From: Thalassotalea hakodatensis
GTDB taxonomy: Bacteria; Pseudomonadota; Gammaproteobacteria; Enterobacterales; Alteromonadaceae
Assembly: GCF_030295995.1 (NCBI RefSeq)
Contig: NZ_AP027365.1
Span: forward strand, 2,946,066-3,010,065
DNA: 64,000 nucleotides
Reading direction: 5' to 3'
Shown here: positions 1 to 64,000 of the stretch, piece by piece
Position numbering within the stretch: the stretch's first letter is position 1
Layout of the letters: each line of letters starts with the position of its first letter
Translations under genes and position numbers: made by a program
The notes under the pieces: model-generated
Database searches by the model: none
Seen by the model: the letters and a program-made list of their open reading frames with translations, nothing else
What the model was told of the DNA's origin: nothing

Positions 1-357
1 TCGCGTTTGAATGCTTGGATGAGAGTCATCACCACAAAACTGATAAGGAAGTGAAGGATATTTGGTTTGAATATCTGCTAATGAGCGGCCAATTAAGCGC
101 TTTGCTGAAACAATGGTGTTTTCAGGATCAGAAATAGAAAATGCCTTTGCTTCATCACCAACAAGGGTTTCTGTTTCTTGGTAGCTGACAACGGAAGGTA
201 AAATATCACGTTGTTTATCATCAGAAATTGTTTCTGCTAAACCACTTTTAACCGTGGCGACCAATGAATTGGTTGTACCTAAATCAATACCTATTGCCAA
301 TTTATGTTCATGAGGTACAGTACTTTGGCCTGGTTCTGCAATCTGTAATAACGCCAT
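1..357 (-). CDS. hscA: HscA, Fe-S cluster assembly Hsp70 chaperone (N-terminal part)
   Basis: Only the first 119 codons are in the window; the gene runs off the left edge. The N-terminus reads [19 protein letters not shown] and is followed by the Hsp70 phosphate-binding motif [10 protein letters not shown], as in HscA. HscA is the specialised DnaK paralogue that, with HscB, pulls the Fe-S cluster off the IscU scaffold using ATP. It starts 38 bp after hscB in the same minus-strand isc operon, which favours HscA over DnaK. The ferredoxin gene fdx would be expected further left, outside the window. Confidence 0.95.
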
Positions 358-395
358 GTTTGAGCTCTTTAATTTTGTCGGTTTACGTGAGTCAG

Positions 396-923
396 TTAAT
401 CGTCAAACAATAAGTCTTCTAAACGATCTAACTCTACATGTAATTTTTGGTAAAATTTAAGCTTACGAAGCAATTCACTTGCTTGCTTGTTTGATGCTTC
501 TGTATTATCAATTAGGGCAACTTGCATTGCTTTGAAGTGCTGCTCAAATTCAACTTCTAATACTTGTGACGCTTCAAAAACAGCACTTTCAACATTATCA
601 GCAAATTTTACTTCTGCAAGCATTTCGCGTAGTTCCATTTGTCTCATCAAAAAGGCATTATCACTAAATGACGCCTGCTCGTTAGGTAACGAGACATCTC
701 GTAATTCAAGCATATATTCAGCGCGACTTAATGGATTTTTTAACGTTTGATAAGCATCATTTATCAATGTAGATTTTTTTGCAGCAAGTAATTTCTCTTG
801 ATTGCTTGCATGAGCAAAGCGATCAGGGTGCACACTTTTTTGAATGGTTTGATAACGTTCTGTTAAGGTATTCAGTTCAAGCGAAAATTTTTCTTCAAGC
901 CCGAATATTTCAAAATAGTTCAC
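396..923 (-). CDS. hscB: HscB, J-domain co-chaperone for Fe-S cluster transfer
   Basis: This J-domain protein delivers IscU to HscA and stimulates its ATPase. The HPD motif that contacts Hsp70 is at residues 32-34 (VHPDRF) in an N-terminal J domain, followed by the helical C-terminal IscU-binding half. No ATG is available at the N-terminus. I chose the GTG at 923, giving MNYFEIFGL, which lines up with the E. coli HscB start MDYFTLFGL. A GTG three codons upstream at 932 is the alternative. The length (175 aa) matches the family (about 171). It lies between iscA and hscA in the isc operon. Confidence 0.93.
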
Positions 924-986
924 ATTTACCACTTAATTTAGGTTGATTATCAGAGGATATTTGATCGGTAGCAGAAAGCTTAAACG

Positions 987-1310
987 TTACACATTAAAGC
1001 TTTCGCCACAACCACATTCACCTTTGGCATTAGGGTTTGTGAATTTAAAACCTTCATTTAACCCTTCTTTGACAAAGTCTAATTCAATGCCATCAAGGTA
1101 AACAAGGCTCTTACCGTCAATGATGATATTGACGTCATCAACCTCAAACATTTGATCGTCATCGTTAAGCTCATCTACAAATTCAAGTACATAAGCTAAG
1201 CCTGAGCAACCCGTTGTTTTTACGCCTAAACGTAAGCCAAGCCCTTTACCACGATTTGTAACAAAAGACCTGACACGTTCTGCAGCGGCTGGAGTCATTG
1301 AAATAGTCAT
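987..1310 (-). CDS. iscA: IscA, A-type Fe-S cluster carrier
   Basis: This is a 107-residue A-type carrier protein that receives iron or Fe-S clusters and passes them to apo-targets. The three conserved cysteines are present at residues 35, 99 and 101 (TTGCSG and the C-terminal CGCGESF). The length equals the E. coli protein. The gene starts 11 bp after iscU and belongs to the minus-strand isc operon. ErpA is a paralogue with the same motif, but the position inside isc identifies IscA. Confidence 0.96.
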
Positions 1311-1321
1311 TCAATGCCTAC

Positions 1322-1705
1322 CTATTCACCGTGCTTAGTACGGTAATCTTCAATCGCTGCTTTGATAGCATCTTCCGCTAGAATTGAGCAATGAATTTTC
1401 ACTGGCGGTAACGCTAACTCTTCAGCGATGTCAGTGTTTTTAATGCCCGATGCTTCATCAATACTCTTACCTTTAACCCACTCAGTCACAAGTGAACTTG
1501 AAGCGATTGCTGAACCACAACCATAAGTTTTAAATTTAGCATCTTCAATGATACCTTCTTCGGTAATTTTTAATTGAAGTTTCATTACATCACCACACGC
1601 CGGAGCACCAACCATACCGGTTGCTATTTGTGGATCTTCTTTGCTAAATGAACCCACATTACGAGGGTTTTCATAATGATCAATTACTTTTTCACTGTAA
1701 GCCAT
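1322..1705 (-). CDS. iscU: IscU, Fe-S cluster assembly scaffold
   Basis: This is the scaffold on which IscS-derived sulfur and iron are assembled into [2Fe-2S] clusters. The cluster ligands are visible: Cys37 and Asp39 (APACGD), Cys63 (YGCGSAIASS) and the C-terminal Cys directly after the LPPVKIHC motif. LPPVK is the peptide that HscA recognises. The 127 aa length is typical. It lies 28 bp after iscS, with a clear AGGAGA ribosome-binding site. Confidence 0.97.
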   Translation of the reverse strand: MAYSEKVIDHYENPRNVGSFSKEDPQIATGMVGAPACGDVMKLQLKITEEGIIEDAKFKTYGCGSAIASSSLVTEWVKGKSIDEASGIKNTDIAEELALPPVKIHCSILAEDAIKAAIEDYRTKHGE

Positions 1706-1733
1706 AATATTCTCTCCTGATAACGCTAGCGAA

Positions 1734-2948
1734 TTAGTGCGCTACCCATTCAACTGAATCTAAATCAACACCATCTTTATACATTTCCCAAAGCGGTGAC
1801 ATTTCACGTAAATGCTCAATCGCTTTTGAAATAATACTGATAGCATGATCGACTTCTTCTTCGGTAGTAAAACGGCCAAAGCTAAAGCGAATTGAGCTAT
1901 GTGCCATTTCGTCATTTAATCCTAACGCGCGTAACACGTAAGATGGTTCTAAACTTGCTGATGTACAAGCAGAGCCACTTGATACCGCTAAATCTTTTAA
2001 TGCCATGATGAGCGATTCACCTTCAACAAAGTTGAAGCTGACATTTAAATTGCCTGGATAACGCTTATCAACGTCGCCATTAATAAATACTTGTTCTAAG
2101 TTATCAATGCCTGCCCATAAGCGATCTCGCATAGCAGTAACGTGTGCTAAGTCTTGTGACATTTCTTCTTTAGCGATTCGACACGCTTCACCAAAACCAA
2201 CAATTTGATGTGTTGGCAAAGTACCACTACGCATACCACGTTCATGCCCACCACCATGCATTTGAGCTTCTAAGCGCATACGAGGTTTACGACGAACATA
2301 TAATGCGCCAATCCCTTTTGGACCGTACATTTTGTGTGCAGAAATTGACAACAAATCAACTTTTAACTGTTGAATGTCTAAAGGGATTTTTCCGGCACTT
2401 TGTGCCGCATCCACATGAAACGCGATCTTACGAGCACGACACATCTCACCAATCTCAGCAATATCTTGTATTACGCCAATTTCATTATTTACGTGCATGA
2501 TACTTACTAATACGGTGTCATCACGTAAGGCTGAAGCAAGCTTGTTTAAATCAATTAAACCGTTTGCTTCAGGATCTAAATAGGTTACTTCAAACCCTTG
2601 ACGTTCTAATTCACGACACGTATCAAGCACAGCTTTATGTTCCGTTTTACAGGTAATAATGTGCTTGCCCTTTTTGCTATAGAAATTAGCAACACCTTTA
2701 ATAGCAAGGTTATTTGACTCAGTAGCGCCTGACGTTATAACAATTTCACGTGGGTCAGCATTTAATAAATCTGCAATTTGGTTTCTAGCAATATCAACCG
2801 CTTCTTCAGCTTGCCAGCCAAATTTGTGTGAACGTGATGCTGGATTACCATAACAACCATCTGTAGTTAGGTATTGCATCATTTTTTCAGCAACACGCTT
2901 ATCTGCTGGTGTTGTTGCTGAATAATCAAAATAAATAGGAAGCTTCAT
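1734..2948 (-). CDS. iscS: IscS, cysteine desulfurase
   Basis: This is a PLP-dependent enzyme that converts cysteine to alanine and hands persulfide sulfur to IscU, TusA, ThiI and others. At 404 aa it has exactly the E. coli IscS length. The PLP lysine is in [10 protein letters not shown] and the mobile-loop catalytic cysteine is in [10 protein letters not shown]. The N-terminus [16 protein letters not shown] is diagnostic of IscS. It lies between iscR and iscU. The neighbouring cysE, which supplies the cysteine precursor O-acetylserine, makes metabolic sense. Confidence 0.98.
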
Positions 2949-2985
2949 TGACTAACTGTCTCCAATTTTAATCGACATTACTGCG

Positions 2986-3486
2986 CTAACAGTTTTGTAT
3001 TAAATTCGTTGCGATCAAGGTCTCAAGTGCGTGCTTTTCTTCACGCTTTTGCAAGTTATCTTGCCGCTTTGATACCTGTTTAACATTTCTTTGTTCTACT
3101 AATTCAGACAAAGAAATACCTTGTAAAAATTCTTCAATACGATTGCTTAAGTCAGTCCATAATGAATGCGTTAAGCATTGATCACCTGACTGACAATCTC
3201 CCTTGCCGCCACATCGTGTGGCATTTATACTCTCATCAACTGCTGAAATAACATCAGCAACATATATTTGAGCAGAGCATTTCCCAAGGCGATACCCTCC
3301 ACCCGGACCTCGAATACTATTAACAAGTCCGTGCTTGCGTAAACGAGAAAATAATTGCTCTAAGTAAGATAAAGAAATCCCCTGACGTTCTGAAATGTCA
3401 GCTAAAGAGACAGGCCCGTCTGCTGCATGAATAGCAACATCAAGCATAGCTGTAACGGCATAACGCCCTTTAGATGTGAGTTTCAT
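2986..3486 (-). CDS. iscR: IscR, Rrf2-family Fe-S-sensing regulator
   Basis: This winged-helix Rrf2 repressor binds a [2Fe-2S] cluster and then represses its own operon through type-1 sites. The cluster ligands Cys92, Cys98, Cys104 and His107 are all present ([17 protein letters not shown]). The recognition helix region is residues about 28-62. The C-terminal tail past residue 135 is longer and more charged than the core fold needs. It is the first gene of the isc operon, and its upstream region holds two IscR boxes. Confidence 0.97.
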
Positions 3487-3512
3487 TCTTTACCTCAATA
3501 AAATTGCGCGCA

Positions 3513-3540
3513 ATTCTACATAACCCTATAAAATAGTCAA
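3513..3540 (-). promoter_or_regulatory. isc operon proximal promoter
   Basis: Reading the minus strand, the -35 hexamer TTGACT (3540-3535) is separated by 16 bp from the -10 hexamer TAGAAT (3518-3513). It lies about 25 bp upstream of the iscR start codon, close enough to leave only a short leader. An IscR type-1 box lies 4 bp upstream of the -35. Confidence 0.7.
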
Positions 3541-3544
3541 ATAA

Positions 3545-3569
3545 ATACCTGAGCAATATACTCAAGTAT
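3545..3569. promoter_or_regulatory. IscR type-1 box 1
   Basis: This is a 25-bp near-palindrome with plus-strand halves ATACCTGAGC and ACTCAAGTAT around an AT-rich centre. It fits the E. coli type-1 consensus ATASYYGACT-N5-AGTCRRSTAT except that GACT/AGTC is GAGC/ACTC. The box overlaps the -10 of the distal promoter (3568-3573) and sits just upstream of the proximal -35, so holo-IscR would block either promoter. Confidence 0.72.
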
Positions 3570-3595
3570 TCTACACACCTTTATAGATTTTGCAA
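3568..3595 (-). promoter_or_regulatory. isc operon distal promoter (duplicated copy)
   Basis: On the minus strand TTGCAA (3595-3590) is 16 bp from TAGAAT (3573-3568). The spacing and the -10 sequence match the proximal promoter exactly, and each promoter follows an IscR box at the same distance. This suggests a 54-55 bp tandem duplication of the whole box-plus-promoter module. Confidence 0.5.
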
Positions 3596-3598
3596 TGA

Positions 3599-3623
3599 AT
3601 ACCTGAGTAATTTACTCAGGTAT
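3599..3623. promoter_or_regulatory. IscR type-1 box 2
   Basis: This is a perfect palindrome in its arms: ATACCTGAGT, centre AATTT, then ACTCAGGTAT. It is the stronger of the two IscR-like boxes and lies 54 bp from box 1, upstream of the distal promoter -35. The symmetry and ATA/TAT ends match type-1 IscR sites. Confidence 0.72.
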
Positions 3624-3687
3624 TTTTAACAACGAAATGAACTCTACTTTTTTTAAGAAACAAGTAATTGAACTAATGCTTTAATGA

Positions 3688-4494
3688 TTATATTTCAGGG
3701 TCGAAAGAATCTATTTTTTTTCTACGTCGTGCTGCAGCGGCAGCTTCGTCTTCGATGAATTCACCTACCCTTAATTCGGGTAAAGCATCTTGACAAACCT
3801 CCCCACCCATCCGATTAATTTCTTTGCATAAATCAGCGACTTTATTGTCCATTAAGTGAACATGATCTAATAAGCGACCTATCGCTTTTGCAACAGGATC
3901 AGGGCTATCTTCAGAGACGGCATAGGCATCGAAACCAAATTTTTCCGCGGTTTTTTCACGTAATTCATCAGTACCATTTTTATTTGGATTAACAATTTTT
4001 CCGGGAATGCCAACCGCAGTAGCATTATCAGGTAAATCTTTTACCACTACAGAGTTAGAACCTACTTTACCATTTTCACCTATACGGATAGGTCCAAGCA
4101 CTTGCGCACCTGCGCCAATAACAACATTATTGCCTAGCGTAGGATGTCGTTTACCGGCTTTCCAACTGGTTCCACCTAACGTAACGCCATGATAAAGGGT
4201 AACATCGTCACCAATTTCAGCGGTTTCGCCAATCACAACACCCATGCCATGATCAATAAAAAAACGTCGACCAAGTTTAGCCCCTGGATGAATTTCCACA
4301 CCGGTCAACCAACGGGAAAATGTTGAAAGCATCCGCGCGATTAACTTCCAGTTATTTCGCCAAAGTTTATTGCTTAGCCTATGGATCCAAATTGCATGCA
4401 TGCCCGGATAATTGGTAAGCACTTCAAATGTGGTTCTTGCGGCAGGATCTCGATCAAAGACACTTTGGATATCTTCTTTGATACGACTAAACAT
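3688..4494 (-). CDS. cysE: CysE, serine O-acetyltransferase
   Basis: This enzyme catalyses acetyl-CoA plus L-serine to O-acetylserine, the committed step of cysteine synthesis. The N-terminal helical SATase region (about 1-80) is followed by the left-handed beta-helix of hexapeptide repeats containing [28 protein letters not shown] (given here in part: [16 protein letters not shown]), with the catalytic His/Asp region. A C-terminal extension of about 90 aa (residues 180-268) carries acidic and [11 protein letters not shown] sequence. It follows trmJ by 31 bp and precedes iscR by 201 bp, the arrangement common in gammaproteobacteria. Confidence 0.93.
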
Positions 4495-4525
4495 AATTTT
4501 TATTTCCTTTTACTGCTGTAACGCA

Positions 4526-5251
4526 TTATTTCTTGGCTGACTTTTCAACCGAAGATAAAATTCCACGCCACATTTTAACTTCTTTACTATCAGGTCGTGC
4601 GCGATTAATAAATCGACGTAATTTAGTCATCACCAATCCAGGATGACTAGGTACGATAAAACCTGTTGCTTTTAATGCTTGTTCAAAGTGTTCAAACATT
4701 CTTTCTGTTTCTTCTACAACCGGGTAGTCTTCAATATCATTATTTTCGTATTGCTTATTTTCGCTCGCAAGAAAAGCCATACGCACTTCATAACTTAACG
4801 TTTGTACAGCCATCGCTAAGTTTAGTGAGCTATATTCAGGGTTAGCTGGAATTTGCACATGAAAATGACACAACTGTAACTCTTCGTTAGTCAAGCCACT
4901 ACTTTCACGACCAAACACTAATGCAACCGGATATTTTTGCCCTTCAGTCACCATTTTTTCGCCACACGTTCTAGGCTCTAACATTGGCCAAGGTAACGTG
5001 CGAGAACGAGCACTAGTACCGACCACTAAACCACAATCTTCAACGGCTTCTTCCAATGTCTTAACTACTTTTGCATTTGCTAATACGTCCGTAGCTCCTG
5101 CTGCCAAGGCTTGCGCTTGTCCATTTGGCATCTCAATAGGATCAACCAAATATAGTTCAGTTAACCCCATGGTCTTCATAGCTCGCGCTGCAGAACCGAT
5201 ATTTCGACAATCAGAAGTGTTTACTAACACAATACGTACAGAATCTAACAT
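4526..5251 (-). CDS. trmJ: TrmJ, tRNA Cm32/Um32 2'-O-methyltransferase
   Basis: This SPOUT-class methyltransferase methylates ribose 32 in the anticodon loop of several tRNAs using SAM. The N-terminus [20 protein letters not shown] aligns with the E. coli start MLQNIRIVLVETSHTGN, so I placed the start at the ATG at 5251; an in-frame TTG upstream at 5278 is unlikely. The knot motifs [16 protein letters not shown] and [17 protein letters not shown] are intact. Length 241 aa (E. coli 246). It is the first gene of a trmJ-cysE pair upstream of isc. Confidence 0.93.
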
Positions 5252-5593
5252 TACCTTAAAATCTCTTTGCTTAATCAAACCGAGCGATTAATTTGCTCAA
5301 ATTAACTATCTAGATGGCTAAAATTGTCGATAATGTTAGCATAAAAACAATACCCCTGTATGGTAAAAAAAGCACGTAAATACGCTAAATTTAATAGAGC
5401 TTATCTTTCTGAATTATGATGATATTATCTATTAAAGTTTTGTTCATGAGATTACCGTACAAAAAACAACCTCTCCATTATTCACAATCACTCGCATTTC
5501 TTAATTTTATTTGCTATTATTCGCCGCCGAAATCAGAGTGTTGATTTTGTACTCGTTCTTTTACAAAGCTGTTTAAACTATTAAGGTATTGTT
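5252..5593. other. Divergent intergenic region trmJ/suhB
   Basis: This 342-bp AT-rich spacer must hold the promoters of trmJ (minus) and suhB (plus). I see no small gene, RNA gene or convincing operator. The only hairpin noted is a short one, AAATCA/TGATTT near 5530-5547, in the suhB leader. Confidence 0.4.
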
Positions 5594-6397
5594 ATGCACC
5601 CGATGCTAAATATTGCTGTGCGCGCTGCGCGTAGTGCTGGAAATATTATTTCTCGTTCTTTTGAGCAAGTAGATAAAATTGAGATTGAATTAAAAGGTAC
5701 GAATGATTTTGTCACCAATATAGACAAAATGGCAGAGCAAGCCATCATTGATACAATACAAAAATCTTATCCAAATCACACTATTATCGGCGAAGAATCT
5801 GGCGCAACTGACGGCAGTGACAGCGATTACCAATGGATTATCGATCCTCTTGATGGTACAACAAACTTTGTCAAAGGCATCCCTCACTTTGCCGTTTCTA
5901 TAGCATTAAAAGTAAAAGGTAAACTTGACCAAGCGGTGATATTTGACCCAATTCGTGGCGAACTTTTTACAGCAAGTCGCGGTAAAGGTGCTCAACTAAA
6001 TGGCTTTCGTATTCGTGTTAAACAAAACAAAGAACTTTCTGGCGCTATTTTAGCGACAGGTTTCCCTTTCAAACAAAAACAACATATGCCTGCATACATG
6101 AATATGTTTCAAGCTTTGTTTGTAAAAACTGCAGATATGCGCCGTGCTGGATCTGCTGCCTTAGATTTAGCTTATGTTGCTGCTGGTCGTGTTGATGGAT
6201 TTTTTGAGTTAGGTTTAAAGCCTTGGGATACCGCAGCGGGGGAATTATTGGTGATTGAAGCTGGTGGTTTGATTACTGATTTTGTTGGTAACCATAATCA
6301 TACTAATTCGGGGAATATTGTTGCTGGTAGCCCACGTTTATTAAAAGAAATATTAAAAGATATTCGCCCACATTTAGGTGATGCGTTAAGTAAATAA
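5594..6397 (+). CDS. suhB: SuhB, inositol-1-monophosphatase family protein
   Basis: This is an Mg-dependent inositol monophosphatase fold enzyme. In enterobacteria SuhB also joins the rRNA antitermination complex. The metal-binding motif DPLDGTTNFVKGIPHFAVS (about 84-102) and the second motif WDTAAGELLVIEAGG (about 212-226) are intact, with GEESG earlier. Length 267 aa equals E. coli SuhB. It is transcribed alone, divergent from trmJ as in E. coli (suhB-trmJ neighbours), which supports the gene name. Confidence 0.94.
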   Translation: MHPMLNIAVRAARSAGNIISRSFEQVDKIEIELKGTNDFVTNIDKMAEQAIIDTIQKSYPNHTIIGEESGATDGSDSDYQWIIDPLDGTTNFVKGIPHFAVSIALKVKGKLDQAVIFDPIRGELFTASRGKGAQLNGFRIRVKQNKELSGAILATGFPFKQKQHMPAYMNMFQALFVKTADMRRAGSAALDLAYVAAGRVDGFFELGLKPWDTAAGELLVIEAGGLITDFVGNHNHTNSGNIVAGSPRLLKEILKDIRPHLGDALSK

Positions 6398-6420
6398 TTG
6401 CTCGCATTTACACAGAATAA

Positions 6421-6449
6421 GAGTTGTTGTTTTCAACACACAACAACTC
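6421..6449. repeat. Inverted repeat between convergent suhB and EAL gene
   Basis: The arms GAGTTGTTG (6421-6429) and CAACAACTC (6441-6449) are perfect, with an 11-nt loop. There is no T-run on either strand, so it is not a canonical intrinsic terminator, but it sits just past the suhB stop codon and could stabilise or end that transcript. Confidence 0.5.
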
Positions 6450-6482
6450 ACTTGTCCAACACGTATAGAACATTCAATTACT

Positions 6483-6534
6483 GATGCCTTGATTGAATTT
6501 ATCAATAGTTATTAATAAATTCAATCAAGGCATC
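6483..6534. repeat. 20-bp perfect inverted repeat across the 3' end of the EAL gene
   Basis: The arm at 6515-6534 lies inside the last codons of the EAL gene (encoding ...DALIEFI), and its exact reverse complement occupies 6483-6502 immediately after and including the end of the stop codon. The loop is 12 nt (6503-6514). In RNA this would be a very stable hairpin closing over the stop codon. It has no U-tract. It looks like an inverted duplication of the gene's own tail. Confidence 0.85.
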
Positions 6535-8745
6535 ATCTTCTAACGGTTTACTGAGCCAATAGCCTTGTATTTCATCGCATTCCATTGCAGTTAAAATCTC
6601 AAGATGAACCAATTCTTCCACTCCTTCTGCAATAAGCGTTAAGTCTAAACTTTTACCTAGCCCGATGATCGTGTTTATTATAGCTTTATCTTCATCGTTT
6701 TTATCGCAATCTCGCACAAATGATTGATCAATTTTTAACTTATCAATAGGAAACTGTTTTAAATAGCTCAGCGACGAATAACCAGTACCAAAGTCATCTA
6801 TTGATAACTGCACCCCCAACCTTTTAAGTTTATGCATCATATTGAGTGTATTTACTTCATGATGCATAAATACGCCTTCTGTGATCTCAAGCTCTAAATT
6901 CGCAGGATTAAGACCACTTTCTTCTAGCGCCTGCTCCACGGTTTCAATAAATAACGGATGTGAAAACTGCCTTGGAGAAATGTTCACAGCTACTACCAAT
7001 TCATCATTATGTTGTTTTATTATTCTTTGCCCGAATAAACAAGCTTGCTGCAAAATCCACTGCCCAATTGTCACTATCAGACCAGACTGTTCTGCAAGCG
7101 GAATGAAATCTATCGGCGATACAATTTTACCGTTTTGACGCCAACGCACTAATGTTTCTATACCTGTGATCTTTTTTTGCTTAACGCAAAGTTGCGGTTG
7201 ATACACAAGAAATAGCTCCTCAAGAAAAACAGCATTCCTTAAGTTGTCTAACATGGCAGCCCTCTTTTCTGCGCGATCGGCAAACTCAGAGGTAAAAAAA
7301 GCATAATTTTCATGAGGGCTTTGACAAGCAACCCCAAGCGCAATATGAACATTCTTTAAAAGACTATTGCTATTAGTTGCATGCTCAGGAAAAGATGCAA
7401 AACCAAAGTCAAATTCTATAAAAAATTCACCATAACGGGTTACTAAAGCATTTTCGGTTTGTTTACTTAACTCAGTTGCCAATGTAACTAAGGTGGCATT
7501 ACTTTCATCATCAAGTGCTAACGCAGCAAATTCTCCTTCACCAAGATGATAAAACTCCACTTGCTGAGTGCTAGTATTACTCAGCACTTTGGCAATGCAT
7601 TTAATTAATGATGTAGTGACTTCTCCCCCTAAAGTTGCGACTTTATCGTTATAATGCCTGATCGCAAAAACCCCTAAAGAGAAAATGACATCACTTTCAA
7701 TAAGTGCTGATAGTTTTTCTTTTAATTTATATTGATTTGGTAGGCCTGTTTCTTGTGAGGTAAAAGCTAAATGCTTAACTTCTTGTTGTGCAACAACTTG
7801 TTCGGTCACATCTTTAATGTGAATATCATAAACATCGAAATCTTCTAACCAATTAACACTCACTTGCAGTATTTTATTTTTCAATGTTTGCTCAATAATA
7901 ATATAATGATTATTCGAGCGAGCAATTACCTCTTTTAGCGCTAAAAAATTACTTGGAATGAGTTTAGTCACCTCATTATTATCGAAACCTTCTTGCTTTA
8001 ATAAACGTTCACAAGCTGGGTTAGAAAAAAGCACTTCACCTTCACTGTTAACACTTATAATAGGGTTAGGGTTTCGCTGAGCAAAGTGTGCAAGCCTAGT
8101 GCTTTTCGTTTGTGCCAAAATATACTGTCTGATATACCATGCAACAATCACTGCTATAACCACAATAAAAACACTATAAAAAGTGACAAGCATCGCCGTT
8201 TTATCAATTTGCTGAATAGTTTCAACATGTCCTTCATCAACTTGTTTTTTAGTAATGTTTTCAATGTATTTAAGTGTAGGAAGCATTTGCAGACGTTGGT
8301 TTGAGATCGCCGTTAACACCGCTCTTAGGGCATCCCAATCTGGTTCATAAACATCCATTAATTGATCAAAACGATTAAACAATTGAATGATCTCTTGCTG
8401 TTGCAATTGAATATTTTTTGTTTCTTGTGCGATACCTTGTTGTCCCTCTAATGCACTTAAGTGCATAGCGAAGGTACGCTGTATATTACGTGATGAAGAT
8501 AAAAATATTGCTTGTTCTTTAGAGCGATAATACTCATAAACTATTCGCTCTTGTTCTGTTAAATCAGCGATTAATTCATTGATGGCAGATAAGATAGGCA
8601 ATCGATGTTCCACAACATCGACCGTTTGTATTTTAACTTTTTCATTGGCTTGAAAAACCAATAACGATAGCATCAATCCAAGCAACAAACTTAATCCTGC
8701 TAGCAGCGAAGCTTTTAGTAGGTATTTTCGTACCAAAAATTGCAT
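6502..8745 (-). CDS. Membrane PAS-GGDEF-EAL cyclic-di-GMP protein
   Basis: Layout: TM1 about 5-28, a periplasmic helical sensor region about 30-175, TM2 about 178-200, a PAS-like domain about 215-310, GGDEF about 330-480 and EAL about 495-747. The GGDEF signature is degenerate (GEGEF), so diguanylate cyclase activity is doubtful. The EAL domain keeps its metal and catalytic residues: ETLVRW, VNISPRQF, LELEITEG, DDFGTGYSS, LKIDQSFV, AEGVE and QGYWLSKPL. It is therefore most likely a c-di-GMP phosphodiesterase tuned by the degenerate GGDEF domain. The start is ATG 8745; a GTG at 8757 is possible. It is a single gene, convergent with suhB. Confidence 0.88.
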   Translation of the reverse strand: MQFLVRKYLLKASLLAGLSLLLGLMLSLLVFQANEKVKIQTVDVVEHRLPILSAINELIADLTEQERIVYEYYRSKEQAIFLSSSRNIQRTFAMHLSALEGQQGIAQETKNIQLQQQEIIQLFNRFDQLMDVYEPDWDALRAVLTAISNQRLQMLPTLKYIENITKKQVDEGHVETIQQIDKTAMLVTFYSVFIVVIAVIVAWYIRQYILAQTKSTRLAHFAQRNPNPIISVNSEGEVLFSNPACERLLKQEGFDNNEVTKLIPSNFLALKEVIARSNNHYIIIEQTLKNKILQVSVNWLEDFDVYDIHIKDVTEQVVAQQEVKHLAFTSQETGLPNQYKLKEKLSALIESDVIFSLGVFAIRHYNDKVATLGGEVTTSLIKCIAKVLSNTSTQQVEFYHLGEGEFAALALDDESNATLVTLATELSKQTENALVTRYGEFFIEFDFGFASFPEHATNSNSLLKNVHIALGVACQSPHENYAFFTSEFADRAEKRAAMLDNLRNAVFLEELFLVYQPQLCVKQKKITGIETLVRWRQNGKIVSPIDFIPLAEQSGLIVTIGQWILQQACLFGQRIIKQHNDELVVAVNISPRQFSHPLFIETVEQALEESGLNPANLELEITEGVFMHHEVNTLNMMHKLKRLGVQLSIDDFGTGYSSLSYLKQFPIDKLKIDQSFVRDCDKNDEDKAIINTIIGLGKSLDLTLIAEGVEELVHLEILTAMECDEIQGYWLSKPLEDDALIEFINNY

Positions 8746-8960
8746 ATTTACATCCACATCTATAAAAATTATTAAAGCCCATCATTGGCAGGAGCTTGAA
8801 CTAAACATTAAATCATTACTATACTTTTGCAATAGAAAACTCTTTTAATGACCGTTCATTAGCGCAATTAATCGCAATATTGAACAAAATATTTTGACGC
8901 TGCGTGGCGTATTAAATGATAAAAAGCTACAATCACTTCTTTTTAGTTTGTATGTTACGC

Positions 8961-9764
8961 ATGTCAGTAGATTTTCCTCAAAATAAACAACCCTTTCAGG
9001 CTGGTGAAGTCGCATTAGTGGGGGCTGGTCCTGGCGATCCTGATCTATTAACACTTCAAGCTTACCGTTTTATCCAGCAAGCAGAAGTGGTTGTTTATGA
9101 TCGATTAGTTAGCCAAGAAATTATGGCTTTATTGCCTGATGATTGTCAGCGAGTTTATGTTGGAAAAAAGCAAGCTGAACATCGAGTTCCACAAGATGGC
9201 ATAAATCAACTACTGGTTGATCATGCATTAGCAGGTAAAAAAGTACTACGTTTAAAAGGTGGCGACCCTTTTGTTTTTGGTCGTGGTGGAGAAGAAGCAC
9301 TCTTTGTTTTAAAGCATGATATTGCATGCCATATTGTCCCTGGAATAACCGCAGCCTCAGCGTGTACAAGCTATGTAGGTATTCCGTTAACGCACCGACA
9401 AACCGCACAAAGCTGTACCTTTATTACTGGTCACGTTAAAGACTGCGGGCAATTAGATTTACCTTGGTCTACGTTACAAAACAGCAAGCAAACCATTGTG
9501 TTTTATATGGGTGTAAAAAGTATTCCTATCATTTCGCAACAACTTATCGCCGCAGGTAGAGATAAGGCGACTCCGGCTGCGCTCATTTATAAAGGCACAA
9601 CTCCTGAACAGCGTATTTACCGAAGCACACTTGAGTCGTTACATGAAACCGTCATTAAAGAAGCTATAAAGCCACCAACGTTAATCGTTATTGGTGACGT
9701 AGTCGGTATTTTCGATCAAGTAGAACTGGGTAATATTGGCTACCTAACCCCACCAAACCATTGA
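8961..9764 (+). CDS. cobA: Uroporphyrinogen-III C-methyltransferase (SUMT)
   Basis: This SAM-dependent enzyme methylates uroporphyrinogen III at C2 and C7 to precorrin-2, the branch to siroheme (and cobalamin). Tetrapyrrole methylase motifs are all present: VALVGAGPGDPDLLTL near the N-terminus, VVYDRLVS, RLKGGDPFVFGRGGEE and PGITAASACTSYVGIPLTHR. No CysG dehydrogenase/ferrochelatase domain is fused, so it is a stand-alone SUMT. The start is uncertain because none of the ATGs at 8916, 8952 or 8961 has a good ribosome-binding site; 8961 (MSVDFPQNKQ, 267 aa) fits family length best. No nir or nas genes are adjacent. Confidence 0.88.
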   Translation: MSVDFPQNKQPFQAGEVALVGAGPGDPDLLTLQAYRFIQQAEVVVYDRLVSQEIMALLPDDCQRVYVGKKQAEHRVPQDGINQLLVDHALAGKKVLRLKGGDPFVFGRGGEEALFVLKHDIACHIVPGITAASACTSYVGIPLTHRQTAQSCTFITGHVKDCGQLDLPWSTLQNSKQTIVFYMGVKSIPIISQQLIAAGRDKATPAALIYKGTTPEQRIYRSTLESLHETVIKEAIKPPTLIVIGDVVGIFDQVELGNIGYLTPPNH

Positions 9765-9821
9765 TATAAAAGTTAAAAACACAGCACTTTAATTAATACT
9801 TATAACCACGTAAAGTAGTTC

Positions 9822-9852
9822 TTGACCAATGAGTTACTCATCGCTTTATAGT
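9822..9852 (+). promoter_or_regulatory. MerR-type promoter/operator of the metal permease operon
   Basis: The -35 TTGACC (9822-9827) and -10 TATAGT (9847-9852) are separated by 19 bp, the overlong spacer typical of MerR-activated promoters. The spacer contains the dyad ATGAG-TTA-CTCAT (9829-9841). This is the classic arrangement in which the regulator untwists the DNA on metal binding. The first gene behind it encodes the MerR protein itself, so the operon is probably autoregulated. Confidence 0.78.
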
Positions 9853-9884
9853 TATCTCACGTTTTATCATTCTGAGGATCACAC

Positions 9885-10307
9885 ATGCGCGTTAAGCAGC
9901 TTGCTACTCGCAACAATATCAATATTGATACCGTAAAGTATTACACGAGAATTGGCTTATTAACGCCAACAACAAACCCCGTAAATAACTATAAAGATTA
10001 CAATTCTGCAGATGAGCAACGATTACAATTCATTGTACAAGCAAAATCGTTAGGGTTTTCATTACATGACATAAAACTCATTATTGAACAATCAACGCAA
10101 GGGCAATCTCCCTGTCAAAAGGTGCGAGAAATCATGCAACAACGGCTGACAGAAATAAAGCATAAAATCGATGCCATGCAACAAACCTATTTCACCATGA
10201 AAGAGGCAACAAAACACTGGCAACACCTACCTGATTGCGTACCAACAGGTAATCACGTATGTCATTTGATTGAAAGTTTTGATAAGGAGAATGCACACCA
10301 TGACTAA
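9885..10307 (+). CDS. MerR-family metal-responsive transcriptional regulator
   Basis: The 140-aa protein has an N-terminal MerR winged helix (MRVKQLATRNNINIDTVKYY, with NNYKDY in the wing), a dimerisation helix and a C-terminal metal site. Candidate ligands are the Cys of QSPCQKV (near residue 81), the Cys of LPDC (about 117) and the Cys/His of GNHVCHL (about 125-127). The pattern of one Cys before the dimer helix plus a C-terminal Cys cluster resembles ZntR/CadR more than CueR, so Zn/Cd/Pb sensing is inferred. The stop codon overlaps the downstream permease start by 8 bp, so the two are translationally coupled. Confidence 0.87.
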   Translation: MRVKQLATRNNINIDTVKYYTRIGLLTPTTNPVNNYKDYNSADEQRLQFIVQAKSLGFSLHDIKLIIEQSTQGQSPCQKVREIMQQRLTEIKHKIDAMQQTYFTMKEATKHWQHLPDCVPTGNHVCHLIESFDKENAHHD

Positions 10308-11403
10308 TTGTTGCAACGAAACAGAAAAAAAGAGTGTGAATTCAACAACGGTTCAGCAAGTTAACAACAATCACAGCTCTTCATGCTGTGATACTGAAAA
10401 AAATCGCGTTGATTGGCTTCTGTGGGTTTCTAGCAGTATTGTTGCCCTAACCTTTATTGCTTATTGGTTCCAGAGTCCATCTGATAACTGGTATTACATT
10501 ATTAGTAAAACCTCTGTTGAAATGATGAATGCAATGTGGATAGGTATGGCATTAGGGGTTATTGCTGTTGGTTGGTTAAATCGTGTGCCACGCGATATCG
10601 TCATTGCAACGTTAGGACAAGGACACACCGCTAAAGGTTTATTTAGAGCAACCTTTGCAGGCTTATTTTTAGATCTATGTAATCACGGTATTTTAATGGT
10701 GGGTATGAAACTCTATGAACGCGGTGCAAGTTTAGGCCAAGTAATGGCTTTTATTATTGCTAGCCCATGGAATTCCTTTACCTTAACATTAATTTTAATT
10801 GGTTTAATTGGTTTACCATGGACACTTGCTTTTATTGCATTATCGTTAGTCATTGCTTGGATTAGCGGCTATATTTTTGACCGTTTAGAACAAAACGGTA
10901 CGTTACCTGCCAACCCTAATAGTCACACTATACCTGAAAATTTTAATATCAAAGCTGCGCTTAAAACATTAGCTCGTGATGCCGATTATTCACCGAAAGC
11001 AAGCCTGTCAATGTTAATTGATGGGGTTAAAGGCTCTCGCATGGTGTTTCGCTGGGTGATGGTAGGCATTGTGATTGTAGCCGTTGTTCGTGCATTTGTA
11101 CCACCAGAGAGCTTTAACATGTGGTTTGGTGCAACTACAGGAGGCCTTTTATTAACCCTGCTTGCCGCGACCATTCTTGAAGTTTGCTCTGAAGGTTCAA
11201 CGCCACTTGCGGCAGATTTAGTCACACGAGCGAATGCACCTGGTAATGCATTTACTTTTTTAATGGCTGGTGCTGCAACTGATTATACTGAAGTGATGGT
11301 GATAAAAGACACCATGAAAAGCTGGAAAATTGCTTTGTACTTACCACTGATAACGGTACCACAAGTGCTATTTATTGGCTGGCTAATCAACGCAAGTTTA
11401 TAA
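10300..11403 (+). CDS. SO_0444-type Cu/Zn efflux permease with Cys-rich N-terminus
   Basis: This integral membrane permease (ArsP/DUF318-like superfamily) has about eight hydrophobic segments, including paired motifs LFLDLCNHGILMVGM and ASPWNSFTLTLILIG in the first half and ILEVCSEGSTPLAADLV in the second. The N-terminus before TM1 carries two CC pairs (MTNCCNE and SSSCCDTEK) that could bind soft metals. I chose ATG 10300 because AAGGAG lies about 8 bp upstream; earlier in-frame ATGs at 10270 and 10291 lack spacing. Co-transcription with a MerR metal sensor supports metal export. I infer heavy-metal efflux; which metal is unknown. Confidence 0.8.
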   Translation: MTNCCNETEKKSVNSTTVQQVNNNHSSSCCDTEKNRVDWLLWVSSSIVALTFIAYWFQSPSDNWYYIISKTSVEMMNAMWIGMALGVIAVGWLNRVPRDIVIATLGQGHTAKGLFRATFAGLFLDLCNHGILMVGMKLYERGASLGQVMAFIIASPWNSFTLTLILIGLIGLPWTLAFIALSLVIAWISGYIFDRLEQNGTLPANPNSHTIPENFNIKAALKTLARDADYSPKASLSMLIDGVKGSRMVFRWVMVGIVIVAVVRAFVPPESFNMWFGATTGGLLLTLLAATILEVCSEGSTPLAADLVTRANAPGNAFTFLMAGAATDYTEVMVIKDTMKSWKIALYLPLITVPQVLFIGWLINASL

Positions 11404-11420
11404 CCAATCAAATGATCTCA

Positions 11421-11456
11421 AAAAAAGCCCTATGTTATATTCATTAGGGCTTTGTT
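11421..11456. terminator. Bidirectional terminator between permease and pldA
   Basis: The stem AAAGCCCTA (11424-11432) pairs with TAGGGCTTT (11445-11453) around a 12-nt loop. A-tract before and T-rich after allow termination in both directions between the convergent genes; the minus direction has the longer U-run. Confidence 0.8.
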
Positions 11457-11474
11457 ATCTTCCTCGTATTCTAA

Positions 11475-12650
11475 CTACCATAAATCAATACCGATCATCC
11501 AATAATGGCTCTTGGATTGATACGTTGAGATATTTTCGCCGTAACCATTGAAATACGTTAATTTTAAGGGGAAAAGCCCTGCAAAATGATGCACGAATTC
11601 AAGACGATATGATATATTATTCAGTTTATTCCCAGACGAGAGTGTCAAACTCCATTCCGTGTTATCTGCGAGATAATCTAACCAATTTTTATCACCATTT
11701 CCGCCATGACAATCGTTATTCGCAATATCGGCACAACCTTGATAATCAAGTTTTCTGTTCACCGTTAACTGGAATGTTCGATAGTCATATACATTGTCAC
11801 CTGGGTGATCAATACCTTTTCGCCAGGCAATATTTTCTTCACGCCCTTTTACTGCTCCTAACCCTTGCCAGTTAAAATAGGCTTTTGCCGTGAAATAAAA
11901 GTCAGTTTGTACAGCAATCCGTCTGCCAAATAAGTCTCGGCGATGCATTAAAGTATATTTAGTAGAGGCGGCTAAATAATCCCACCCTCTGCTTAAATAA
12001 TCTGTTGCCATAGCATTTGCACGCTGCTGGTTAAATCCATCAGAGAAGCAGCTTTCGTGACTTTCTTCGCGGCAAATACTGTCCAAAATATCTGCGACTT
12101 TGTTATCAAATACGCGTTCATCATCTATTTCTTGGCCATTAGATTCATGAAAATAGCCCACTGAAAAGCTTTTGTAACCACTCTGTCGCGTTTCATACTC
12201 GTACTTATAAAAGATACCTGGATTTTGCTGCCTTGAAATGACCGGCGCAGAATAACGAGAACCAAAGTAAAAATCATATTGCCCTGTATAAGCAAAGTAG
12301 ACCGCTTGAGAACGCTCATCAATGGTATTTTCATCACCTAAATCAACTAAACTTCCCCAGAGAGGGTATTTTAGCGAGACTTTAAATTCTAGGTGTGAAC
12401 CGTCTAAATGCTTTTTGTCTCGACCAACATAGCCAAAATAAGAGGGTTCATATCCTGAAATACACCTAAAATACATGCCCTTCTGTTGGCATTTCTTTTC
12501 TTTAAACGCCTGACCACTTTCTAAGAATTCCGCCCAAAAATCTTCTTCTGGTGAAACTTCTAAAGGTAACAACTCTTGCTGTGAAGATGCCAACGACATT
12601 GCTGAATTGAGCAATAATACTAAAGAAAATATGATAAAATTATAACGCAC
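11475..12650 (-). CDS. pldA: Outer membrane phospholipase A (PldA/OMPLA)
   Basis: This 391-aa outer membrane beta-barrel lipase hydrolyses phospholipids misplaced in the outer leaflet. A signal peptide is visible (MRYNFIIFSLVLLLNSAMSL, cleaved near ASS). The OMPLA active-site signature is present as GYFHESNGQ, giving the His-x-Ser dyad, and the late-strand motif YFNGYGENISTY matches the conserved YFSGYGESL region. It ends in a Trp-terminated strand (IGIDLW). The start is GTG at 12650 with AAGGA 8 bp upstream. It is somewhat longer than E. coli PldA (289 aa) because of an acidic N-terminal segment and loop insertions with extra Cys residues. Confidence 0.87.
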   Translation of the reverse strand: MRYNFIIFSLVLLLNSAMSLASSQQELLPLEVSPEEDFWAEFLESGQAFKEKKCQQKGMYFRCISGYEPSYFGYVGRDKKHLDGSHLEFKVSLKYPLWGSLVDLGDENTIDERSQAVYFAYTGQYDFYFGSRYSAPVISRQQNPGIFYKYEYETRQSGYKSFSVGYFHESNGQEIDDERVFDNKVADILDSICREESHESCFSDGFNQQRANAMATDYLSRGWDYLAASTKYTLMHRRDLFGRRIAVQTDFYFTAKAYFNWQGLGAVKGREENIAWRKGIDHPGDNVYDYRTFQLTVNRKLDYQGCADIANNDCHGGNGDKNWLDYLADNTEWSLTLSSGNKLNNISYRLEFVHHFAGLFPLKLTYFNGYGENISTYQSKSHYWMIGIDLW

Positions 12651-12682
12651 TAAAACAATCCTTTTCGTTAAGCTATAAAACG

Positions 12683-14866
12683 CTAACCAATCACGCTATT
12701 AGCTCTTGCTTGATGGAGTTTTTTATAACTGTCAATTAGTCGTAAATGTTTATCTAAACCCTCAAGTTGCATATTAGTAGGCGTTAAGCCATAAAAGGTT
12801 ACGTCGCCATTAATAGAACCAATCACATTGTCCATCACCTCTTGGCTGAACATACGGGTAAAGCTTGTTAAGTAATCATCTATATCAAGATCTTCATTGA
12901 TTGCCACTTCAAGCGTTGCTGCCATTGCTTGATAAAATAAACCACGTTCTACCGTATTATCATTAAACTGGAGGAACTCACCAACTAACTCTTGTGCTTC
13001 TTCTAACGCGCCTAACGCAAGGTAAATAAGTATCTTAAGTTCAAGAATGGTTAACTGTCCCCAGACGGTATTTTCATCAAATTCAATACCTATTAACGTG
13101 ATTATATCGATATAATTATCAAGCTGGCTGTCTTCTAACCGTGTGACTAAAGCGGCAAGTTCATCATCAGATAAACGATGAATATTTAAAATATCTTCAC
13201 GATATTGCAACGCTTTATTGGTGTTGTCCCAAATCAAATCTTCAACTGGATACACTTCAGAATAATCAGGTACTAAAATACGGCAAGCCTCACCTATTTC
13301 AGTAAACTCAGCAACGTAAACTTCTTTGCCCATTGTTGCTAATATGCCGAAAAGCGTATTACACTCTTCGTCATTGGTTCCTGAAAAGTCCCATTCAACA
13401 AACTCATAGTCATGCTTTTCACTAAAAAAGCGCCAAGAAATAACCCCAGATGAATCAATAAAATGTTCCACAAAATTTTCAGGTTCGGCAACTGCCATAC
13501 TATTAAATGTTGGTCGTTGTACGTCATTTAAGCCTTCAAAGCTTCGACCTTGCAACAATTCAGTTAAACTACGTTCAAGGGCAACTTCAAAACTTGGGTG
13601 AGCACCAAAAGAAGCAAATACGCCACCCGTTTTAGGGTTCATCAAGGTAACGCACATCACTGGAAATTGCCCACCAAGCGAGGCATCTTTAACCACAATA
13701 GGAAAGCCTTGGGCTTCTAATGCTTGAATACCTTCATGTATACTAGGATATTTTTCGATAACCGCTTGTGGAACATCAGGTAACACAATTTCTTGTTCAA
13801 TGATCTGACGTTTAACCGCCCGTTCAAATATTTCCGATAAACACTGCACTTTCGCCTCTTGCAGATTATTTCCTGCGCTCATACCATTACTTAAGAATAA
13901 GTTCTCAATCAAGTTAGAGGGAAAATACACAGTTTCACCATCTGATTGGCGTACATAGGGAATTGAACAAATCCCTCGCGCTACATTACCTGAATTAGTA
14001 TCAATTAAGTGAGAGCCACGTAATTCACCGTCAGGGTTATAAATGTCTAGGCAATATTCATCTAAAATGTCATTTGGCAGTTCATCATTTTCGCCCGGTT
14101 GAAACCACTGCTCGCATGGATAGTGAACAAAATCACTATTGGCAATGTCTTCACCCAAAAATTGATCGTTATAGAAAAAGTTACAACTTAAACGCTCAAT
14201 AAATTCTCCTAGTGCTGAGCATAATGCACTTTCTTTAGTCGCGCCTTTACCATTGGTAAAACACATTGGTGACGCCGCATCACGAATATGCAAAGACCAC
14301 ACATGTGGCACAATATTTCGCCATGATGCCACTTCAATTTTCATGCCTAAACTAGCAAGCTTTTGTGTCATGTTCTCAATGGTTTTTTCTAACGGAAGAT
14401 CTTTGCCTTCGATAAAGGTTGTTTCTCCTTTATTTGAGAAATCAGTCAACATCGCTTGCGCGTCTTGCGCTAAATTATCGACCGCTTTAACATCAAAGGT
14501 TGGCCCGGTTTGTATGACTTTTTTTACGGTACAGCGCTCAACTGAACGCAATATGCCTTTGCGATCTTTTTCAGAAATAGCTTCTGGTATTTCTACTTGA
14601 ATTTGAAACGTCTGGTTATAGCGATCTTCTGGATCAACGATATTATTTTGAGATAACCGAATACCATCAGTAGAAATATCACGAGACTTACAATAAACCT
14701 TAATAAAATAAGCTGCACATAATGCTGAAGATGCTAAAAAGTAATCAAATGGACTAGGCGCTGAACCATCTCCTTTATAGCGAATAGGTTGATCAGTAAT
14801 TACTGAAAAATCATCAAACTTCGCTTCAACACGCAAGTTATCCAAAAAGTTAACGTTAATTTCCAT
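12683..14866 (-). CDS. OsmC-YcaO fusion protein
   Basis: Residues about 1-135 form an OsmC-like domain with its two reactive-type cysteines (SALCAAYF and SVERCTVKK). About 180-560 is a YcaO domain (ATP-dependent cyclodehydratase fold, GEFIERLSCNFF and SGMSAGN-like segments); a helical, TPR-like C-terminal tail follows to 727. In E. coli YcaO affects ribosomal protein S12 methylthiolation together with RimO; the N-terminal OsmC fusion is a known Alteromonadales/Vibrio form. The start is ATG 14866 (MEINVNFLDNL); the reading frame extends upstream only via a TTG. No RiPP biosynthesis genes are adjacent. pldA follows 32 bp downstream on the same strand and may be co-transcribed. Confidence 0.85.
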   Translation of the reverse strand: MEINVNFLDNLRVEAKFDDFSVITDQPIRYKGDGSAPSPFDYFLASSALCAAYFIKVYCKSRDISTDGIRLSQNNIVDPEDRYNQTFQIQVEIPEAISEKDRKGILRSVERCTVKKVIQTGPTFDVKAVDNLAQDAQAMLTDFSNKGETTFIEGKDLPLEKTIENMTQKLASLGMKIEVASWRNIVPHVWSLHIRDAASPMCFTNGKGATKESALCSALGEFIERLSCNFFYNDQFLGEDIANSDFVHYPCEQWFQPGENDELPNDILDEYCLDIYNPDGELRGSHLIDTNSGNVARGICSIPYVRQSDGETVYFPSNLIENLFLSNGMSAGNNLQEAKVQCLSEIFERAVKRQIIEQEIVLPDVPQAVIEKYPSIHEGIQALEAQGFPIVVKDASLGGQFPVMCVTLMNPKTGGVFASFGAHPSFEVALERSLTELLQGRSFEGLNDVQRPTFNSMAVAEPENFVEHFIDSSGVISWRFFSEKHDYEFVEWDFSGTNDEECNTLFGILATMGKEVYVAEFTEIGEACRILVPDYSEVYPVEDLIWDNTNKALQYREDILNIHRLSDDELAALVTRLEDSQLDNYIDIITLIGIEFDENTVWGQLTILELKILIYLALGALEEAQELVGEFLQFNDNTVERGLFYQAMAATLEVAINEDLDIDDYLTSFTRMFSQEVMDNVIGSINGDVTFYGLTPTNMQLEGLDKHLRLIDSYKKLHQARANSVIG

Positions 14867-15150
14867 GAAAAATCCAAAACCGGCAACAAATGTATATGCC
14901 AATATTATCGTTGTTTTAAAGCCAATAGTCTTGGACTTTTTCGAAAGATTTTCATGACGAAGCCATAAAGGTATCTTCCATGATAAAACAGCCTTGTATC
15001 ATCACGCTTTTCATTCATTTACACATCAATATTGTCTAATTTTGTAGAGATAAAAAGAAATAATACTTGCTAAAACATAAACCTAGCGTTTAATGTGAGC
15101 CACCTATTTAGCAGACAATATGGGAAATCATTTCTCGTAGTATTACCAAT
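14867..15150. other. Divergent intergenic region upstream of OsmC-YcaO gene
   Basis: This AT-rich spacer has no gene that I recognise. It must contain the promoter of the OsmC-YcaO gene on the minus strand and that of the hydrolase/TPR pair on the plus strand. No convincing operator or RNA structure was seen. Confidence 0.4.
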
Positions 15151-15261
15151 ATGAACCCAAATTTATTTATCAATAGCAAACCGCCTGAGTCATACAACCA
15201 AGTTTACTGGTTATATTTAAATCAACGGGATCAAAATAACCGTTACCCGCAATATTATTAA
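15151..15261 (+). CDS. Possible 36-aa small protein
   Basis: An intact ATG-to-TAA frame encodes a 36-residue hydrophilic peptide beginning MNPNLFINSKPPESYN and ending NNRYPQYY, rich in Asn, Gln and Tyr, with no Cys or membrane segment. It stops 40 bp before the hydrolase start. There is no strong Shine-Dalgarno sequence, and I recognise no family. It may be chance or a remnant leader; it is listed because the composition looks protein-like and the spacer is otherwise empty. Confidence 0.25.
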   Translation: MNPNLFINSKPPESYNQVYWLYLNQRDQNNRYPQYY

Positions 15262-15301
15262 ACCAGACAAATTCAGCTAGGAGTTTAACTCTGAGGTCAC
15301 C

Positions 15302-15823
15302 ATGAAAATTATATTCTCACACGGTAAAGAAAGCGGGCCATGGGGCAGTAAAATTACCACACTTGCTGATACAGGCATAGCCTCAGGTTTTCAAGTTGAT
15401 AGCGTAGATTACCGTAACATTGTGAATCCCGATGAACGGGTAAAAAAGCTCAATGATTACTTAGCAAAAGAAACACAACCTTATGTGTTGGTTGGTTCAA
15501 GCATGGGCGGCTATGTTTCACTCGTAGCCGCGCAAACCAACAAACCGCTAGGGCTATTTTTATTAGCGCCAGCGCTATTTATGCCTAATTACCAACATCA
15601 AACATATGCTCCTCTTGTCAGCAATATTGAAATTATTCATGGTTGGTCTGACGATGTTATACCTGTTGAACATTCCATTAAATATGGTCAACAGACCCAA
15701 TGTGCTTTGCACCTAATTGAGGGCGATCATCGCCTAACTTCTTCTATGGAACAGGTTATTATGCTATTTGAATCTTTTATATTGAACACAAAAACTCAAT
15801 TTGAATACAAGGTAAATACATGA
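15302..15823 (+). CDS. Small alpha/beta-hydrolase (YqiA-like serine hydrolase)
   Basis: This 173-aa compact alpha/beta-hydrolase starts with the oxyanion-loop sequence IIFSHGKESGPWGSK. The nucleophile elbow GSSMGG puts Ser67 as catalytic serine; Asp in HGWSDDVIP and His in EGDHRLTS complete a triad. The size and SHGKESGP motif suggest an esterase or acyl hydrolase, but the substrate is unknown. GAGG lies just upstream of the ATG. It overlaps the next gene by the four bases ATGA, so the two are translationally coupled. Confidence 0.85.
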   Translation: MKIIFSHGKESGPWGSKITTLADTGIASGFQVDSVDYRNIVNPDERVKKLNDYLAKETQPYVLVGSSMGGYVSLVAAQTNKPLGLFLLAPALFMPNYQHQTYAPLVSNIEIIHGWSDDVIPVEHSIKYGQQTQCALHLIEGDHRLTSSMEQVIMLFESFILNTKTQFEYKVNT

Positions 15824-16998
15824 TTCGTTCAACACTTATCGCCTCATTGCTTAGCTTATTACTGAGTACATCAGTCGCTTTTGCTGAACATGAAAATCAC
15901 TTTGATAAAGCGCAATGGCATCAAGCTCTGGAACACTTTAACCTGGTAGGGACAGCATTAGAAAACCAATTATTTGATGATTATTCAATAGCTAAACAAG
16001 CACTGACTCTTGGAAGCTATTTATGGTTCGAAGAACAAAAGGGAGCAAATAACAATGCAAAAGAATCGAACCAGAAGCTTGCGCAGCAATTATTACTCTA
16101 TGCAGCAAACCAACCTGATACCTTAAATAAATTTGATCATGGTTATTTATTCAATTTGCTTGCACAAACTTATCAAGTGCAAGGTATTACCTCTAAAGCT
16201 GCCTATTATTTTAATAAAGGCATTGACGTTGAATATCCAGATTCATGTAATAACTTAGGCGTGATGTGGGAGCAACAAGCTGACTTTAGAAAGGCAGAAA
16301 AAACCTATCTACACTGTTTATCTCGTTCAAAAGAGTTCGCTACAGCGTTACTTTATTTAAACCTTGGCACTATTTATTATAATGGCTCAGGGCAAGTGGT
16401 TTCGAATAAAAAGCTAGGTGCAATGTATTGGCAAAAGTCGTACGAGCTATTTCCCTTTGATGCCGATATTAACTACAACCTAGGTGTTTATCATGTAAAT
16501 CAAACGGAAAATTATGCTCAAGCACGATACCATTTTGCCTATTGTGCTTATAAAGATTTACAGTGTGTGGCCGCATTATCACACAAAGCACTTATCGGAA
16601 AATATGCAAACAATCCCTACCTGCAAGATATTTTAACCTTACAAGCACAATTTGAGCGGGAACATTTACTCAGTGAACGATTAAAACACGCTTTTGATGA
16701 CAGTGTTTACTTCGATGTTGCGACAAAACACAATTTAATATTTAGTGTGCACAAATCTAAAACAGAGCAAGTGATAAGTGTCTCTGTAAGTTTTAAAAAA
16801 GCGCAAGCAGAACGCGCAATAAACATGTTACATCGATTGATTTACATTGACATGTTTTCTGATCTTAATATCAACACATTAACACTTAAACAAGCAATCA
16901 CCAGCCAAAAAAACTACACCTTTCATTATTTAGAACAGGCGCATCATTTAAGGCATGAAGCAGACAAACGCCATTACAGCATTACCTTTAACGATTAA
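15820..16998 (+). CDS. Secreted TPR/Sel1-like repeat protein
   Basis: A signal peptide (MIRSTLIASLLSLLLSTSVAFA, cleavage after AFA) is followed by a helical repeat region of about residues 80-260 resembling TPR/Sel1 units (for example SKAAYYFNKGIDVEYPDSCNN in shorter form AAYYFNKGID, and NLGVMWEQQADFRKAEKTYL). A C-terminal non-repeat domain follows with no match that I recognise. It probably acts in the periplasm as a protein-interaction module. It is coupled by ATGA overlap to the hydrolase and is convergent with the Lrp gene. Confidence 0.7.
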   Translation: MIRSTLIASLLSLLLSTSVAFAEHENHFDKAQWHQALEHFNLVGTALENQLFDDYSIAKQALTLGSYLWFEEQKGANNNAKESNQKLAQQLLLYAANQPDTLNKFDHGYLFNLLAQTYQVQGITSKAAYYFNKGIDVEYPDSCNNLGVMWEQQADFRKAEKTYLHCLSRSKEFATALLYLNLGTIYYNGSGQVVSNKKLGAMYWQKSYELFPFDADINYNLGVYHVNQTENYAQARYHFAYCAYKDLQCVAALSHKALIGKYANNPYLQDILTLQAQFEREHLLSERLKHAFDDSVYFDVATKHNLIFSVHKSKTEQVISVSVSFKKAQAERAINMLHRLIYIDMFSDLNINTLTLKQAITSQKNYTFHYLEQAHHLRHEADKRHYSITFND

Positions 16999-17003
16999 CT
17001 TCG

Positions 17004-17462
17004 CTAAACATAATCAACAGGTAATGCTGTAGTATACTTAATTTCTTCCATCGCAAAACTTGAGCTAATATCTGCAAAGCTTGCTCTATCAATGAGTTTT
17101 TTATAGAAGCTGTCATATGCTTTCATATCGGAAACAACAACTCTTAACAAATAGTCTACTTCACCACTCATTCGATAGAACTCAATGATTTCTGGAAACT
17201 CTTTAGCTATTTTACCAAAGGCAGCTAACCACTGTGGGTTGTGTTGGTTTGTTTTTATCATCACGAAAACCGTTAAACCTACATTGAGTTTCTCAGGTTC
17301 CGCCAAGGCAACTCGCCCTTTTATTATGCCTTTTTTTTCCAACGTTTGAATACGTCGCCAGCAAGGGGTTGTAGACAAGCCCACTTTTTCTGCCACATCA
17401 CTGACCGATAATGTGCAGTCTTGTTGAAGAATTTCTAGAATTTTTTTATCAAATTTATCCAT
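17004..17462 (-). CDS. Lrp/AsnC-family transcriptional regulator
   Basis: This 152-aa protein has the Lrp layout: an AsnC-type HTH at about 4-60 (FDKKILEILQQDCTLSVSDVA, with STTPCWRRIQTLEKKGII as recognition helix region) and a RAM ligand-binding domain at about 65-145 (GEVDYLLRVVVSDMKAYDSFYKKLI in part). These proteins typically sense amino acids. It lies 33 bp downstream of the amidohydrolase gene on the same strand, so it may be part of that small operon and regulate it. The sequence is closer to general Lrp-type regulators than to Lrp itself. Confidence 0.88.
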   Translation of the reverse strand: MDKFDKKILEILQQDCTLSVSDVAEKVGLSTTPCWRRIQTLEKKGIIKGRVALAEPEKLNVGLTVFVMIKTNQHNPQWLAAFGKIAKEFPEIIEFYRMSGEVDYLLRVVVSDMKAYDSFYKKLIDRASFADISSSFAMEEIKYTTALPVDYV

Positions 17463-17495
17463 AAATATAACGCGTATAAACGCAACACAGGAATT

Positions 17496-18356
17496 TTATT
17501 CTACGTTATACCATGTTTTTGCATTTTTATAGCACAAACTTTGCTGTAGTGAGTTTGGAATTACATCAATAACCTGTTGCCAATAGTCTTGGTAATTCAT
17601 TGAAAATAAACACAACGGAAAATTACTCGCCAGCATAACGCGATGCTCACCAAACACTTCAACACAGGTTAGAACCATGCCTCTTAGCCATTGACGAGTA
17701 TAGTTTCTGGATACCATTTCCCAGCCAGAGCACTTTATTGCCACCGTAGGAAAAGCCGATAATGCTAAAAGCCCTTGATACCATTTATTGCTAATATTGT
17801 TTTGGTCGGCTTTAGTCAGTGAACCTAGATGATTAATCACCACCTTTAACGCTGGCGTTTGCGATAATAACGTACACAACAACGATACGGCTTTTGTATT
17901 TGCTAATGGCATTTGGCAATCAAAAATAAGTGACTTTTCAGCAAGTAATGAAAAATTCTGACTGACATTAGCATTTGATAGAATATCAAGTGCGTTATTA
18001 TCGAGAATATACCGAATACCCACAACATGCTGATACTGCATTAAAGCGGTTATCGCTGCCTTGAAAACGGCAGGCTCATCGGTAATGTTTGCATATGCTA
18101 TTGCAGTAAAAGGCATACTTACCGCTTGCTCTAGGTATTCGACTTCTTTAATCGGTTGCTTATTATCAAATCCAGCTTCAATGTGTACAAAACCACAAAG
18201 AGATAATGGTGGCTGTAATTCGATATTTTCACAGGTAAACGTTCGATGAATGATAGGTTTATCAGCCCAAAACGGTGGGTTTTCAGGCTTTAACCAATAA
18301 TAGTCACCCTGCGTTATATCAAACAAGTGTAAATGTGGATCAATAATTTGTATCAT
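17496..18356 (-). CDS. Amidohydrolase-2 family TIM-barrel protein (lactonase-like)
   Basis: The N-terminal metal-binding motif is DPHLHLFD, and VVINHLG and LASNFPL correspond to later strands of the barrel. This is the pattern of amidohydrolase family 2 enzymes such as L-fuconolactone and other sugar-lactone hydrolases. I placed the start at ATG 18356 (MIQIIDPHLH, 286 aa), one base after the stop codon of the upstream SDR, rather than at ATG 18380 inside the SDR. The pairing with an SDR suggests dehydrogenase-then-lactonase steps in catabolism of a sugar or similar compound; this is inference only. Confidence 0.75.
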   Translation of the reverse strand: MIQIIDPHLHLFDITQGDYYWLKPENPPFWADKPIIHRTFTCENIELQPPLSLCGFVHIEAGFDNKQPIKEVEYLEQAVSMPFTAIAYANITDEPAVFKAAITALMQYQHVVGIRYILDNNALDILSNANVSQNFSLLAEKSLIFDCQMPLANTKAVSLLCTLLSQTPALKVVINHLGSLTKADQNNISNKWYQGLLALSAFPTVAIKCSGWEMVSRNYTRQWLRGMVLTCVEVFGEHRVMLASNFPLCLFSMNYQDYWQQVIDVIPNSLQQSLCYKNAKTWYNVE

Positions 18357-18357
18357 A

Positions 18358-19080
18358 TTATTGTGCGGTGTAACCGCCATCGATCACTTGCAAACTCCCC
18401 GTGATAAAGCTAGCTTCATCCGACGCTAAAAAGGTTACTAAGGCCGCAACTTCCTCAGGCTGCCCTAAGCGATTTAACGGTTGTAAGCTTGCCTCCTCTT
18501 GATGCACTTCCGACTTATCTGCCCCTGAACGTTCACAATAAGCGTTAATAGCATTATGATATAAAGATGTTTCGATAGTGCCTGGGCATACGGCATTAGC
18601 TCTTATATTATACTGCGCGTAATCTAAAGCAGTTGTTTTTGCCATAGATGCAAGTGCAGATTTGCTCAAGTTATAGGCAAAAGAATTTCGCTTTGCAATA
18701 ATAGCTTGATCAGAAGAGATTAAAATAATAGCACCTTGTTTTTGCGCTTTCATTACAGGCAATACTGCTTGTATTGCTGAGTAAGCGCCTTTTACATTGA
18801 TATCGAATATACGTTGTAACTCATACGGCGAAGTATCTTCGATAGTCGCTGAAAAATGAACTCCAGCATTAGACACCAGCACATCAATGCTTGATGACTC
18901 TGCAATCAACTCGATTGTCTGATGTACAGATTGATGATCAGTAACATCACAATGAAAAAACTCTCCTACTCCACCGTCGTTAATATCTAAGTTACACACT
19001 CGATAACCTTTTGCCATAAAAGACTGGGCAATACTCAGCCCGATACCTGAACTTCCGCCAGTTACAATACATGTTTTCAT
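18358..19080 (-). CDS. Short-chain dehydrogenase/reductase
   Basis: This 240-aa classical SDR has the cofactor motif TGGSSGIG (residues 7-14), NAG (VSNAGVHF), a catalytic Ser in LISSDQA, and the YxxxK pair in YNLSKSALASM. Asp at the end of beta-2 (NLDIND) favours NAD(H). It ends with the usual VIDGGYTAQ. It is the first gene of a three-gene minus-strand group (SDR, amidohydrolase, Lrp). The substrate is not identifiable; L-fucose/galactose-type dehydrogenases are possible given the lactonase-like partner. Confidence 0.88.
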   Translation of the reverse strand: MKTCIVTGGSSGIGLSIAQSFMAKGYRVCNLDINDGGVGEFFHCDVTDHQSVHQTIELIAESSSIDVLVSNAGVHFSATIEDTSPYELQRIFDINVKGAYSAIQAVLPVMKAQKQGAIILISSDQAIIAKRNSFAYNLSKSALASMAKTTALDYAQYNIRANAVCPGTIETSLYHNAINAYCERSGADKSEVHQEEASLQPLNRLGQPEEVAALVTFLASDEASFITGSLQVIDGGYTAQ

Positions 19081-19274
19081 TATTAGTACTTGCCGTTAAT
19101 TTTTACCACATAATACGCATAACCAGTATGTAGTACCAGCTTACGAAACTCTATAAACATAAACGATTGATGCTTTTTTCTAATTAATCAAGTGTATTGA
19201 TAAGTTAAAATAAAGTTGCTAGTGTTAAAGATATTGAGGATCTTAGGATGTGTCGTTTTTAAAGGAATAAATAC

Positions 19275-19568
19275 ATGCACTATATTTTTTTGTGGAACCA
19301 TCCGTTATTGCGCCAATTAAGCGCTTCTGAAAGATTTCGGCGTATTCATCATGCAATCGTTTTATTCAATGAAGAAAAAAGCACTGATTTTTATGGTAGG
19401 TATGCTGTTATTCTAATCCTTGCAATACTTCCCGCGGTGATTATCTTCATTAATTTTAGCTTTCTCTTTGCATTCGCCATGTTTTGGTTAAACATTGCGG
19501 TACTAGAAGCATTTATGGCGAAAAGTGAAGTTCCCTTTATCGCCAAGTGCCTAGAAGATGAAAGGTAA
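19275..19568 (+). CDS. Small membrane protein of unknown function
   Basis: The 97-aa product has a cytoplasmic-looking amphipathic N-terminus (MHYIFLWNHPLLRQLSASER), one long or two adjacent hydrophobic segments at about 45-80 (VILILAILPAVIIFINFSFL and the following FAFAMFWLNI) and a short charged C-terminus. AAAGGAAT lies upstream of the ATG. I do not recognise the family. It is transcribed alone between divergent SDR and convergent peptidase genes. Confidence 0.65.
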   Translation: MHYIFLWNHPLLRQLSASERFRRIHHAIVLFNEEKSTDFYGRYAVILILAILPAVIIFINFSFLFAFAMFWLNIAVLEAFMAKSEVPFIAKCLEDER

Positions 19569-19599
19569 AATTACTAGCGTTAACAGAACCTAGTGCGTA

Positions 19600-21120
19600 T
19601 TACTTTGCTAATTCAACCATCGCCGCAGTATACATTTTCAAATTCAAATCAAACTGTTTTTTCGTGATAAACTCATGCTCAGAGTGACCGGTATATTTTT
19701 CACCCGGCATAGATGGTCCAAATGCTACTGCGCCAGGAAATAAACGAGAATTAGTGCCACCACCTATAGATATCGGCTGTGCATTATTGATCCCGGTAAA
19801 GTGACTAAATACAGATAATAACGTATCAATGTGAGGTGCGTCTGATTGTACAAACGGATCACCAATTTGATGGTCTAACTCAGTAAGTTCAGCAAGGTAC
19901 TGTAACTTCCAACTGGCAATAGCTTGGGTAATCTCAGCCCTGAGTTGTGTAGCTGTCTTACCTTCAGGTCGACGTATATTAATGTTTAGTTCAAGACTAT
20001 CATTATGCTGTTTTATGACTGTTGGTGAAACTGTCATCGGCCCCATAAAGTCATCATGATAAGCAATTTCACCAAACTTTTTACCTTCTAATCCTAAGCC
20101 GACATTATCATTAATGAAGTTTACTAAAGTACCTGGTCCATTATTTGGCCAGCGATGATCAGCTAGTAAATCCGCTAAATAAGGAATAGCATTGACTCCC
20201 TCTTGTGGCTTAGAAGAGTGCGCTGACTTTCCTAGAGCAGTAATAGTTAATTGGTTATCTTTTAAGGTAAAGTCAAAATTAACGCCCTGATAAGATTGGG
20301 CTTTCTTCATTAATTTTTCTAAAAGATTAATATCAGCATTGTCAATCACAGCTTTGGCATCTTCCGGTATTTGAGAGCCAAAATATCCGCCCTCAAAGTG
20401 CTTGATATACGTATCAAATGTTTGTTTATTCAGCTTTTTAAAGGCTATTTTTAATGTGCCGTAACCTTTTTCGGCAGTCACTACTGGGTATTCGGCATCA
20501 ATAGTAATATTAGTCTGCGGCAACTCATGAGTTTTGACATAGTCTATTAACGGCTGCCAATCAGACTCTTCAGCCATATAAACATAAAGCTCAAGGCGTT
20601 TATTTAAAGGGATCCCTTTATCCTGAATAGCTTTCATCGCATACAGCGCTGTTGCGATAGGCCCTTTATCATCTTCAGTTCCTCGCCCAATTAACTTTCC
20701 TGGTTCACTCGTTGTGTCTAATTCAAAAGGAGACTTTGCCCACTTATCAGGGTTTGCTGGTTGAATATCACCATGGGTAATAATGCCCACTCTCTCTTTG
20801 CTGTTACCTAAACCTATGATGACAATATAACCATCATCTTGATAATCTAAACCAAGCGCAAGAGCTTGCTGTTGAAGCTCTTTTTTAAACGCAATATGCG
20901 TTGGGTTTTTATCAGAAGGAATGCCTTTTGCCGCAACAGTATTATGTTGTACTAATTTTGCTAAGCTATCTATCATAGCTTGTGAATAAGTATTTACGGC
21001 ATACTCAGCAGTTTGCTGAGCAATATTACTCACTTTAAGTGCTTGGCTAGGTAGTGAAAACAAAGGTAGGCTGCAAATGACTCCTACCTTAACGAATTGA
21101 TTAAATTTCGTAAGATTCAA
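19600..21120 (-). CDS. Secreted M20-family dipeptidase
   Basis: This zinc metallopeptidase of the M20 (PepV/Xaa-His dipeptidase-like) family has metal-binding motifs THGDIQPAN, GRGTEDDKGP and MAEESDW, and the dimerisation-lid motif ALGKSAHSSKPQEG. An N-terminal signal peptide (VKVGVICSLPLFSLPSQA) suggests a periplasmic enzyme. The start is TTG at 21120, because GGAG lies 6 nt upstream of it; a TTG at 21132 in the same frame overlaps that Shine-Dalgarno. The product is about 506 aa. It probably degrades small peptides imported through the outer membrane. Confidence 0.85.
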   Translation of the reverse strand: MNLTKFNQFVKVGVICSLPLFSLPSQALKVSNIAQQTAEYAVNTYSQAMIDSLAKLVQHNTVAAKGIPSDKNPTHIAFKKELQQQALALGLDYQDDGYIVIIGLGNSKERVGIITHGDIQPANPDKWAKSPFELDTTSEPGKLIGRGTEDDKGPIATALYAMKAIQDKGIPLNKRLELYVYMAEESDWQPLIDYVKTHELPQTNITIDAEYPVVTAEKGYGTLKIAFKKLNKQTFDTYIKHFEGGYFGSQIPEDAKAVIDNADINLLEKLMKKAQSYQGVNFDFTLKDNQLTITALGKSAHSSKPQEGVNAIPYLADLLADHRWPNNGPGTLVNFINDNVGLGLEGKKFGEIAYHDDFMGPMTVSPTVIKQHNDSLELNINIRRPEGKTATQLRAEITQAIASWKLQYLAELTELDHQIGDPFVQSDAPHIDTLLSVFSHFTGINNAQPISIGGGTNSRLFPGAVAFGPSMPGEKYTGHSEHEFITKKQFDLNLKMYTAAMVELAK

Positions 21121-21389
21121 AATATTCTCCAAAAAGTATAAAGTTACTTTTATTAAAAACTGGGGGCACTCAACGAGAATTAAAAAAGAGTTTAAACAAA
21201 CTAAAAGTTAATCAAGTTGTTATAACAAAAAATAGACAACTATTTTACGTAATTGTTCAGCTTTAAAACAACTACAATAAAGAAAAAACACCCATACAGT
21301 TTTCTGTCGCTACAAATACACTGTATTATATATAACTGACATTTATCATGTTTTAATATCATCAAAAATTTATACCCTTAGGAGTACAT

Positions 21390-21869
21390 ATGTCATTAGC
21401 AATAAGGCCAGCCGTTATTGAAGATGCACCAACCCTTTTACACTTTATTCGCGAACTTGCTATTTATGAAAAAGCTGAAAGTGAAGTTCTTGCAACAGTA
21501 GCAACGATTGAATCAAGCATGTTTAGTGAAAATTCTGGGGTACACGGATTAATTTGCGAATTAAACGGTGATGCCATTGGCTTTGCAGTATATTTTTATA
21601 ATTATTCAACGTGGCTAGCAAAACCAGGGCTTTATTTGGAGGATTTATATGTTTCCCCTCAGTATAGAGGAAAAGGTGCAGGCATTGCTTTACTGAAACA
21701 TCTCGCAAAAACAGCAATGAACAACAAATGCGGCCGATTCGAATGGAGTTGTTTAGATTGGAATACTCCCTCTCGTGAATTTTATGAGTCATTAGGTGCA
21801 GAACCGCAACCTGAGTGGGTTGGATACCGTATGGCAGGTGAAACTCTCTCGAACTTTGCCCAATCGTAA
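21390..21869 (+). CDS. GNAT acetyltransferase (diamine/SSAT-like)
   Basis: The 159-aa protein has a single GNAT fold: the N-terminal beta-alpha LAIRPAVIEDAPTLLHFIREL, the acetyl-CoA loop QYRGKGAGIALLKHL (Q/RxxGxG/A), and the C-terminal WNTPSREFYESLGAEP typical of spermidine/diamine N-acetyltransferase-like members. Acetylation of a polyamine or thialysine-type substrate is likely but unproved. AGGAG lies 6 nt before the ATG. It is a single gene. Confidence 0.87.
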   Translation: MSLAIRPAVIEDAPTLLHFIRELAIYEKAESEVLATVATIESSMFSENSGVHGLICELNGDAIGFAVYFYNYSTWLAKPGLYLEDLYVSPQYRGKGAGIALLKHLAKTAMNNKCGRFEWSCLDWNTPSREFYESLGAEPQPEWVGYRMAGETLSNFAQS

Positions 21870-22011
21870 TAATCTCCCTATAAACAGTTGGCTTAGTTCA
21901 ACTGTTTATTTAACCTTAGCTCGGGTTATTTAATCAAAATTTTCAATGAATACATCAAAAAGCTCATCAGCTCCTATACTTAACATAGTCTCATAATTAT
22001 AGGTACGAGTT

Positions 22012-22254
22012 ATGGCAAAGGAAAATGAACTTGAAATTATCAGCCAACAAGATCTTGATAATTTACTTAGGATTAATGAATTCATTGAACAACAAGATGA
22101 AAACTCACTTGTTAGCGAACTTAAACAAGCAATTCTAGACTCAGGAAAACTAGAGTTATATCAATGGGAGTCATTACGAGATCACATTGCTGAAATTGAG
22201 GAGTTAATTCCCCATATTGATTTAATCATTAAGTTAAAAAGAGAAAATATTTAA
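22012..22254 (+). CDS. Small acidic helical protein, unknown
   Basis: The 80-aa product is strongly predicted helical by eye (NELEIISQQDLDNLLRINEF, then QWESLRDHIAEIEELIPHID), acidic and Cys-free, without signal or membrane segment. AGGTACGAGTT before the ATG is an acceptable ribosome-binding region. I do not recognise the family. A palindromic repeat element begins 54 bp downstream. Confidence 0.6.
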   Translation: MAKENELEIISQQDLDNLLRINEFIEQQDENSLVSELKQAILDSGKLELYQWESLRDHIAEIEELIPHIDLIIKLKRENI

Positions 22255-22308
22255 TCTGTGGTGAAAACTCAGTGTAGATGCGTTAAAATTACCGCGCATT
22301 AACGTATA

Positions 22309-22490
22309 ATACCAATTTGCATAAAGATTAAGTCAGTTCAGAGCGATGTCAGAGGTGGGAGAATAAGCGAAACGTGTGCAGGTATAGTTGTTCTACATCA
22401 AACACGTTTTGCGCAATTATCGCGCCTCTAACACGCTCCCAAAGGGCGAGTTTAAACGCTGAATGACCGAATATTTATGCGAATTGGTAT
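22309..22490. repeat. MITE-like palindrome-ended repeat, copy A
   Basis: This 182-bp element is bounded by inverted ends ATACCAATTTGCATAAA and TTTATGCGAATTGGTAT. The inverted similarity extends about 34 bp inward with mismatches (GTCAGTTCAG against GTCATTCAG). The interior is GC-richer than the surroundings and carries no ORF. It is nearly identical over its first about 155 bp to the copy at 62680-62849. It sits 40 bp upstream of ompA and could affect its transcription. Confidence 0.85.
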
Positions 22491-22530
22491 AAAACGTTAA
22501 ATATTCATACAATTAATTAAGGATGACTAC

Positions 22531-23628
22531 ATGCGCACTTTATCGCTCGCAACTTTAGGCGTGACTATAGCCTTAACTTCTCTTACCACTTCTTATGCAC
22601 TCGCTACTGAACAACCAAACGCAGAAGAGCTTGTAGGTAAAAATTATTTAGGTGCACACGGCCTTCTCATTAATACAGATGATGATCGCCTAATCACAAA
22701 TCCTAGTTTTGGAACTACATCTCTTGACAATGGCGCAGGTGCTGGCCTTGAATTAGGTTACCGTATTACCAAAGATTTTGAAGCTAGACTATCATACTCT
22801 TACATAAATTTAGACGCAGAAGACGATAGATTTGATGTTGCATCAGGTACAAACACAGCGTTAGATTTACTTTATTTTCCTTATCAAAAAAGCTTCTATA
22901 TAGTGGCAGGTGCTAACTTTCTAGATGTTGATCACTCAAACCTTTCTCCAGGTGTAGGTGCAGGTTATCGCCACTACATCAGCAACAATGCAGCTTTCTA
23001 CTTAGAAGGCCAAGGCATGTATCAAATTGATGACAATCATCTCGATTTTGTCAGTAAAATTGGTTTTATTTATTATTTTGGTGATATTGACTCACCTGCG
23101 GCAGCTCCAGCAGCTAAACCGATAAAACCAGCAAAAGCCCAACAAGAAACATTGCCTGCTGACTCTGATAAAGACGGTGTTCCTGATGCTGTTGATAAAT
23201 GCATGAATACACCTTTGAACAATAAAGTGAATTCTGTTGGTTGTACGATATTCATGGATCGCGAAAAAGTGATGGATTTATCGGTTCATTTTGCTCACGA
23301 TAAATATGAAGTAAAACCAGCAGCTTACCCAGAAATAGAACGTGCAGCTAAGTTTCTTAAACAATACCCACAAGAATCCATCACAATAAATGGTCATACT
23401 TCTGCTGTTGGTGATGAAAAATATAATCTGGAACTTTCACAAAAACGTGCTCAAGCAATCATAAACATTCTAACAGAACAGTTTAACATTGATCGTTCAC
23501 GCTTAACTGCCGAAGGCCATGGTGAAAGTGAATTACTCGACACTGCTAACACAGCTGCAGCTCATGCGAAAAACAGACGAATTGAAGCACGAATTGTGGG
23601 CACCAAACGTGTACCCGTTCAACGCTAA
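22531..23628 (+). CDS. OmpA-family outer membrane protein
   Basis: A signal peptide (cleavage after SYALA) is followed by an 8-strand beta-barrel region (about 30-185), an Ala/Pro/Lys linker (PAAAPAAKPIKPAKA), one thrombospondin type-3-like calcium motif (DSDKDGVPDAVDKC) and an OmpA/MotB peptidoglycan-binding domain (about 240-365, with NGHTSAVGDEKYNLELSQKR). It anchors the outer membrane to peptidoglycan. Length 365 aa. AAGGATG precedes the ATG, and a strong terminator follows, so it is a monocistronic, probably highly expressed gene. Confidence 0.92.
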   Translation: MRTLSLATLGVTIALTSLTTSYALATEQPNAEELVGKNYLGAHGLLINTDDDRLITNPSFGTTSLDNGAGAGLELGYRITKDFEARLSYSYINLDAEDDRFDVASGTNTALDLLYFPYQKSFYIVAGANFLDVDHSNLSPGVGAGYRHYISNNAAFYLEGQGMYQIDDNHLDFVSKIGFIYYFGDIDSPAAAPAAKPIKPAKAQQETLPADSDKDGVPDAVDKCMNTPLNNKVNSVGCTIFMDREKVMDLSVHFAHDKYEVKPAAYPEIERAAKFLKQYPQESITINGHTSAVGDEKYNLELSQKRAQAIINILTEQFNIDRSRLTAEGHGESELLDTANTAAAHAKNRRIEARIVGTKRVPVQR

Positions 23629-23661
23629 CCGTTAGCTTAAAGCATCTTATAAATATTATAC

Positions 23662-23687
23662 AGGCTGGATAACTTCCAGCCTTTTTT
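23662..23687 (+). terminator. Intrinsic terminator of the OmpA gene
   Basis: Stem AGGCTGG (23662-23668) and CCAGCCT (23676-23682) with a 7-nt loop, followed by TTTTT. It lies 34 bp after the OmpA stop codon. Confidence 0.88.
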
Positions 23688-23788
23688 ATACCTGCTCTTC
23701 AACAATCACTCAATTTAGTCTAAAAACTACTACTGACTAAGCATTCATTCCTTTATAATGTGAAAAATTTTAGTCAATAGGTCATTCA

Positions 23789-24214
23789 ATGAAAGCTTGT
23801 GGTGTAGAACTTAAAGGCAATGATGCCGTTATTTGTGTCATGTCAAAATCAATGGGCTTGTATGATATTCCTCAGGTTCGTGTACCAAGAATTACCATCG
23901 ATAATGCAGGTAATACTGAAGATTTACAGAAATTTCAATTCACTTTTGCAAAATTTCTGGAAGATTACCAAATTGATAAAGTTGTTATTAAAGGCCGTGC
24001 GCTTAAGGGTAAATTTGCCGGTGGTGCTGTTGGTTTTAAATTAGAGGCTGCTATTCAATTAATTGAAGGCATTGACGCAGAAATTTTATCCGCCACGATG
24101 ATCAAATCTACCATTGCTAAATCACCAGTGCCAATCGACTTTAGAGATACTGGTTTGAAGAAGTTTCAAGAAACAGCCTTTCAAACCGTTTTTGCTTATT
24201 TAGAAAGCAACTAA
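23789..24214 (+). CDS. DUF3010-like conserved protein
   Basis: The 141-aa cytoplasmic-looking protein starts MKACGVELKGNDAVICVMSK and includes DKVVIKGRALKGKFAGGAVGFKLEAAIQL (given in parts: VVIKGRALKGK, GAVGFKLEAA). I believe it belongs to the gammaproteobacterial DUF3010 family, whose function is unknown; this rests on memory of the family only. The beta-rich N-terminus followed by an Asp/Lys-rich core looks RNase H-like in layout, but I cannot confirm this. It is convergent with the solute-binding protein gene, with an 8-bp gap. Confidence 0.7.
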   Translation: MKACGVELKGNDAVICVMSKSMGLYDIPQVRVPRITIDNAGNTEDLQKFQFTFAKFLEDYQIDKVVIKGRALKGKFAGGAVGFKLEAAIQLIEGIDAEILSATMIKSTIAKSPVPIDFRDTGLKKFQETAFQTVFAYLESN

Positions 24215-24222
24215 GTTCATAT

Positions 24223-24981
24223 TCAAGGCTTAATAAAGTCAAAATGAAAGTGGTTAGCTTTGATTGCTTCAATCTGACCACTTTTTTGTAACTGCTCAAA
24301 TGCTCGTTGATATTTTAATACGGTAGAATCGGGCGTTTGATTACTAAAGGCCAGCCATAAACCATCCCCCCAGTTTTCAATGGTAATTAACCGTATAAGT
24401 TCACCCGGTGAACGCCCCGCTTGTGAGGCTAAATTAGTAATCGCTATTTCACTACCAAAAAGTAATTCAACTCGATTGTTAAACAATAAGTTAACCATTT
24501 TATCAGGGCTAGAAACTCTCGCTAACTTTTTAAAGCCTTTTTTAGTTAATTGTTTATCTTCAAAGGCATTACCAGTCACTGCAATAACTTTCTTTCTTGC
24601 ATCAGCAATATCAGTTACATGATTTTTCTTTAGATCTCTTAACGCATAAAAGTAATGCACGTTTTCGTCTATTTTCCCAACCCATTTAAACAACTTATCT
24701 CTCACGGGAATTCGATACATCGAAAAAATTAATACATTCTCTTGCTCTTGTGCCTTGCGGTAAGCACGGTTCCAAGGAAGTACTTCAAACGTTATGTTAT
24801 CTCCTACTTTTTTCCCGAGTGCTTTAACAATCTCAACTGAAAATCCTGAAACATCATGGTTACTTTTTAACTGCTGATAAGGCGGTAAATGCTCAGTTAC
24901 AGCAATAATATGAGTTGCTTGAGCAAAAAGACTGATAGATAAGCAAAATAAAAAAGTCCAACATTTTACAGTTGCTTGCAT
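24223..24981 (-). CDS. Periplasmic solute-binding protein, family 3-like
   Basis: The product (252 aa from ATG 24981) has a signal peptide ending at SLFAQATH. The type-3 bacterial extracellular solute-binding fold is recognisable from HLPPYQQLKSNHDVSGFSVE in part (PPYQ, GFSVEIVKALGKKVG), FEVLPWNRAYRKAQ and the second lobe VELLFGSEIAI. No ABC permease or ATPase genes are nearby, which is typical of the many orphan binding-protein-like genes of Alteromonadales. Its ligand is unknown. The longer frame to 24996 uses only a GTG without spacing. Confidence 0.82.
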   Translation of the reverse strand: MQATVKCWTFLFCLSISLFAQATHIIAVTEHLPPYQQLKSNHDVSGFSVEIVKALGKKVGDNITFEVLPWNRAYRKAQEQENVLIFSMYRIPVRDKLFKWVGKIDENVHYFYALRDLKKNHVTDIADARKKVIAVTGNAFEDKQLTKKGFKKLARVSSPDKMVNLLFNNRVELLFGSEIAITNLASQAGRSPGELIRLITIENWGDGLWLAFSNQTPDSTVLKYQRAFEQLQKSGQIEAIKANHFHFDFIKP

Positions 24982-25133
24982 ACTTCCCCCTATCACTCAA
25001 AAACTTTTTATCATTAAGACTTTATGTCACCAAACTTAAAAAAGTTCAAGAAAAAACGCTAGAAAATTCCTTTTAAATACGCTAAAGCACGGTATTTTGT
25101 TAGTTACATAGAGTTAAAAGAAAAAGAAATTAG

Positions 25134-25147
25134 TGACAAAAATGTCA
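25134..25147. promoter_or_regulatory. Short dyad upstream of RND operon
   Basis: TGACA (25134-25138) and TGTCA (25143-25147) form an inverted repeat with four As between them, about 100 bp upstream of the adaptor start. It could be an operator for a local repressor, but the arms are only 5 bp. Confidence 0.25.
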
Positions 25148-25245
25148 GTAGATAAATAAAAATAACTTAATGAATTAATTTGTTTTAACTTGATAATCAC
25201 ATATCATATACGCAGAAAACTATAATAACGTTAAAAGTAGATACA

Positions 25246-26364
25246 ATGTCGTTGCCAAAATCATATAATAAAATACTTCTTACACTTAGTTTATTAGCAC
25301 TAACCGCCTGTTCAGGCGAAGAAGGTCAGTTAAGTCAAGCTGAACAAAAAGATAATAAAGAAAAACAAGAGTTTGCAATACCAGTTGAAGTCACATTTTC
25401 CAAAGTGGGGGATGTCGCAAAGTATTATCAAACCACGGCTATTTTAGAAGCAGAACAAGAAAGTAAAGTTGTTAATGAAGTAACAGGAATGCTTGAGTCT
25501 ATACATGCACAGGAAGGTCAAAAAGTAAAAGCCGGGGATTTACTCGCTCAAATAGACCCACAAAGTTACAAACTTGATTATGAGCGTGCAAAAATTGACT
25601 ATATGTCAGCTAATTCTGAATATAAACGAAGTCAACCGATAGATGGTGAACAATTAATTTCAGCGAAAGATCTTGATAAGCTCAAGTTTAGAGTTCAAAC
25701 CACAGAAAACCAACTAGCATTAGCTCAAATTAAACTACGTGATACTAAAGTGGTCTCCCCTATCGACGGCGTTGTTGCTAAGCGTTCTGTAAAAGCGCAT
25801 AACATGTTAAGTAATGTGGGTAACGATATGTTCCACATTGTGTCATTAAACTCGCTAATAGGTATTGTTTATTTACCCGAATCTGAGCTAAACCAAGTTA
25901 AAGTAGGTCAAATTGCTAAATTAAGTTTTCCTGCTGAGCCGTCATTATCATTAGAAGCAAAAGTACTGCGTATCGCGCCTTTGGTTGATAGTAATCTAGG
26001 GACATTTAAAGTTACCTTAACCATCGATAACCAAGGCGGGGTTTTAAAACCCGGTATGTTTGCTCGTGTGGCTTTACTCCTTGATAGTAAACAAGCTGTC
26101 ACCATGATCCCTGAAAGTGCCGTGATCAAAAAAGATGGTAACGCTACAGTGTTTACCGCAAACGATAACCGCGCTAAAAAGCTCAACGTTAAGTTAGGCT
26201 ATTCACAAGATGGCTGGATTGAAGTTATCACGCCATTTGCAAGTGATGACGGTGTGATCACGGTTGGTCAGCACGGCTTAAAAGACAATGCGCTTATAAA
26301 TGTATTGAATCAAGATAAAAGTGCTGCGCTAGCACATTCTAACGACAACTCACAGCAGCTTTAA
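25246..26364 (+). CDS. RND efflux periplasmic adaptor lipoprotein (MFP)
   Basis: The lipobox LTAC in LLALTACSGEE marks a lipid-anchored adaptor. The membrane fusion protein layout is clear: lipoyl halves ESIHAQEGQKVKAGDLLAQIDP and VVSPIDGVVAKRSVKAH (shown in part), a coiled-coil hairpin between them (about 105-165), then beta-barrel and membrane-proximal domains. Length 372 aa. It is the first gene of a three-gene operon with two RND permeases 24 bp downstream. No outer membrane factor gene is present, so a TolC encoded elsewhere is presumably used. Confidence 0.92.
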   Translation: MSLPKSYNKILLTLSLLALTACSGEEGQLSQAEQKDNKEKQEFAIPVEVTFSKVGDVAKYYQTTAILEAEQESKVVNEVTGMLESIHAQEGQKVKAGDLLAQIDPQSYKLDYERAKIDYMSANSEYKRSQPIDGEQLISAKDLDKLKFRVQTTENQLALAQIKLRDTKVVSPIDGVVAKRSVKAHNMLSNVGNDMFHIVSLNSLIGIVYLPESELNQVKVGQIAKLSFPAEPSLSLEAKVLRIAPLVDSNLGTFKVTLTIDNQGGVLKPGMFARVALLLDSKQAVTMIPESAVIKKDGNATVFTANDNRAKKLNVKLGYSQDGWIEVITPFASDDGVITVGQHGLKDNALINVLNQDKSAALAHSNDNSQQL

Positions 26365-26388
26365 GCAACACTTAAGTAAGGACTATTT

Positions 26389-29300
26389 ATGAATATTGCT
26401 AGGCTTGCTGTAAAGCGCCCAGTCACTATTACTATGCTAGTGTTGGCTGTAATGCTGTTCGGTATGGTAGGGTTTTCACGCTTAGTTGTGTCACTTTTAC
26501 CAGATCTTAGCTACCCCACACTGACAGTAAGAACAGAAAATGCTGGGGCTGCTCCTGCTGAGATTGAACAGCTGATATCAAAACCTATTGAAGAATCAGT
26601 TGGGGTCGTTAACGGCATTCGCAAATTACACTCTATTTCAAAGCCGGGACAATCTGATTTAATCATTGAATTCCAATGGGGAACCAATATGGATCTCGCC
26701 ATTATGGAACTCCGTGAAAAGCTCGATATGGTGGTGTTACCGGTAGAATTGAGAAAGCCGGTCATTTTACGGTTTAACCCCTCACTAGATCCTATTATAC
26801 GCCTAAGCATTTCTGGTAATGCCGATACACATGCGCAATTACGTTCACTAAGAACGTATGCCGAACAAGAACTAAAACGAGCCTTAGAACCCATTGATGG
26901 TGTAGCTGCTGTGCAATTAAGTGGTGGTCTTGAACAAGAAGTGCAAGTGCTGCTTGACCAACAACAAGCAATGATGCGTGGCATAACAGCAGAGACAATT
27001 AGCAATCGTATTAAAAGTGAAAACATTAATGTATCAGCAGGCCGAGTATTTGACGGTCAACAAGAGTTTCTAGCACGCACACTAAACCAATTCACAAATA
27101 TCGAAGAAATTGGCGACGTCATCATCAAACAAGAAGAAGGACAAACAGTCTATCTTAAAGATATTGCAAAGGTAATAGATGGTGTAAAAGACCGTCAAGA
27201 TATTACTCGTGTTAATGGCAATGAAGCAATTGAAATGGCATTGTATAAAGAAGGTGACGCCAACACTGTGGCAGTAGCCAAAAAGGTACAAGCCAAAATA
27301 CAACAGTTGCGAGAAAACTTACCTGAAAATACAGAGTTAAAACTCTTATCAAACCAAGCTGAATTTATTGAAAAAGCCATTGACGAGGTAAAGCAAACAG
27401 CCATTATCGGTGGTCTTTTGGCTATCCTAGTTCTCTACCTTTTCTTAGGTAAATTTACCCCTACCCTTATTATCGCGCTGGCTATTCCAATCTCAATTGT
27501 TGCCACATTTAATTTAATGTTTGCCAACGACATTAGCCTCAATATTATGTCGTTAGGTGGTATTGCCTTAGCCATTGGTTTACTCGTAGATAACGCCATT
27601 GTGGTATTAGAAAATATCTACCGTAAAAAAGAGCAAGGCCAAAATACAGAGCAAGCGGCCATTGAAGGTACAAACGAAGTGTCGGGCGCAGTGACCGCAT
27701 CTACATTAACAACACTCGCCGTTTTTGCTCCATTAGCTTTTGTTACCGGGTTTGCAGGTGAAATATTTAGTGACCAAGCTCTGACTGTCACATTTGCTTT
27801 ACTTGCATCGTTATTAGTCGCGTTAAGTTTTATACCAACCTTAGCTTCACGTCAGTTTTCTATTCCAGAAGAAAGACATATTGCAAATACTGAAAGCAGC
27901 CACGACAAAGTTAAAACTGGCGGTAAAAAATGGCTTGGCTATTTCTTATTGCCATTCACCTTCGTATTAGTGAAAATCCCCTGCTTTATTGGCCGTTGGT
28001 TACTCAGAATCGCTATGATGATAGCGAAAATACTCAGCTGGTGTGCAAATAAGGTTATGCGCCCTGCCTATCTCGCCTTTAATAGCGTTTATACCTTGTT
28101 TGCTAAAAGTTATGAAAAGATTCTGAAGTCCGCTATGCAGCAGCGTATGGTTGTTGTCGTTGTTTGTTTAATTTTTGCCATCGCTATGACAAGTTTACTG
28201 CCGAAGGTTGGCATGGAATTAATGCCTGAGGTGGCGCAAACCGAACTCACCTTAGAGTTAACCCTTCGTCAAGGTACGCCCATTGAAAAAACTGATCAGC
28301 AGTTAAACCTATTAGCGCGTTCTGTGGTAGATATGACAGGTGTCATTCACACTTATAGCATGTCAGGCACGGGCAGCTTAATGATGAGTAGCGCTACACG
28401 CGGTGGTTCACATTGGGGACAACTCGTTGTTAAAACACGAACGCCTGAACAATTGACCGCAGTTCAAGAACAATTAAGAACCCAACTAGCTGCAATGGCA
28501 AACACCAACGCAGAATTTACCCAAAGTAAAATGTTTGAGCAAGAGCGCCCACTGGTTGTCGTACTAAGTGGCTATCAATTAAATGAACTTAAATATTTCT
28601 CAGATAAATTACTAGCGACGTTGCAGCAACAAAATCGCTTTGCCGACGTCACTACAACGCTACGTGAAGGACAGCCTGAATTAAAAATTGAGTTTGATCA
28701 TCAAAGACTCAGCCGCCTAGGATTAACAGCAGCTGGCATTACAGATATATTAGCAACCAAAATTGGTGGTGATGTTGCAAGCAAATATAACCTAGATGAT
28801 CGTCAAGTAGATATCATGGTGCAAGTTGAACGCAATGCACGCAATTCTGTCAATGCAATACGAGATATGATCGTTCATGGTCAAGATGGCCAAAGTGTCC
28901 CCTTATCTTCGGTAGCAAGAGTAACCGAGTCAATTGGACCAAATGAAATAAACCGCCTTGACCAAGCGCGAGTGGCTATTATTACAGCCTCTGTAAACCA
29001 TGGCGATTTATCTACAGCAGCACAAGTTGTGCGTAGCGAAGTCGCTGCTTTAGGTTTACCTGAGCATATTTACAGCCAAGTAATTGGCCAAAACCAACAA
29101 ATGGAAGAAGCTTATTCTTCGTTGATAATGGCATTACTACTTGCTGTATTCTTAGTGTATTTGGTAATGGCGTCTCAATTTGAATCATTGTTAAATCCAT
29201 TCATTATCTTAATCAGTGTGCCACTGGCTGTGCTAGGTGCGATATTCGGATTATTTATTACCGGTACTAATTTAAGTGTTATTACCTTCATTGGTCTGAT

Positions 29301-29649
29301 CATGCTTAGTGGCATTGTCGTTAATAATGCCATCGTGTTAATTGACCGTATTAATCAACTACGTTCAAAAGAAATGGCAATGTTCGACGCGATATTTGCC
29401 GCTGCAACTTCGCGATTACGACCGATAATAATGACAACCATGACGACTGTTTTAGGTTTATTACCCATGGCAATGGCAACAGATGAAGGTGCAGAATTAC
29501 GAGCCCCACTCGCAATTACTGTTATGAGCGGCTTGTTGATAGCCACGTTTTTAACACTGGTGTTGATCCCTGTGTTGTATAGCCTGTTTAATCGAGAAAA
29601 AATGGCTAACACCGTTAGCGTTAACAAGGCTGAACATGAAGCAAGGTAA
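26389..29649 (+). CDS. RND (AcrB/MdtB-type) efflux permease 1
   Basis: The 1086-aa inner membrane proton-driven pump shows the RND hallmarks: N-terminal RLAVKRPVTITMLVLAVMLFG as TM1 (in part), TM4 region GIALAIGLLVDNAIVVLENI, and the mirrored second half with GIVVNNAIVLIDRINQLR and RLRPIIMTT. Between residues about 500 and 575 there is an unusual hydrophobic insertion (WLGYFLLPFTFVLVKIP, RWLLRIAMMIAKILSW) before the second-half TM1. The stop codon overlaps the next permease by 14 bp. Two consecutive RND genes often form a hetero-trimeric pump (MdtBC-like). Confidence 0.92.
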   Translation: MNIARLAVKRPVTITMLVLAVMLFGMVGFSRLVVSLLPDLSYPTLTVRTENAGAAPAEIEQLISKPIEESVGVVNGIRKLHSISKPGQSDLIIEFQWGTNMDLAIMELREKLDMVVLPVELRKPVILRFNPSLDPIIRLSISGNADTHAQLRSLRTYAEQELKRALEPIDGVAAVQLSGGLEQEVQVLLDQQQAMMRGITAETISNRIKSENINVSAGRVFDGQQEFLARTLNQFTNIEEIGDVIIKQEEGQTVYLKDIAKVIDGVKDRQDITRVNGNEAIEMALYKEGDANTVAVAKKVQAKIQQLRENLPENTELKLLSNQAEFIEKAIDEVKQTAIIGGLLAILVLYLFLGKFTPTLIIALAIPISIVATFNLMFANDISLNIMSLGGIALAIGLLVDNAIVVLENIYRKKEQGQNTEQAAIEGTNEVSGAVTASTLTTLAVFAPLAFVTGFAGEIFSDQALTVTFALLASLLVALSFIPTLASRQFSIPEERHIANTESSHDKVKTGGKKWLGYFLLPFTFVLVKIPCFIGRWLLRIAMMIAKILSWCANKVMRPAYLAFNSVYTLFAKSYEKILKSAMQQRMVVVVVCLIFAIAMTSLLPKVGMELMPEVAQTELTLELTLRQGTPIEKTDQQLNLLARSVVDMTGVIHTYSMSGTGSLMMSSATRGGSHWGQLVVKTRTPEQLTAVQEQLRTQLAAMANTNAEFTQSKMFEQERPLVVVLSGYQLNELKYFSDKLLATLQQQNRFADVTTTLREGQPELKIEFDHQRLSRLGLTAAGITDILATKIGGDVASKYNLDDRQVDIMVQVERNARNSVNAIRDMIVHGQDGQSVPLSSVARVTESIGPNEINRLDQARVAIITASVNHGDLSTAAQVVRSEVAALGLPEHIYSQVIGQNQQMEEAYSSLIMALLLAVFLVYLVMASQFESLLNPFIILISVPLAVLGAIFGLFITGTNLSVITFIGLIMLSGIVVNNAIVLIDRINQLRSKEMAMFDAIFAAATSRLRPIIMTTMTTVLGLLPMAMATDEGAELRAPLAITVMSGLLIATFLTLVLIPVLYSLFNREKMANTVSVNKAEHEAR

Positions 29650-32600
29650 ACTTAAAAAAAATTTAACCGCTCTGGCGCTAAAGCGGCCAGTGACCTGCTT
29701 TATGCTAATGGTTTCTATGTTTGTTGCTGGCCTTATTAGCAGCAAACTTATTCCGCTTGATAGCTGGCCCGCCGTTAATGCACCACAAGTTAACGTACAA
29801 ATATCTTATCCTGGCTCTACGCCAGAAGAAATTGAACGTTTAATTACCAAACCTTTAGAAGAAGCGATGTCAACGATGAATGGCATAAATACCATTCGTT
29901 CTCGCACCACCGCTAGTTGGGCAAATTTGTCGCTTCAAATGAAGTTTACTACTGATCTAAACAGCGCAATATTAGAAGCGAGAGAAAAGGTCGATATGGT
30001 AAGGCACTTATTACCTGAAGACCTAGAGCGTATTAACGTAAGAAAGTTTTCAACGCAAGATATGCCAGTGGTAGAACTCACTTTGCTGAGTGAGAAATCA
30101 CTCACGCATGATTACGAGTTATTAGAAAATCAACTCAAAACACCGTTAGAGCGCATTTCAGGTGTTGGCCGTGTGGAATTATACTTACAACAACCACGCA
30201 TTTGGATCCAACTTGATCCTGATAAGCTAGCGATGAACCGTGTCGATATTCAAGCCGTGACACAGGTATTGCGTGATGCAAACTTTTTAAAGTCTGTCGG
30301 TGAAGTTCACACCAGCGATTATCGTTATACTGTTACTCCACAAGGCCAATACCGCAATATTGAAGATATTCGTGCACAACGAATAAACGAGCGTATTCGA
30401 TTATCAGATATTGCGAGTGTTGAATACGCGCTAACCGAGCGCGAGTGGCAGCGCCGTGTAAATGGTGTACCTGCTGTTGGATTAGATATCTTCCGAGAAT
30501 CTGATGCTAATGTGGTAGAAATATCAAATAAAATTAAAGCGGTGCTTGATGATGCAATGCAAAACCCGCGATTACAACATATTACCCTTAACTATGATCG
30601 CGATGACGGCAACAGCGTTGAAGTATCTATTGCTTCTTTATTAAAAGCAGGCGCAATAGGCGCTATCTTGTCATTTTTGGTGTTATGGTTCTTTTTACGT
30701 AATTTAAAACTCACCAGTGTTGTTGTTTTAGCCGTGCCTGTATCGCTCAGTATTTCACTGGCGGTTATTTATTTTATGGGCTTTAGCTTAAATATGTTAA
30801 CCCTAATAGGCCTTATTATAGCCATAGGTCTACTGATAGATAACTCAGTAGTGGTTTGTGAAAGTATTTTACAACAACGCGCACAGGGTGACCAAGGCGC
30901 ATCAGCGGTGATAGAAGGTGTTGATAAAGTCAGTACCGCTATTTTAAGCGCCACGTTAACTACCGTGGTTATTTTTTTACCCTTGCAAATGGGCGATAGC
31001 AACTTTTTAACGATAATGCTCCAACAAATAGCAGTATCGATTTGTGTTCCTTTATTAGTGTCATTAATAGTCGCCAAAACATTAATTCCCCTTTGTATGT
31101 ATCGCGTGCTACCCAACAATGCTAGCGACAACGAATCTGGCTCAGACACAGCACAACAAAAATACCGTGCGTTTTTACGTTGGGGATTAACACACCCTAA
31201 ACGTGTAGGTGCATTTTTCTTAATCATGTTCCTTAGTGTTATGGCAGCTAAGAGTATTGTTGATAAAAGTTCTAGTGACGCACAGTCAGAAAAAAGACTG
31301 CGAATATTTTATGAATTTACGGGCGAGCCGGATTTAGAAAAAAAACTTGATTACCTTAAACAAGTTGAATCTTACTTATTAACGCATAAACAATCACTCG
31401 GCATACACAAGCTTTATTCAGGTGTTTTTAGTCGTGGTGCTTGGTCACATATCAGGTTTGTAGAAAACTTACCTCGCCCTATTAATGACATAAAAAATGA
31501 TATTAAAAATAACTTTCCGTTGTCGGCTTATGCAAAAGCCTCATTGCAAAGAGCTGAAGGCTCTCGCACCGCGGTAAGTGTTTATTTACATGGACGTTCA
31601 ACCGCAAAACTAAATGACATAGCAACACAATTGATCCCCGTTATCGAGGCTCATCCACACTTTTCAGACGTAAAAGATAGTGCTGAGGGTCAAGTATACG
31701 AAATGCAACTTATCGTTAATCGTCAACGTGCAATGCAATTGGGGGTTTCAACACAAGACGTTGCGTTTAATATTGGTAATGCAGTTCGAGGCATCAATCT
31801 TAAAACCATGCGCACTATAGACAAAGGTGAAGTACAAATTGTTGCGGGTTACTTTGAAAAAGATGCTATTCCAATGGAAGATTTTAAACGCTTACCAGTA
31901 ATGGAATCAAACGGAGCCGTATTAACGTTGCAACAATTAGTGGATATTGAAACGCGTCCTGCGCCACGCACTATTTCTCGCATGGATCGTCAAACTCAAC
32001 TATCAATAGAAATGAATATTGAAGACGTTAGCCACAAAGAGGCCGCAGAATCATTAACTGAAATGATGAGCGCTATTACCCTACCTAAAGGCTATTCTTG
32101 GGGGCTTGGACCAAAGTTTGCTGAACAAGATGAGTCAGTGAAAGATATGGTATTTAATATGATCATCGCACTCTGTTTGATTTTTATGATCATGGCCGCT
32201 TTATTCGAATCACTATTATTACCAATCGCCATTTTAAGCTCCATCGGTTTGGGGTTTGTTGGCGTATATTGGACCTTTGCTATATTAGGTATAGGCCTTG
32301 GTGAAACAGGCTTACTCGGCATGCTAGTGCTTATGGGTATAGTGGTCAACAACGGTATTGTACTTATTGACCAGATTAACCGCTATAAAGGCACTGCTGA
32401 GCACTTGCAACAAGCGATTATTGACGCCTGCTCAACCCGTTTAAGACCGATTTTGATGACAGTTGCTACAACGGTGATTGGTATGCTGCCTGTACTTTTT
32501 GATAGTAACTCGGCAGATTCAGGTGTATTAGATTATAAGCCTATGGCCATTGCTATTATTGGCGGCTTAATTTTTTCAACAATCACCAGCTTAGCCTTTG

Positions 32601-32704
32601 TTCCCTATTGCTATTACATCCTTTATCGTCTTGGCCACGGAGCAAGTAATAAAGTAGCCAGAGCGAGAGCATACGCCAATCAAAAACTGGCTAAGATCAA
32701 TTAA
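29636..32704 (+). CDS. RND efflux permease 2
   Basis: The 1022-aa RND permease is coupled to the previous one by a 14-bp overlap. It keeps TM1 (ALKRPVTCFMLMVSMFVAG), the TM4 motif LIGLIIAIGLLIDNSVVVCES and second-half GIVVNNGIVLIDQINRYKG with STRLRPILMT. In TM4 the usual double Asp is a single Asp in both pumps, as in many MdtBC/NolG-type members. The pair plus adaptor probably exports hydrophobic compounds; the substrates are unknown. No regulator gene is adjacent. Confidence 0.92.
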   Translation: MKQGKLKKNLTALALKRPVTCFMLMVSMFVAGLISSKLIPLDSWPAVNAPQVNVQISYPGSTPEEIERLITKPLEEAMSTMNGINTIRSRTTASWANLSLQMKFTTDLNSAILEAREKVDMVRHLLPEDLERINVRKFSTQDMPVVELTLLSEKSLTHDYELLENQLKTPLERISGVGRVELYLQQPRIWIQLDPDKLAMNRVDIQAVTQVLRDANFLKSVGEVHTSDYRYTVTPQGQYRNIEDIRAQRINERIRLSDIASVEYALTEREWQRRVNGVPAVGLDIFRESDANVVEISNKIKAVLDDAMQNPRLQHITLNYDRDDGNSVEVSIASLLKAGAIGAILSFLVLWFFLRNLKLTSVVVLAVPVSLSISLAVIYFMGFSLNMLTLIGLIIAIGLLIDNSVVVCESILQQRAQGDQGASAVIEGVDKVSTAILSATLTTVVIFLPLQMGDSNFLTIMLQQIAVSICVPLLVSLIVAKTLIPLCMYRVLPNNASDNESGSDTAQQKYRAFLRWGLTHPKRVGAFFLIMFLSVMAAKSIVDKSSSDAQSEKRLRIFYEFTGEPDLEKKLDYLKQVESYLLTHKQSLGIHKLYSGVFSRGAWSHIRFVENLPRPINDIKNDIKNNFPLSAYAKASLQRAEGSRTAVSVYLHGRSTAKLNDIATQLIPVIEAHPHFSDVKDSAEGQVYEMQLIVNRQRAMQLGVSTQDVAFNIGNAVRGINLKTMRTIDKGEVQIVAGYFEKDAIPMEDFKRLPVMESNGAVLTLQQLVDIETRPAPRTISRMDRQTQLSIEMNIEDVSHKEAAESLTEMMSAITLPKGYSWGLGPKFAEQDESVKDMVFNMIIALCLIFMIMAALFESLLLPIAILSSIGLGFVGVYWTFAILGIGLGETGLLGMLVLMGIVVNNGIVLIDQINRYKGTAEHLQQAIIDACSTRLRPILMTVATTVIGMLPVLFDSNSADSGVLDYKPMAIAIIGGLIFSTITSLAFVPYCYYILYRLGHGASNKVARARAYANQKLAKIN

Positions 32705-32753
32705 GTGTTATAAGAAAAGTCACTATACTAAACTTAGCACTAGTTCGATTTTA

Positions 32754-32803
32754 GCCATTAAAGTTTGTTTAAAAGTATTTTCACCGTTTCCAGGTTTAAT
32801 GGC
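32754..32803. repeat. Inverted repeat between convergent RND and ABC-M1 genes
   Basis: Perfect 9-bp arms GCCATTAAA (32754-32762) and TTTAATGGC (32795-32803) flank a 32-nt loop. The right arm ends next to the stop codon of the ABC-M1 gene. It could act in transcript 3'-end formation for either gene; there is no T-tract. Confidence 0.35.
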
Positions 32804-35800
32804 TCAATCTGTTAAACCCGGTGTTGAAAATAACGCTTCCACATATTCTGGCGAAGCACTTTTTTTTGCAAATCGTTTTACAAGCTCTGTCAACGTGGCC
32901 TTCATATCATGCTGATGTTCAATAATAAACGCTTTTAACACTTGATGATATTGCTCTTCACCAAGATGCTGTTTAAGTTGCTGAAAGACTACTGGCCCTT
33001 TACCATATGTAAGATAAGCTTGCCCTTGAGCATCTAATAACGATGGTTCGTCATCATTTGCAAACGCACGACCACTTTGATAGCGACGTAAATTGAAGGC
33101 CATCAAGCTTTGTTTCATTTTTTCGCCATACATCAAGCCTAATACATCAGCCTCAATTGATTTGGTTATTGATTCGGTAAGCACTTTTTCACCTTTGGTA
33201 ATTTTAGGCACGAGTTTTTCACCAAACCACTGATGAGCGACTTCATGTATCGTATTTCTAGCAACGTTATTTATTGCTGCATTATCTTGATAATCCTGCA
33301 AAAAGAGTCGCTCATTTAACGCAACAATGCCAGCTGATGCTTTCCCTCCAAAAGGATGATAAATAGGAACTTCGATTAATCGTAATGAAGAATAAGGGTA
33401 ATCACCGAAATGTTGTCGCATATAGGCTAAGGTAAATTGTGTTGCATGAGCGATTTCCTCAATATTACGTTGATGCTGAGGATGAAAATACAGCGTAACT
33501 GGAGTACCGCTAGCATCAAAATGATGCGCTTGATACTCAGCAGAAAAATAACCTACTATTGGATAAATCGGTTTATCTATTTGATATTGAAAGTAAGTAC
33601 GTTTGCCTTGACGCCAGTGTTTAAGTAATTTACCTGAAGTAAACGCCGTTTGTGTATGAACAGTCGAAAGTGTCGCGCTAAGCTTGCGTTTTTTTGTCAT
33701 CAAACGCAGATCATGTTGATGCTTTTCAGCTTTCGGTTGGAGATTATATTGCTCGCGAGTAAAATTATCGCTAATTTCTAGCATAGGAGCATAACCTAAT
33801 AACGGTTCAAAATTTCCCTGATGCAAATAAACACCATTGTCTACAATACCAGGATTAATTGCGAAAGGTTGTGATTGCATTGTTAAGGTATAGCTTAATT
33901 CGCGATGCTCGTTTGGTTGCATAGGTTGAGTGAGCTCAAATACATAAACTTCTCCAAGTATACTTGTCTGTTGCTTTTGTAAGACAGCCCCTTCGATGGT
34001 AATTTTATTAAGGGGTTGCTTGCTAGAAATAAGCACCTGCTCAATGGCTCGATCAAAGTAGTTGGTGATCTTGTTTATGGAAGCAATATGAATACGTTCT
34101 TTGTTGGGATAAATATCCACTGTCATGTCAGTTTGGCTAAACTCAGGGTGTGGCATGTTGGCAAAAATCTGATAATTTTTCTCATAATCAGCCTTTGCCG
34201 CCAATAAATGCTTTTCACTATTTTGATGCGCATAGATAGGCATTTGAACAGCAAGCCATACCCCTATCAAGATAAACACGCTAAATGAGACTATCCCCCC
34301 TTTAAAAGTGATAATTGAAACGGAAGATAATCGATCACGCGTTAACCACCATCGCTGGCTTAGTAGCGCAGCAAAAATGGCAAACATCCCCCAATAAAGT
34401 GCCAAATAATTAAATAGCATTTCTTTGCCAGCAAAGCCAGCTATTGCTGAGTAACCACGCGTGAGATTCGGAAATTGATTTAGTTGTGCCAATGGAGAAT
34501 GTACTCCCATTGACGCCAAAAACTGGCTGATAAAAACTAATATTAACGCACTGACTAGCATAGCCAGATATTTATTAGCTGAACTAGCATTCGCCACAAA
34601 GCTCTGCACCAAAAATAACAATATAGTTTGGTAAATGATAGGTGTTAGAGAGTAATAGCTTGTTAAAGCATACAATGAAAGCTCAATGTTAGAGTCGGTA
34701 AAAAACTGTTGATAGACAAGGCAAGAGCCTAGCATTAACACCAGCATGATAATGGGGAGCAACAACACGCTGGTAAGCTTGGCAACGTAGCTAGCAGTAC
34801 TTGACAATGGCGTTGTCATTAACAGTCCACTCACTTTATGATCGCGCTCTATCCATAATACTTCGGCAATGACAAACACCAAGATTACTAAAGAAAAAAT
34901 ATTAAATGCTTCACCTGCTTGACCAATTAATTCAGCACTAGTCGTGTATTTACCCGAAAACTCTCCGCTATTAAACACGCCTGCCACCATCAAAATGCCA
35001 ATAATGCTCATACACCACCATATTATTAACAAAATACGTACAGGCCAATTCGCAAGTAATTGTTCGCAATAAAATCTGACTTGTTGGGTAAATGAGTTAA
35101 TCCAAAAGTGTTGAAAGCTTGGCTCGCAGATAACTTTTGATGTTTTAACGACTATTTGCTTATCGTCCTTAACAACAGGTTTAACTGGCAATATTAGTGA
35201 TAAATAGTTTGGTGTAGTGGTTACGCTATGCCATAACCAACCAAAAATACTTATTGCCAATGCTATAACCCATAAACGGTTTATTAACATATAACCATCG
35301 AGCTGAATCGTTAGTTGATTCTTTTCAGCTGGTGTCCAAAACTGTGTCTGTTCAAAAAAGCTACTACTAGCGAATGGGTCTAATATCGCTAATACCTTCG
35401 TCCAACCACTTATTGATAAAGCAGATTCACCAGTAATAGGCGCATTAATAATAATCAACGCAAGCCAAGCAAACATCACTAATACGACACTTAACGCATA
35501 ACTGACCTTTGCGCTCTTCCAAAAAGTAGTAACGGCGATCAATATACTAGTAACCAGTAACGTATTCGGAACTACAACCAACAGCCAAGGCCATAGAAAA
35601 TCAAACACATTTAAAGGTAGTTGCGATGATGGGTCACCTGAGTTGATCATTAAGCTAAAAGCCATCCCAACCATCAACAATAAACTTAACATTAACATGA
35701 AACTGAGAATCACCAACCAGCGACTAAGTAATACTTTATTACTCGATAATGTTGCTGTAATACCTTCAAATTTATATTCTCTATCTTTAAGCAAAGTGTT

Positions 35801-36016
35801 AATGCTAAATAATGCAGCAGTGAAAGGTAAACAAATTGAAGTTAATGTTAAAAAGTAGCTAATACGGTAAGGTGAATTAAGGGCAATTAAGTTCATACCC
35901 TCACCTATTTGCTGAATGTTAATCAAAATGCCGTAAACAAATGCCAACATAGCTAACACCAGTACTGATCTTTGCTTGTATGCTATATAGCTTTCAAAAA
36001 ACAATAATTGTTTCAT
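32804..36016 (-). CDS. ABC transporter permease fused to M1-family metallopeptidase
   Basis: Residues about 1-590 contain roughly twelve membrane segments in two ABC-2-type permease sets (first near 15-260, second near 320-590). From about 620 to 1070 there is an extracytoplasmic M1 gluzincin domain. The zinc motif HEVAHQWFG is near residue 923, with the distal Glu in VLTES 20 residues after it, and LTYGKGPVVF carries the M1 catalytic-type Tyr. The usual GAMEN exopeptidase motif is replaced by GKASAG. The ATPase is encoded 12 bp upstream in the same operon. The architecture is known in Bacteroidetes and Alteromonadales; the physiological substrate is unknown to me. Confidence 0.87.
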   Translation of the reverse strand: MKQLLFFESYIAYKQRSVLVLAMLAFVYGILINIQQIGEGMNLIALNSPYRISYFLTLTSICLPFTAALFSINTLLKDREYKFEGITATLSSNKVLLSRWLVILSFMLMLSLLLMVGMAFSLMINSGDPSSQLPLNVFDFLWPWLLVVVPNTLLVTSILIAVTTFWKSAKVSYALSVVLVMFAWLALIIINAPITGESALSISGWTKVLAILDPFASSSFFEQTQFWTPAEKNQLTIQLDGYMLINRLWVIALAISIFGWLWHSVTTTPNYLSLILPVKPVVKDDKQIVVKTSKVICEPSFQHFWINSFTQQVRFYCEQLLANWPVRILLIIWWCMSIIGILMVAGVFNSGEFSGKYTTSAELIGQAGEAFNIFSLVILVFVIAEVLWIERDHKVSGLLMTTPLSSTASYVAKLTSVLLLPIIMLVLMLGSCLVYQQFFTDSNIELSLYALTSYYSLTPIIYQTILLFLVQSFVANASSANKYLAMLVSALILVFISQFLASMGVHSPLAQLNQFPNLTRGYSAIAGFAGKEMLFNYLALYWGMFAIFAALLSQRWWLTRDRLSSVSIITFKGGIVSFSVFILIGVWLAVQMPIYAHQNSEKHLLAAKADYEKNYQIFANMPHPEFSQTDMTVDIYPNKERIHIASINKITNYFDRAIEQVLISSKQPLNKITIEGAVLQKQQTSILGEVYVFELTQPMQPNEHRELSYTLTMQSQPFAINPGIVDNGVYLHQGNFEPLLGYAPMLEISDNFTREQYNLQPKAEKHQHDLRLMTKKRKLSATLSTVHTQTAFTSGKLLKHWRQGKRTYFQYQIDKPIYPIVGYFSAEYQAHHFDASGTPVTLYFHPQHQRNIEEIAHATQFTLAYMRQHFGDYPYSSLRLIEVPIYHPFGGKASAGIVALNERLFLQDYQDNAAINNVARNTIHEVAHQWFGEKLVPKITKGEKVLTESITKSIEADVLGLMYGEKMKQSLMAFNLRRYQSGRAFANDDEPSLLDAQGQAYLTYGKGPVVFQQLKQHLGEEQYHQVLKAFIIEHQHDMKATLTELVKRFAKKSASPEYVEALFSTPGLTD

Positions 36017-36028
36017 CGTTCGAATTCC

Positions 36029-36913
36029 TTAAACTGCTTGCTTTAACAAGTGAAAATAACCATCTTGTAGATCGGGAGTTGCTTTCGAAAAATTGGCGAC
36101 TGGACACTGCTTAGCAACCAATCGAACCTGACAACGACCTCCAATAAAGCGTGTTGATAGAACGTGAAAGTCATTGCGAAATTGCGCAGCATTTTCACTG
36201 CTCATTTCGGCTTGCCACAAGCGATTGGATAACGGGTTAATCAGCGCTTGCGGCGAACCAATAAAGCGTAGCTGGCCATTATCTAGTACCGCCATGTCAC
36301 GACAAAGGTTTTGAATATCTTCAACAATATGAGTTGAAAAAATGACAATCATCGCATCAGACAGCTCACACAATAGGTTATGAAGACTATGGCATTCTTG
36401 TGGATCAAGCCCCGCAGTAGGTTCATCAACGATAAGAATATTGGGGTTAGCTAATAAGGCTTGAGCAATACCAAAGCGCTGACGCATACCTCCGGAATAT
36501 TCTTCCACAGCCTGTTTGCGATGATTGGTTAAGTTGGTGCGCTCTAATAAGTAATCAATTTGTTTTTGACGTGTTTTTTTATCTGTTACTCCTTTGAGTT
36601 GACCGAGGTAATGCAACAGTACCTCTGCTGACACCTTTGGATAAACACCAAACTCTTGTGGTAAATAACCTAACACCTTGCGAATTCGATTAGGTTCAAG
36701 ACTAATATCATAACCATTAAACACTATCTTTCCGCTATCAATTGGCTGTAAGGTGGCAATGCTGCGCATCAAAGTAGACTTTCCAGCGCCATTTGGTCCT
36801 AATAAACCAAACATACCGTTAGTTATTTCCATGGTAATTTTATTTAACGCCTTACCTTTGCCAGCGTAAGATTTATCCACTTGCTGAATGCTGAGAGAGT
36901 TTTCTTGGGCCAT
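36029..36913 (-). CDS. ABC transporter ATP-binding protein
   Basis: The 294-aa nucleotide-binding subunit has Walker A GPNGAGKST (about 38-46), Q-loop LPQEFG, signature YSGGMRQR, Walker B ILIVDEPTAGLDP and the H-loop His in FSTHIV. The C-terminal domain (about 225-294) resembles the ABC-2/bacitracin-type exporters. It is the first gene of the two-gene operon with the permease-M1 fusion and is divergent from a LytS-type kinase gene, suggesting regulation by that pair. Confidence 0.92.
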   Translation of the reverse strand: MAQENSLSIQQVDKSYAGKGKALNKITMEITNGMFGLLGPNGAGKSTLMRSIATLQPIDSGKIVFNGYDISLEPNRIRKVLGYLPQEFGVYPKVSAEVLLHYLGQLKGVTDKKTRQKQIDYLLERTNLTNHRKQAVEEYSGGMRQRFGIAQALLANPNILIVDEPTAGLDPQECHSLHNLLCELSDAMIVIFSTHIVEDIQNLCRDMAVLDNGQLRFIGSPQALINPLSNRLWQAEMSSENAAQFRNDFHVLSTRFIGGRCQVRLVAKQCPVANFSKATPDLQDGYFHLLKQAV

Positions 36914-37180
36914 TTTATGTTAGCTACAATTGAAAAAAGATGGTTTCGATTGTGTGTTGAGGAAAAAATAAAGGCTATCTTTAGCTAAAAAATATGACCA
37001 AGTTGTCATTTGTTAGGATAAACAAATAATAATGCACGTTATTGTGTTATACCCTGCATTTTTATGAGTTGCTCAGCTAAAAATAAGCGTTCATCAATAA
37101 AAACCAACGAAAATGGAAAATTCCCCCTAAAGCGTGTAGTGTCAATCAATACTTTTATCTAATTACCGGAGTATTTCTGG

Positions 37181-38374
37181 GTGCTCAACTGGTTTACTAT
37201 TCGCCGTCATCAAACCGCTATGATGGTACTTATTGCAACGGTAGCTATTTGTAGTACGTTAATCACTTTTTTCAATAGCACCCAGCAAGACCTTTTTTTA
37301 GTCTCTAGCGCCTATATCGTATTATCTTACCTACTGTTTTTATTTTTGGTGTTTATCAAGGTTCGACAACAACGCAGCCCAAAATTTCTCCACAGGGTTC
37401 CATTCGTTAAGACTGCACTAACATTCATTATGATGAGTTGTTTATTGATGACATTAGAGCAGATTTCACAGCATCGTTTGCTCTACAATAGCGGCGCTAT
37501 ATTAGCCTACGCACTCTTATTGTTTTACATCGTGAGCTACGTTCAGCAAAAAATGCCACAAGTAAACGAAGTAATGAGTCATAAGCAATGGCGATTTTAT
37601 TTGGTTTACGCGATTTTTTTGTTGGTTATATTTCTGATCAGCCCCACCATGGATCAAAGTGATCCATACGGGCCTCACTTCCAATTACGCATGGTATTTT
37701 GGCTACTATTTTTACATATGATTGTGAGCTGGGTTGTCAATTTATGGAAGCTAAATCAACAATTACGAAACGAACGTACTTACGCTGAACTCTCATTATT
37801 AAAAAGCCAAATTAATCCTCACTTTTTCTTTAACACGCTCAACAATTTGTATGGCTTAGCTCTGGAAAAGTCAGATCAAACACCTGAGTTGATCTTACGC
37901 CTATCGGGTATGATGCGTTATATCATCTATCAAGGCCAACATGACTGGGTAAGTCTTCAAGACGAAATAGATTATCTGAATAATTTTATTGAATTGCAGC
38001 ACGTTCGTTTTCAAAAGCGAGTATCTGTCAGTTTTAATACTGCCATTGAACAAGATATTAAAGTGCCGCCATTGCTTTTTATCAATTTAATTGAAAATGC
38101 GTATAAACACGGTGTAGAGAAACTAACCGACAATGCTTATGTATTGATAAACCTTACTGTTAAAAGGCAACAACTTACCTTTGAAATCGCCAATAATTAT
38201 GATCCCACGGAGCAAAACAACATTATAGGTATTGGCTTAAGTAATTTACGTAAGCGACTCATGTTGTTGTATCCCGATAAACATCAATTAACAATTACCG
38301 ATTCACAAAATCGCTACCATGTAATACTGGTACTGACTTTATCTGAGTCAAATATTTCAGGAGCATTAACCTGA
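37181..38374 (+). CDS. LytS/YehU-type membrane sensor histidine kinase
   Basis: The 397-aa kinase has six hydrophobic segments in its first about 190 residues, then the His_kinase domain (LSLLKSQINPHFFFNTLNNL, with the phospho-accepting His in NPHF, near residue 213) and a short HATPase region (NLIENAYKHGV, GIGLSNLRKRL). This family pairs with LytTR response regulators. The start is GTG at 37181, with GGAG 9 nt upstream. The stop codon overlaps the next ATG (TGATG). The periplasmic signal is probably membrane-borne (for example peptides or cell-envelope stress). Confidence 0.9.
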   Translation: MLNWFTIRRHQTAMMVLIATVAICSTLITFFNSTQQDLFLVSSAYIVLSYLLFLFLVFIKVRQQRSPKFLHRVPFVKTALTFIMMSCLLMTLEQISQHRLLYNSGAILAYALLLFYIVSYVQQKMPQVNEVMSHKQWRFYLVYAIFLLVIFLISPTMDQSDPYGPHFQLRMVFWLLFLHMIVSWVVNLWKLNQQLRNERTYAELSLLKSQINPHFFFNTLNNLYGLALEKSDQTPELILRLSGMMRYIIYQGQHDWVSLQDEIDYLNNFIELQHVRFQKRVSVSFNTAIEQDIKVPPLLFINLIENAYKHGVEKLTDNAYVLINLTVKRQQLTFEIANNYDPTEQNNIIGIGLSNLRKRLMLLYPDKHQLTITDSQNRYHVILVLTLSESNISGALT

Positions 38375-39066
38375 TGACTATTCGCTATATGATCATCGAC
38401 GATGAACCAATTGCTCACCGCATTATCCAAGACTATTGTACCGATATGCCCCATTTTTCGTTAACCAACAATAGCTATAACGCGTTGCAAGCATTAGAGT
38501 ACCTCAAAAATCACGATGTTGAATTAATATTTCTTGATATCAATATGCCCAAACTAAAAGGTTTTGACTTTCTGCGCACTTTAAAACACCCACCACAAGT
38601 TATTGTGACTTCTGCTTACCAAGAATATGCGCTTGAAGGATACGATCTCAATGTAGTCGACTACCTGCTAAAACCCTTTAGTTTAGCTCGGTTCATTCAA
38701 GCGATTAATAAAGTTTCTGAACAAGAAAGTATAACAAACACCGGTTCAACAACTCACACAACTCAAACAATTTTTGTCAAAGGTGATAAACAGCACTATC
38801 AAGTACAACTCGCTGATATTGAATACATCAAAGCGTATGGTAATTACAGTATTCTCTATTTAACGGGCCATAGAATCATTATTCAACAAACAATGGTGAA
38901 GTTTGAAAAACAGTTACCTAGTGAGCAATTTATCCGCATCCATAAATCGTTTATTGTTGCAAAAAATAAAGTCAAATCAATACAGAGTAATAAAATACAG
39001 ATAGGAAGCGCTTCACTGCCTATTGGGCAAACATATAAAAAAACACTTAATGAATGGACAAAATAA
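38374..39066 (+). CDS. LytTR-family response regulator
   Basis: The 230-aa protein has a REC domain (about 1-120; acidic pocket IIDDEP, phospho-acceptor Asp in IFLDINMP, Lys in LLKPF) and a C-terminal LytTR DNA-binding domain (about 135-230; IEYIKAYGNYSILY, IRIHKSFIVAKNKV). It is coupled to the upstream kinase by a 1-base TGATG overlap. The divergent ABC-M1 operon, 267 bp across the intergenic region, is the obvious regulatory target. Confidence 0.93.
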   Translation: MTIRYMIIDDEPIAHRIIQDYCTDMPHFSLTNNSYNALQALEYLKNHDVELIFLDINMPKLKGFDFLRTLKHPPQVIVTSAYQEYALEGYDLNVVDYLLKPFSLARFIQAINKVSEQESITNTGSTTHTTQTIFVKGDKQHYQVQLADIEYIKAYGNYSILYLTGHRIIIQQTMVKFEKQLPSEQFIRIHKSFIVAKNKVKSIQSNKIQIGSASLPIGQTYKKTLNEWTK

Positions 39067-39198
39067 GTCACTACCCAATAATTTAAGCATTGTCATTCTA
39101 TGGTTTGATTATTTAGGGAACAAAGTACTAATGAGTTAGTTTAAAAAGCTTATAGGCTTTGTTATTGATTTGAACAAGAACATTACACGGACGTAGCT

Positions 39199-39313
39199 TA
39201 TTAGAGAACACAGGAGCACGTTCTCCTGAGCGACCATTCATGCTTTCCATCAATGCCTTGCCTCTAACCCTTTATCTTTCGCTAAATGACCAAATGTTTA
39301 ATTTAATTGGTAT
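39199..39313. repeat. MITE-like repeat, copy D (degenerate half element)
   Basis: This copy is similar over about 115 bp to the right part of the element at 55951-56063, sharing the hairpin CAGGAGCACGTTCTCCTG, then GACCATTC, TGCCTCTAA and the right terminus AATTGGTAT. The left terminal inverted repeat is missing, so it is a truncated or decayed copy. It lies between the response regulator gene and the ssrA terminator. Confidence 0.7.
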
Positions 39314-39337
39314 AAGATCCAGTCTTGTTTTAATGGC

Positions 39338-39365
39338 GAAAAAAAAGCCACTAAAGAGTGGCTTT
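39338..39365 (-). terminator. ssrA intrinsic terminator
   Basis: On the minus strand, AAAGCCACT (39365-39357) pairs with AGTGGCTTT (39352-39344) around a 4-nt loop and is followed by a run of eight Ts (complement of 39339-39346). It lies 13 bp after the tmRNA 3' end. Confidence 0.9.
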
Positions 39366-39377
39366 AATTTTTGAAGG

Positions 39378-39729
39378 TGGTGGAGCGGGGGGGAGTTGAA
39401 CCCCCGTCCGAAAAACCTACATCCTCGGTACTACATGCTTAGTCGATCATTTGTTTAACCAGTCAGACGCCGAACGACAGGCTTCTTTCTGGTGAGTCTG
39501 ATACTGTTTCGCGGTTCACCCTCAGACAAGGTTCCCTCGCTAACCTAGTATTCTATGACCATCGCACCACTAGCCTACAGGTAAAGCTTTGTGGGGATGG
39601 CTAGCATTAAGCTGCTAGTGCGAACGTTTCGTCGTTTGCAACTATAGTTTTGCGGCTTTTTACCAGGCCAACCGCCCCTGGGCATGCACCTTGGGTTTCG
39701 CGAATCCCGTCGAATCCTAAATCCGCCCC
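39378..39729 (-). ncRNA. ssrA: tmRNA (ssrA)
   Basis: The 352-nt one-piece tmRNA rescues stalled ribosomes by trans-translation. The 5' end GGGGCGGATTTAGG and 3' end ending CGCTCCACCA pair as an acceptor stem, with CCA encoded. Conserved E. coli-like stretches are GATTCGACGGGATTCGCGAA, CCCAAGGTGCATGCC and AAAAAGCCGC. The tag reading frame is 39639-39607 and encodes ANDETFALAA plus TAA, so with the charged alanine the tag is AANDETFALAA. smpB lies just upstream on the same strand. Confidence 0.97.
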
Positions 39730-39757
39730 AAAGTTTTGAGATTGCTCTCAAGCGCTT

Positions 39758-39786
39758 ATTGTACTGCGCTTTGATGAAATAAACAA
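39758..39786 (-). promoter_or_regulatory. ssrA promoter
   Basis: TTGTTT (39786-39781) and TACAAT (39763-39758) are 17 bp apart on the minus strand. This would give transcription start near 39751, about 20 nt upstream of the mature tmRNA 5' end, which fits RNase P processing of a short leader. Confidence 0.65.
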
Positions 39787-39816
39787 CGTGATAAATTTTA
39801 ACCAATTGATTGTATG

Positions 39817-40305
39817 TTATTTATTCAAGTTTTTGTTTTTCATTAAGCGGCCTTTATCAATCTGCCACTCACGATCTTTAATATCAGCACGTTTATCGTG
39901 TGTTTTCTTACCTTTACCTAAGTAAAACTCTAATTTTACCCAGCATTGTTTCCAATACATCGCGGTCGCTATTAAAGAATAGCCATCTCGTTCTACAGCG
40001 CCTATCAGGCGATCTAGTTCGCGACGATTGAGTAATAGCTTTCGAGATCTTACCGGATCACATACCACATGGCTAGAGGCAGCATTTAACGGTAAAATTT
40101 CACCTCCCACTAAAAATGCTTCGCCGTCTTTCACCATCACGTAACAGTCAGAAATATTGACCTTGCCGCTGCGGATACTTTTAATTTCCCAACCTTGAAG
40201 ACTCATACCTGCTTCGAATTTGTCAGACAAATCGTAGTTGTGACGAGCTTTCTTATTGAGCGCAATTGTATTGCTATTTGATTGTTTTGATTTTTTCTTT
40301 CCCAT
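39817..40305 (-). CDS. smpB: SmpB, SsrA-binding protein
   Basis: SmpB binds tmRNA and mimics the missing codon-anticodon pairing in the stalled ribosome. Conserved segments are visible: [33 protein letters not shown], and the positively charged C-terminal tail [18 protein letters not shown]. The start is ATG 40305 ([11 protein letters not shown]), matching typical SmpB N-termini; in-frame ATGs up to 40356 are less likely. The 162 aa product is of family length. It is adjacent to ssrA as in many gammaproteobacteria. Confidence 0.96.
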
Positions 40306-40404
40306 AACGGCGCTCATTATACGCAGACTGCGGACGAATGAAATCATTTTCGACAATTATACCAAGCCTTTGCTATTATACTCGGCCAAATTCTAGGGGG
40401 AAAA

Positions 40405-40848
40405 ATGCCAGTTATCAGTCGTAATGCGTTAGTGATGTTTAATTGTCAGCAAATGTATCAATTAATTAATGATGTATCTGCATACCCCGAGTTTTTATCT
40501 GACTGCGGCGACAGTAAAATTATCGCGCAATCACCCGATAAAATGACCGCTTCTTTGCTAGTGTCAAAAGGTGGCTTAAAAAAATGGTTTACTACAGAAA
40601 ATACGCTTGTTGAGAATGAACAGGTTCATATGTCGTTGCTTGATGGCCCCTTTAAATATCTTAATGGCAAGTGGCAGCTAACCCCTTTATCCGAAGAGGC
40701 TTGTAAAGTCAGTTTACATCTTGATTATGAGTTTTCGAGTAAAGTGCTTGATTTAGCCTTTGGCCGTGTGTTTAATAACATTGCAAACAACATGGTACAA
40801 GCGTTTACTGAGCGTGCTAAACACGTCTATGGAGCAAACATTGGATAA
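40405..40848 (+). CDS. ratA: RatA/COQ10-family START-like protein
   Basis: This 147-aa polyketide cyclase/START-fold protein matches the RatA family (MPVISRNALVMFNCQQMYQL, VSAYPEFLSDCGDSKII, GPFKYLNGKWQLTPL). E. coli RatA was described as a toxin blocking 70S assembly, but the fold is that of the ubiquinone-binding COQ10 proteins, and a quinone-handling role is equally plausible. It is divergent from smpB (99 bp apart) and overlaps rnfH by 20 bp, the conserved smpB-ratA-rnfH order. Confidence 0.92.
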   Translation: MPVISRNALVMFNCQQMYQLINDVSAYPEFLSDCGDSKIIAQSPDKMTASLLVSKGGLKKWFTTENTLVENEQVHMSLLDGPFKYLNGKWQLTPLSEEACKVSLHLDYEFSSKVLDLAFGRVFNNIANNMVQAFTERAKHVYGANIG

Positions 40849-41203
40849 CACCCCAAAGCCAAAAATTCAAATTGAAGTAGTTTATGGGACGCCTGAAAAG
40901 CAAGTGATCTTAACCATTACGGTACCGGATGATTACACCGTTGAACAAGCCATTGAGGCTTCAGATATAAAATCTACCTTTAAAGAAATTGATTTATCCG
41001 TCAATAAAGTGGGTATTTGGAACCGTACAGCGAAGTTAACAGATACTTTACAAGACTTTGATCGCATTGAAATATATCGCCCGCTTATTGCCGATCCTAA
41101 AGAAGTAAGAAAACGCCGAGCAGAAAAAGCAAAAAATGAAGGGCGCGCAGATAAAGTTACCGGCGGTAGAGTGAACCCTTTGCGAGGCAGTAACGAAAAA
41201 TAG
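40829..41203 (+). CDS. rnfH: RnfH-family ubiquitin-like protein
   Basis: This UPF0125/RnfH-type beta-grasp protein has the core KIQIEVVYGTPEKQVILTI, VEQAIEAS, VGIWNRTAKL and DRIEIYRPLIADPKEVRKRRAE. The start ATG 40829 (MEQTLDNTPK) lies inside the end of ratA, overlapping by 20 bp; an upstream TTG in the same frame is not credible. Function is unclear; the name comes from co-occurrence with rnf genes elsewhere. Product 124 aa. Confidence 0.9.
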   Translation: MEQTLDNTPKPKIQIEVVYGTPEKQVILTITVPDDYTVEQAIEASDIKSTFKEIDLSVNKVGIWNRTAKLTDTLQDFDRIEIYRPLIADPKEVRKRRAEKAKNEGRADKVTGGRVNPLRGSNEK

Positions 41204-41237
41204 CCCAACAGGATTAACCTCCCGTTAGACTATTTCA
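41196..41237. terminator. Bidirectional terminator between rnfH and TPR gene
   Basis: A 16-bp imperfect stem (AAATAGCCCAACAGGA at 41198-41213 with TCCCGTTAGACTATTT at 41220-41235, including G-U pairs) with a 6-nt loop. On the minus strand it ends in TTTTT and so would stop the TonB operon. The left arm overlaps the rnfH stop codon. Confidence 0.7.
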
Positions 41238-41285
41238 TTGCAAAGTACGTCTCGTACAAAACTTAATGTATATACCTGATAGTGA

Positions 41286-42563
41286 TTAATTTAGCATGGC
41301 TAATTGGTCATGATGTAACTTTTCACGAGCAACATATTTAAGCCATTGACTTGCTGATTTTGCAGATGATTTAATTTGCTCTGCTTCTTCAAATGCTGAC
41401 ATTGATTCAGTGAAGTTTTTCAGATTAAAATGACTCATGCCTACGATTAAATGCATGTCACCAAGTCGTGTTACACCGCCCCGCTCAATGGCCTTTTCGG
41501 CAGATTCTATTGCTAATTGCCACTTTTCAGTATTCAAATAAGCTTGTGCTAATTGCGCATCAAACTTACCTGATTCTGCTATTTCAGCAGCTTTCACAAG
41601 CACTGGTATTGCTTTTTGATCTTCTTTTGCCGCCATTAACGATTGTGCTAGCATTTCTAAGTGCTTTTCATTAGCAATCACATTACCCTGTGCAATTTCT
41701 TTTTCTAACAACACAGCAGCTTTATAAGGCACATTATTGTAGCGATAAAGCTGTGCTAAGGTAATAATATCTTGCGCTTTGCTAATAAAGCCTGCTTGCC
41801 ATGCCGATTCCATCGCTCCCATTTGTTTATCTTCGCGGCCAATTTCCCCGTACATCCCTGCAAGCTGCAACCAATATTCTGGTTTACTGTACAACTTAAC
41901 CATGAGTTCCATCACTTCTGTGACCTTCTCTGGTTGTTTCAACTCATAATAGTTTGCACGTTGTAACACTAACCAATTTTCTTTGGGTATTTCACCATTG
42001 TGTTTCGCTAACGTAACTGCATTTTCAATAGCGACTAGTGATTTTTCATACTGCTTAGCTTGGTAATAGACCTGAGCAAATAATACATGCTGCTGCGACG
42101 TTAACGCTTTGGTATTGACATTTTTCCACTGAGTTAAATAAGAAAGCGTTTGCGTATAGTTTTGTTGTTGCATTGATAATTGCGCAAGCGAATAAAGCGT
42201 CGACATGCGTAAAGACTCTGGAATAGCTTGCTCAGCAATTACCTTGTTAAAACTCTCTATGGCTTTTGCAGTATTCTCATCAGCGTAATACATAAAACCG
42301 TAAAAATTCCACAACATCGCTTTTTCATAGCTGTTCATACTGTCGATACGCGTTTTTACTTCATCTAATACTGCTAATCCTGCGGGCCTATCACCATCGT
42401 CAGCAATTTGTTGAGCGCGGGCTAATTGTGTATAAACACGATTACGCATTGCGGGCACTCGCACTGACTCACGCTGTTCTTCTGCTTGAGCATCGCCAGT
42501 AATGAAAGTAGGTGCTGTATATAGAACAGATACACCGAGTAACATACCAATTATTGATTTCAT
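41286..42563 (-). CDS. TPR protein of the TonB-energising operon
   Basis: A signal peptide (MKSIIGMLLGVSVLYTAPTF) is followed by about nine tetratricopeptide-like helical repeats over residues 40-420 (for example AKAIESFNKVIAEQAIPESL and WQLAIESAEKAIERGG). It is the last gene of the DUF3450-TtpC-ExbB-ExbD-TonB-TPR operon, starting 22 bp after tonB. Homologous TPR proteins accompany TonB2-type systems in vibrios and shewanellae. It probably acts in the periplasm as an adaptor for the TonB complex or receptor; the role is inferred. Confidence 0.85.
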   Translation of the reverse strand: MKSIIGMLLGVSVLYTAPTFITGDAQAEEQRESVRVPAMRNRVYTQLARAQQIADDGDRPAGLAVLDEVKTRIDSMNSYEKAMLWNFYGFMYYADENTAKAIESFNKVIAEQAIPESLRMSTLYSLAQLSMQQQNYTQTLSYLTQWKNVNTKALTSQQHVLFAQVYYQAKQYEKSLVAIENAVTLAKHNGEIPKENWLVLQRANYYELKQPEKVTEVMELMVKLYSKPEYWLQLAGMYGEIGREDKQMGAMESAWQAGFISKAQDIITLAQLYRYNNVPYKAAVLLEKEIAQGNVIANEKHLEMLAQSLMAAKEDQKAIPVLVKAAEIAESGKFDAQLAQAYLNTEKWQLAIESAEKAIERGGVTRLGDMHLIVGMSHFNLKNFTESMSAFEEAEQIKSSAKSASQWLKYVAREKLHHDQLAMLN

Positions 42564-42585
42564 TATCGTTCTCTCTTATTCGTGA

Positions 42586-43206
42586 TTAACCGTCAATTTC
42601 GAAAGAAATTTTATTTTGAACACCTGCAACTTCCGTTGCTTCACCATCAACAACCCGTGGTTTGTACTTAAACTTTAAAGCCGCATCCTTTGCAGCAGCA
42701 TCAAAAATACCTTCGGGTTTTGCTTCAAGTACGATTGGGTCTCGCACTGAGCCATTTTTCGTTACCGTAAACTCAACGATGACATAACCTTCTATCCCTC
42801 TTGACTGAGCTCGTCTTGGATAAATTGGCGCCACTTTAACGATCGGTAAATAGTCGCCATCTGCACTACTTAAATTTAAACCGCCAGATAAACCGGTATC
42901 TGCTTGAACATCAGCAGTAAAGTTGGTGCTTACGGCATTAGCATTAGGGTTTGCTTGCTGCATTTGCGGTTGCTGCATTTGTGGAGGTGGTGTTTTTGGC
43001 GTTGGCGGCTTTTGTGGCTTACGCTCTTTCTTTTGCACCGTTTCCTCTTGTTTTAATCGAATAAAATCAAGTACATTGCCTCGCGGTGGCTCAGACATAA
43101 CATTGTTACCACCAGCAATAAGGCGTTGCATACTCCACAATAGTGCAATCGTCACCAATACCGCTAATGCGAAAGATATTGCATATCGAGTGACATTATC
43201 AAACAT
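42586..43206 (-). CDS. tonB: TonB (TonB2-type) energy transducer
   Basis: The 206-aa protein has an N-terminal TM (ISFALAVLVTIALLWSMQRL; the family SHLS His is not obvious), a Pro/Lys/Gln linker (KPPTPKTPPPQMQQPQMQQ) and a C-terminal TonB domain (about 118-206, YPRRAQSRGIEGYVIVEFTV). It carries inner membrane proton energy to outer membrane receptors. The linker is short (about 60 aa), as in TonB2 proteins. It is encoded 2 bp after exbD. Confidence 0.93.
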   Translation of the reverse strand: MFDNVTRYAISFALAVLVTIALLWSMQRLIAGGNNVMSEPPRGNVLDFIRLKQEETVQKKERKPQKPPTPKTPPPQMQQPQMQQANPNANAVSTNFTADVQADTGLSGGLNLSSADGDYLPIVKVAPIYPRRAQSRGIEGYVIVEFTVTKNGSVRDPIVLEAKPEGIFDAAAKDAALKFKYKPRVVDGEATEVAGVQNKISFEIDG

Positions 43207-43208
43207 TA

Positions 43209-43622
43209 CTAAGCCTCTTCCGCTGCAATTGATACATCGAATACACCTGCTGCTCTTGCTGAATCCATCACTTTGATCAATACGTCAGTCGTTGCTTTTT
43301 TATCCGCTTGAATAACAACTGTACCTTGTGGGTTTTCAGCCTTTAAACGTTCAATGTTCGCTTGTACTGCACGTACATCAACACGACGTTTATTGATCCA
43401 AATTTCACCTTTATCACTAATAGCCACAAGAATATTGGCACGCTCTTTTTTTACGGCAGTCGCTGCTTCAGGACGATTTACTTCAATGCCTGCCTCTTTA
43501 ACAAAGGAAGCCGTAACAATAAAGAAAATAAGCAAGATGAACACAACATCAAGCATCGGTGTCATGTTAATTTCTTCAGCTTCTTCTTGTTCTTGTAAAA
43601 CTTTTGATAATTGAGAACGCAT
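43209..43622 (-). CDS. exbD: ExbD (ExbD2-type) proton channel subunit
   Basis: The 137-aa single-pass protein has the motif NMTPMLDVVFILLIFFIVTASF, whose Asp is the essential channel residue, then a periplasmic domain. It works with ExbB as the motor for TonB. It lies between exbB (23 bp upstream) and tonB (2 bp downstream). Confidence 0.95.
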   Translation of the reverse strand: MRSQLSKVLQEQEEAEEINMTPMLDVVFILLIFFIVTASFVKEAGIEVNRPEAATAVKKERANILVAISDKGEIWINKRRVDVRAVQANIERLKAENPQGTVVIQADKKATTDVLIKVMDSARAAGVFDVSIAAEEA

Positions 43623-43645
43623 GTTCTAACCTCTTAATCTCAAAT

Positions 43646-44173
43646 TTAGTGCGCTAATGGCAGCGCATCTTCCATTTGCTCTGTACGACGCTTGGTTTTA
43701 CGTTGTAACCAAGTGACAATAAATACGCCAGATAATGAACCAACCATACCAGCCATAGTAGGTATGGTTGCTTTTGATACCCCAGATGCCATTGAACGGG
43801 CATTACCACTGCCTGAAATAGCCATTACGTCGAATACTTCAATCATGCCGGTAACAGTTCCGAGTAAACCTAATAACGGACATAAAACAACTAAACTTTG
43901 AATTAATGCCACATTATGGTTTAGCGATTCTGTGACCCTAGATACATTGGCTATTCTAATTTGCTCAGCATTCCAAGAACTTCGTTCTCCCCTGCTTTGC
44001 CACGTTTGCATCATGTGTTTCTTCATTTTTTGATAACCTACAAAGAAAAAATACAAACGCTCGAATATAAGTAACCACATCAGGCATATAACACCGGCAA
44101 TAACTGTAAGTACCTGACCACCGGTGTCCAAAAATTCGCGTATGCTATTCATCAACTCGATGAATACAACCAT
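43646..44173 (-). CDS. exbB: ExbB (ExbB2-type) MotA/TolQ/ExbB channel protein
   Basis: The 175-aa protein has three TM segments, TM1 at about 20-40 (VLTVIAGVICLMWLLIF), and the paired TM2/TM3 core LVVLCPLLGLLGTVTGMIEVF and ATIPTMAGMVGSLSGVFIV. It forms the proton channel with ExbD. It starts 3 bp after the ttpC stop codon, implying tight coupling. Confidence 0.93.
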   Translation of the reverse strand: MVVFIELMNSIREFLDTGGQVLTVIAGVICLMWLLIFERLYFFFVGYQKMKKHMMQTWQSRGERSSWNAEQIRIANVSRVTESLNHNVALIQSLVVLCPLLGLLGTVTGMIEVFDVMAISGSGNARSMASGVSKATIPTMAGMVGSLSGVFIVTWLQRKTKRRTEQMEDALPLAH

Positions 44174-44176
44174 GAG

Positions 44177-45556
44177 CTAAGCTCCTTTCTTCGCCAATTC
44201 TTCGCTTTCAGCACGCTCAGCTATGATGCCTGCGCTTTGCTGTTGCAAAATATTAATAATGCCGCGACTACGCGTGTTTAATAACGTTGAGATAAAGACC
44301 ATTGGAATAGCAACAACCAAGCCTAATACTGTGGTAACAAGCGCTTGAGAGATACCACCAGCCATTAATTTAGGATCACCTGTACCAAATAATGTGATGG
44401 CTTGGAAGGTATTGATCATACCCGTTACCGTACCCAATAAACCGATAAGCGGTGCAACTACTGATACGATTTTTATTAACGTTAGTCGGCTCGTTATTTT
44501 GGGCACCTCGGCTAAAATACGTTCTGATAATTTCAATTCTAGCGTCTCAGTATCTGCATGTTTGTTCTCATCCTTAACAAGCATGACGCGCCCTAATGGG
44601 TTATCGTTTGAGGCCACATCCGTTTTTAATTGACGATTAATTTTGCTGCCCATTAAAAATAAGGTGATGAAACGTTCAAGGGCAATAAGTAATCCAACAG
44701 CACCGATGGCTAAGATGACATAACCTACCGCTCCACCTTGATCAACTCGCTCTTGTGTATCTGGCGCTTGAACAAGTAGACTTAAAATTGAACCGCCTGT
44801 TGGGTCTAACGCAAATGGCACTACATCACCATTACTTGACGTTAATGTTTGTGCTGACGATAAATAACGACTATTCGGTTGACGAATGAGTTCAGCCACA
44901 GAGCCTGTTTCATCGATATATTCAAGGTATTTACCCTTTGAAACTAAACTAAAACCACCAACTCGAATAACCTCTTGAGGCGACTTCGAGCCGTCTGCCG
45001 CGACAACTTCTCGGGTGAATTTGTGCACTTTACCGTTTTGCGTCATTTCACGTTGAAGCTCAAACCATAAACGTTCAATTTCTTCGATAGACGCCAGCTT
45101 TGATGTAGAGCCCATGCTTTGAGCGAATTCGTCTAAAAACTCCCCGCGGCCTGGAATTTGAGCAGAAACCACAGATGTTGTGAACTTACTGCGAGCATCA
45201 CCTGCAACTTGTTGTAATACACCGAAAAGCTCTTTTAACTCACCCATTCGCTTATTTAGCGCTTCGATACGATTACCTAGTTCAATTTCGTTATTTTGAA
45301 AAGTTTCTTCAAGTTCTGTACTCAACTTGACAGCTTGATCACGAGTATTTTTCGCATCAGCTAACATTTGATCTTGCTGTGCTTTACGTGCGTTAAAGTC
45401 AGCTTCTCGCTGTTTATTTTCTTTACTTTGAGCAATCTGTCCTTGCTCTAACTGCTTTAACAGTTGGTCAAGTGATGCAGCTTGTTGTTGAGCAAATACA
45501 CTTGTAGCCAACGTGCCAAGTAATAATGTGGTCAATAATTTGGTCATTTTCTTCAT
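44177..45556 (-). CDS. ttpC: TtpC-like long MotA/TolQ/ExbB protein
   Basis: The 459-aa protein has a signal-like N-terminus (MKKMTKLLTTLLLGTLATSVFAQQ), a long coiled-coil periplasmic region (about 25-260) and a C-terminal ExbB-type three-TM domain (GYVILAIGAVGLLIALERF, VAPLIGLLGTVTGMINTFQA, GISQALVTTVLGLVVAIPMV in pieces). This is the layout of TtpC, an extra subunit essential for TonB2-dependent uptake in Vibrio. It is the second gene of the operon, 11 bp after the DUF3450 gene. Confidence 0.9.
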   Translation of the reverse strand: MKKMTKLLTTLLLGTLATSVFAQQQAASLDQLLKQLEQGQIAQSKENKQREADFNARKAQQDQMLADAKNTRDQAVKLSTELEETFQNNEIELGNRIEALNKRMGELKELFGVLQQVAGDARSKFTTSVVSAQIPGRGEFLDEFAQSMGSTSKLASIEEIERLWFELQREMTQNGKVHKFTREVVAADGSKSPQEVIRVGGFSLVSKGKYLEYIDETGSVAELIRQPNSRYLSSAQTLTSSNGDVVPFALDPTGGSILSLLVQAPDTQERVDQGGAVGYVILAIGAVGLLIALERFITLFLMGSKINRQLKTDVASNDNPLGRVMLVKDENKHADTETLELKLSERILAEVPKITSRLTLIKIVSVVAPLIGLLGTVTGMINTFQAITLFGTGDPKLMAGGISQALVTTVLGLVVAIPMVFISTLLNTRSRGIINILQQQSAGIIAERAESEELAKKGA

Positions 45557-45567
45557 CGTTTTTCTCT

Positions 45568-46344
45568 TTACTCAGCAGATGTTTGTACAACAGGTGCCAC
45601 GATTAAATCTGGGGCTAACTGTTTGCGTGCAATGCGTAAGGCTTTGTTGATATCGGTACGATAGCTAGCATCTAATGGTTGCCAACTTTCACTTTGCTGA
45701 TCCCACATACCCATGTGCTGTCCATCACGGGTACGGTAAACTAAGCTCACGCGACCAATACGCAAAAAATCTACATCACGCTCTTCACCCGCAACGTTTT
45801 GTAAACCGGTATAAGCTTCTATGGTTCTTCCGTAATCAACTTCCACTTGGTAAGCTTCTAACACCTGTCTAAACTTTTCAGAAACAGATACGTCAGCACG
45901 AGTTAATGTTCGCTGTAATGCTTCAATACGGTTGTTGCGCTCTTCAGGTAAAAATGGCACATCAAGCGCCACAAACTGTGCAAGAGATTCGATCATACGT
46001 GCCATCAATGGTGAAACTTGACGTTCGATAACACTGACTTGTTCCATCGACACCGCTAATTGGGCTAATTCTGTTTGTTGGTTTTCAACCTGTGTTTGCA
46101 TCTGTTGGTTATAAACATTCAAACCATCTATTTCTTTATTTAATGCTTTGAACTGTTGAAGTTTGGTTTGAATTTGTTCGCTAATACGATCAACACGCTT
46201 TTGTGATTTATTCGCAGAAGCGGTTATTTTCTTACCGGCTTCAACAACATCTTTTACGTCTGTCTGTTGAGCTGCTGCGCTTGACAAGGACAAGGTAATG
46301 GCGCCGAATAACAAACTTGTAGGAGCCAACTTGAACATTTTCAT
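45568..46344 (-). CDS. DUF3450 periplasmic coiled-coil protein
   Basis: From ATG 46344 (GAAGG Shine-Dalgarno upstream) the 258-aa product has a signal peptide (MKMFKLAPTSLLFGAITLSL, cleaved near AAAQQ), a long coiled-coil segment (about 30-120, SQKRVDRISEQIQTKLQQFK in part) and a small C-terminal beta domain (RIGRVSLVYRTRDGQHMGMW). Its C-terminal region resembles the periplasmic part of the next gene (both have VGGF/RIGRVSLV-like strands), suggesting the two associate. It is the first gene of the TonB operon, behind a PhoB box. Confidence 0.9.
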   Translation of the reverse strand: MKMFKLAPTSLLFGAITLSLSSAAAQQTDVKDVVEAGKKITASANKSQKRVDRISEQIQTKLQQFKALNKEIDGLNVYNQQMQTQVENQQTELAQLAVSMEQVSVIERQVSPLMARMIESLAQFVALDVPFLPEERNNRIEALQRTLTRADVSVSEKFRQVLEAYQVEVDYGRTIEAYTGLQNVAGEERDVDFLRIGRVSLVYRTRDGQHMGMWDQQSESWQPLDASYRTDINKALRIARKQLAPDLIVAPVVQTSAE

Positions 46345-46473
46345 AGTTAAACCTTCATTATGTGTGAACTGCATAAAAGCAGCTGGAAAAACAAATTGTT
46401 TTTCCGAGTAAATAATGAAGCAAAGTGTAATAACTAATTGTGACAGTAAAGTTTCAGGAATATTGCAACTTTA

Positions 46474-46495
46474 TTAAATGACAAATAAATGACAA
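46474..46495 (-). promoter_or_regulatory. PhoB box upstream of the DUF3450-TonB operon
   Basis: On the minus strand two 11-bp direct repeats, TTGTCATTTAT then TTGTCATTTAA, match the Pho box consensus (CTGTCATAAAT repeated). The TGTCA cores are exactly 11 bp apart. The box points towards the DUF3450 gene, whose start lies 130 bp downstream. An AT-rich candidate -10 (CAATATTC region) follows about one turn later, as expected for PhoB-activated promoters. A further TGTCA lies at 46445-46441. Confidence 0.72.
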
Positions 46496-46753
46496 TTTTT
46501 TTACAAGGAATAAAGTACATCAATCACTTAGCCCGCCGAAAAGAAATGATTCAATACATGATGTTTACTTTCTGTAGTATTTATACGTTTCCTAGTAAAA
46601 AGTTCATACGGCTTAATCATTATTGCTCCCCACCGTAACAACAACAAAAATAAACACTTTAAATCAACAAGTTAAACAACAAAAAGAGTTGGAGTAGTTA
46701 TTGCTTAATCACCTTAAATGTATTGTTTTAACATCAATAAGGATAAAAAGGTT

Positions 46754-48082
46754 ATGGAATTAGCAGTGTTTTTTAAATCACTATTGTTATTAGCATTTCT
46801 ATTAATGCTGGGAAACGCGATAAAACACACATTGCTTAAAAGATTTATTATTCCTTCTTCACTCATAGCAGGAGCTCTTGCTTTACTGTTAAGTCCGCAG
46901 CTACTTGGTCAATTCATTAACATTACCCTCAAAGAACAATCACTTTGGATTGATGATACCGTGATTGATATCTGGAAAAAGTTACCTGGGTATTTAATTG
47001 TTGTTGTATTTGCTGGTTTATTTTTAGGTAAAAAAATTCCGACAATAAAACAGTCTGTTAATAAAAGTTTACCCAACCTTAGCTTTGGTTATACCATCGC
47101 CATCGGCCAGTACATCGTAGGTATGATCGCAGCCTTACTCATTTTAGTGCCGTTATTTGATACTAAAGCGTTTGCAGGGGCCTTAATTGCCATAGGCTTT
47201 CAAGGCGGACACGTTACGGTAGCTGGCTTACAATCAACCTTTGAAGGGCTTGATTTCGCTAAAGGCATAGATTTAGGCTTAGGCATCGCTACTATTGGAC
47301 TCATCAGTGCAATTACTTTAGGCACAATCATGTCGAATAAAGTTGGCGGTTCAAACCAAGAACTTGAAATGACTGATGATGATAACAACCTTGAGGTAAA
47401 AGATAGGCCTTTCGGGTTGCAATTTGCCATTTTAGGCTCTGTGATCATGCTTGCTTGGTTAGCCTTATCTGGTTTGAAAGTTGCGGAAGAACAGCTTTTT
47501 CCTGAAACATCAATTTCAATTTTTAAATATATGCCGCTGTTCCCAGTTGCGATGCTTACAGGGTTATTAGTTCAGGTAATTTTAAATAAAACCGGTGCAG
47601 GTAACCTCATCAGTAATTATCAAATTAATTTATTATCTAATCTATCACTCGACTTACTAATAGTCGCGGCGTTAGGTGCATTAAATTTATCTGTACTTGC
47701 TGAATATTGGCAGAGCATTGTATTATTAGGCGTTGTTGGTGTGGTTTATAGTACCGCTATTTATTTTATTTTTGGCAGCTGGTTCTTTAACAAAGACTGG
47801 AAAGTGCGAGGCATTGGTGAAGTAGGTCAATCAATGGGGACGACTGCCGTTGGGTTATTAATGTTAAAACAAGCGACAACTTCGCCAGATAAACATATCC
47901 GACCTTTTAGTTACAAGCAGCCTTTATACGAACCAATTGTAGGTGGCGGAATTGTTACTGCATTGGCAATCCCTACCATCGCTAACTTCGGGCCATGGGT
48001 ATTCACTGCGATTATGACAACGATACTCATCTCGATCATTAGTGGGTTTACGTTTTATAAAAAGCGTTACCAGAATGAGTAG
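46754..48082 (+). CDS. GltS-type sodium/glutamate symporter family protein
   Basis: The 442-aa polytopic membrane protein (start ATG 46754, preceded by AAGG) has about twelve hydrophobic segments in two inverted halves, with GFQGGHVTVAGL and later EVGQSMGTTAVGLL as the gated re-entrant motifs of the glutamate:Na+ symporter (ESS) family. Substrate is probably glutamate or a related carboxylate, but the sequence is divergent from E. coli GltS. It is divergent from the TonB operon and read on the plus strand with the two following genes. Confidence 0.78.
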   Translation: MELAVFFKSLLLLAFLLMLGNAIKHTLLKRFIIPSSLIAGALALLLSPQLLGQFINITLKEQSLWIDDTVIDIWKKLPGYLIVVVFAGLFLGKKIPTIKQSVNKSLPNLSFGYTIAIGQYIVGMIAALLILVPLFDTKAFAGALIAIGFQGGHVTVAGLQSTFEGLDFAKGIDLGLGIATIGLISAITLGTIMSNKVGGSNQELEMTDDDNNLEVKDRPFGLQFAILGSVIMLAWLALSGLKVAEEQLFPETSISIFKYMPLFPVAMLTGLLVQVILNKTGAGNLISNYQINLLSNLSLDLLIVAALGALNLSVLAEYWQSIVLLGVVGVVYSTAIYFIFGSWFFNKDWKVRGIGEVGQSMGTTAVGLLMLKQATTSPDKHIRPFSYKQPLYEPIVGGGIVTALAIPTIANFGPWVFTAIMTTILISIISGFTFYKKRYQNE

Positions 48083-48146
48083 CGGTCAGAACAGTTAAAC
48101 GTTTATAATCACGGGGGAACTATAAAGATAAGTTGGTTTAATAAAT

Positions 48147-48788
48147 TTGAATACTACTAACATTAACAAAGTGTTTATCATTGGCTTACCCCGAACGGGT
48201 ACCACGAGTATTTGTAAAATGTGTTTAGATTTTGGCTTTCATGTTGCACATACCGCGTATACCGATAAAACCTTTGAGTTTGCTACAGTGTTAGCCGATA
48301 CCCCCATGTTTGCCGACTACAAAGCACTTGATCTCGCCTACCCTAATAGTAAGTTTGTCTTACTTGAGCGCGAGCTTACTGACTGGCTACCGTCAATAAA
48401 GCAGTTATTACAACGGATGTATGAGAATGTAACACGCACAGATGGTGGTTTTAACTCAATAATCAAACGCTGTTATCAACAAACATTCTCACCATTTACC
48501 TTTGATAACATTAATGATGATGCTTTTTTATCGCAAGCCTATGTAAAACATCAACAAGAGGTTTTACATTATTTTAATCAGCAGCCAAGCAAGTTACTGT
48601 CTATTAATATTCAGCAAAGCAACGCGGTAGAAGAATTGAGCAAATTTTTATCCATTAAAACTGACACAACCCATTTTGAACATTTAAACAAAGGCGGTAA
48701 AGTTACCGCCTGGAAAGATATAGAACATCCCAAGAAAGTGGCATCAACAAGAAAGGGAAGAGCAACCGCCCTACCTTATTCACTTTAA
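48147..48788 (+). CDS. Sulfotransferase-like protein
   Basis: The 213-aa product starts with the PAPS 5'-phosphosulfate loop FIIGLPRTGTTSICKM (residues about 9-24) and a later 3'-binding segment YPNSKFVLLERELTDWLPS. This fits the small bacterial sulfotransferase/P-loop family used to sulfate cell-surface glycans or lipids. There is no ATG: the apparent start is TTG 48147, or GTG 48171 just before the P loop. It lies 65 bp after the symporter gene. Confidence 0.72.
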   Translation: MNTTNINKVFIIGLPRTGTTSICKMCLDFGFHVAHTAYTDKTFEFATVLADTPMFADYKALDLAYPNSKFVLLERELTDWLPSIKQLLQRMYENVTRTDGGFNSIIKRCYQQTFSPFTFDNINDDAFLSQAYVKHQQEVLHYFNQQPSKLLSINIQQSNAVEELSKFLSIKTDTTHFEHLNKGGKVTAWKDIEHPKKVASTRKGRATALPYSL

Positions 48789-48810
48789 CAAGGATATAAC
48801 GATTAACACA

Positions 48811-49173
48811 TTGCTATCTATTATTCATACTATTCGCGTCGCGATAGGCGAAGGCATATGGAAATCACTCGCATTTATTATTGTCTTACTGCTTGCAGGA
48901 CCTGAGCTAATAATAGGTATGGAGCTAATGGCACTAATAGAAGTGGTGGGTGCATCGACTTTTGTTATCGCTTACTTAACTGGCTTAAAATTGTTGATGA
49001 TTAAAATAAAAAAACGCTATCTTACTTTTGAGAAATACAGTGTTTTATTTCTTCCTACTTGGCAATACTTCAAAGCAATGCCAAGTTTATGTTTACACGC
49101 AATTCCTCACCGTACCGTTATCATCTCTTTATTTGCTACTGTTTACCTTGGTATGTTGTTCATACTCATTTAA
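48811..49173 (+). CDS. Small polytopic membrane protein, unknown
   Basis: The product of about 120 aa has three hydrophobic segments (about 18-38 SLAFIIVLLLAGPELIIGME, 45-65, and 102-120 IISLFATVYLGMLFILI). I do not recognise the family. The start is uncertain: TTG 48811, or ATT 48802, which sits 7 nt behind AAGGA (48790-48794) at better spacing. It follows the sulfotransferase by 22 bp and a terminator follows. Confidence 0.55.
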   Translation: MLSIIHTIRVAIGEGIWKSLAFIIVLLLAGPELIIGMELMALIEVVGASTFVIAYLTGLKLLMIKIKKRYLTFEKYSVLFLPTWQYFKAMPSLCLHAIPHRTVIISLFATVYLGMLFILI

Positions 49174-49186
49174 CACCTTTAACCAT

Positions 49187-49222
49187 TAAAAAAGCCCCTT
49201 ACTTTTCAGTAAAGAGCTTTTT
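49187..49222. terminator. Bidirectional terminator between membrane protein and TonB receptor genes
   Basis: AAAAAGC...TTACT (49189-49203) pairs with AGTAA...GCTTTTT (49208-49222) with a small internal mismatch and a 4-nt loop. T-rich ends occur in both directions between the convergent genes. Confidence 0.65.
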
Positions 49223-49248
49223 AGCAGATGTTAGGTTACGACAAAGAA

Positions 49249-51930
49249 TTAAAATTCGTAGGTATAACTTAAACTAACACTTGTACCTATTTCTTTTTCT
49301 CTTACCGCAATATCAGACTGAGTAACTTCTTGTGACTCATCCAGTAAGTTCTTTACTTTCAGTTTCACTTTCGAGTTAAAGTTTGGATAATACGTGTAAA
49401 CTAAGTCAACGGCATGAAATGGCTGCTCCATAGCATCTTCACTACCACCTAAACCTGATGCCACAATTCGCTCACCAAACACATTGTAGACTAAAGATCC
49501 TGAATGATTGCCATTTGCTGAATCGTAGTTTAATTGAAAATTAACAACATATTCTGAATGACCAGTCATACGCTTCGTCGGATTGGTTAAATTCCCCGCT
49601 AAGGCTGGATCAATACTAACCTCAGAATCACTGAAGGTAATATTACCTGAAGTGAAAAAACCATCGGCTAAATACGTTAGATCATGCATCCATTCAACTT
49701 CAACACCTGTAACTTCCGCTGTTTCACCGTTCACAAATGTTGCATTGTAAGACGCATCATTTGCGGTTAGCACTTTTTCAATCGGCGATGCAATATCTTT
49801 ATAAAAGGCCGCTACAGTAAAGTTATCACCATTGTCAGCGTAGTATTCATAACGAAGATCATAATTTTTCATTGGGCTACTTTGCAGACTTACACGGCCA
49901 AAAGTACGAAAATCTGTCAGAGGATCAAAATAAGCAACTGGCACTACTTCTCGTAAATCAGGACGAACAACCGTTTCACCATAACTTGCACGTACTTGAT
50001 AACGTTCACCACCCAAATAAGTAAAGGCCAATGATGGATATAGATCATCATCATTGATACTACCCGCTTCAATTTTTTCTGGCGCATAATAAATATCAAG
50101 TTCTTTCTTGCCAAAAATTAAGCTTGATGTACCAATTGAAGTTTGCTTAAACTCTTCATATCTAACACCACCACTAAAGCGTAGATCACCGTATATAAAA
50201 TCAAATGAACCGTAGACAGCATCAATTTTTTGAGCAGCAAGATAATCATCAGCATCAGGTGCAGAAGGCTCATTAAAATCAACTAATATACGTTGTTCTT
50301 CAATAAACGCATCCGTTAAGTAACTGGCATTATTCAACGGTGAATGAGAGCCATCATTAATCGTTATACTAGAACCAGCGTCATTATCGACTGTATAACT
50401 AGATGTTGTATAGTAACGACCGCGATCTGAGAAATCATAACCCGCTTTTAACTCTAGTTCATATCCTTCATTGTAAATCGGTAAGGTGATGTTACCACCA
50501 TATGACTTCACATTATCTTCCATGTCAGTGTAGTTATATAATGCTCGGTTATCATCCCCGGTAATACTAGAACCAGAATAAACACCATCTTCAAACCTAT
50601 CAATAAAACGATAGCTTGCATCTAATGGTATTTCTGTTTTCGCTTCCGATTCTGTATACTGCCAATCAGCACCAATCCCCCAATAATCAACAAAGGTATG
50701 CTGTCCTATTACTTGATTAACCAATAATGTACGCTCTTCATACTTAAATTGATGAAGTCTATCGGCACGACCGTCATTAACAATCGTATAAATGTTACTA
50801 CCGCCAGGACTTTGTATTTCACCCACTTCAACTTCATCTTCATTATCAACTAAATATAAGTTATTAAATGAAATTGAATGGTTATTTAATTTATAACCAA
50901 AGTTTAATACACCATTGTAGCGCTCAGTCTCGGTAGTTACGCTTGAATTTTTTACAGCGGTATAGCAACTGGCTGCAATGTCTTCTGCCGTATCCAATAA
51001 AATTGAACAATTATCAGTAAGGTTTTGGCTAACAATATTCGTAGACTTGTCTGCAGAATCCCATTGACTTTCGTAGGAAAAAGCGGCTAAAAACCCGATA
51101 GTTCCACCAAAATATGTTTCATCGAAACTATTACCAATATGCGCTTTAATATCATATTTAGGGTCAAGTGATTGCTCTTTGATAGTTAAATCTCTTGGTA
51201 ATGCTTTTAACAATTCATTATTAGTAGCAACAGCAATTTCAGAGACTGTTTGAGTTTCTGTTGCTGTAATGCCATCTCGTTTTATAATATTGTCAATGCT
51301 AAAGTTGCCGCGATATTGCACAATGGCATCTTCGAGCTTTTTAGGAATATTTCCGCTAGGTCGCTCATAAGTATATCCGTCATCCGCACTAGAGTCATAG
51401 CCTACACCCACCTCAATACTAGAAGTAAATTGACTCGGTACCGATTTAGTTCGAATATCAATTGAACCACCACCAAATGCGGCAGGCATGTTGGCTGAAA
51501 ATGCTTTTTGTACCGCCATGCTTTCAATAATACTTGATGGGATAATATCAAGAGGTACAACGTTACGTGTAAGATCTGGACTTGGTATGGTGGCACCATT
51601 TAAGCGTGCGCTTGAATAACGCTCACCTAAACCACGAACATAGATAAATTTGCCATCTACCAACGTCAATCCAGTTACTCGTCGTAATGCAGAAGCAGCA
51701 TCACTATCACCAGTACGCGACATTTGTTCTGAGCCTAGAATATCGGCAACAAATGCTTGATTTTTACGTTCAGCAATTACTGATGCAGCACTTCCTTGCA
51801 ACCTGGTTGCTTTTGCTACAACCTCTTCCATTACCTGTTCTTCTTCAGGGGCAAGTGCATAACCAGTAACGCTGAACAAACCCAACCCGACAGCAACAGC
51901 TAGCTTTTGGAGTTTGTATTGATTTGTCAT
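49249..51930 (-). CDS. TonB-dependent receptor, probably Pho-regulated
   Basis: The 893-aa outer membrane receptor has a signal peptide (LAVAVGLGLFSVTGYALAP), a plug domain (about 40-165, with ADILGSEQMSRTGDSDAASA, VTGLTLVDGKFIYVRGLGER and IPSSIIESM) and a 22-strand barrel ending SLSYTYEF. The plug is of the SusC-like/TonB-dependent transporter type and not obviously a siderophore receptor. It is the second gene behind a PhoB box and a beta-helix lipoprotein gene (83-bp spacing with a terminator-like hairpin). Together they look like a phosphate-starvation uptake pair; the substrate cannot be read from sequence. Confidence 0.88.
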   Translation of the reverse strand: MTNQYKLQKLAVAVGLGLFSVTGYALAPEEEQVMEEVVAKATRLQGSAASVIAERKNQAFVADILGSEQMSRTGDSDAASALRRVTGLTLVDGKFIYVRGLGERYSSARLNGATIPSPDLTRNVVPLDIIPSSIIESMAVQKAFSANMPAAFGGGSIDIRTKSVPSQFTSSIEVGVGYDSSADDGYTYERPSGNIPKKLEDAIVQYRGNFSIDNIIKRDGITATETQTVSEIAVATNNELLKALPRDLTIKEQSLDPKYDIKAHIGNSFDETYFGGTIGFLAAFSYESQWDSADKSTNIVSQNLTDNCSILLDTAEDIAASCYTAVKNSSVTTETERYNGVLNFGYKLNNHSISFNNLYLVDNEDEVEVGEIQSPGGSNIYTIVNDGRADRLHQFKYEERTLLVNQVIGQHTFVDYWGIGADWQYTESEAKTEIPLDASYRFIDRFEDGVYSGSSITGDDNRALYNYTDMEDNVKSYGGNITLPIYNEGYELELKAGYDFSDRGRYYTTSSYTVDNDAGSSITINDGSHSPLNNASYLTDAFIEEQRILVDFNEPSAPDADDYLAAQKIDAVYGSFDFIYGDLRFSGGVRYEEFKQTSIGTSSLIFGKKELDIYYAPEKIEAGSINDDDLYPSLAFTYLGGERYQVRASYGETVVRPDLREVVPVAYFDPLTDFRTFGRVSLQSSPMKNYDLRYEYYADNGDNFTVAAFYKDIASPIEKVLTANDASYNATFVNGETAEVTGVEVEWMHDLTYLADGFFTSGNITFSDSEVSIDPALAGNLTNPTKRMTGHSEYVVNFQLNYDSANGNHSGSLVYNVFGERIVASGLGGSEDAMEQPFHAVDLVYTYYPNFNSKVKLKVKNLLDESQEVTQSDIAVREKEIGTSVSLSYTYEF

Positions 51931-51955
51931 GTTAGTTTCCTAATTCAGTGTTCAA

Positions 51956-51989
51956 TAAAAAGGCGCCAAGAGAGTGTTAACGGCGCCTT
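51956..51989 (-). terminator. Intercistronic terminator/attenuator before the TonB receptor
   Basis: On the minus strand AAGGCGCC (51989-51982) pairs with GGCGCCTT (51967-51960) over a 14-nt loop and is followed by TTTTT (complement of 51957-51961). It sits between the lipoprotein stop codon and the receptor start. A partial terminator here would give more lipoprotein than receptor mRNA. Confidence 0.8.
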
Positions 51990-52013
51990 CTTGATTTGGA
52001 TTTCAGGTGGAAA

Positions 52014-53618
52014 TTAGTCTGCTTTAGCTGCTGTTACTGCAGTCTCTACCCACTTGTACCAAACTGAACTAGTATCTTGGTCTGAAACAGCACCAATGTA
52101 ATTTACAGTATCGAAGAAGCTTGAATCTAAGCCTGATAGGTCATTTGCATCAATAGTAATTGCAGTTGAACTGGTGTTTGTCGCAAAACCGCTTTCTGAA
52201 AGTACGTCTGCATCAGCTGCAACACGGATATTAGAGCCGTCGTTTTCATACCAAGCTTCTACAGTCTTACCTGCTGGCATTTGTGTTGCGTCTTTAAATT
52301 CACTTGCACAAGCCATTACCGAGTTATTGAACATGATTTCAGCAGAATTCTTAAGTCCATCAGTAGTAAATTCAATACACTCTGAACCATTTGGATTTTC
52401 ACGCTTAACAAATAATGCGTTGTAATAGTTTGATTTAATTGCGTCATCAAATTTAATAGCTTGTGATAATTTTTCATCACGTACCGAAGCGCCATCTGTT
52501 GTTACAACAGTAACGTTAGCAATCGTTGGAAATGATGCTGGTGCTTCACTATAATCTGCACCGCCGTTCTGCTCACCATCAGTTTCAAAGCCATTATTAC
52601 CCATAAATGCAGTAGCGCCGTTACGCGTCGTCACAGTTCCATGCTCGATATATAAGAATTGTGCATTACCTTGCCAGCCTGCATCAATATCTATCGCATC
52701 ATCTTGCGTATCAGTTACCACAATGTGCTTTATATTTGCTGCGCCACCAAAAAATTCGATACCATCATCGTAACCTTGATGAATATGAATATAATCAAAT
52801 GAAGAGCCTGAACCTACAGCATTTAATGTCAAAGAGTTTAAATCTTCACCAGGTTCACCACCCACTTTAGGACCCGAACCAGCATACCAAATCTTAGCAA
52901 ATTTGATATTACCACTACCGTCAGTGTTATCATTACCACCGAAGAATGTAGTTACACCTTCGAATTCTTGGCTACAAGTATCTGCAGCACGCTGTGCATT
53001 AGTACAATGATTGGTTATACCGTTACCATTTATTAAGATACCACCCCAATCAGAAAACTCAGCGCCTTTACCTTCAAGATCATGACGGTCATAGGCAAAA
53101 GCAGAGGTAAACGTGATTGGCTTTTCTGCTGTACCTACTGCTTGAATTTTTGCACCACGTGCGATTCGTACAATCGCTTCACCTGATTTAAAAGCTAAGG
53201 TAGCACCAGGTTTCACTGTCATCGTTGGACCATTAGTTGGTACGACAAAACCTTCACTTGTGCGGCCATCTTCACCAATTAAAAGCGCATCTTCAAATAC
53301 ATGAACACCGCCATCTGGCAATTCATCAAAAGTGATGTTTGCAGTTATTGAAATATTCTTACTTGCAAACGAATCGTTATATAGACAATCTTTACCATCA
53401 AATGTACCTTCAACAGTACCAACAGCTGAGTCATAACTGGCACATTCAACAGCATCTTGCTGCCCACCGTTATCGGTGTTATTCGAATTGTTAACACTGT
53501 TATCTGTTGTTGTACTGTTATCATTTACTGTTGGATTAATTTTGATATCGCCGCCACAACCTACTAATGCTAATGCACAAGCAACCGCACTGACTTTAAA
53601 TAATGATTTCAATTGCAT
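52014..53618 (-). CDS. Beta-helix surface/periplasmic lipoprotein, TonB-receptor partner
   Basis: The 534-aa product (ATG 53618, GGAG Shine-Dalgarno) has a lipoprotein signal ending LALVGCGGD, an Asn/Thr/Ser-rich linker (DNSTTTDNSVNNSNNTDNGG), and then a right-handed parallel beta-helix-like body. It has repeating strands such as PTMTVKPGATLAFKSGEAIV and KPITFTSAFAYDRHD, and the family motif FSDWGGILINGNG. Three internal Cys pairs may stabilise it (CTNAQRAADTC). It is the first gene of an operon with the TonB-dependent receptor, directly behind a PhoB box. It probably captures substrate or serves as the receptor's surface partner. No enzymatic motif was recognised. Confidence 0.85.
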   Translation of the reverse strand: MQLKSLFKVSAVACALALVGCGGDIKINPTVNDNSTTTDNSVNNSNNTDNGGQQDAVECASYDSAVGTVEGTFDGKDCLYNDSFASKNISITANITFDELPDGGVHVFEDALLIGEDGRTSEGFVVPTNGPTMTVKPGATLAFKSGEAIVRIARGAKIQAVGTAEKPITFTSAFAYDRHDLEGKGAEFSDWGGILINGNGITNHCTNAQRAADTCSQEFEGVTTFFGGNDNTDGSGNIKFAKIWYAGSGPKVGGEPGEDLNSLTLNAVGSGSSFDYIHIHQGYDDGIEFFGGAANIKHIVVTDTQDDAIDIDAGWQGNAQFLYIEHGTVTTRNGATAFMGNNGFETDGEQNGGADYSEAPASFPTIANVTVVTTDGASVRDEKLSQAIKFDDAIKSNYYNALFVKRENPNGSECIEFTTDGLKNSAEIMFNNSVMACASEFKDATQMPAGKTVEAWYENDGSNIRVAADADVLSESGFATNTSSTAITIDANDLSGLDSSFFDTVNYIGAVSDQDTSSVWYKWVETAVTAAKAD

Positions 53619-53786
53619 TTCATGTACTCCGAAGAATATTATTGTTAATTGTTCAAACTGATTAAGTGAAGCCTTCGTAGCGTCCTGCCATAAAAACTTC
53701 ACTTAATCAGCTTGATTTAAGTTGAGCGTTATCCTACGGATGAAAAATGACAGAATTGTTTTAGAAATATGTAGTTTTTGTTTCGC

Positions 53787-53808
53787 TAAAATGACAAAAA
53801 GATGACAA
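53787..53808 (-). promoter_or_regulatory. PhoB box upstream of the lipoprotein/TonB-receptor operon
   Basis: On the minus strand the direct repeats TTGTCATCTTT and TTGTCATTTTA have TGTCA cores 11 bp apart, as in the Pho box consensus. It lies about 169 bp upstream of the lipoprotein start codon. A third CTGTCAT core lies four 11-bp steps further downstream (53752-53748). The box is almost identical to the one before the TonB operon at 46474-46495. Confidence 0.72.
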
Positions 53809-53943
53809 AACACTACGCAAGCACCATATACACGGGTAAAGTTCTTTAGGAAGTGTAAAAAATAAAGTTGAAATACCCTTCAATGAATAACACTTTTAAA
53901 GCAATTATTACGATAATAACAATAATATTTAGAGCAATCGTAG

Positions 53944-55098
53944 ATGTTAAAAACAATAAGTATCAATGAATTAAAAGTGGGTATGCATGTCGAAGATATC
54001 ATACTCAAAAACAGCCTTCACAAAGTAAAGAATAAAGGCAAAGTTAATTCAGCACGTACCATTGAGCTACTTAAAAAACAAGGTGTTGATAAAGTAACGG
54101 TAGACTTTCCAGATGAAGATCTTATTAAGAATAGCGCAATATATAATGCTCAAAAGCAATCATCCGTCACGCAAGAATTAGCAATATCATGTCAGTTATA
54201 CGACGATGCTACAGCGCATGTAAAACAGTTATTTCTAGCAACCGCTAAAAATAAACCGATCAATCCTACAGCACTTCAAGCATTAGCAGATGAAATTACT
54301 GCATCTGTCATGCGCAATGAGCATGCTATGACAATATTAACGCGCATACGAAATAAATCTTACTATCATTATGAACATGCTATTAATTGCGCAGTGCTGA
54401 TCTGTGGGTTTTCCTTGCATTTAGGGTTTAAAGAAAAAACCGTTAAAGAAATTACCCTTGGTGCATTATTACATGATATTGGCAGTGCGAAAGTGCCGCT
54501 GCCCATTTTAGAAAAACCAGGTGAACTGAACAACAATGAACGTTCTGTCGTTCAAAAACACGTCTATTGGGGGGTTGAGCTAGCTAAAAAAGATAATTTT
54601 GCAAGTCCGCTCATTATTGACATGTTAGTTAACCACCATGAACGACTTGACGGAAGTGGTTACCCACGGGGTATTGATAAAAATAAACTGTCTAAGTTGT
54701 CATGTATCACTGCAATAGTCGACGTGTATGATGCCATGACCGGAAAGCGCCATCATAAAGAAGGCGAATTACCATTAAGTGTGTTGCGTTATTTATTAAA
54801 ACATACCGATAAATTTGAGCAAACACTAGTTGAGCAATTTGTTAAATATTTAGGGGTTTACCCAGTAGGTTCTTTAGTAAGGTTAAGCAATGATAAGTTA
54901 GCGGTAGTGCTTGAAGCAAATCGATTATCACCGCTTAAACCTAAAATTAGCATTATTTATAGTGTAGTATTGAATAAGCTGATTAAGCCAATAGAAAGGG
55001 ATTTAACAACAGAATCTTTTTGTATTGTTTCTGCTGTAAACCCTGAAAAATATAAAATCAACATGAATAAAGTGATACGAAATATAGCCGCACAATAG
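53944..55098 (+). CDS. HD-GYP domain c-di-GMP phosphodiesterase (DUF3391-HD-GYP)
   Basis: The 384-aa protein has an N-terminal DUF3391 domain (about 1-130; ISINELKVGMHVEDI) and an HD-GYP domain (about 140-330) with HD in ALLHDIGSAKVPLP and HHERLDGSGYPRGI, both intact. HD-GYP proteins hydrolyse c-di-GMP to GMP. Together with the EAL protein at 6502-8745 it would lower c-di-GMP. It is divergent from the lipoprotein/TonB receptor operon, sharing a 325-bp spacer, but no link to phosphate is visible. Confidence 0.92.
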   Translation: MLKTISINELKVGMHVEDIILKNSLHKVKNKGKVNSARTIELLKKQGVDKVTVDFPDEDLIKNSAIYNAQKQSSVTQELAISCQLYDDATAHVKQLFLATAKNKPINPTALQALADEITASVMRNEHAMTILTRIRNKSYYHYEHAINCAVLICGFSLHLGFKEKTVKEITLGALLHDIGSAKVPLPILEKPGELNNNERSVVQKHVYWGVELAKKDNFASPLIIDMLVNHHERLDGSGYPRGIDKNKLSKLSCITAIVDVYDAMTGKRHHKEGELPLSVLRYLLKHTDKFEQTLVEQFVKYLGVYPVGSLVRLSNDKLAVVLEANRLSPLKPKISIIYSVVLNKLIKPIERDLTTESFCIVSAVNPEKYKINMNKVIRNIAAQ

Positions 55099-55112
55099 TA
55101 CCTTGTAATAAA

Positions 55113-55142
55113 CAAAAAAAAACCACGCTAAAAAGCGTGGTT
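55113..55142 (-). terminator. Intrinsic terminator of the DUF3718-like gene
   Basis: AACCACGCT (55121-55129) pairs with AGCGTGGTT (55134-55142), with a 4-nt loop; on the minus strand it is followed by eight Ts. On the plus strand there is no T-tract, so it serves the minus-strand gene. Confidence 0.85.
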
Positions 55143-55176
55143 AAAAACGTATATAAAGGTTGGGGATTATTAACGT

Positions 55177-55599
55177 TTATATTCCTTTTGCGAACTGTTG
55201 AATGCTTTTTCCATTACAAACAATACCGCGTAATGATGTATTTTGTTCCGCCGCAACTAAGTCATAGCCTTTTGTTGCCGCTTCCACACATAACTTAGTT
55301 TCTGCAGTTTGATCACCAGCGACAATTTTCACAAGTTTTGCTTTTGCATCTGAATTTTTTGGTAATGAAAATTGCTTGATAGCCACACCGTTACAAGTAT
55401 TAAGATATAACGATTTAGCATATTCTTTACTTATTTTTTCTGCTTCTTGGTAAGCCGCTTTAAAACCTTTCGTTGCAGCTGTTACACATAATGTTGTTTC
55501 AAATGAACTGTCAATCGCAATAAATTTTGCATTATCACTTATTGCATTGACGGCAGTTGCTGTTAACAGTAAAGACAAACTTAATAATAACTTTTTCAT
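55177..55599 (-). CDS. Small secreted two-repeat protein (DUF3718-like)
   Basis: From ATG 55599 (GGAG upstream) the 140-aa product has a signal peptide (MKKLLLSLSLLLTATAVNA) and two copies of a domain of about 50 residues. Each has the pattern ETxLCVxAATKG, then a Cys-Asn-Gly (CNG) plus I-K/Q-QF end. In copy 1 these are LCVTAATKGF...TCNGVAIKQF, in copy 2 LCVEAATKGY...VCNGKSIQQF. Each has one disulfide-like Cys pair. I think this matches DUF3718, of unknown function in Alteromonadales. No neighbouring operon genes. Confidence 0.7.
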   Translation of the reverse strand: MKKLLLSLSLLLTATAVNAISDNAKFIAIDSSFETTLCVTAATKGFKAAYQEAEKISKEYAKSLYLNTCNGVAIKQFSLPKNSDAKAKLVKIVAGDQTAETKLCVEAATKGYDLVAAEQNTSLRGIVCNGKSIQQFAKGI

Positions 55600-55815
55600 A
55601 ACGACTCCAGTTAAACGATTGTAGGGGTGCTGATTCATAAAACTAGAGTAATTATACTAATAAAAAACCATTAAGCAAGCACTTTATGAAATTAAATTAC
55701 ATTTAAGACTAATATCTATTAATTTCAATATGATTTCTTTGCTTTTTTTGGTAATTAAATTACATTTTAGATATTAATTTTCACAGGTATATACAAGATA
55801 ACAATGGTGGGACTT

Positions 55816-56063
55816 ATACCAATTCGCATAAAGATTAAGTCAGTTCAGAGCGGTGTCAGCGGTGGGAGAATAAGCGAAACGTGTGCAGATATAGTTGTTT
55901 ATCGCGCTAATGAAGTACTAAGTTGGCTAAATATTTAATAGAATTGGTATTATTAGAAAACGCAGGAGCACGTTCTCCTGAATAACCATTCTCTGCAATC
56001 AACGCCGTGCCTCTAAAGCGTTTAATTCTCGCTGAATGACCGAATATTTATGCAAATTGGTAT
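55816..56063. repeat. MITE-like repeat, copy B (composite)
   Basis: The left part (55816-55950) starts with ATACCAATTCGCATAAAG and the family interior, then ends in GAATTGGTAT, so it is itself bounded by inverted termini. The right part (55951-56063) carries the CAGGAGCACGTTCTCCTG hairpin and ends in GACCGAATATTTATGC AAATTGGTAT. The whole looks like two subfamily pieces joined, one nested in or fused to the other. It lies in the otherwise gene-free stretch between two minus-strand genes. Confidence 0.75.
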
Positions 56064-56135
56064 TACACTTAACGCGATTAATATCGCGCATTTTGTATAA
56101 ACGATAAAGTGAGAAAGATTTAGTAAGGGAAGAAT

Positions 56136-56161
56136 TAAAAAGAGCGCCTAATTGGCGCTCT
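56136..56161 (-). terminator. Intrinsic terminator of TonB receptor 2
   Basis: On the minus strand AGAGCGCC (56161-56154) pairs with GGCGCTCT (56148-56141), with a 5-nt loop, followed by TTTTT (complement of 56137-56140 and next bases). It is 24 bp after the receptor stop codon. Confidence 0.88.
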
Positions 56162-56184
56162 CTTTCCGTATGTGATGTTTCTAT

Positions 56185-58917
56185 TTAAAATGAATAACGA
56201 ACGCCTAAGAGTACTCTTCGACTTAAATCTGTTACCCCATAAGGTAAATATCCCGTTTTATGAACAAACGTTTTTGCTACCATATTCTCATCAGTCAGAT
56301 TTAACACTTGAAACTGCACTTGCAAATTATCATTCACACTGTAGTTTGCTGAAAAATCTAATTGACCATAATCATCCATAAAACGAGGTTCGCCAAAATC
56401 ATCAGAAGTTTGCGCTAAATAACGCTCACGCCACGCATAAGAAAGCTTAGCATCTAGCGTACCGTCATCATAATATAGCGACGCGTTGAAGCTCGTTGGT
56501 GATAATCCGGGTAACCCTGCACTTCGCACATCATTTTCGATACCAAAATCAGCATCACTTGAAGTCTTAGTATAATTAGCTAAGAAGCCAAAGTTTTGTA
56601 ATATACCTTCGGGCGCGAAGCTAAAAGGTTGCTGGTATGATAATTCAAACCCTTTAATGGAAGCTGAAGCGCCATTAGACGGCTGCGTAAAAAATACATC
56701 GCCGTTAAACACTTCAGGGCTAAGTTGCGTAACAAAGTCTCTATTAGCGGTAAACGTTGTTGTATCAATCAAGCCATCTAAATCTTTCCTAAAAACATTT
56801 GCTGCTAGCAATGCTTCATCGGAGAAGTACCATTCAATACTCAAATCTAAGTTATCTGAGGTAAAAGGTTTTAATTCTGGGTTACCGCGTTGCCCTGTCG
56901 CTGAGTTTACATCAGGTGCAAATATGCGTTCCGACGGCGCTAAGTCAGGTAAGTTAGGCCGAGTTAGCGTTTTAGAATATGCAGCTCTTAGTAATACCCC
57001 CTCAGAAAGTTCATATCGTAAGCTAGCGCTAGGCAATACTTCAGAATAGTCACTTTCAAAAGCTATTGGGTCAATCCCCCCAAGTGCAGTGGTAAAACCA
57101 TCTATATTTTGTGTGGTTTTTACATAACGTAAACCAACATTAGCGGTTAGCTCTTCCCAATCAAAGTCTGCTTTAACATAAGCATTTAAGGTTTTTTCTT
57201 CAACTTGATAGGAATTCAAAGCCGCAGAGCTTGCTCTGTTTTGAACTGATGTACCAGGAACAAGTGAACTTCCAGTTGGTGAAACATTACCCCCTTGAAA
57301 CCAAACATCTTGGAAACCATTTGGGTCAACTGAAAACATTTTATGGGTAAAGCTAGGATCAGCACCGTCAACATCATAGTCAAGCATAATCATTGAGTCT
57401 GCAAGGCTTGGGCCCATGTTAGGGTTCCATCCAGCCTCTCGGCCTATGCGATAATCTTGTTCAACCACTTCTTTATCTTGCACTGTATAACGAAGGCCAA
57501 AATCGACTTTATTCATAAATTCATGATCAAAAAAGCGCGTAAAGTCAATTTTTGATGTCACTTCTTTTGCATCATCTTCACTTGGTCGAAAAATTAACAC
57601 GTTTAACGAGAAGTCTTCAGGGTTTGAAGAAAAATCAGTTAATGTGCTGTTAAAGTCTACGTAATCACCACGCACTTTGTATGAAAGAATACCGGGCACA
57701 TTTCCGCCAGTTTCATTGTTAAGCTTGAATGATAAAAGTGATTGTTTTCGGTTAGCTTCTCGGCTTGAAGCACCGATATAAGGAGTGATTTCCCAGTAAT
57801 CGTTTGGTTTCCAGGTTGCCGTTAAAGAGGTTTGAAAAAACGTATCGTCAATATCAGTAATTCTTGGCCCAACCCTATGTTGAACATTATCAAAACTTCC
57901 TTCAACGATAACTCCATTTTCAATCACTAAACTATCTTGCAACGCTTTAACACCTAAATGCTCCAAGGGAATATCATTTCGGTGAGCCGCTTTTTCATTG
58001 GTTAGTTCTGCATAAATACTATTAAAGGTAAAGGCTAATTCATCTGAAGGGCTGTATTGAAGTGCGAGTGTACCTGCTGTATTTTCACGATCTTCTAAAA
58101 AAGTATATAATCTCGTGCCATTTGCTACTAAAGCACTTCCCATTGGTGAATTAGGATCTACGTCAGGATCGATTACTGAAAGTGGGCGCCATACACCGTT
58201 TTCTGCACCATCAGATCTAAACTCACTTTTTGAATGGAATAAACCTATTGAAAAGCCAAATTTATCATCAATATTATTACTAACTGTCACAAAAGCTCGT
58301 GGATCAATACTGTCGGTAGTATCGCTATAGTTCCCTTGTAGAGAGGAAGAAAATTTCAAACCTCTATGCTGAAATGGTTGAGGCGTTTCTAACGTCACTA
58401 AACCTGCCAAGCCACCTTCACTTTGACTAGCGTCTGATGACTTAGTTACGGTAGCATTACTAAATAATTCAGATGGCAGTAATTCAAAACTAAAGCCTCG
58501 GCCACCGCCATTTGTGCCTAACCTGCCAGCACTTCCGCCGCCTGGTGCTGTCATGCCATTTATTTCAACACGCGTAAATTGCGGCCCTAAACCTCGTACA
58601 TTAATTTGTGAACCTTCACCATTCTGGTTTCTATTAATCGTAACACCCGGGATCCGCTGTAACGACTCTGATAAATTCATGTCTGGAAATTTACCTAAAT
58701 CTTCAGAACTAATTGAATCTGAAACATTACTGTCATTATATTTATTATTCAAAGAACGTACGATACTGCCCCTAACACCTTTTACCGTAATAACTTCGAC
58801 ATTGTCTTCTGCGCCAGAACTTTCTTCCGAACTTGCAGCATGTACCAGACCTACTTGACTGGCTGAGATAGCCAAACAGCAGGCTAAATATGATTTTTTA
58901 AACTTGTTTGAATGCAT
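56185..58917 (-). CDS. TonB-dependent receptor (TonB-Xanth-Caul type)
   Basis: The 910-aa receptor has a signal peptide (LACCLAISASQVGLVHAA), the TonB-box-like IVITVKGVRGSI region (VEVITVKGVRGSIVRSLNNK in part) and a plug with SISSEDLGKFPDMNLSESLQ and INVRGLGPQFTRVEINGMTA. The barrel ends LLGVRYSF. The GKFPDMN signature is that of TIGR01782-type receptors, which often import oligosaccharides in Alteromonadales, Xanthomonas and Caulobacter. It is preceded by an RpiR regulator gene 472 bp upstream on the same strand. Monocistronic, with its own terminator. Confidence 0.92.
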   Translation of the reverse strand: MHSNKFKKSYLACCLAISASQVGLVHAASSEESSGAEDNVEVITVKGVRGSIVRSLNNKYNDSNVSDSISSEDLGKFPDMNLSESLQRIPGVTINRNQNGEGSQINVRGLGPQFTRVEINGMTAPGGGSAGRLGTNGGGRGFSFELLPSELFSNATVTKSSDASQSEGGLAGLVTLETPQPFQHRGLKFSSSLQGNYSDTTDSIDPRAFVTVSNNIDDKFGFSIGLFHSKSEFRSDGAENGVWRPLSVIDPDVDPNSPMGSALVANGTRLYTFLEDRENTAGTLALQYSPSDELAFTFNSIYAELTNEKAAHRNDIPLEHLGVKALQDSLVIENGVIVEGSFDNVQHRVGPRITDIDDTFFQTSLTATWKPNDYWEITPYIGASSREANRKQSLLSFKLNNETGGNVPGILSYKVRGDYVDFNSTLTDFSSNPEDFSLNVLIFRPSEDDAKEVTSKIDFTRFFDHEFMNKVDFGLRYTVQDKEVVEQDYRIGREAGWNPNMGPSLADSMIMLDYDVDGADPSFTHKMFSVDPNGFQDVWFQGGNVSPTGSSLVPGTSVQNRASSAALNSYQVEEKTLNAYVKADFDWEELTANVGLRYVKTTQNIDGFTTALGGIDPIAFESDYSEVLPSASLRYELSEGVLLRAAYSKTLTRPNLPDLAPSERIFAPDVNSATGQRGNPELKPFTSDNLDLSIEWYFSDEALLAANVFRKDLDGLIDTTTFTANRDFVTQLSPEVFNGDVFFTQPSNGASASIKGFELSYQQPFSFAPEGILQNFGFLANYTKTSSDADFGIENDVRSAGLPGLSPTSFNASLYYDDGTLDAKLSYAWRERYLAQTSDDFGEPRFMDDYGQLDFSANYSVNDNLQVQFQVLNLTDENMVAKTFVHKTGYLPYGVTDLSRRVLLGVRYSF

Positions 58918-59389
58918 TTACTTTCCCCCTAGCTACTATATTTACTGTTATTTTCCACAGCTTTTTTTGATTTTATTACCTATATTTACTTGAGTAGCTT
59001 TCAACGAATGTTCAAAAGTAACAAGAAAATACATAATAATATGTTATTAATATACATATAAAGAATGATAATTCAACACAAATTTGAACAAATGTAACAT
59101 AAAAAATAAAAATAAAATGTTACTAAATAACAAAAGAGTTAAGCATGAGAGAAATAATCAATGAAGGATTAATCGAAAAGGTAATTAAAATAGGGTGATA
59201 AAAAGTTATAAACAGTGAAGACTTAACATTCCTGCCGGCACTGTTAGAGCAATCAGTAGATTAACCGTTCATGGATAAAAAACTCTGAGATATAGAAAGT
59301 CTCTAACACAATAAGAAAGTTGTATCATGTAGTCATTTAAATCAATTTTGTATCTTAAAAAAAATGAAGTATAGGATTGAATAGTAAAG
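58918..59389. other. 472-bp AT-rich region upstream of TonB receptor 2
   Basis: No ORF, RNA gene, repeat or clear operator was recognised. It must contain the receptor promoter and presumably the regulator site. AT-rich direct runs make a sigma-70 choice uncertain. No PhoB box was found here. Confidence 0.45.
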
Positions 59390-60244
59390 TTAATCTCCTA
59401 ACGGTAGCCACTGAGAGCTGCCTCTGTGTTGATCTAATTGAACTTTCAACCTTCTTAGTTTTTCTCGTGATTTTCGTTGATTTTTGACCGCTAATTCACT
59501 CGCTAATATATCAATTGCAGCTAGCATTACATAGCGTGAAGCACTTGGCTTAAAAATATAATCTGCCTCATGTGTTTCAATAGGTAAATGAATATCAGCG
59601 ATGTCAGCTAATGGACCCTTTGGACAAATAGCAATTACATTCGCCCCATACTCTTTTGCAACGTTAGCAGAAGCCTGAACATCTGGGCTAACACCACCTA
59701 ATGATAAGCATATTACCGCATCACTTTTATCAACAGTTGCTGCTGTCATTCTCATCAGCATAGGATCTGAATAAGCATTACTGCTAAGTGCGAGTCTAAA
59801 CAATCTATTATGGCACTCTTGCGCCATCACCGAGCTGCCGCCGCCAACACCGAAAATCAGCGTATGTCCTGCATCGGTAATTGTTTGACTAGCCTGGTGA
59901 ATAACATCATCGGTAATTAACCCTGCATTAAGCGCTAAAATATCGTTAATACCTTGATATATTGCAGGAATATCTTTTTTCACAACATGTTTATTACTGG
60001 TAAACCTTTCCCCTACTGCTGCTGACTGAGCAAGACGGAGTTTTAGTTCTCTCACATCCTTACAATCTAATGCCTTGGCTAGACGAGAAATGCTCGCATG
60101 ACTAGTTTTGGCTTTAGCAGCTAGCTCATGGGTTGATACCGTTGCAGCATAACTGAGATCCGCTAAAATAATAGTTGCTACTTTTTGCTCTGAGGGGCGT
60201 AAATGTGAAAATCTATCGCGTATTGCTGACACTATATCCATCAT
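59390..60244 (-). CDS. MurR/RpiR-family regulator (HTH plus SIS)
   Basis: The 284-aa protein has an N-terminal HTH_6 domain (about 1-80; RFSHLRPSEQKVATIILADL, ASISRLAKALDCKDVRELKL) and a SIS sugar-phosphate-binding domain (about 120-260; TLIFGVGGGSSVMAQECHNR, DAVICLSLGGVSPDVQASA). RpiR members respond to phosphosugars. It is upstream of the TonB-dependent receptor on the same strand, so it may regulate it, but with a long gap this is inference only. Confidence 0.9.
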   Translation of the reverse strand: MMDIVSAIRDRFSHLRPSEQKVATIILADLSYAATVSTHELAAKAKTSHASISRLAKALDCKDVRELKLRLAQSAAVGERFTSNKHVVKKDIPAIYQGINDILALNAGLITDDVIHQASQTITDAGHTLIFGVGGGSSVMAQECHNRLFRLALSSNAYSDPMLMRMTAATVDKSDAVICLSLGGVSPDVQASANVAKEYGANVIAICPKGPLADIADIHLPIETHEADYIFKPSASRYVMLAAIDILASELAVKNQRKSREKLRRLKVQLDQHRGSSQWLPLGD

Positions 60245-60444
60245 AATTTATTACCCTCGGTTGTTTTGTTTATGTGTTAAACAACCATTACAGTAATCAG
60301 TTGTTTCTACTAGCTTATACTGCCATTTATTCATCGTTAGTAACAGAAGAGAAGTAGTTGTTATACCTATTTTTTCTACTCCATTGTACAAGTCAATAAC
60401 AAAAAATAACTAATCGCATGTTTTCTTGGTCTGTTGCTCTTTCT

Positions 60445-62406
60445 TTAAAACTTCGGATATTGATGTAGTACTTTAATCACTTCATTTGCATCGATGGGTT
60501 TGGCAATAAATCCAACCATACCAGCTTGAAAGCACTTTTCTTTATCGTCTTCTAATACGTTTGCTGTCATAGCAACAATGGCTGGGTGATTATCAGGCAT
60601 AGATTCAATTATTTTTTTGGTGGCTGTTACGCCATCCATGGTAGGCATTTGCATATCCATAAAGATAATGTCATAGGACTTTTTCATTGCGGCTTTTAAC
60701 GCCTCTACACCATCATTAGCTAAATCGACCTTGTAGCCTAATTTATCAAATAACTTATCAGCAATTACTTGATTTATTTTATTATCTTCTGCAATTAGTA
60801 TCTTTAAAGGCTTTTGTTCAGCTAACTGACTATTTTCTAATACTACTTGTTGCTGTCCATATTGCTTACTATCAACATTTTCGGAAGTTTCCACTAATGG
60901 AACGGTAAACGTAAAAGTTGAGCCCTGATTCAATTTACTCGAAACGCTGATACTGCCATTCATCTGCTTGATTAATTGAGAACAAATAGTTAACCCCAAA
61001 CCTGTACCACCATATTTTCGGCTGATTGAAGTGTCAACTTGCGAGAATGGCTTAAAGAGTTTTTCTTGATCTTGCTGCGAAATACCAATACCAGAATCTT
61101 TAACAATAACGGTTAATAAATGATGGTGAGGGTTTTCTCGTTTTTTTTCTGATTTAACGGTCAGTTTAATCTCACCATGGTTAGAGAATTTAATGGCATT
61201 ACTCATTAAATTTAACATAATTTGTTTAAGGCGAAGCGAATCCCCCAAAAAAGTAGAGGGCATATTTTCTGCTATCACTGATGTTATGACTAAACCTTTA
61301 CTTGACGTTTGCGGATCCAATAAAAAACAAACCTCGTTAATTAAATCTTTCATCTTAAATGCATGACTATCGATTGATAACTTTCCAGCTTCTAGTTTTG
61401 ATAAATCTAAGATGTCATTAATCACTAATAAAAGACCGTTACCACTTGAACGAATGCTTTTTACATAACTCTCTTGTTCTTTACTAAGTTTGGTATCTTC
61501 TAATAATAAAAGCATGCCCAAAATTCCATTCATAGGCGTTCTTATTTCATGAGACATATTCGCTAAAAAATCACTTTTTGCCTGCGCTGCACTTATCATT
61601 TCACGGTTAGAAATGGCTAACGATTCCGCCATATAGTTATAAGATTTAGCTAAGGTATAAAACTCATCCTTTGAGTCAATGTTAATCTCTGACTCAAAAT
61701 CACCCCCTGCTATTCTTTCAGTACCTGTGATTAATGTTTCTAAATTATGCGATATTTTTCGCTTAATTGAGACACCAAAGATTAAGGCTACTAAAGCCGC
61801 AAATAAGCAGCCGACAACGATGATGAGTTTGGTAAAGAAATTATCGTTTTGTTTTGATAACTTCCTCTGTGCCATTAAAATATGTTCTTCTTGAATAAAA
61901 GTATTGATAATTTCACGTATGTCATCTTTAATTCTTTTACCTGCATGACCTTCGAGAAAACTTACAATGCCGGAAAAACCCCTAGAAGTATCGACAAGGT
62001 TTCGTCTCTTAGTAATGGCAACATCATTAACAGCTTTTAGCCATTGCTTCTCTAATACGTTTATTGCCTCTAGACGTTCTACTTGCTTAGGGTTATCACT
62101 AACTAATATTTTTAATTGAGCTAATTTTGTATCCCAGACTTTTTTCGCTTCAAAATAAGGAGTAAGAAAATCCTCGTTGCCGGTAATTAAAAAGCCCCGT
62201 TTTCCTGACTCTAAATCAAGCAGCAATTTATTCAGCTCATGACCTTTTGCAATAACAGAGTAAGTATGTTCAACCCAACGAGTTGACTCTTCATTTTTTG
62301 ATATGTTTACATAGTTAACAACGGATAAGAGAAAAATAAAGACGAGTGGAATAGTAAAGCCAATAGTAATCTTACGGCGTATTGATAAATCATTTAATTG
62401 AAACAA
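60445..62406 (-). CDS. CHASE3-HAMP hybrid histidine kinase/response regulator
   Basis: The 653-aa protein has TM1 at about 13-30, a CHASE3 sensor region (about 40-185, with [20 protein letters not shown]), TM2 at about 191-212, HAMP, HisKA with the phospho-His in [15 protein letters not shown], HATPase ([16 protein letters not shown]) and a C-terminal REC domain with Asp in IIFMDMQMP. No HPt domain is present. The start is TTG 62406 with GGAG 9 nt upstream; no in-frame ATG is suitable. It lies next to rpiR but with a 200-bp gap. Confidence 0.9.
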
Positions 62407-62679
62407 TGTTCACAACTCCACATATTATTTTTCTAAAAAACTTATTAGCGAATGACTAAACTAAACGTTAAGGTAGAGTAATTGAGTTAAACAACGCTAA
62501 AATCACTTGAATTATAGCTCTTAATAGTTAATTAACGAAAAAAATCACTTCAAAACCAAATCAATCAACTGAATTAACTGGCTTTATCTATAAACATTAT
62601 ATTAATAAAGCTAAACAGTGCTTTAAAATTTTTTGAAGACCGATGCTTATCATTTATACACTCATTTCCGAGCTGATTA
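62407..62679. other. AT-rich spacer upstream of the CHASE3 kinase
   Basis: No gene or regulatory motif was recognised in this stretch beyond its AT richness; the kinase promoter presumably lies here. It is followed on the right by a repeat element. Confidence 0.4.
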
Positions 62680-62849
62680 ATACTAGTTCGCATAAAGATT
62701 AAGTCAGTTCAGAGCGATGTCAGAGGTGGGAGAATAAGCGAAACGTGTGCAGGTATAGTTGTTCTACATCAAACACGTTTTGCGCAATTATCGCGCCTCT
62801 AAAGCGTTTAATTCTCGCTGAATGACCGAATATTTATGCGAATTGGTAT
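62680..62849. repeat. MITE-like palindrome-ended repeat, copy C
   Basis: The 170-bp element is bounded by ATACTAGTTCGCATAAAG (one mismatched end) and TTTATGCGAATTGGTAT. From about 62693 to 62804 it is practically identical to copy A at 22309-22490, then differs, ending like copy B (GCGTTTAATTCTCGCTGAATG). It sits between the kinase gene and the secF terminator. Confidence 0.85.
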
Positions 62850-62856
62850 TAGGCAT

Positions 62857-62885
62857 AAAAAAAGCTGAGACAAGCTCAGCTTTTT
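62857..62885 (-). terminator. secDF operon terminator
   Basis: AAAAAGCTGAG pairs with CTCAGCTTTTT over a 5-nt loop (62859-62885); the minus-strand direction has a T-run. It is 18 bp after the secF stop codon. Confidence 0.9.
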
Positions 62886-62902
62886 AATACATTCAATAGT
62901 GA

Positions 62903-63850
62903 TTATGGCAAGATGACGTCTTGATCAGCACCTTCTTTTTCAATCACCTCAGGTATTAAGTCTTCTTTTGAAATACCTAACGCTAACGCAATTGAACTTG
63001 CTACATAGATAGAAGAGTATGTACCAATGAATACACCGAATAACAATGCAGTAGCAAAACCATGGATAAGTGCGCCACCTTGGAAAAACAAAGCTGCTAA
63101 TACCAGTAACGTTGTAATCGAGGTAATAAAAGTACGACTTAACGTTTGTGTCAATGAAAGGTTAATCACATCTTCTGGTCCACCATCACGCACTTTTCTG
63201 AAGTTTTCGCGAATTCTATCAGATACCACGATAGTATCATTCAACGAGTAACCAATAACGGCTAATATTGCAGCAAGAATCGTTAAATCAAACTCTAACC
63301 CTAATATTGAAAACAAACCTAAGGTTAAAACCACATCGTGAAATAGCGCAAGTACTGAACCTAGCGCAAAGCGCCACTCAAAGCGAAATGCAACGTAAAT
63401 CAGAATACAAATAAGCGCTGTTAACATCGCAAGGCCTCCTTGCTCTGTCAATTCATCACCTACACTTGAGCCAACAAATTCAATACGGCGCATTTCAAGT
63501 GTTTGGTTTGTCCCTTCTTTTAGCAATGCTAATACTTGGTTGCCTAACATCTCTGCTTTTACATCGTCTTGCACCGCTAAGCGAATAACAACATCGCGAG
63601 AACTGCCATAATGTTGAACAACAGCGCCCTCATAACCAGCACCTTCCATGATTTCACGGATTTGATTAAGGTCAGCTGCTTTTTCAAAGCCAACCTCAAT
63701 TAACGTTCCGCCAGTAAAATCTAAACCAAAATTTAATTTATTAATCGCCAAGGAAGCGCACGCCGCGATCATAAGTAACGCACTAAATATTACAGCTACT
63801 TTGCGAAAACGCATAAACTCGATGGTTTCTTTCAATTTTAATAGTTGCAT
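62903..63850 (-). CDS. secF: SecF, protein-export membrane protein
   Basis: The 315-aa protein has six TM segments with the first periplasmic loop containing LDFTGGTLIEVGF, and the conserved TM core YSLNDTIVVSDRIRENFRK and TSITTLLVLAALFF. It works with SecD and YajC to use proton energy to pull preproteins through SecYEG. The gene starts 9 bp after the secD stop codon. Confidence 0.97.
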   Translation of the reverse strand: MQLLKLKETIEFMRFRKVAVIFSALLMIAACASLAINKLNFGLDFTGGTLIEVGFEKAADLNQIREIMEGAGYEGAVVQHYGSSRDVVIRLAVQDDVKAEMLGNQVLALLKEGTNQTLEMRRIEFVGSSVGDELTEQGGLAMLTALICILIYVAFRFEWRFALGSVLALFHDVVLTLGLFSILGLEFDLTILAAILAVIGYSLNDTIVVSDRIRENFRKVRDGGPEDVINLSLTQTLSRTFITSITTLLVLAALFFQGGALIHGFATALLFGVFIGTYSSIYVASSIALALGISKEDLIPEVIEKEGADQDVILP

Positions 63851-63859
63851 GTATAACTC

Positions 63860-64000
63860 CTAGATTGAAAGCTTATCGAGACGTTTACCGCCCCAAACGC
63901 TATTAACTATTGTGCGTGTACCAATAATTGCAGTAAACATTGAAGTAATGATACCTATTGATAATGTAACTGCGAAACCTTTGATCGGCCCAGTACCTAC
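63860..64000 (-). CDS. secD: SecD, protein-export membrane protein (C-terminal end)
   Basis: Only the last 46 residues and the stop codon are present. They read [20 protein letters not shown] followed by [19 protein letters not shown] and a terminal LSI, matching the conserved SecD end. The gene continues beyond the right edge; secF follows 9 bp later. Confidence 0.95.

Follow-up and report, generated by a model that had tools for sequence, protein, structure and literature searches.

TonB systems are known mainly for the uptake of iron, vitamin B12 and sugars, and the ligands that their outer membrane receptors import are usually bulky. Porins are usually named as the route by which phosphate crosses the outer membrane. 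In Bacteroidota, SusCD pairs combine a lipoprotein gene with an adjoining gene for a TonB-dependent receptor. In Caulobacter crescentus, the lipoprotein ElpS (CC0170) is paired with the TonB-dependent receptor CC0171. ElpS is produced under phosphate starvation, is reported to be surface exposed and, when secreted, is associated with alkaline phosphatase activity in supernatants (PMC2996285). The same paper states, as data not shown, that cc0171 is expressed alike in rich and poor medium, that ElpS production continues when cc0171 is deleted, and that the switch to poor medium brings no detectable change in intracellular phosphate (PMC2996285). For Vibrio, a second report describes a TonB2 system that imports siderophores and is induced by low iron, and a TonB3 operon that also starts with a receptor gene (PMC6957404).

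We analysed a stretch of 64,000 nucleotides from Thalassotalea hakodatensis, here called the window, in which a lipoprotein-receptor pair of the ElpS-CC0171 type is accompanied by a TonB motor. Judged from open reading frames and Pfam families, positions 41286-46344 hold six motor genes in one run, of the Vibrio TtpB/TtpC/ExbB/ExbD/TonB/TtpD type. The features are as follows.

41286..42563, minus strand: ttpD-like TPR protein, last gene of the motor operon (PF07719 and other TPR families)
42586..43206, minus strand: tonB (PF03544, TonB_C)
43209..43622, minus strand: exbD (PF02472)
43646..44173, minus strand: exbB (PF01618, MotA/ExbB)
44177..45556, minus strand: ttpC-like long MotA/TolQ/ExbB protein (PF01618 in the C-terminal part)
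45568..46344, minus strand: ttpB-like DUF3450 protein, first gene of the motor operon (PF11932, E=1e-87)
46479..46494, minus strand: Pho box TGTCATTTATTTGTCA, 5' of ttpB (exact TGTCA-N6-TGTCA)
49249..51930, minus strand: TonB-dependent receptor, TIGR01782-like (Plug, PF07715)
52014..53618, minus strand: ElpS-type lipoprotein, predicted parallel beta-helix (lipobox, model, gene context)
53792..53807, minus strand: Pho box TGTCATCTTTTTGTCA, 5' of the lipoprotein-receptor operon (exact TGTCA-N6-TGTCA)

Open reading frames and family searches bear out the gene identities and coordinates that an initial annotation gave for both operons. It had also called them divergently separated, which is incorrect, as both lie on the minus strand with three plus-strand ORFs (46718-49173) between them. 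Its description of a beta-helix lipoprotein holds for the lipoprotein, whose lipobox cysteine (residue 21) is unchanged across 28 sequences; the beta-helix is a prediction, from an AlphaFold2 model of a parallel beta-helix with a pTM of 0.84. A Pfam scan of this protein gave no family above the Pfam cut-offs. The top match of its model among PDB folds is a PL6 lyase, a weak one (E 6e-4), TM-scores range from 0.12 to 0.39 among the 50 matches listed, and against a viral fold library the model resembled generic beta-helix and tailspike proteins only weakly. PDB sequence searches with the lipoprotein and the receptor as queries returned no match. The receptor reaches E=1e-54 against TIGR01782, which is under the cut-off of that model, and its predicted structure is poor (pLDDT 61.8, pTM 0.62, residues 1-167 below 50). 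The gene pairing resembles that of SusCD, although the window lipoprotein is a predicted beta-helix rather than a SusD fold.

By profile and gene context, rather than by the CC0170 sequence, the putative lipoprotein groups with Caulobacter ElpS. Our profile search recovered an alphaproteobacterial-type locus (L091) in which a lipoprotein-receptor pair is followed by T2SSC, GspD and GspF, and tblastn found another such pair in Indioceanicola profundi (L198), with gsp genes after it. Both have the layout described for elpS and cc0171. The Caulobacter pair adjoins type II secretion genes, whereas the window pair goes with a TonB motor and, in some relatives, with pstS; no type II secretion genes are present among the window ORFs scanned. 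The two alphaproteobacterial pairs, with no TonB motor seen in the stretch and with secretion genes nearby as in Caulobacter (PMC2996285), would fit a role for TonB other than import, such as lipoprotein release, surface remodelling or signalling via the receptor. We consider such a role unlikely for the window, where no sigma or anti-sigma family occurs among the ORFs scanned and a Pfam scan of the receptor finds no additional N-terminal domain.

Each operon is preceded by two TGTCA half-sites spaced by 11 bp, the arrangement used to assign operons to the Pho regulon. As initially annotated, the two boxes are nearly identical (14 of 16 bases) and each is oriented toward its own operon. A third, weaker half-site adjoins the ttpB box (46490-46506), so that the array extends to 46506. 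Uptake genes of the Pho regulon, namely the pst operon and phosphate porins, carry the same upstream box, and the window system would place an energised receptor instead of, or alongside, their passive porin. The genome encodes both regulators, with phoR (PF11808; L008, 3133-4437) adjoining a response regulator gene (4447-5148).

Could these boxes be chance matches in AT-rich DNA? Shuffled windows are expected to hold 0.12 exact TGTCA-N6-TGTCA sites against the two observed, and 2 of 100 shuffles reach two. Genome-wide, the exact pattern occurs 15 times, compared with three for the backwards pattern. Two of the 15 sites are the window's own boxes. Five others precede the genes for PstS, PhoB, a porin, a pstC-like permease and a PF01663 phosphodiesterase, the last judged against a probable internal start of the gene. 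The remaining eight are within genes or by genes that have no evident phosphate link, a point in favour of chance. Chance is nevertheless a very remote explanation, in that the boxes of both promoters are conserved across genera, are rare 5' of internal genes, and in exact form are absent from the paralogous motor.

This conservation was measured with a two-half-site pattern, TGTMAY-N5-TGTMAY. At no more than one mismatch, boxes precede elpS (the lipoprotein gene) in 50 of 65 rows and ttpB in 35 of 43, compared with 26 of 535 other ORFs of the same loci; these rows contain some closely related genomes, and one locus is represented twice, as L084 and L152. The boxes recur upstream of orthologous operons, a point on which the initial reading depended. 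Internal motor genes have none (ttpC 0/41, exbB 0/38, tonB 0/39, ttpD 0/32). At this threshold 15 elpS rows and eight ttpB rows have no box. The misses at L020 and L025 arose because the start was taken from the longest reading frame, and with the start set by alignment both have a TGTAAC-N5-TGTCAT box. On the reverse strand of elpS there are no exact boxes, yet 13 of 65 rows match at up to one mismatch, above the background of 28/535. As a positive control, TGTCA-N6-TGTCA at up to one mismatch was found for the pstS genes of relatives in 23 of 30 loci. Copies of pstS inside elpS/ttpB loci mostly lack a box of their own, since only 4 of 13 such rows have one at that threshold. A position weight matrix built from 28 pstS boxes was dropped; related pstS spacers dominated it and plain boxes were passed over.

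The two operons also recur together in relatives, where the initial annotation proposed to look for them, and there the receptor pair and motor are often neighbours, in both gene orders. The receptor gene adjoins the lipoprotein gene in all 31 loci, and in 19 of 20 further contexts the two are neighbours (L079 has a second lipoprotein-like ORF between them). A motor, whole or clipped by the locus edge, shares the locus with the lipoprotein in 23 of the 31, and none lies within the fetched stretch in the other eight. Among the matches listed, 69 of 93 genomes have DUF3450 no more than 25 kb from elpS, on the same strand in 69/69. At least two DUF3450 genes occur in 115 of 125 genomes with elpS versus 5 of 22 without it, as counted by eye; Fisher values for this contrast take no account of relatedness and are purely descriptive. 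pstS is linked in a minority: among the matches listed it lies within 3 kb of elpS in 14 of 41 genomes, always upstream and on the same strand (14/14; 10 within 400 bp). In the other 27, the window's genome included, it is not within 3 kb among the matches listed; four of these have it 4-22 kb away, three of the four on the opposite strand. Three loci (L169, L170 and L171) carry a nine-gene run of pstS, elpS, receptor and motor. On an Alteromonas macleodii plasmid, phoB, phoR, pstS, an oxygenase gene, elpS, the receptor gene and the motor follow in series.

The window motor is distinct from the other DUF3450-TonB cluster of its family, whose copy in the same genome is L191, in the region around genome position 1187091. 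This paralogous motor forms a separate clade and has an exact Pho box in 0 of 18 cases, so that it serves as an internal control for box conservation. Two window-type motors located away from elpS still have exact boxes. In a tree of 30 chosen TtpC rows, for which the tool warned of long branches, the window's TtpC falls in the P group with support of 100/100. A 100/100 branch of that tree divides the P group from three Vibrionaceae copies, none of them from V. vulnificus.

By description, Vibrio TonB2/TonB3 (V. vulnificus) has the same six motor genes as the window. Their match to the siderophore-importing TonB2 (PMC6957404) might indicate an iron-type system whose substrate is a siderophore or other metal chelate and whose Pho boxes are incidental. 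This seems decidedly improbable, as the motor stands apart from both the L191 cluster and the three Vibrionaceae copies, is linked to ElpS and sometimes to pstS, and has conserved boxes. We also saw no Fur-like site 5' of the 43 linked ttpB genes, where a Fur 19-mer matches at best with 6 to 10 mismatches; this is a weak comparison because the paralogous cluster shows no near match either (6 to 9). Neither elpS nor an exact Pho box is present in the motor loci of Vibrio sp. and Photobacterium sp.; one Photobacterium site comes within one mismatch. The ORF of about 700 amino acids in front of these motors, judged by eye to be a receptor, is not recognised by the profile of the window's receptor. 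A Vibrio TonB3 layout for the window was considered and is not supported in the three Vibrionaceae records.

Conserved boxes, linkage in two orders, the presence of pstS, and once of phoB-phoR, in the block and the boxless paralogue together give strong support, from comparative genomics, to phosphate-starvation control and to motor-receptor coupling, as the initial annotation had proposed. A phosphate-starvation module with a dedicated motor is very probable on these grounds. That the whole is a PhoB-controlled module for phosphate acquisition is the best explanation overall, and a probable one. When phosphate is low, PhoB would occupy both boxes and turn the two operons on. The ElpS-type lipoprotein, presumably at the cell surface, could then bind phosphate, or a small compound that contains phosphorus, and hand it to its partner receptor. 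Import across the outer membrane would be powered by the dedicated TonB-ExbBD motor together with TtpB, TtpC and TtpD, after which PstS in the periplasm, together with the Pst ABC transporter, would carry phosphate inward.

Phosphate itself is a plausible substrate, at somewhat less than an even chance. The initial annotation had instead suggested a bulky phosphorus source, which our comparison does not support. Import of such a larger source, be it a nucleotide, phosphoglycan, lipid-derived compound or polymeric phosphate, is a tentative alternative, in which the beta-helix lipoprotein would bind the polymer or act as a lyase or hydrolase. It would suit the bulky ligands usual for TonB-dependent receptors, the weak PL6 lyase match, the Pho-box phosphodiesterase elsewhere in the genome, and the single Ppx/GppA gene found between receptor and motor in one locus (L164). 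The alkaline phosphatase activity associated with ElpS in Caulobacter supernatants is likewise compatible with it (PMC2996285). We favour phosphate because no phosphatase, nuclease or other hydrolase recurs among the 20 neighbouring ORFs scanned, a subset of the intervening ORFs, while pstS, of a phosphate-binding family, is the recurrent neighbour of elpS. A bolder proposal, which we hold only tentatively, is that a distinct lineage of TonB motors is devoted to phosphorus and powers the active transport of inorganic phosphate across the outer membrane. The lipoprotein would be a surface phosphate catcher, the receptor would take over from passive diffusion through porins at very low phosphate, and the ion would be passed on to PstS.

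In the titles and abstract openings of the open-access literature searched, no TonB/ExbBD/TtpBCD cluster was reported as part of the Pho regulon. The individual parts are already known; their combination was not met in the literature searched. With this locus, energised uptake of phosphate can be put to a direct test. The locus also suggests which receptor and which source of energy may serve the ElpS family, and what one lineage of multi-part TonB motors may do. The system is common: the lipoprotein profile has matches in 125 of 147 genomes sampled from the window's family (E<=1e-20) and in 46 of 299 sampled from its phylum (E<=1e-10). The module can also travel as a single block, which in one case, on a plasmid, includes PhoB and PhoR.

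The six-gene TonB motor (operon A) and the lipoprotein-receptor pair (operon B, with the ElpS-type lipoprotein gene elpS) in the T. hakodatensis window are arranged as follows:

46344 to 41286, minus strand: operon A, encoding a DUF3450 protein (ttpB), a TtpC-like protein, ExbB, ExbD, TonB and a TPR protein (ttpD)
53618 to 49249, minus strand: operon B, encoding a 534-aa lipoprotein and a TonB-dependent receptor
46718-49173, plus strand: three ORFs separating operons A and B

Because both operons lie on the minus strand, with three plus-strand ORFs between them, they are co-directional and not divergent, as the initial annotation had them. The genome (4.28 Mb, one contig) holds 50 plug-domain and 8 TonB_C matches above Pfam cut-offs, and the operon B receptor and operon A TonB are therefore each one among many. 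For a 454-aa membrane protein encoded at 46718-48082, which resembles a GltS-type symporter, neither Pfam nor NCBIfam gave a hit at E<=0.001. A second TonB-dependent receptor gene nearby (56185-58917; PF00593) has no exact Pho box.

The initial annotation also placed a Pho box before each operon, and indeed the pattern TGTCA-N6-TGTCA occurs just twice in the window (0.12 expected), once 5' of each operon. Genome-wide there are 15 such sites, versus 3 for a reversed-pattern control. Beyond the two focal sites, five are 5' of phosphate-related genes, namely pstS, phoB, a porin gene, a pstC-like permease gene and, if its start is an internal methionine, a PF01663 phosphodiesterase gene; eight of the 15 have no evident phosphate link. 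The PF01663 (phosphodiesterase/nucleotide pyrophosphatase) site lies at 3064-3079 of locus L001, 5' of the probable start. The laxer pattern TGTMAY-N5-TGTMAY gives 15 sites versus 8 for its control, and alone is thus weak evidence within one genome. Three consecutive 11-bp Pho half-sites (locus L194 4456-4483, genome 4114455-4114482, minus strand) lie where a gene for a methyl-accepting chemotaxis protein (PF00015) begins, possibly a phosphate-starvation chemoreceptor.

Boxes recur before orthologues of both operons. We surveyed 31 named loci, 20 contexts from further genomes, 20 more regions and the window for TGTMAY-N5-TGTMAY. The stretch examined began 300 bp before the longest reading frame and ended 30 bp into it, and the remaining ORFs of 150 aa or more in the same loci served as background. 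At no more than one mismatch, a box precedes elpS in 50 of 65 rows (36 exact) and ttpB in 35 of 43 (12 exact), versus 26 of 535 background ORFs (8 exact); since the rows are related to one another, Fisher values are descriptive only. At the same threshold, operon-internal genes have none (ttpC 0/41, exbB 0/38, tonB 0/39, ttpD 0/32; exbD, mostly under the length limit, contributed one row), and the receptor gene has 4/73. On the reverse strand elpS has no exact box, yet 13/65 rows at no more than one mismatch (background 28/535), and ttpB has 3/43. All four other Thalassotalea loci (L011-L014) carry an exact box at both operons. As a positive control, family pstS genes have TGTCA-N6-TGTCA at no more than one mismatch in 23 of 30 loci. 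At that threshold the box is absent from the elpS rows of loci L020, L023, L024, L025, L033, L034, L035, L036, L040, L085, L087, L089, L091 and L092 and from one of two in L079, and from the ttpB rows of L017, L018, L019, L040, L041, L160, L165 and L171.

The receptor gene follows the lipoprotein gene in all 31 named loci, and 23 of these also contain the motor, either complete or truncated at the end of the locus; no motor was found in the fetched stretches of the other eight (L016, L022, L023, L024, L028, L031, L032 and L034). The motor comes first in the 18 Pseudoalteromonas loci, and the lipoprotein-receptor pair first in L074, L082 and L083. Distances were counted among the matches listed, the best ones for elpS and DUF3450 (at least 116 genomes with elpS, 52 with pstS and at least 103 with DUF3450). 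Among these, 69 of 93 genomes have DUF3450 no more than 25 kb from elpS, always on the same strand (69/69), and 14 of 41 have pstS no more than 3 kb from it, always upstream on the same strand (14/14; within 400 bp in 10); in four further genomes pstS is within 30 kb, on the opposite strand in three. Linked pstS genes mostly have no box of their own (4 of 13 rows at no more than one mismatch), the box lying instead between pstS and elpS. Regions L169-L171 each contain the nine-gene run pstS-elpS-receptor-ttpB-ttpC-exbB-exbD-tonB-ttpD; the PstS of this run in L170 (genome G323) is 88% identical to that of the window's genome.

A second DUF3450/TtpC/ExbB/ExbD/TonB/TPR cluster in the same genome (L191, at genome 1187091) provides an internal control, together with 19 other copies away from elpS, whose stretches show the first five genes. 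In a TtpB tree (64 rows), 18 of these 20, including L191, form one side of a branch with 100/100 support; an exact box precedes none of these 18 and a one-mismatch box precedes one. The other two, L182 and L187, group with the window's motor type and have exact boxes. With G102, a distantly related copy belonging to a different order, among its rows, this tree does not set the window's type apart as one side of any branch. Thirty chosen rows that leave G102 out give a TtpC tree with three groups, the window's type (100/100), the paralogues (99/97) and three Vibrionaceae copies (100/100), with a warning of long branches. At least two DUF3450 genes are present in 115 of the 125 sampled family genomes that carry elpS, versus 5 of the 22 that lack it (tallied by eye). 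G102 itself has two lipoprotein copies (L077 and L078), each with an exact Pho box; one of them is flanked by a distantly related TonB motor cluster and by a receptor of 1071 aa that contains a CarboxypepD_reg domain.

The motor is of a known type, that of Vibrio TonB2 and TonB3 (PMC6957404), where TtpB2 and TtpD2 are required for siderophore use. TonB3, according to that paper and PMC4260858, apparently transports no iron-related product and is not induced by iron. Unlike the window's motor, Vibrio and Photobacterium copies are without elpS or an exact box (one Photobacterium site has one mismatch), and the window's receptor profile fails to hit the ~700-aa ORF in front of them. The lipoprotein-receptor pair is likewise known, from Caulobacter. 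Among the titles and abstract openings listed by open-access literature searches, none reports the two combined under PhoB with pstS.

Across 28 lipoprotein sequences the lipobox cysteine is invariant and mean column identity is 68%. The family has one-, two- and three-domain forms (open frames of about 540, 950 and 1370 aa). An AlphaFold2 model predicts a parallel beta-helix (pTM 0.84, first 54 residues unordered), and the top Foldseek PDB match, a PL6 lyase (E 6e-4), suggests a common fold class without implying likeness of function; TM-scores among the best 50 matches listed are 0.12 to 0.39, with large rmsd. Profile searches also detected elpS-receptor pairs in other classes. In L091 the pair is followed by T2SSC, GspD and GspF, and in Indioceanicola profundi by a gsp run, the layout described for Caulobacter elpS/cc0171 in PMC2996285. 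According to that paper, Caulobacter produces ElpS when starved of phosphate, and a cell-surface position is reported for the protein. A 2024 paper (PMC11208175) counts TonB-dependent receptors among the members of the Caulobacter PhoB regulon. However, the 2010 paper (PMC2996285) states that cc0171 expression is alike in rich and poor media and that ElpS production continues after deletion of cc0171 (both as data not shown), which counts against the reading favored here.

Most likely, PhoB would induce both operons, the lipoprotein would bind a ligand at the cell surface, the receptor would be opened by the force of its own TonB motor, and PstS would take over the phosphate. What the sequences show directly is the gene content, the boxes and the linkage; PhoB induction, TonB-receptor coupling, transport direction and substrate are inferences. 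The bulky phosphorus source first proposed as substrate is less favored, because a scan of 20 neighbouring ORFs, a subset of those catalogued, turned up no recurrent phosphatase; one of the 20, in L164, is a Ppx/GppA gene.

The 239-kb Alteromonas macleodii plasmid pBGP9 carries the entire module, accompanied by a phoB-phoR pair and a pstS of its own (L196 11804-28137), in the order phoB, phoR, pstS, 2OG oxygenase, lipoprotein (annotated "hypothetical protein"), receptor, DUF3450, two MotA/ExbB, ExbD, TonB and TPR. An exact box is 5' of the lipoprotein gene, and one-mismatch boxes are 5' of phoB and of the DUF3450 gene. A 2OG-Fe(II) oxygenase gene separates pstS from the lipoprotein gene in three loci (L167 1655-2479, L168 16872-17693 and L196 15003-15794). 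The window's lipoprotein shares 98% identity with its counterpart in Thalassotalea sp. 1_MG-2023. Relative to the window, Thalassotalea sp. PP2-459 (L014) has 97-100% identity in the flanks and motor, 86% in the lipoprotein and 76% in the receptor. These identities suggest an exchange of the receptor pair between strains that are otherwise almost the same, as would be expected for a surface target under selection.
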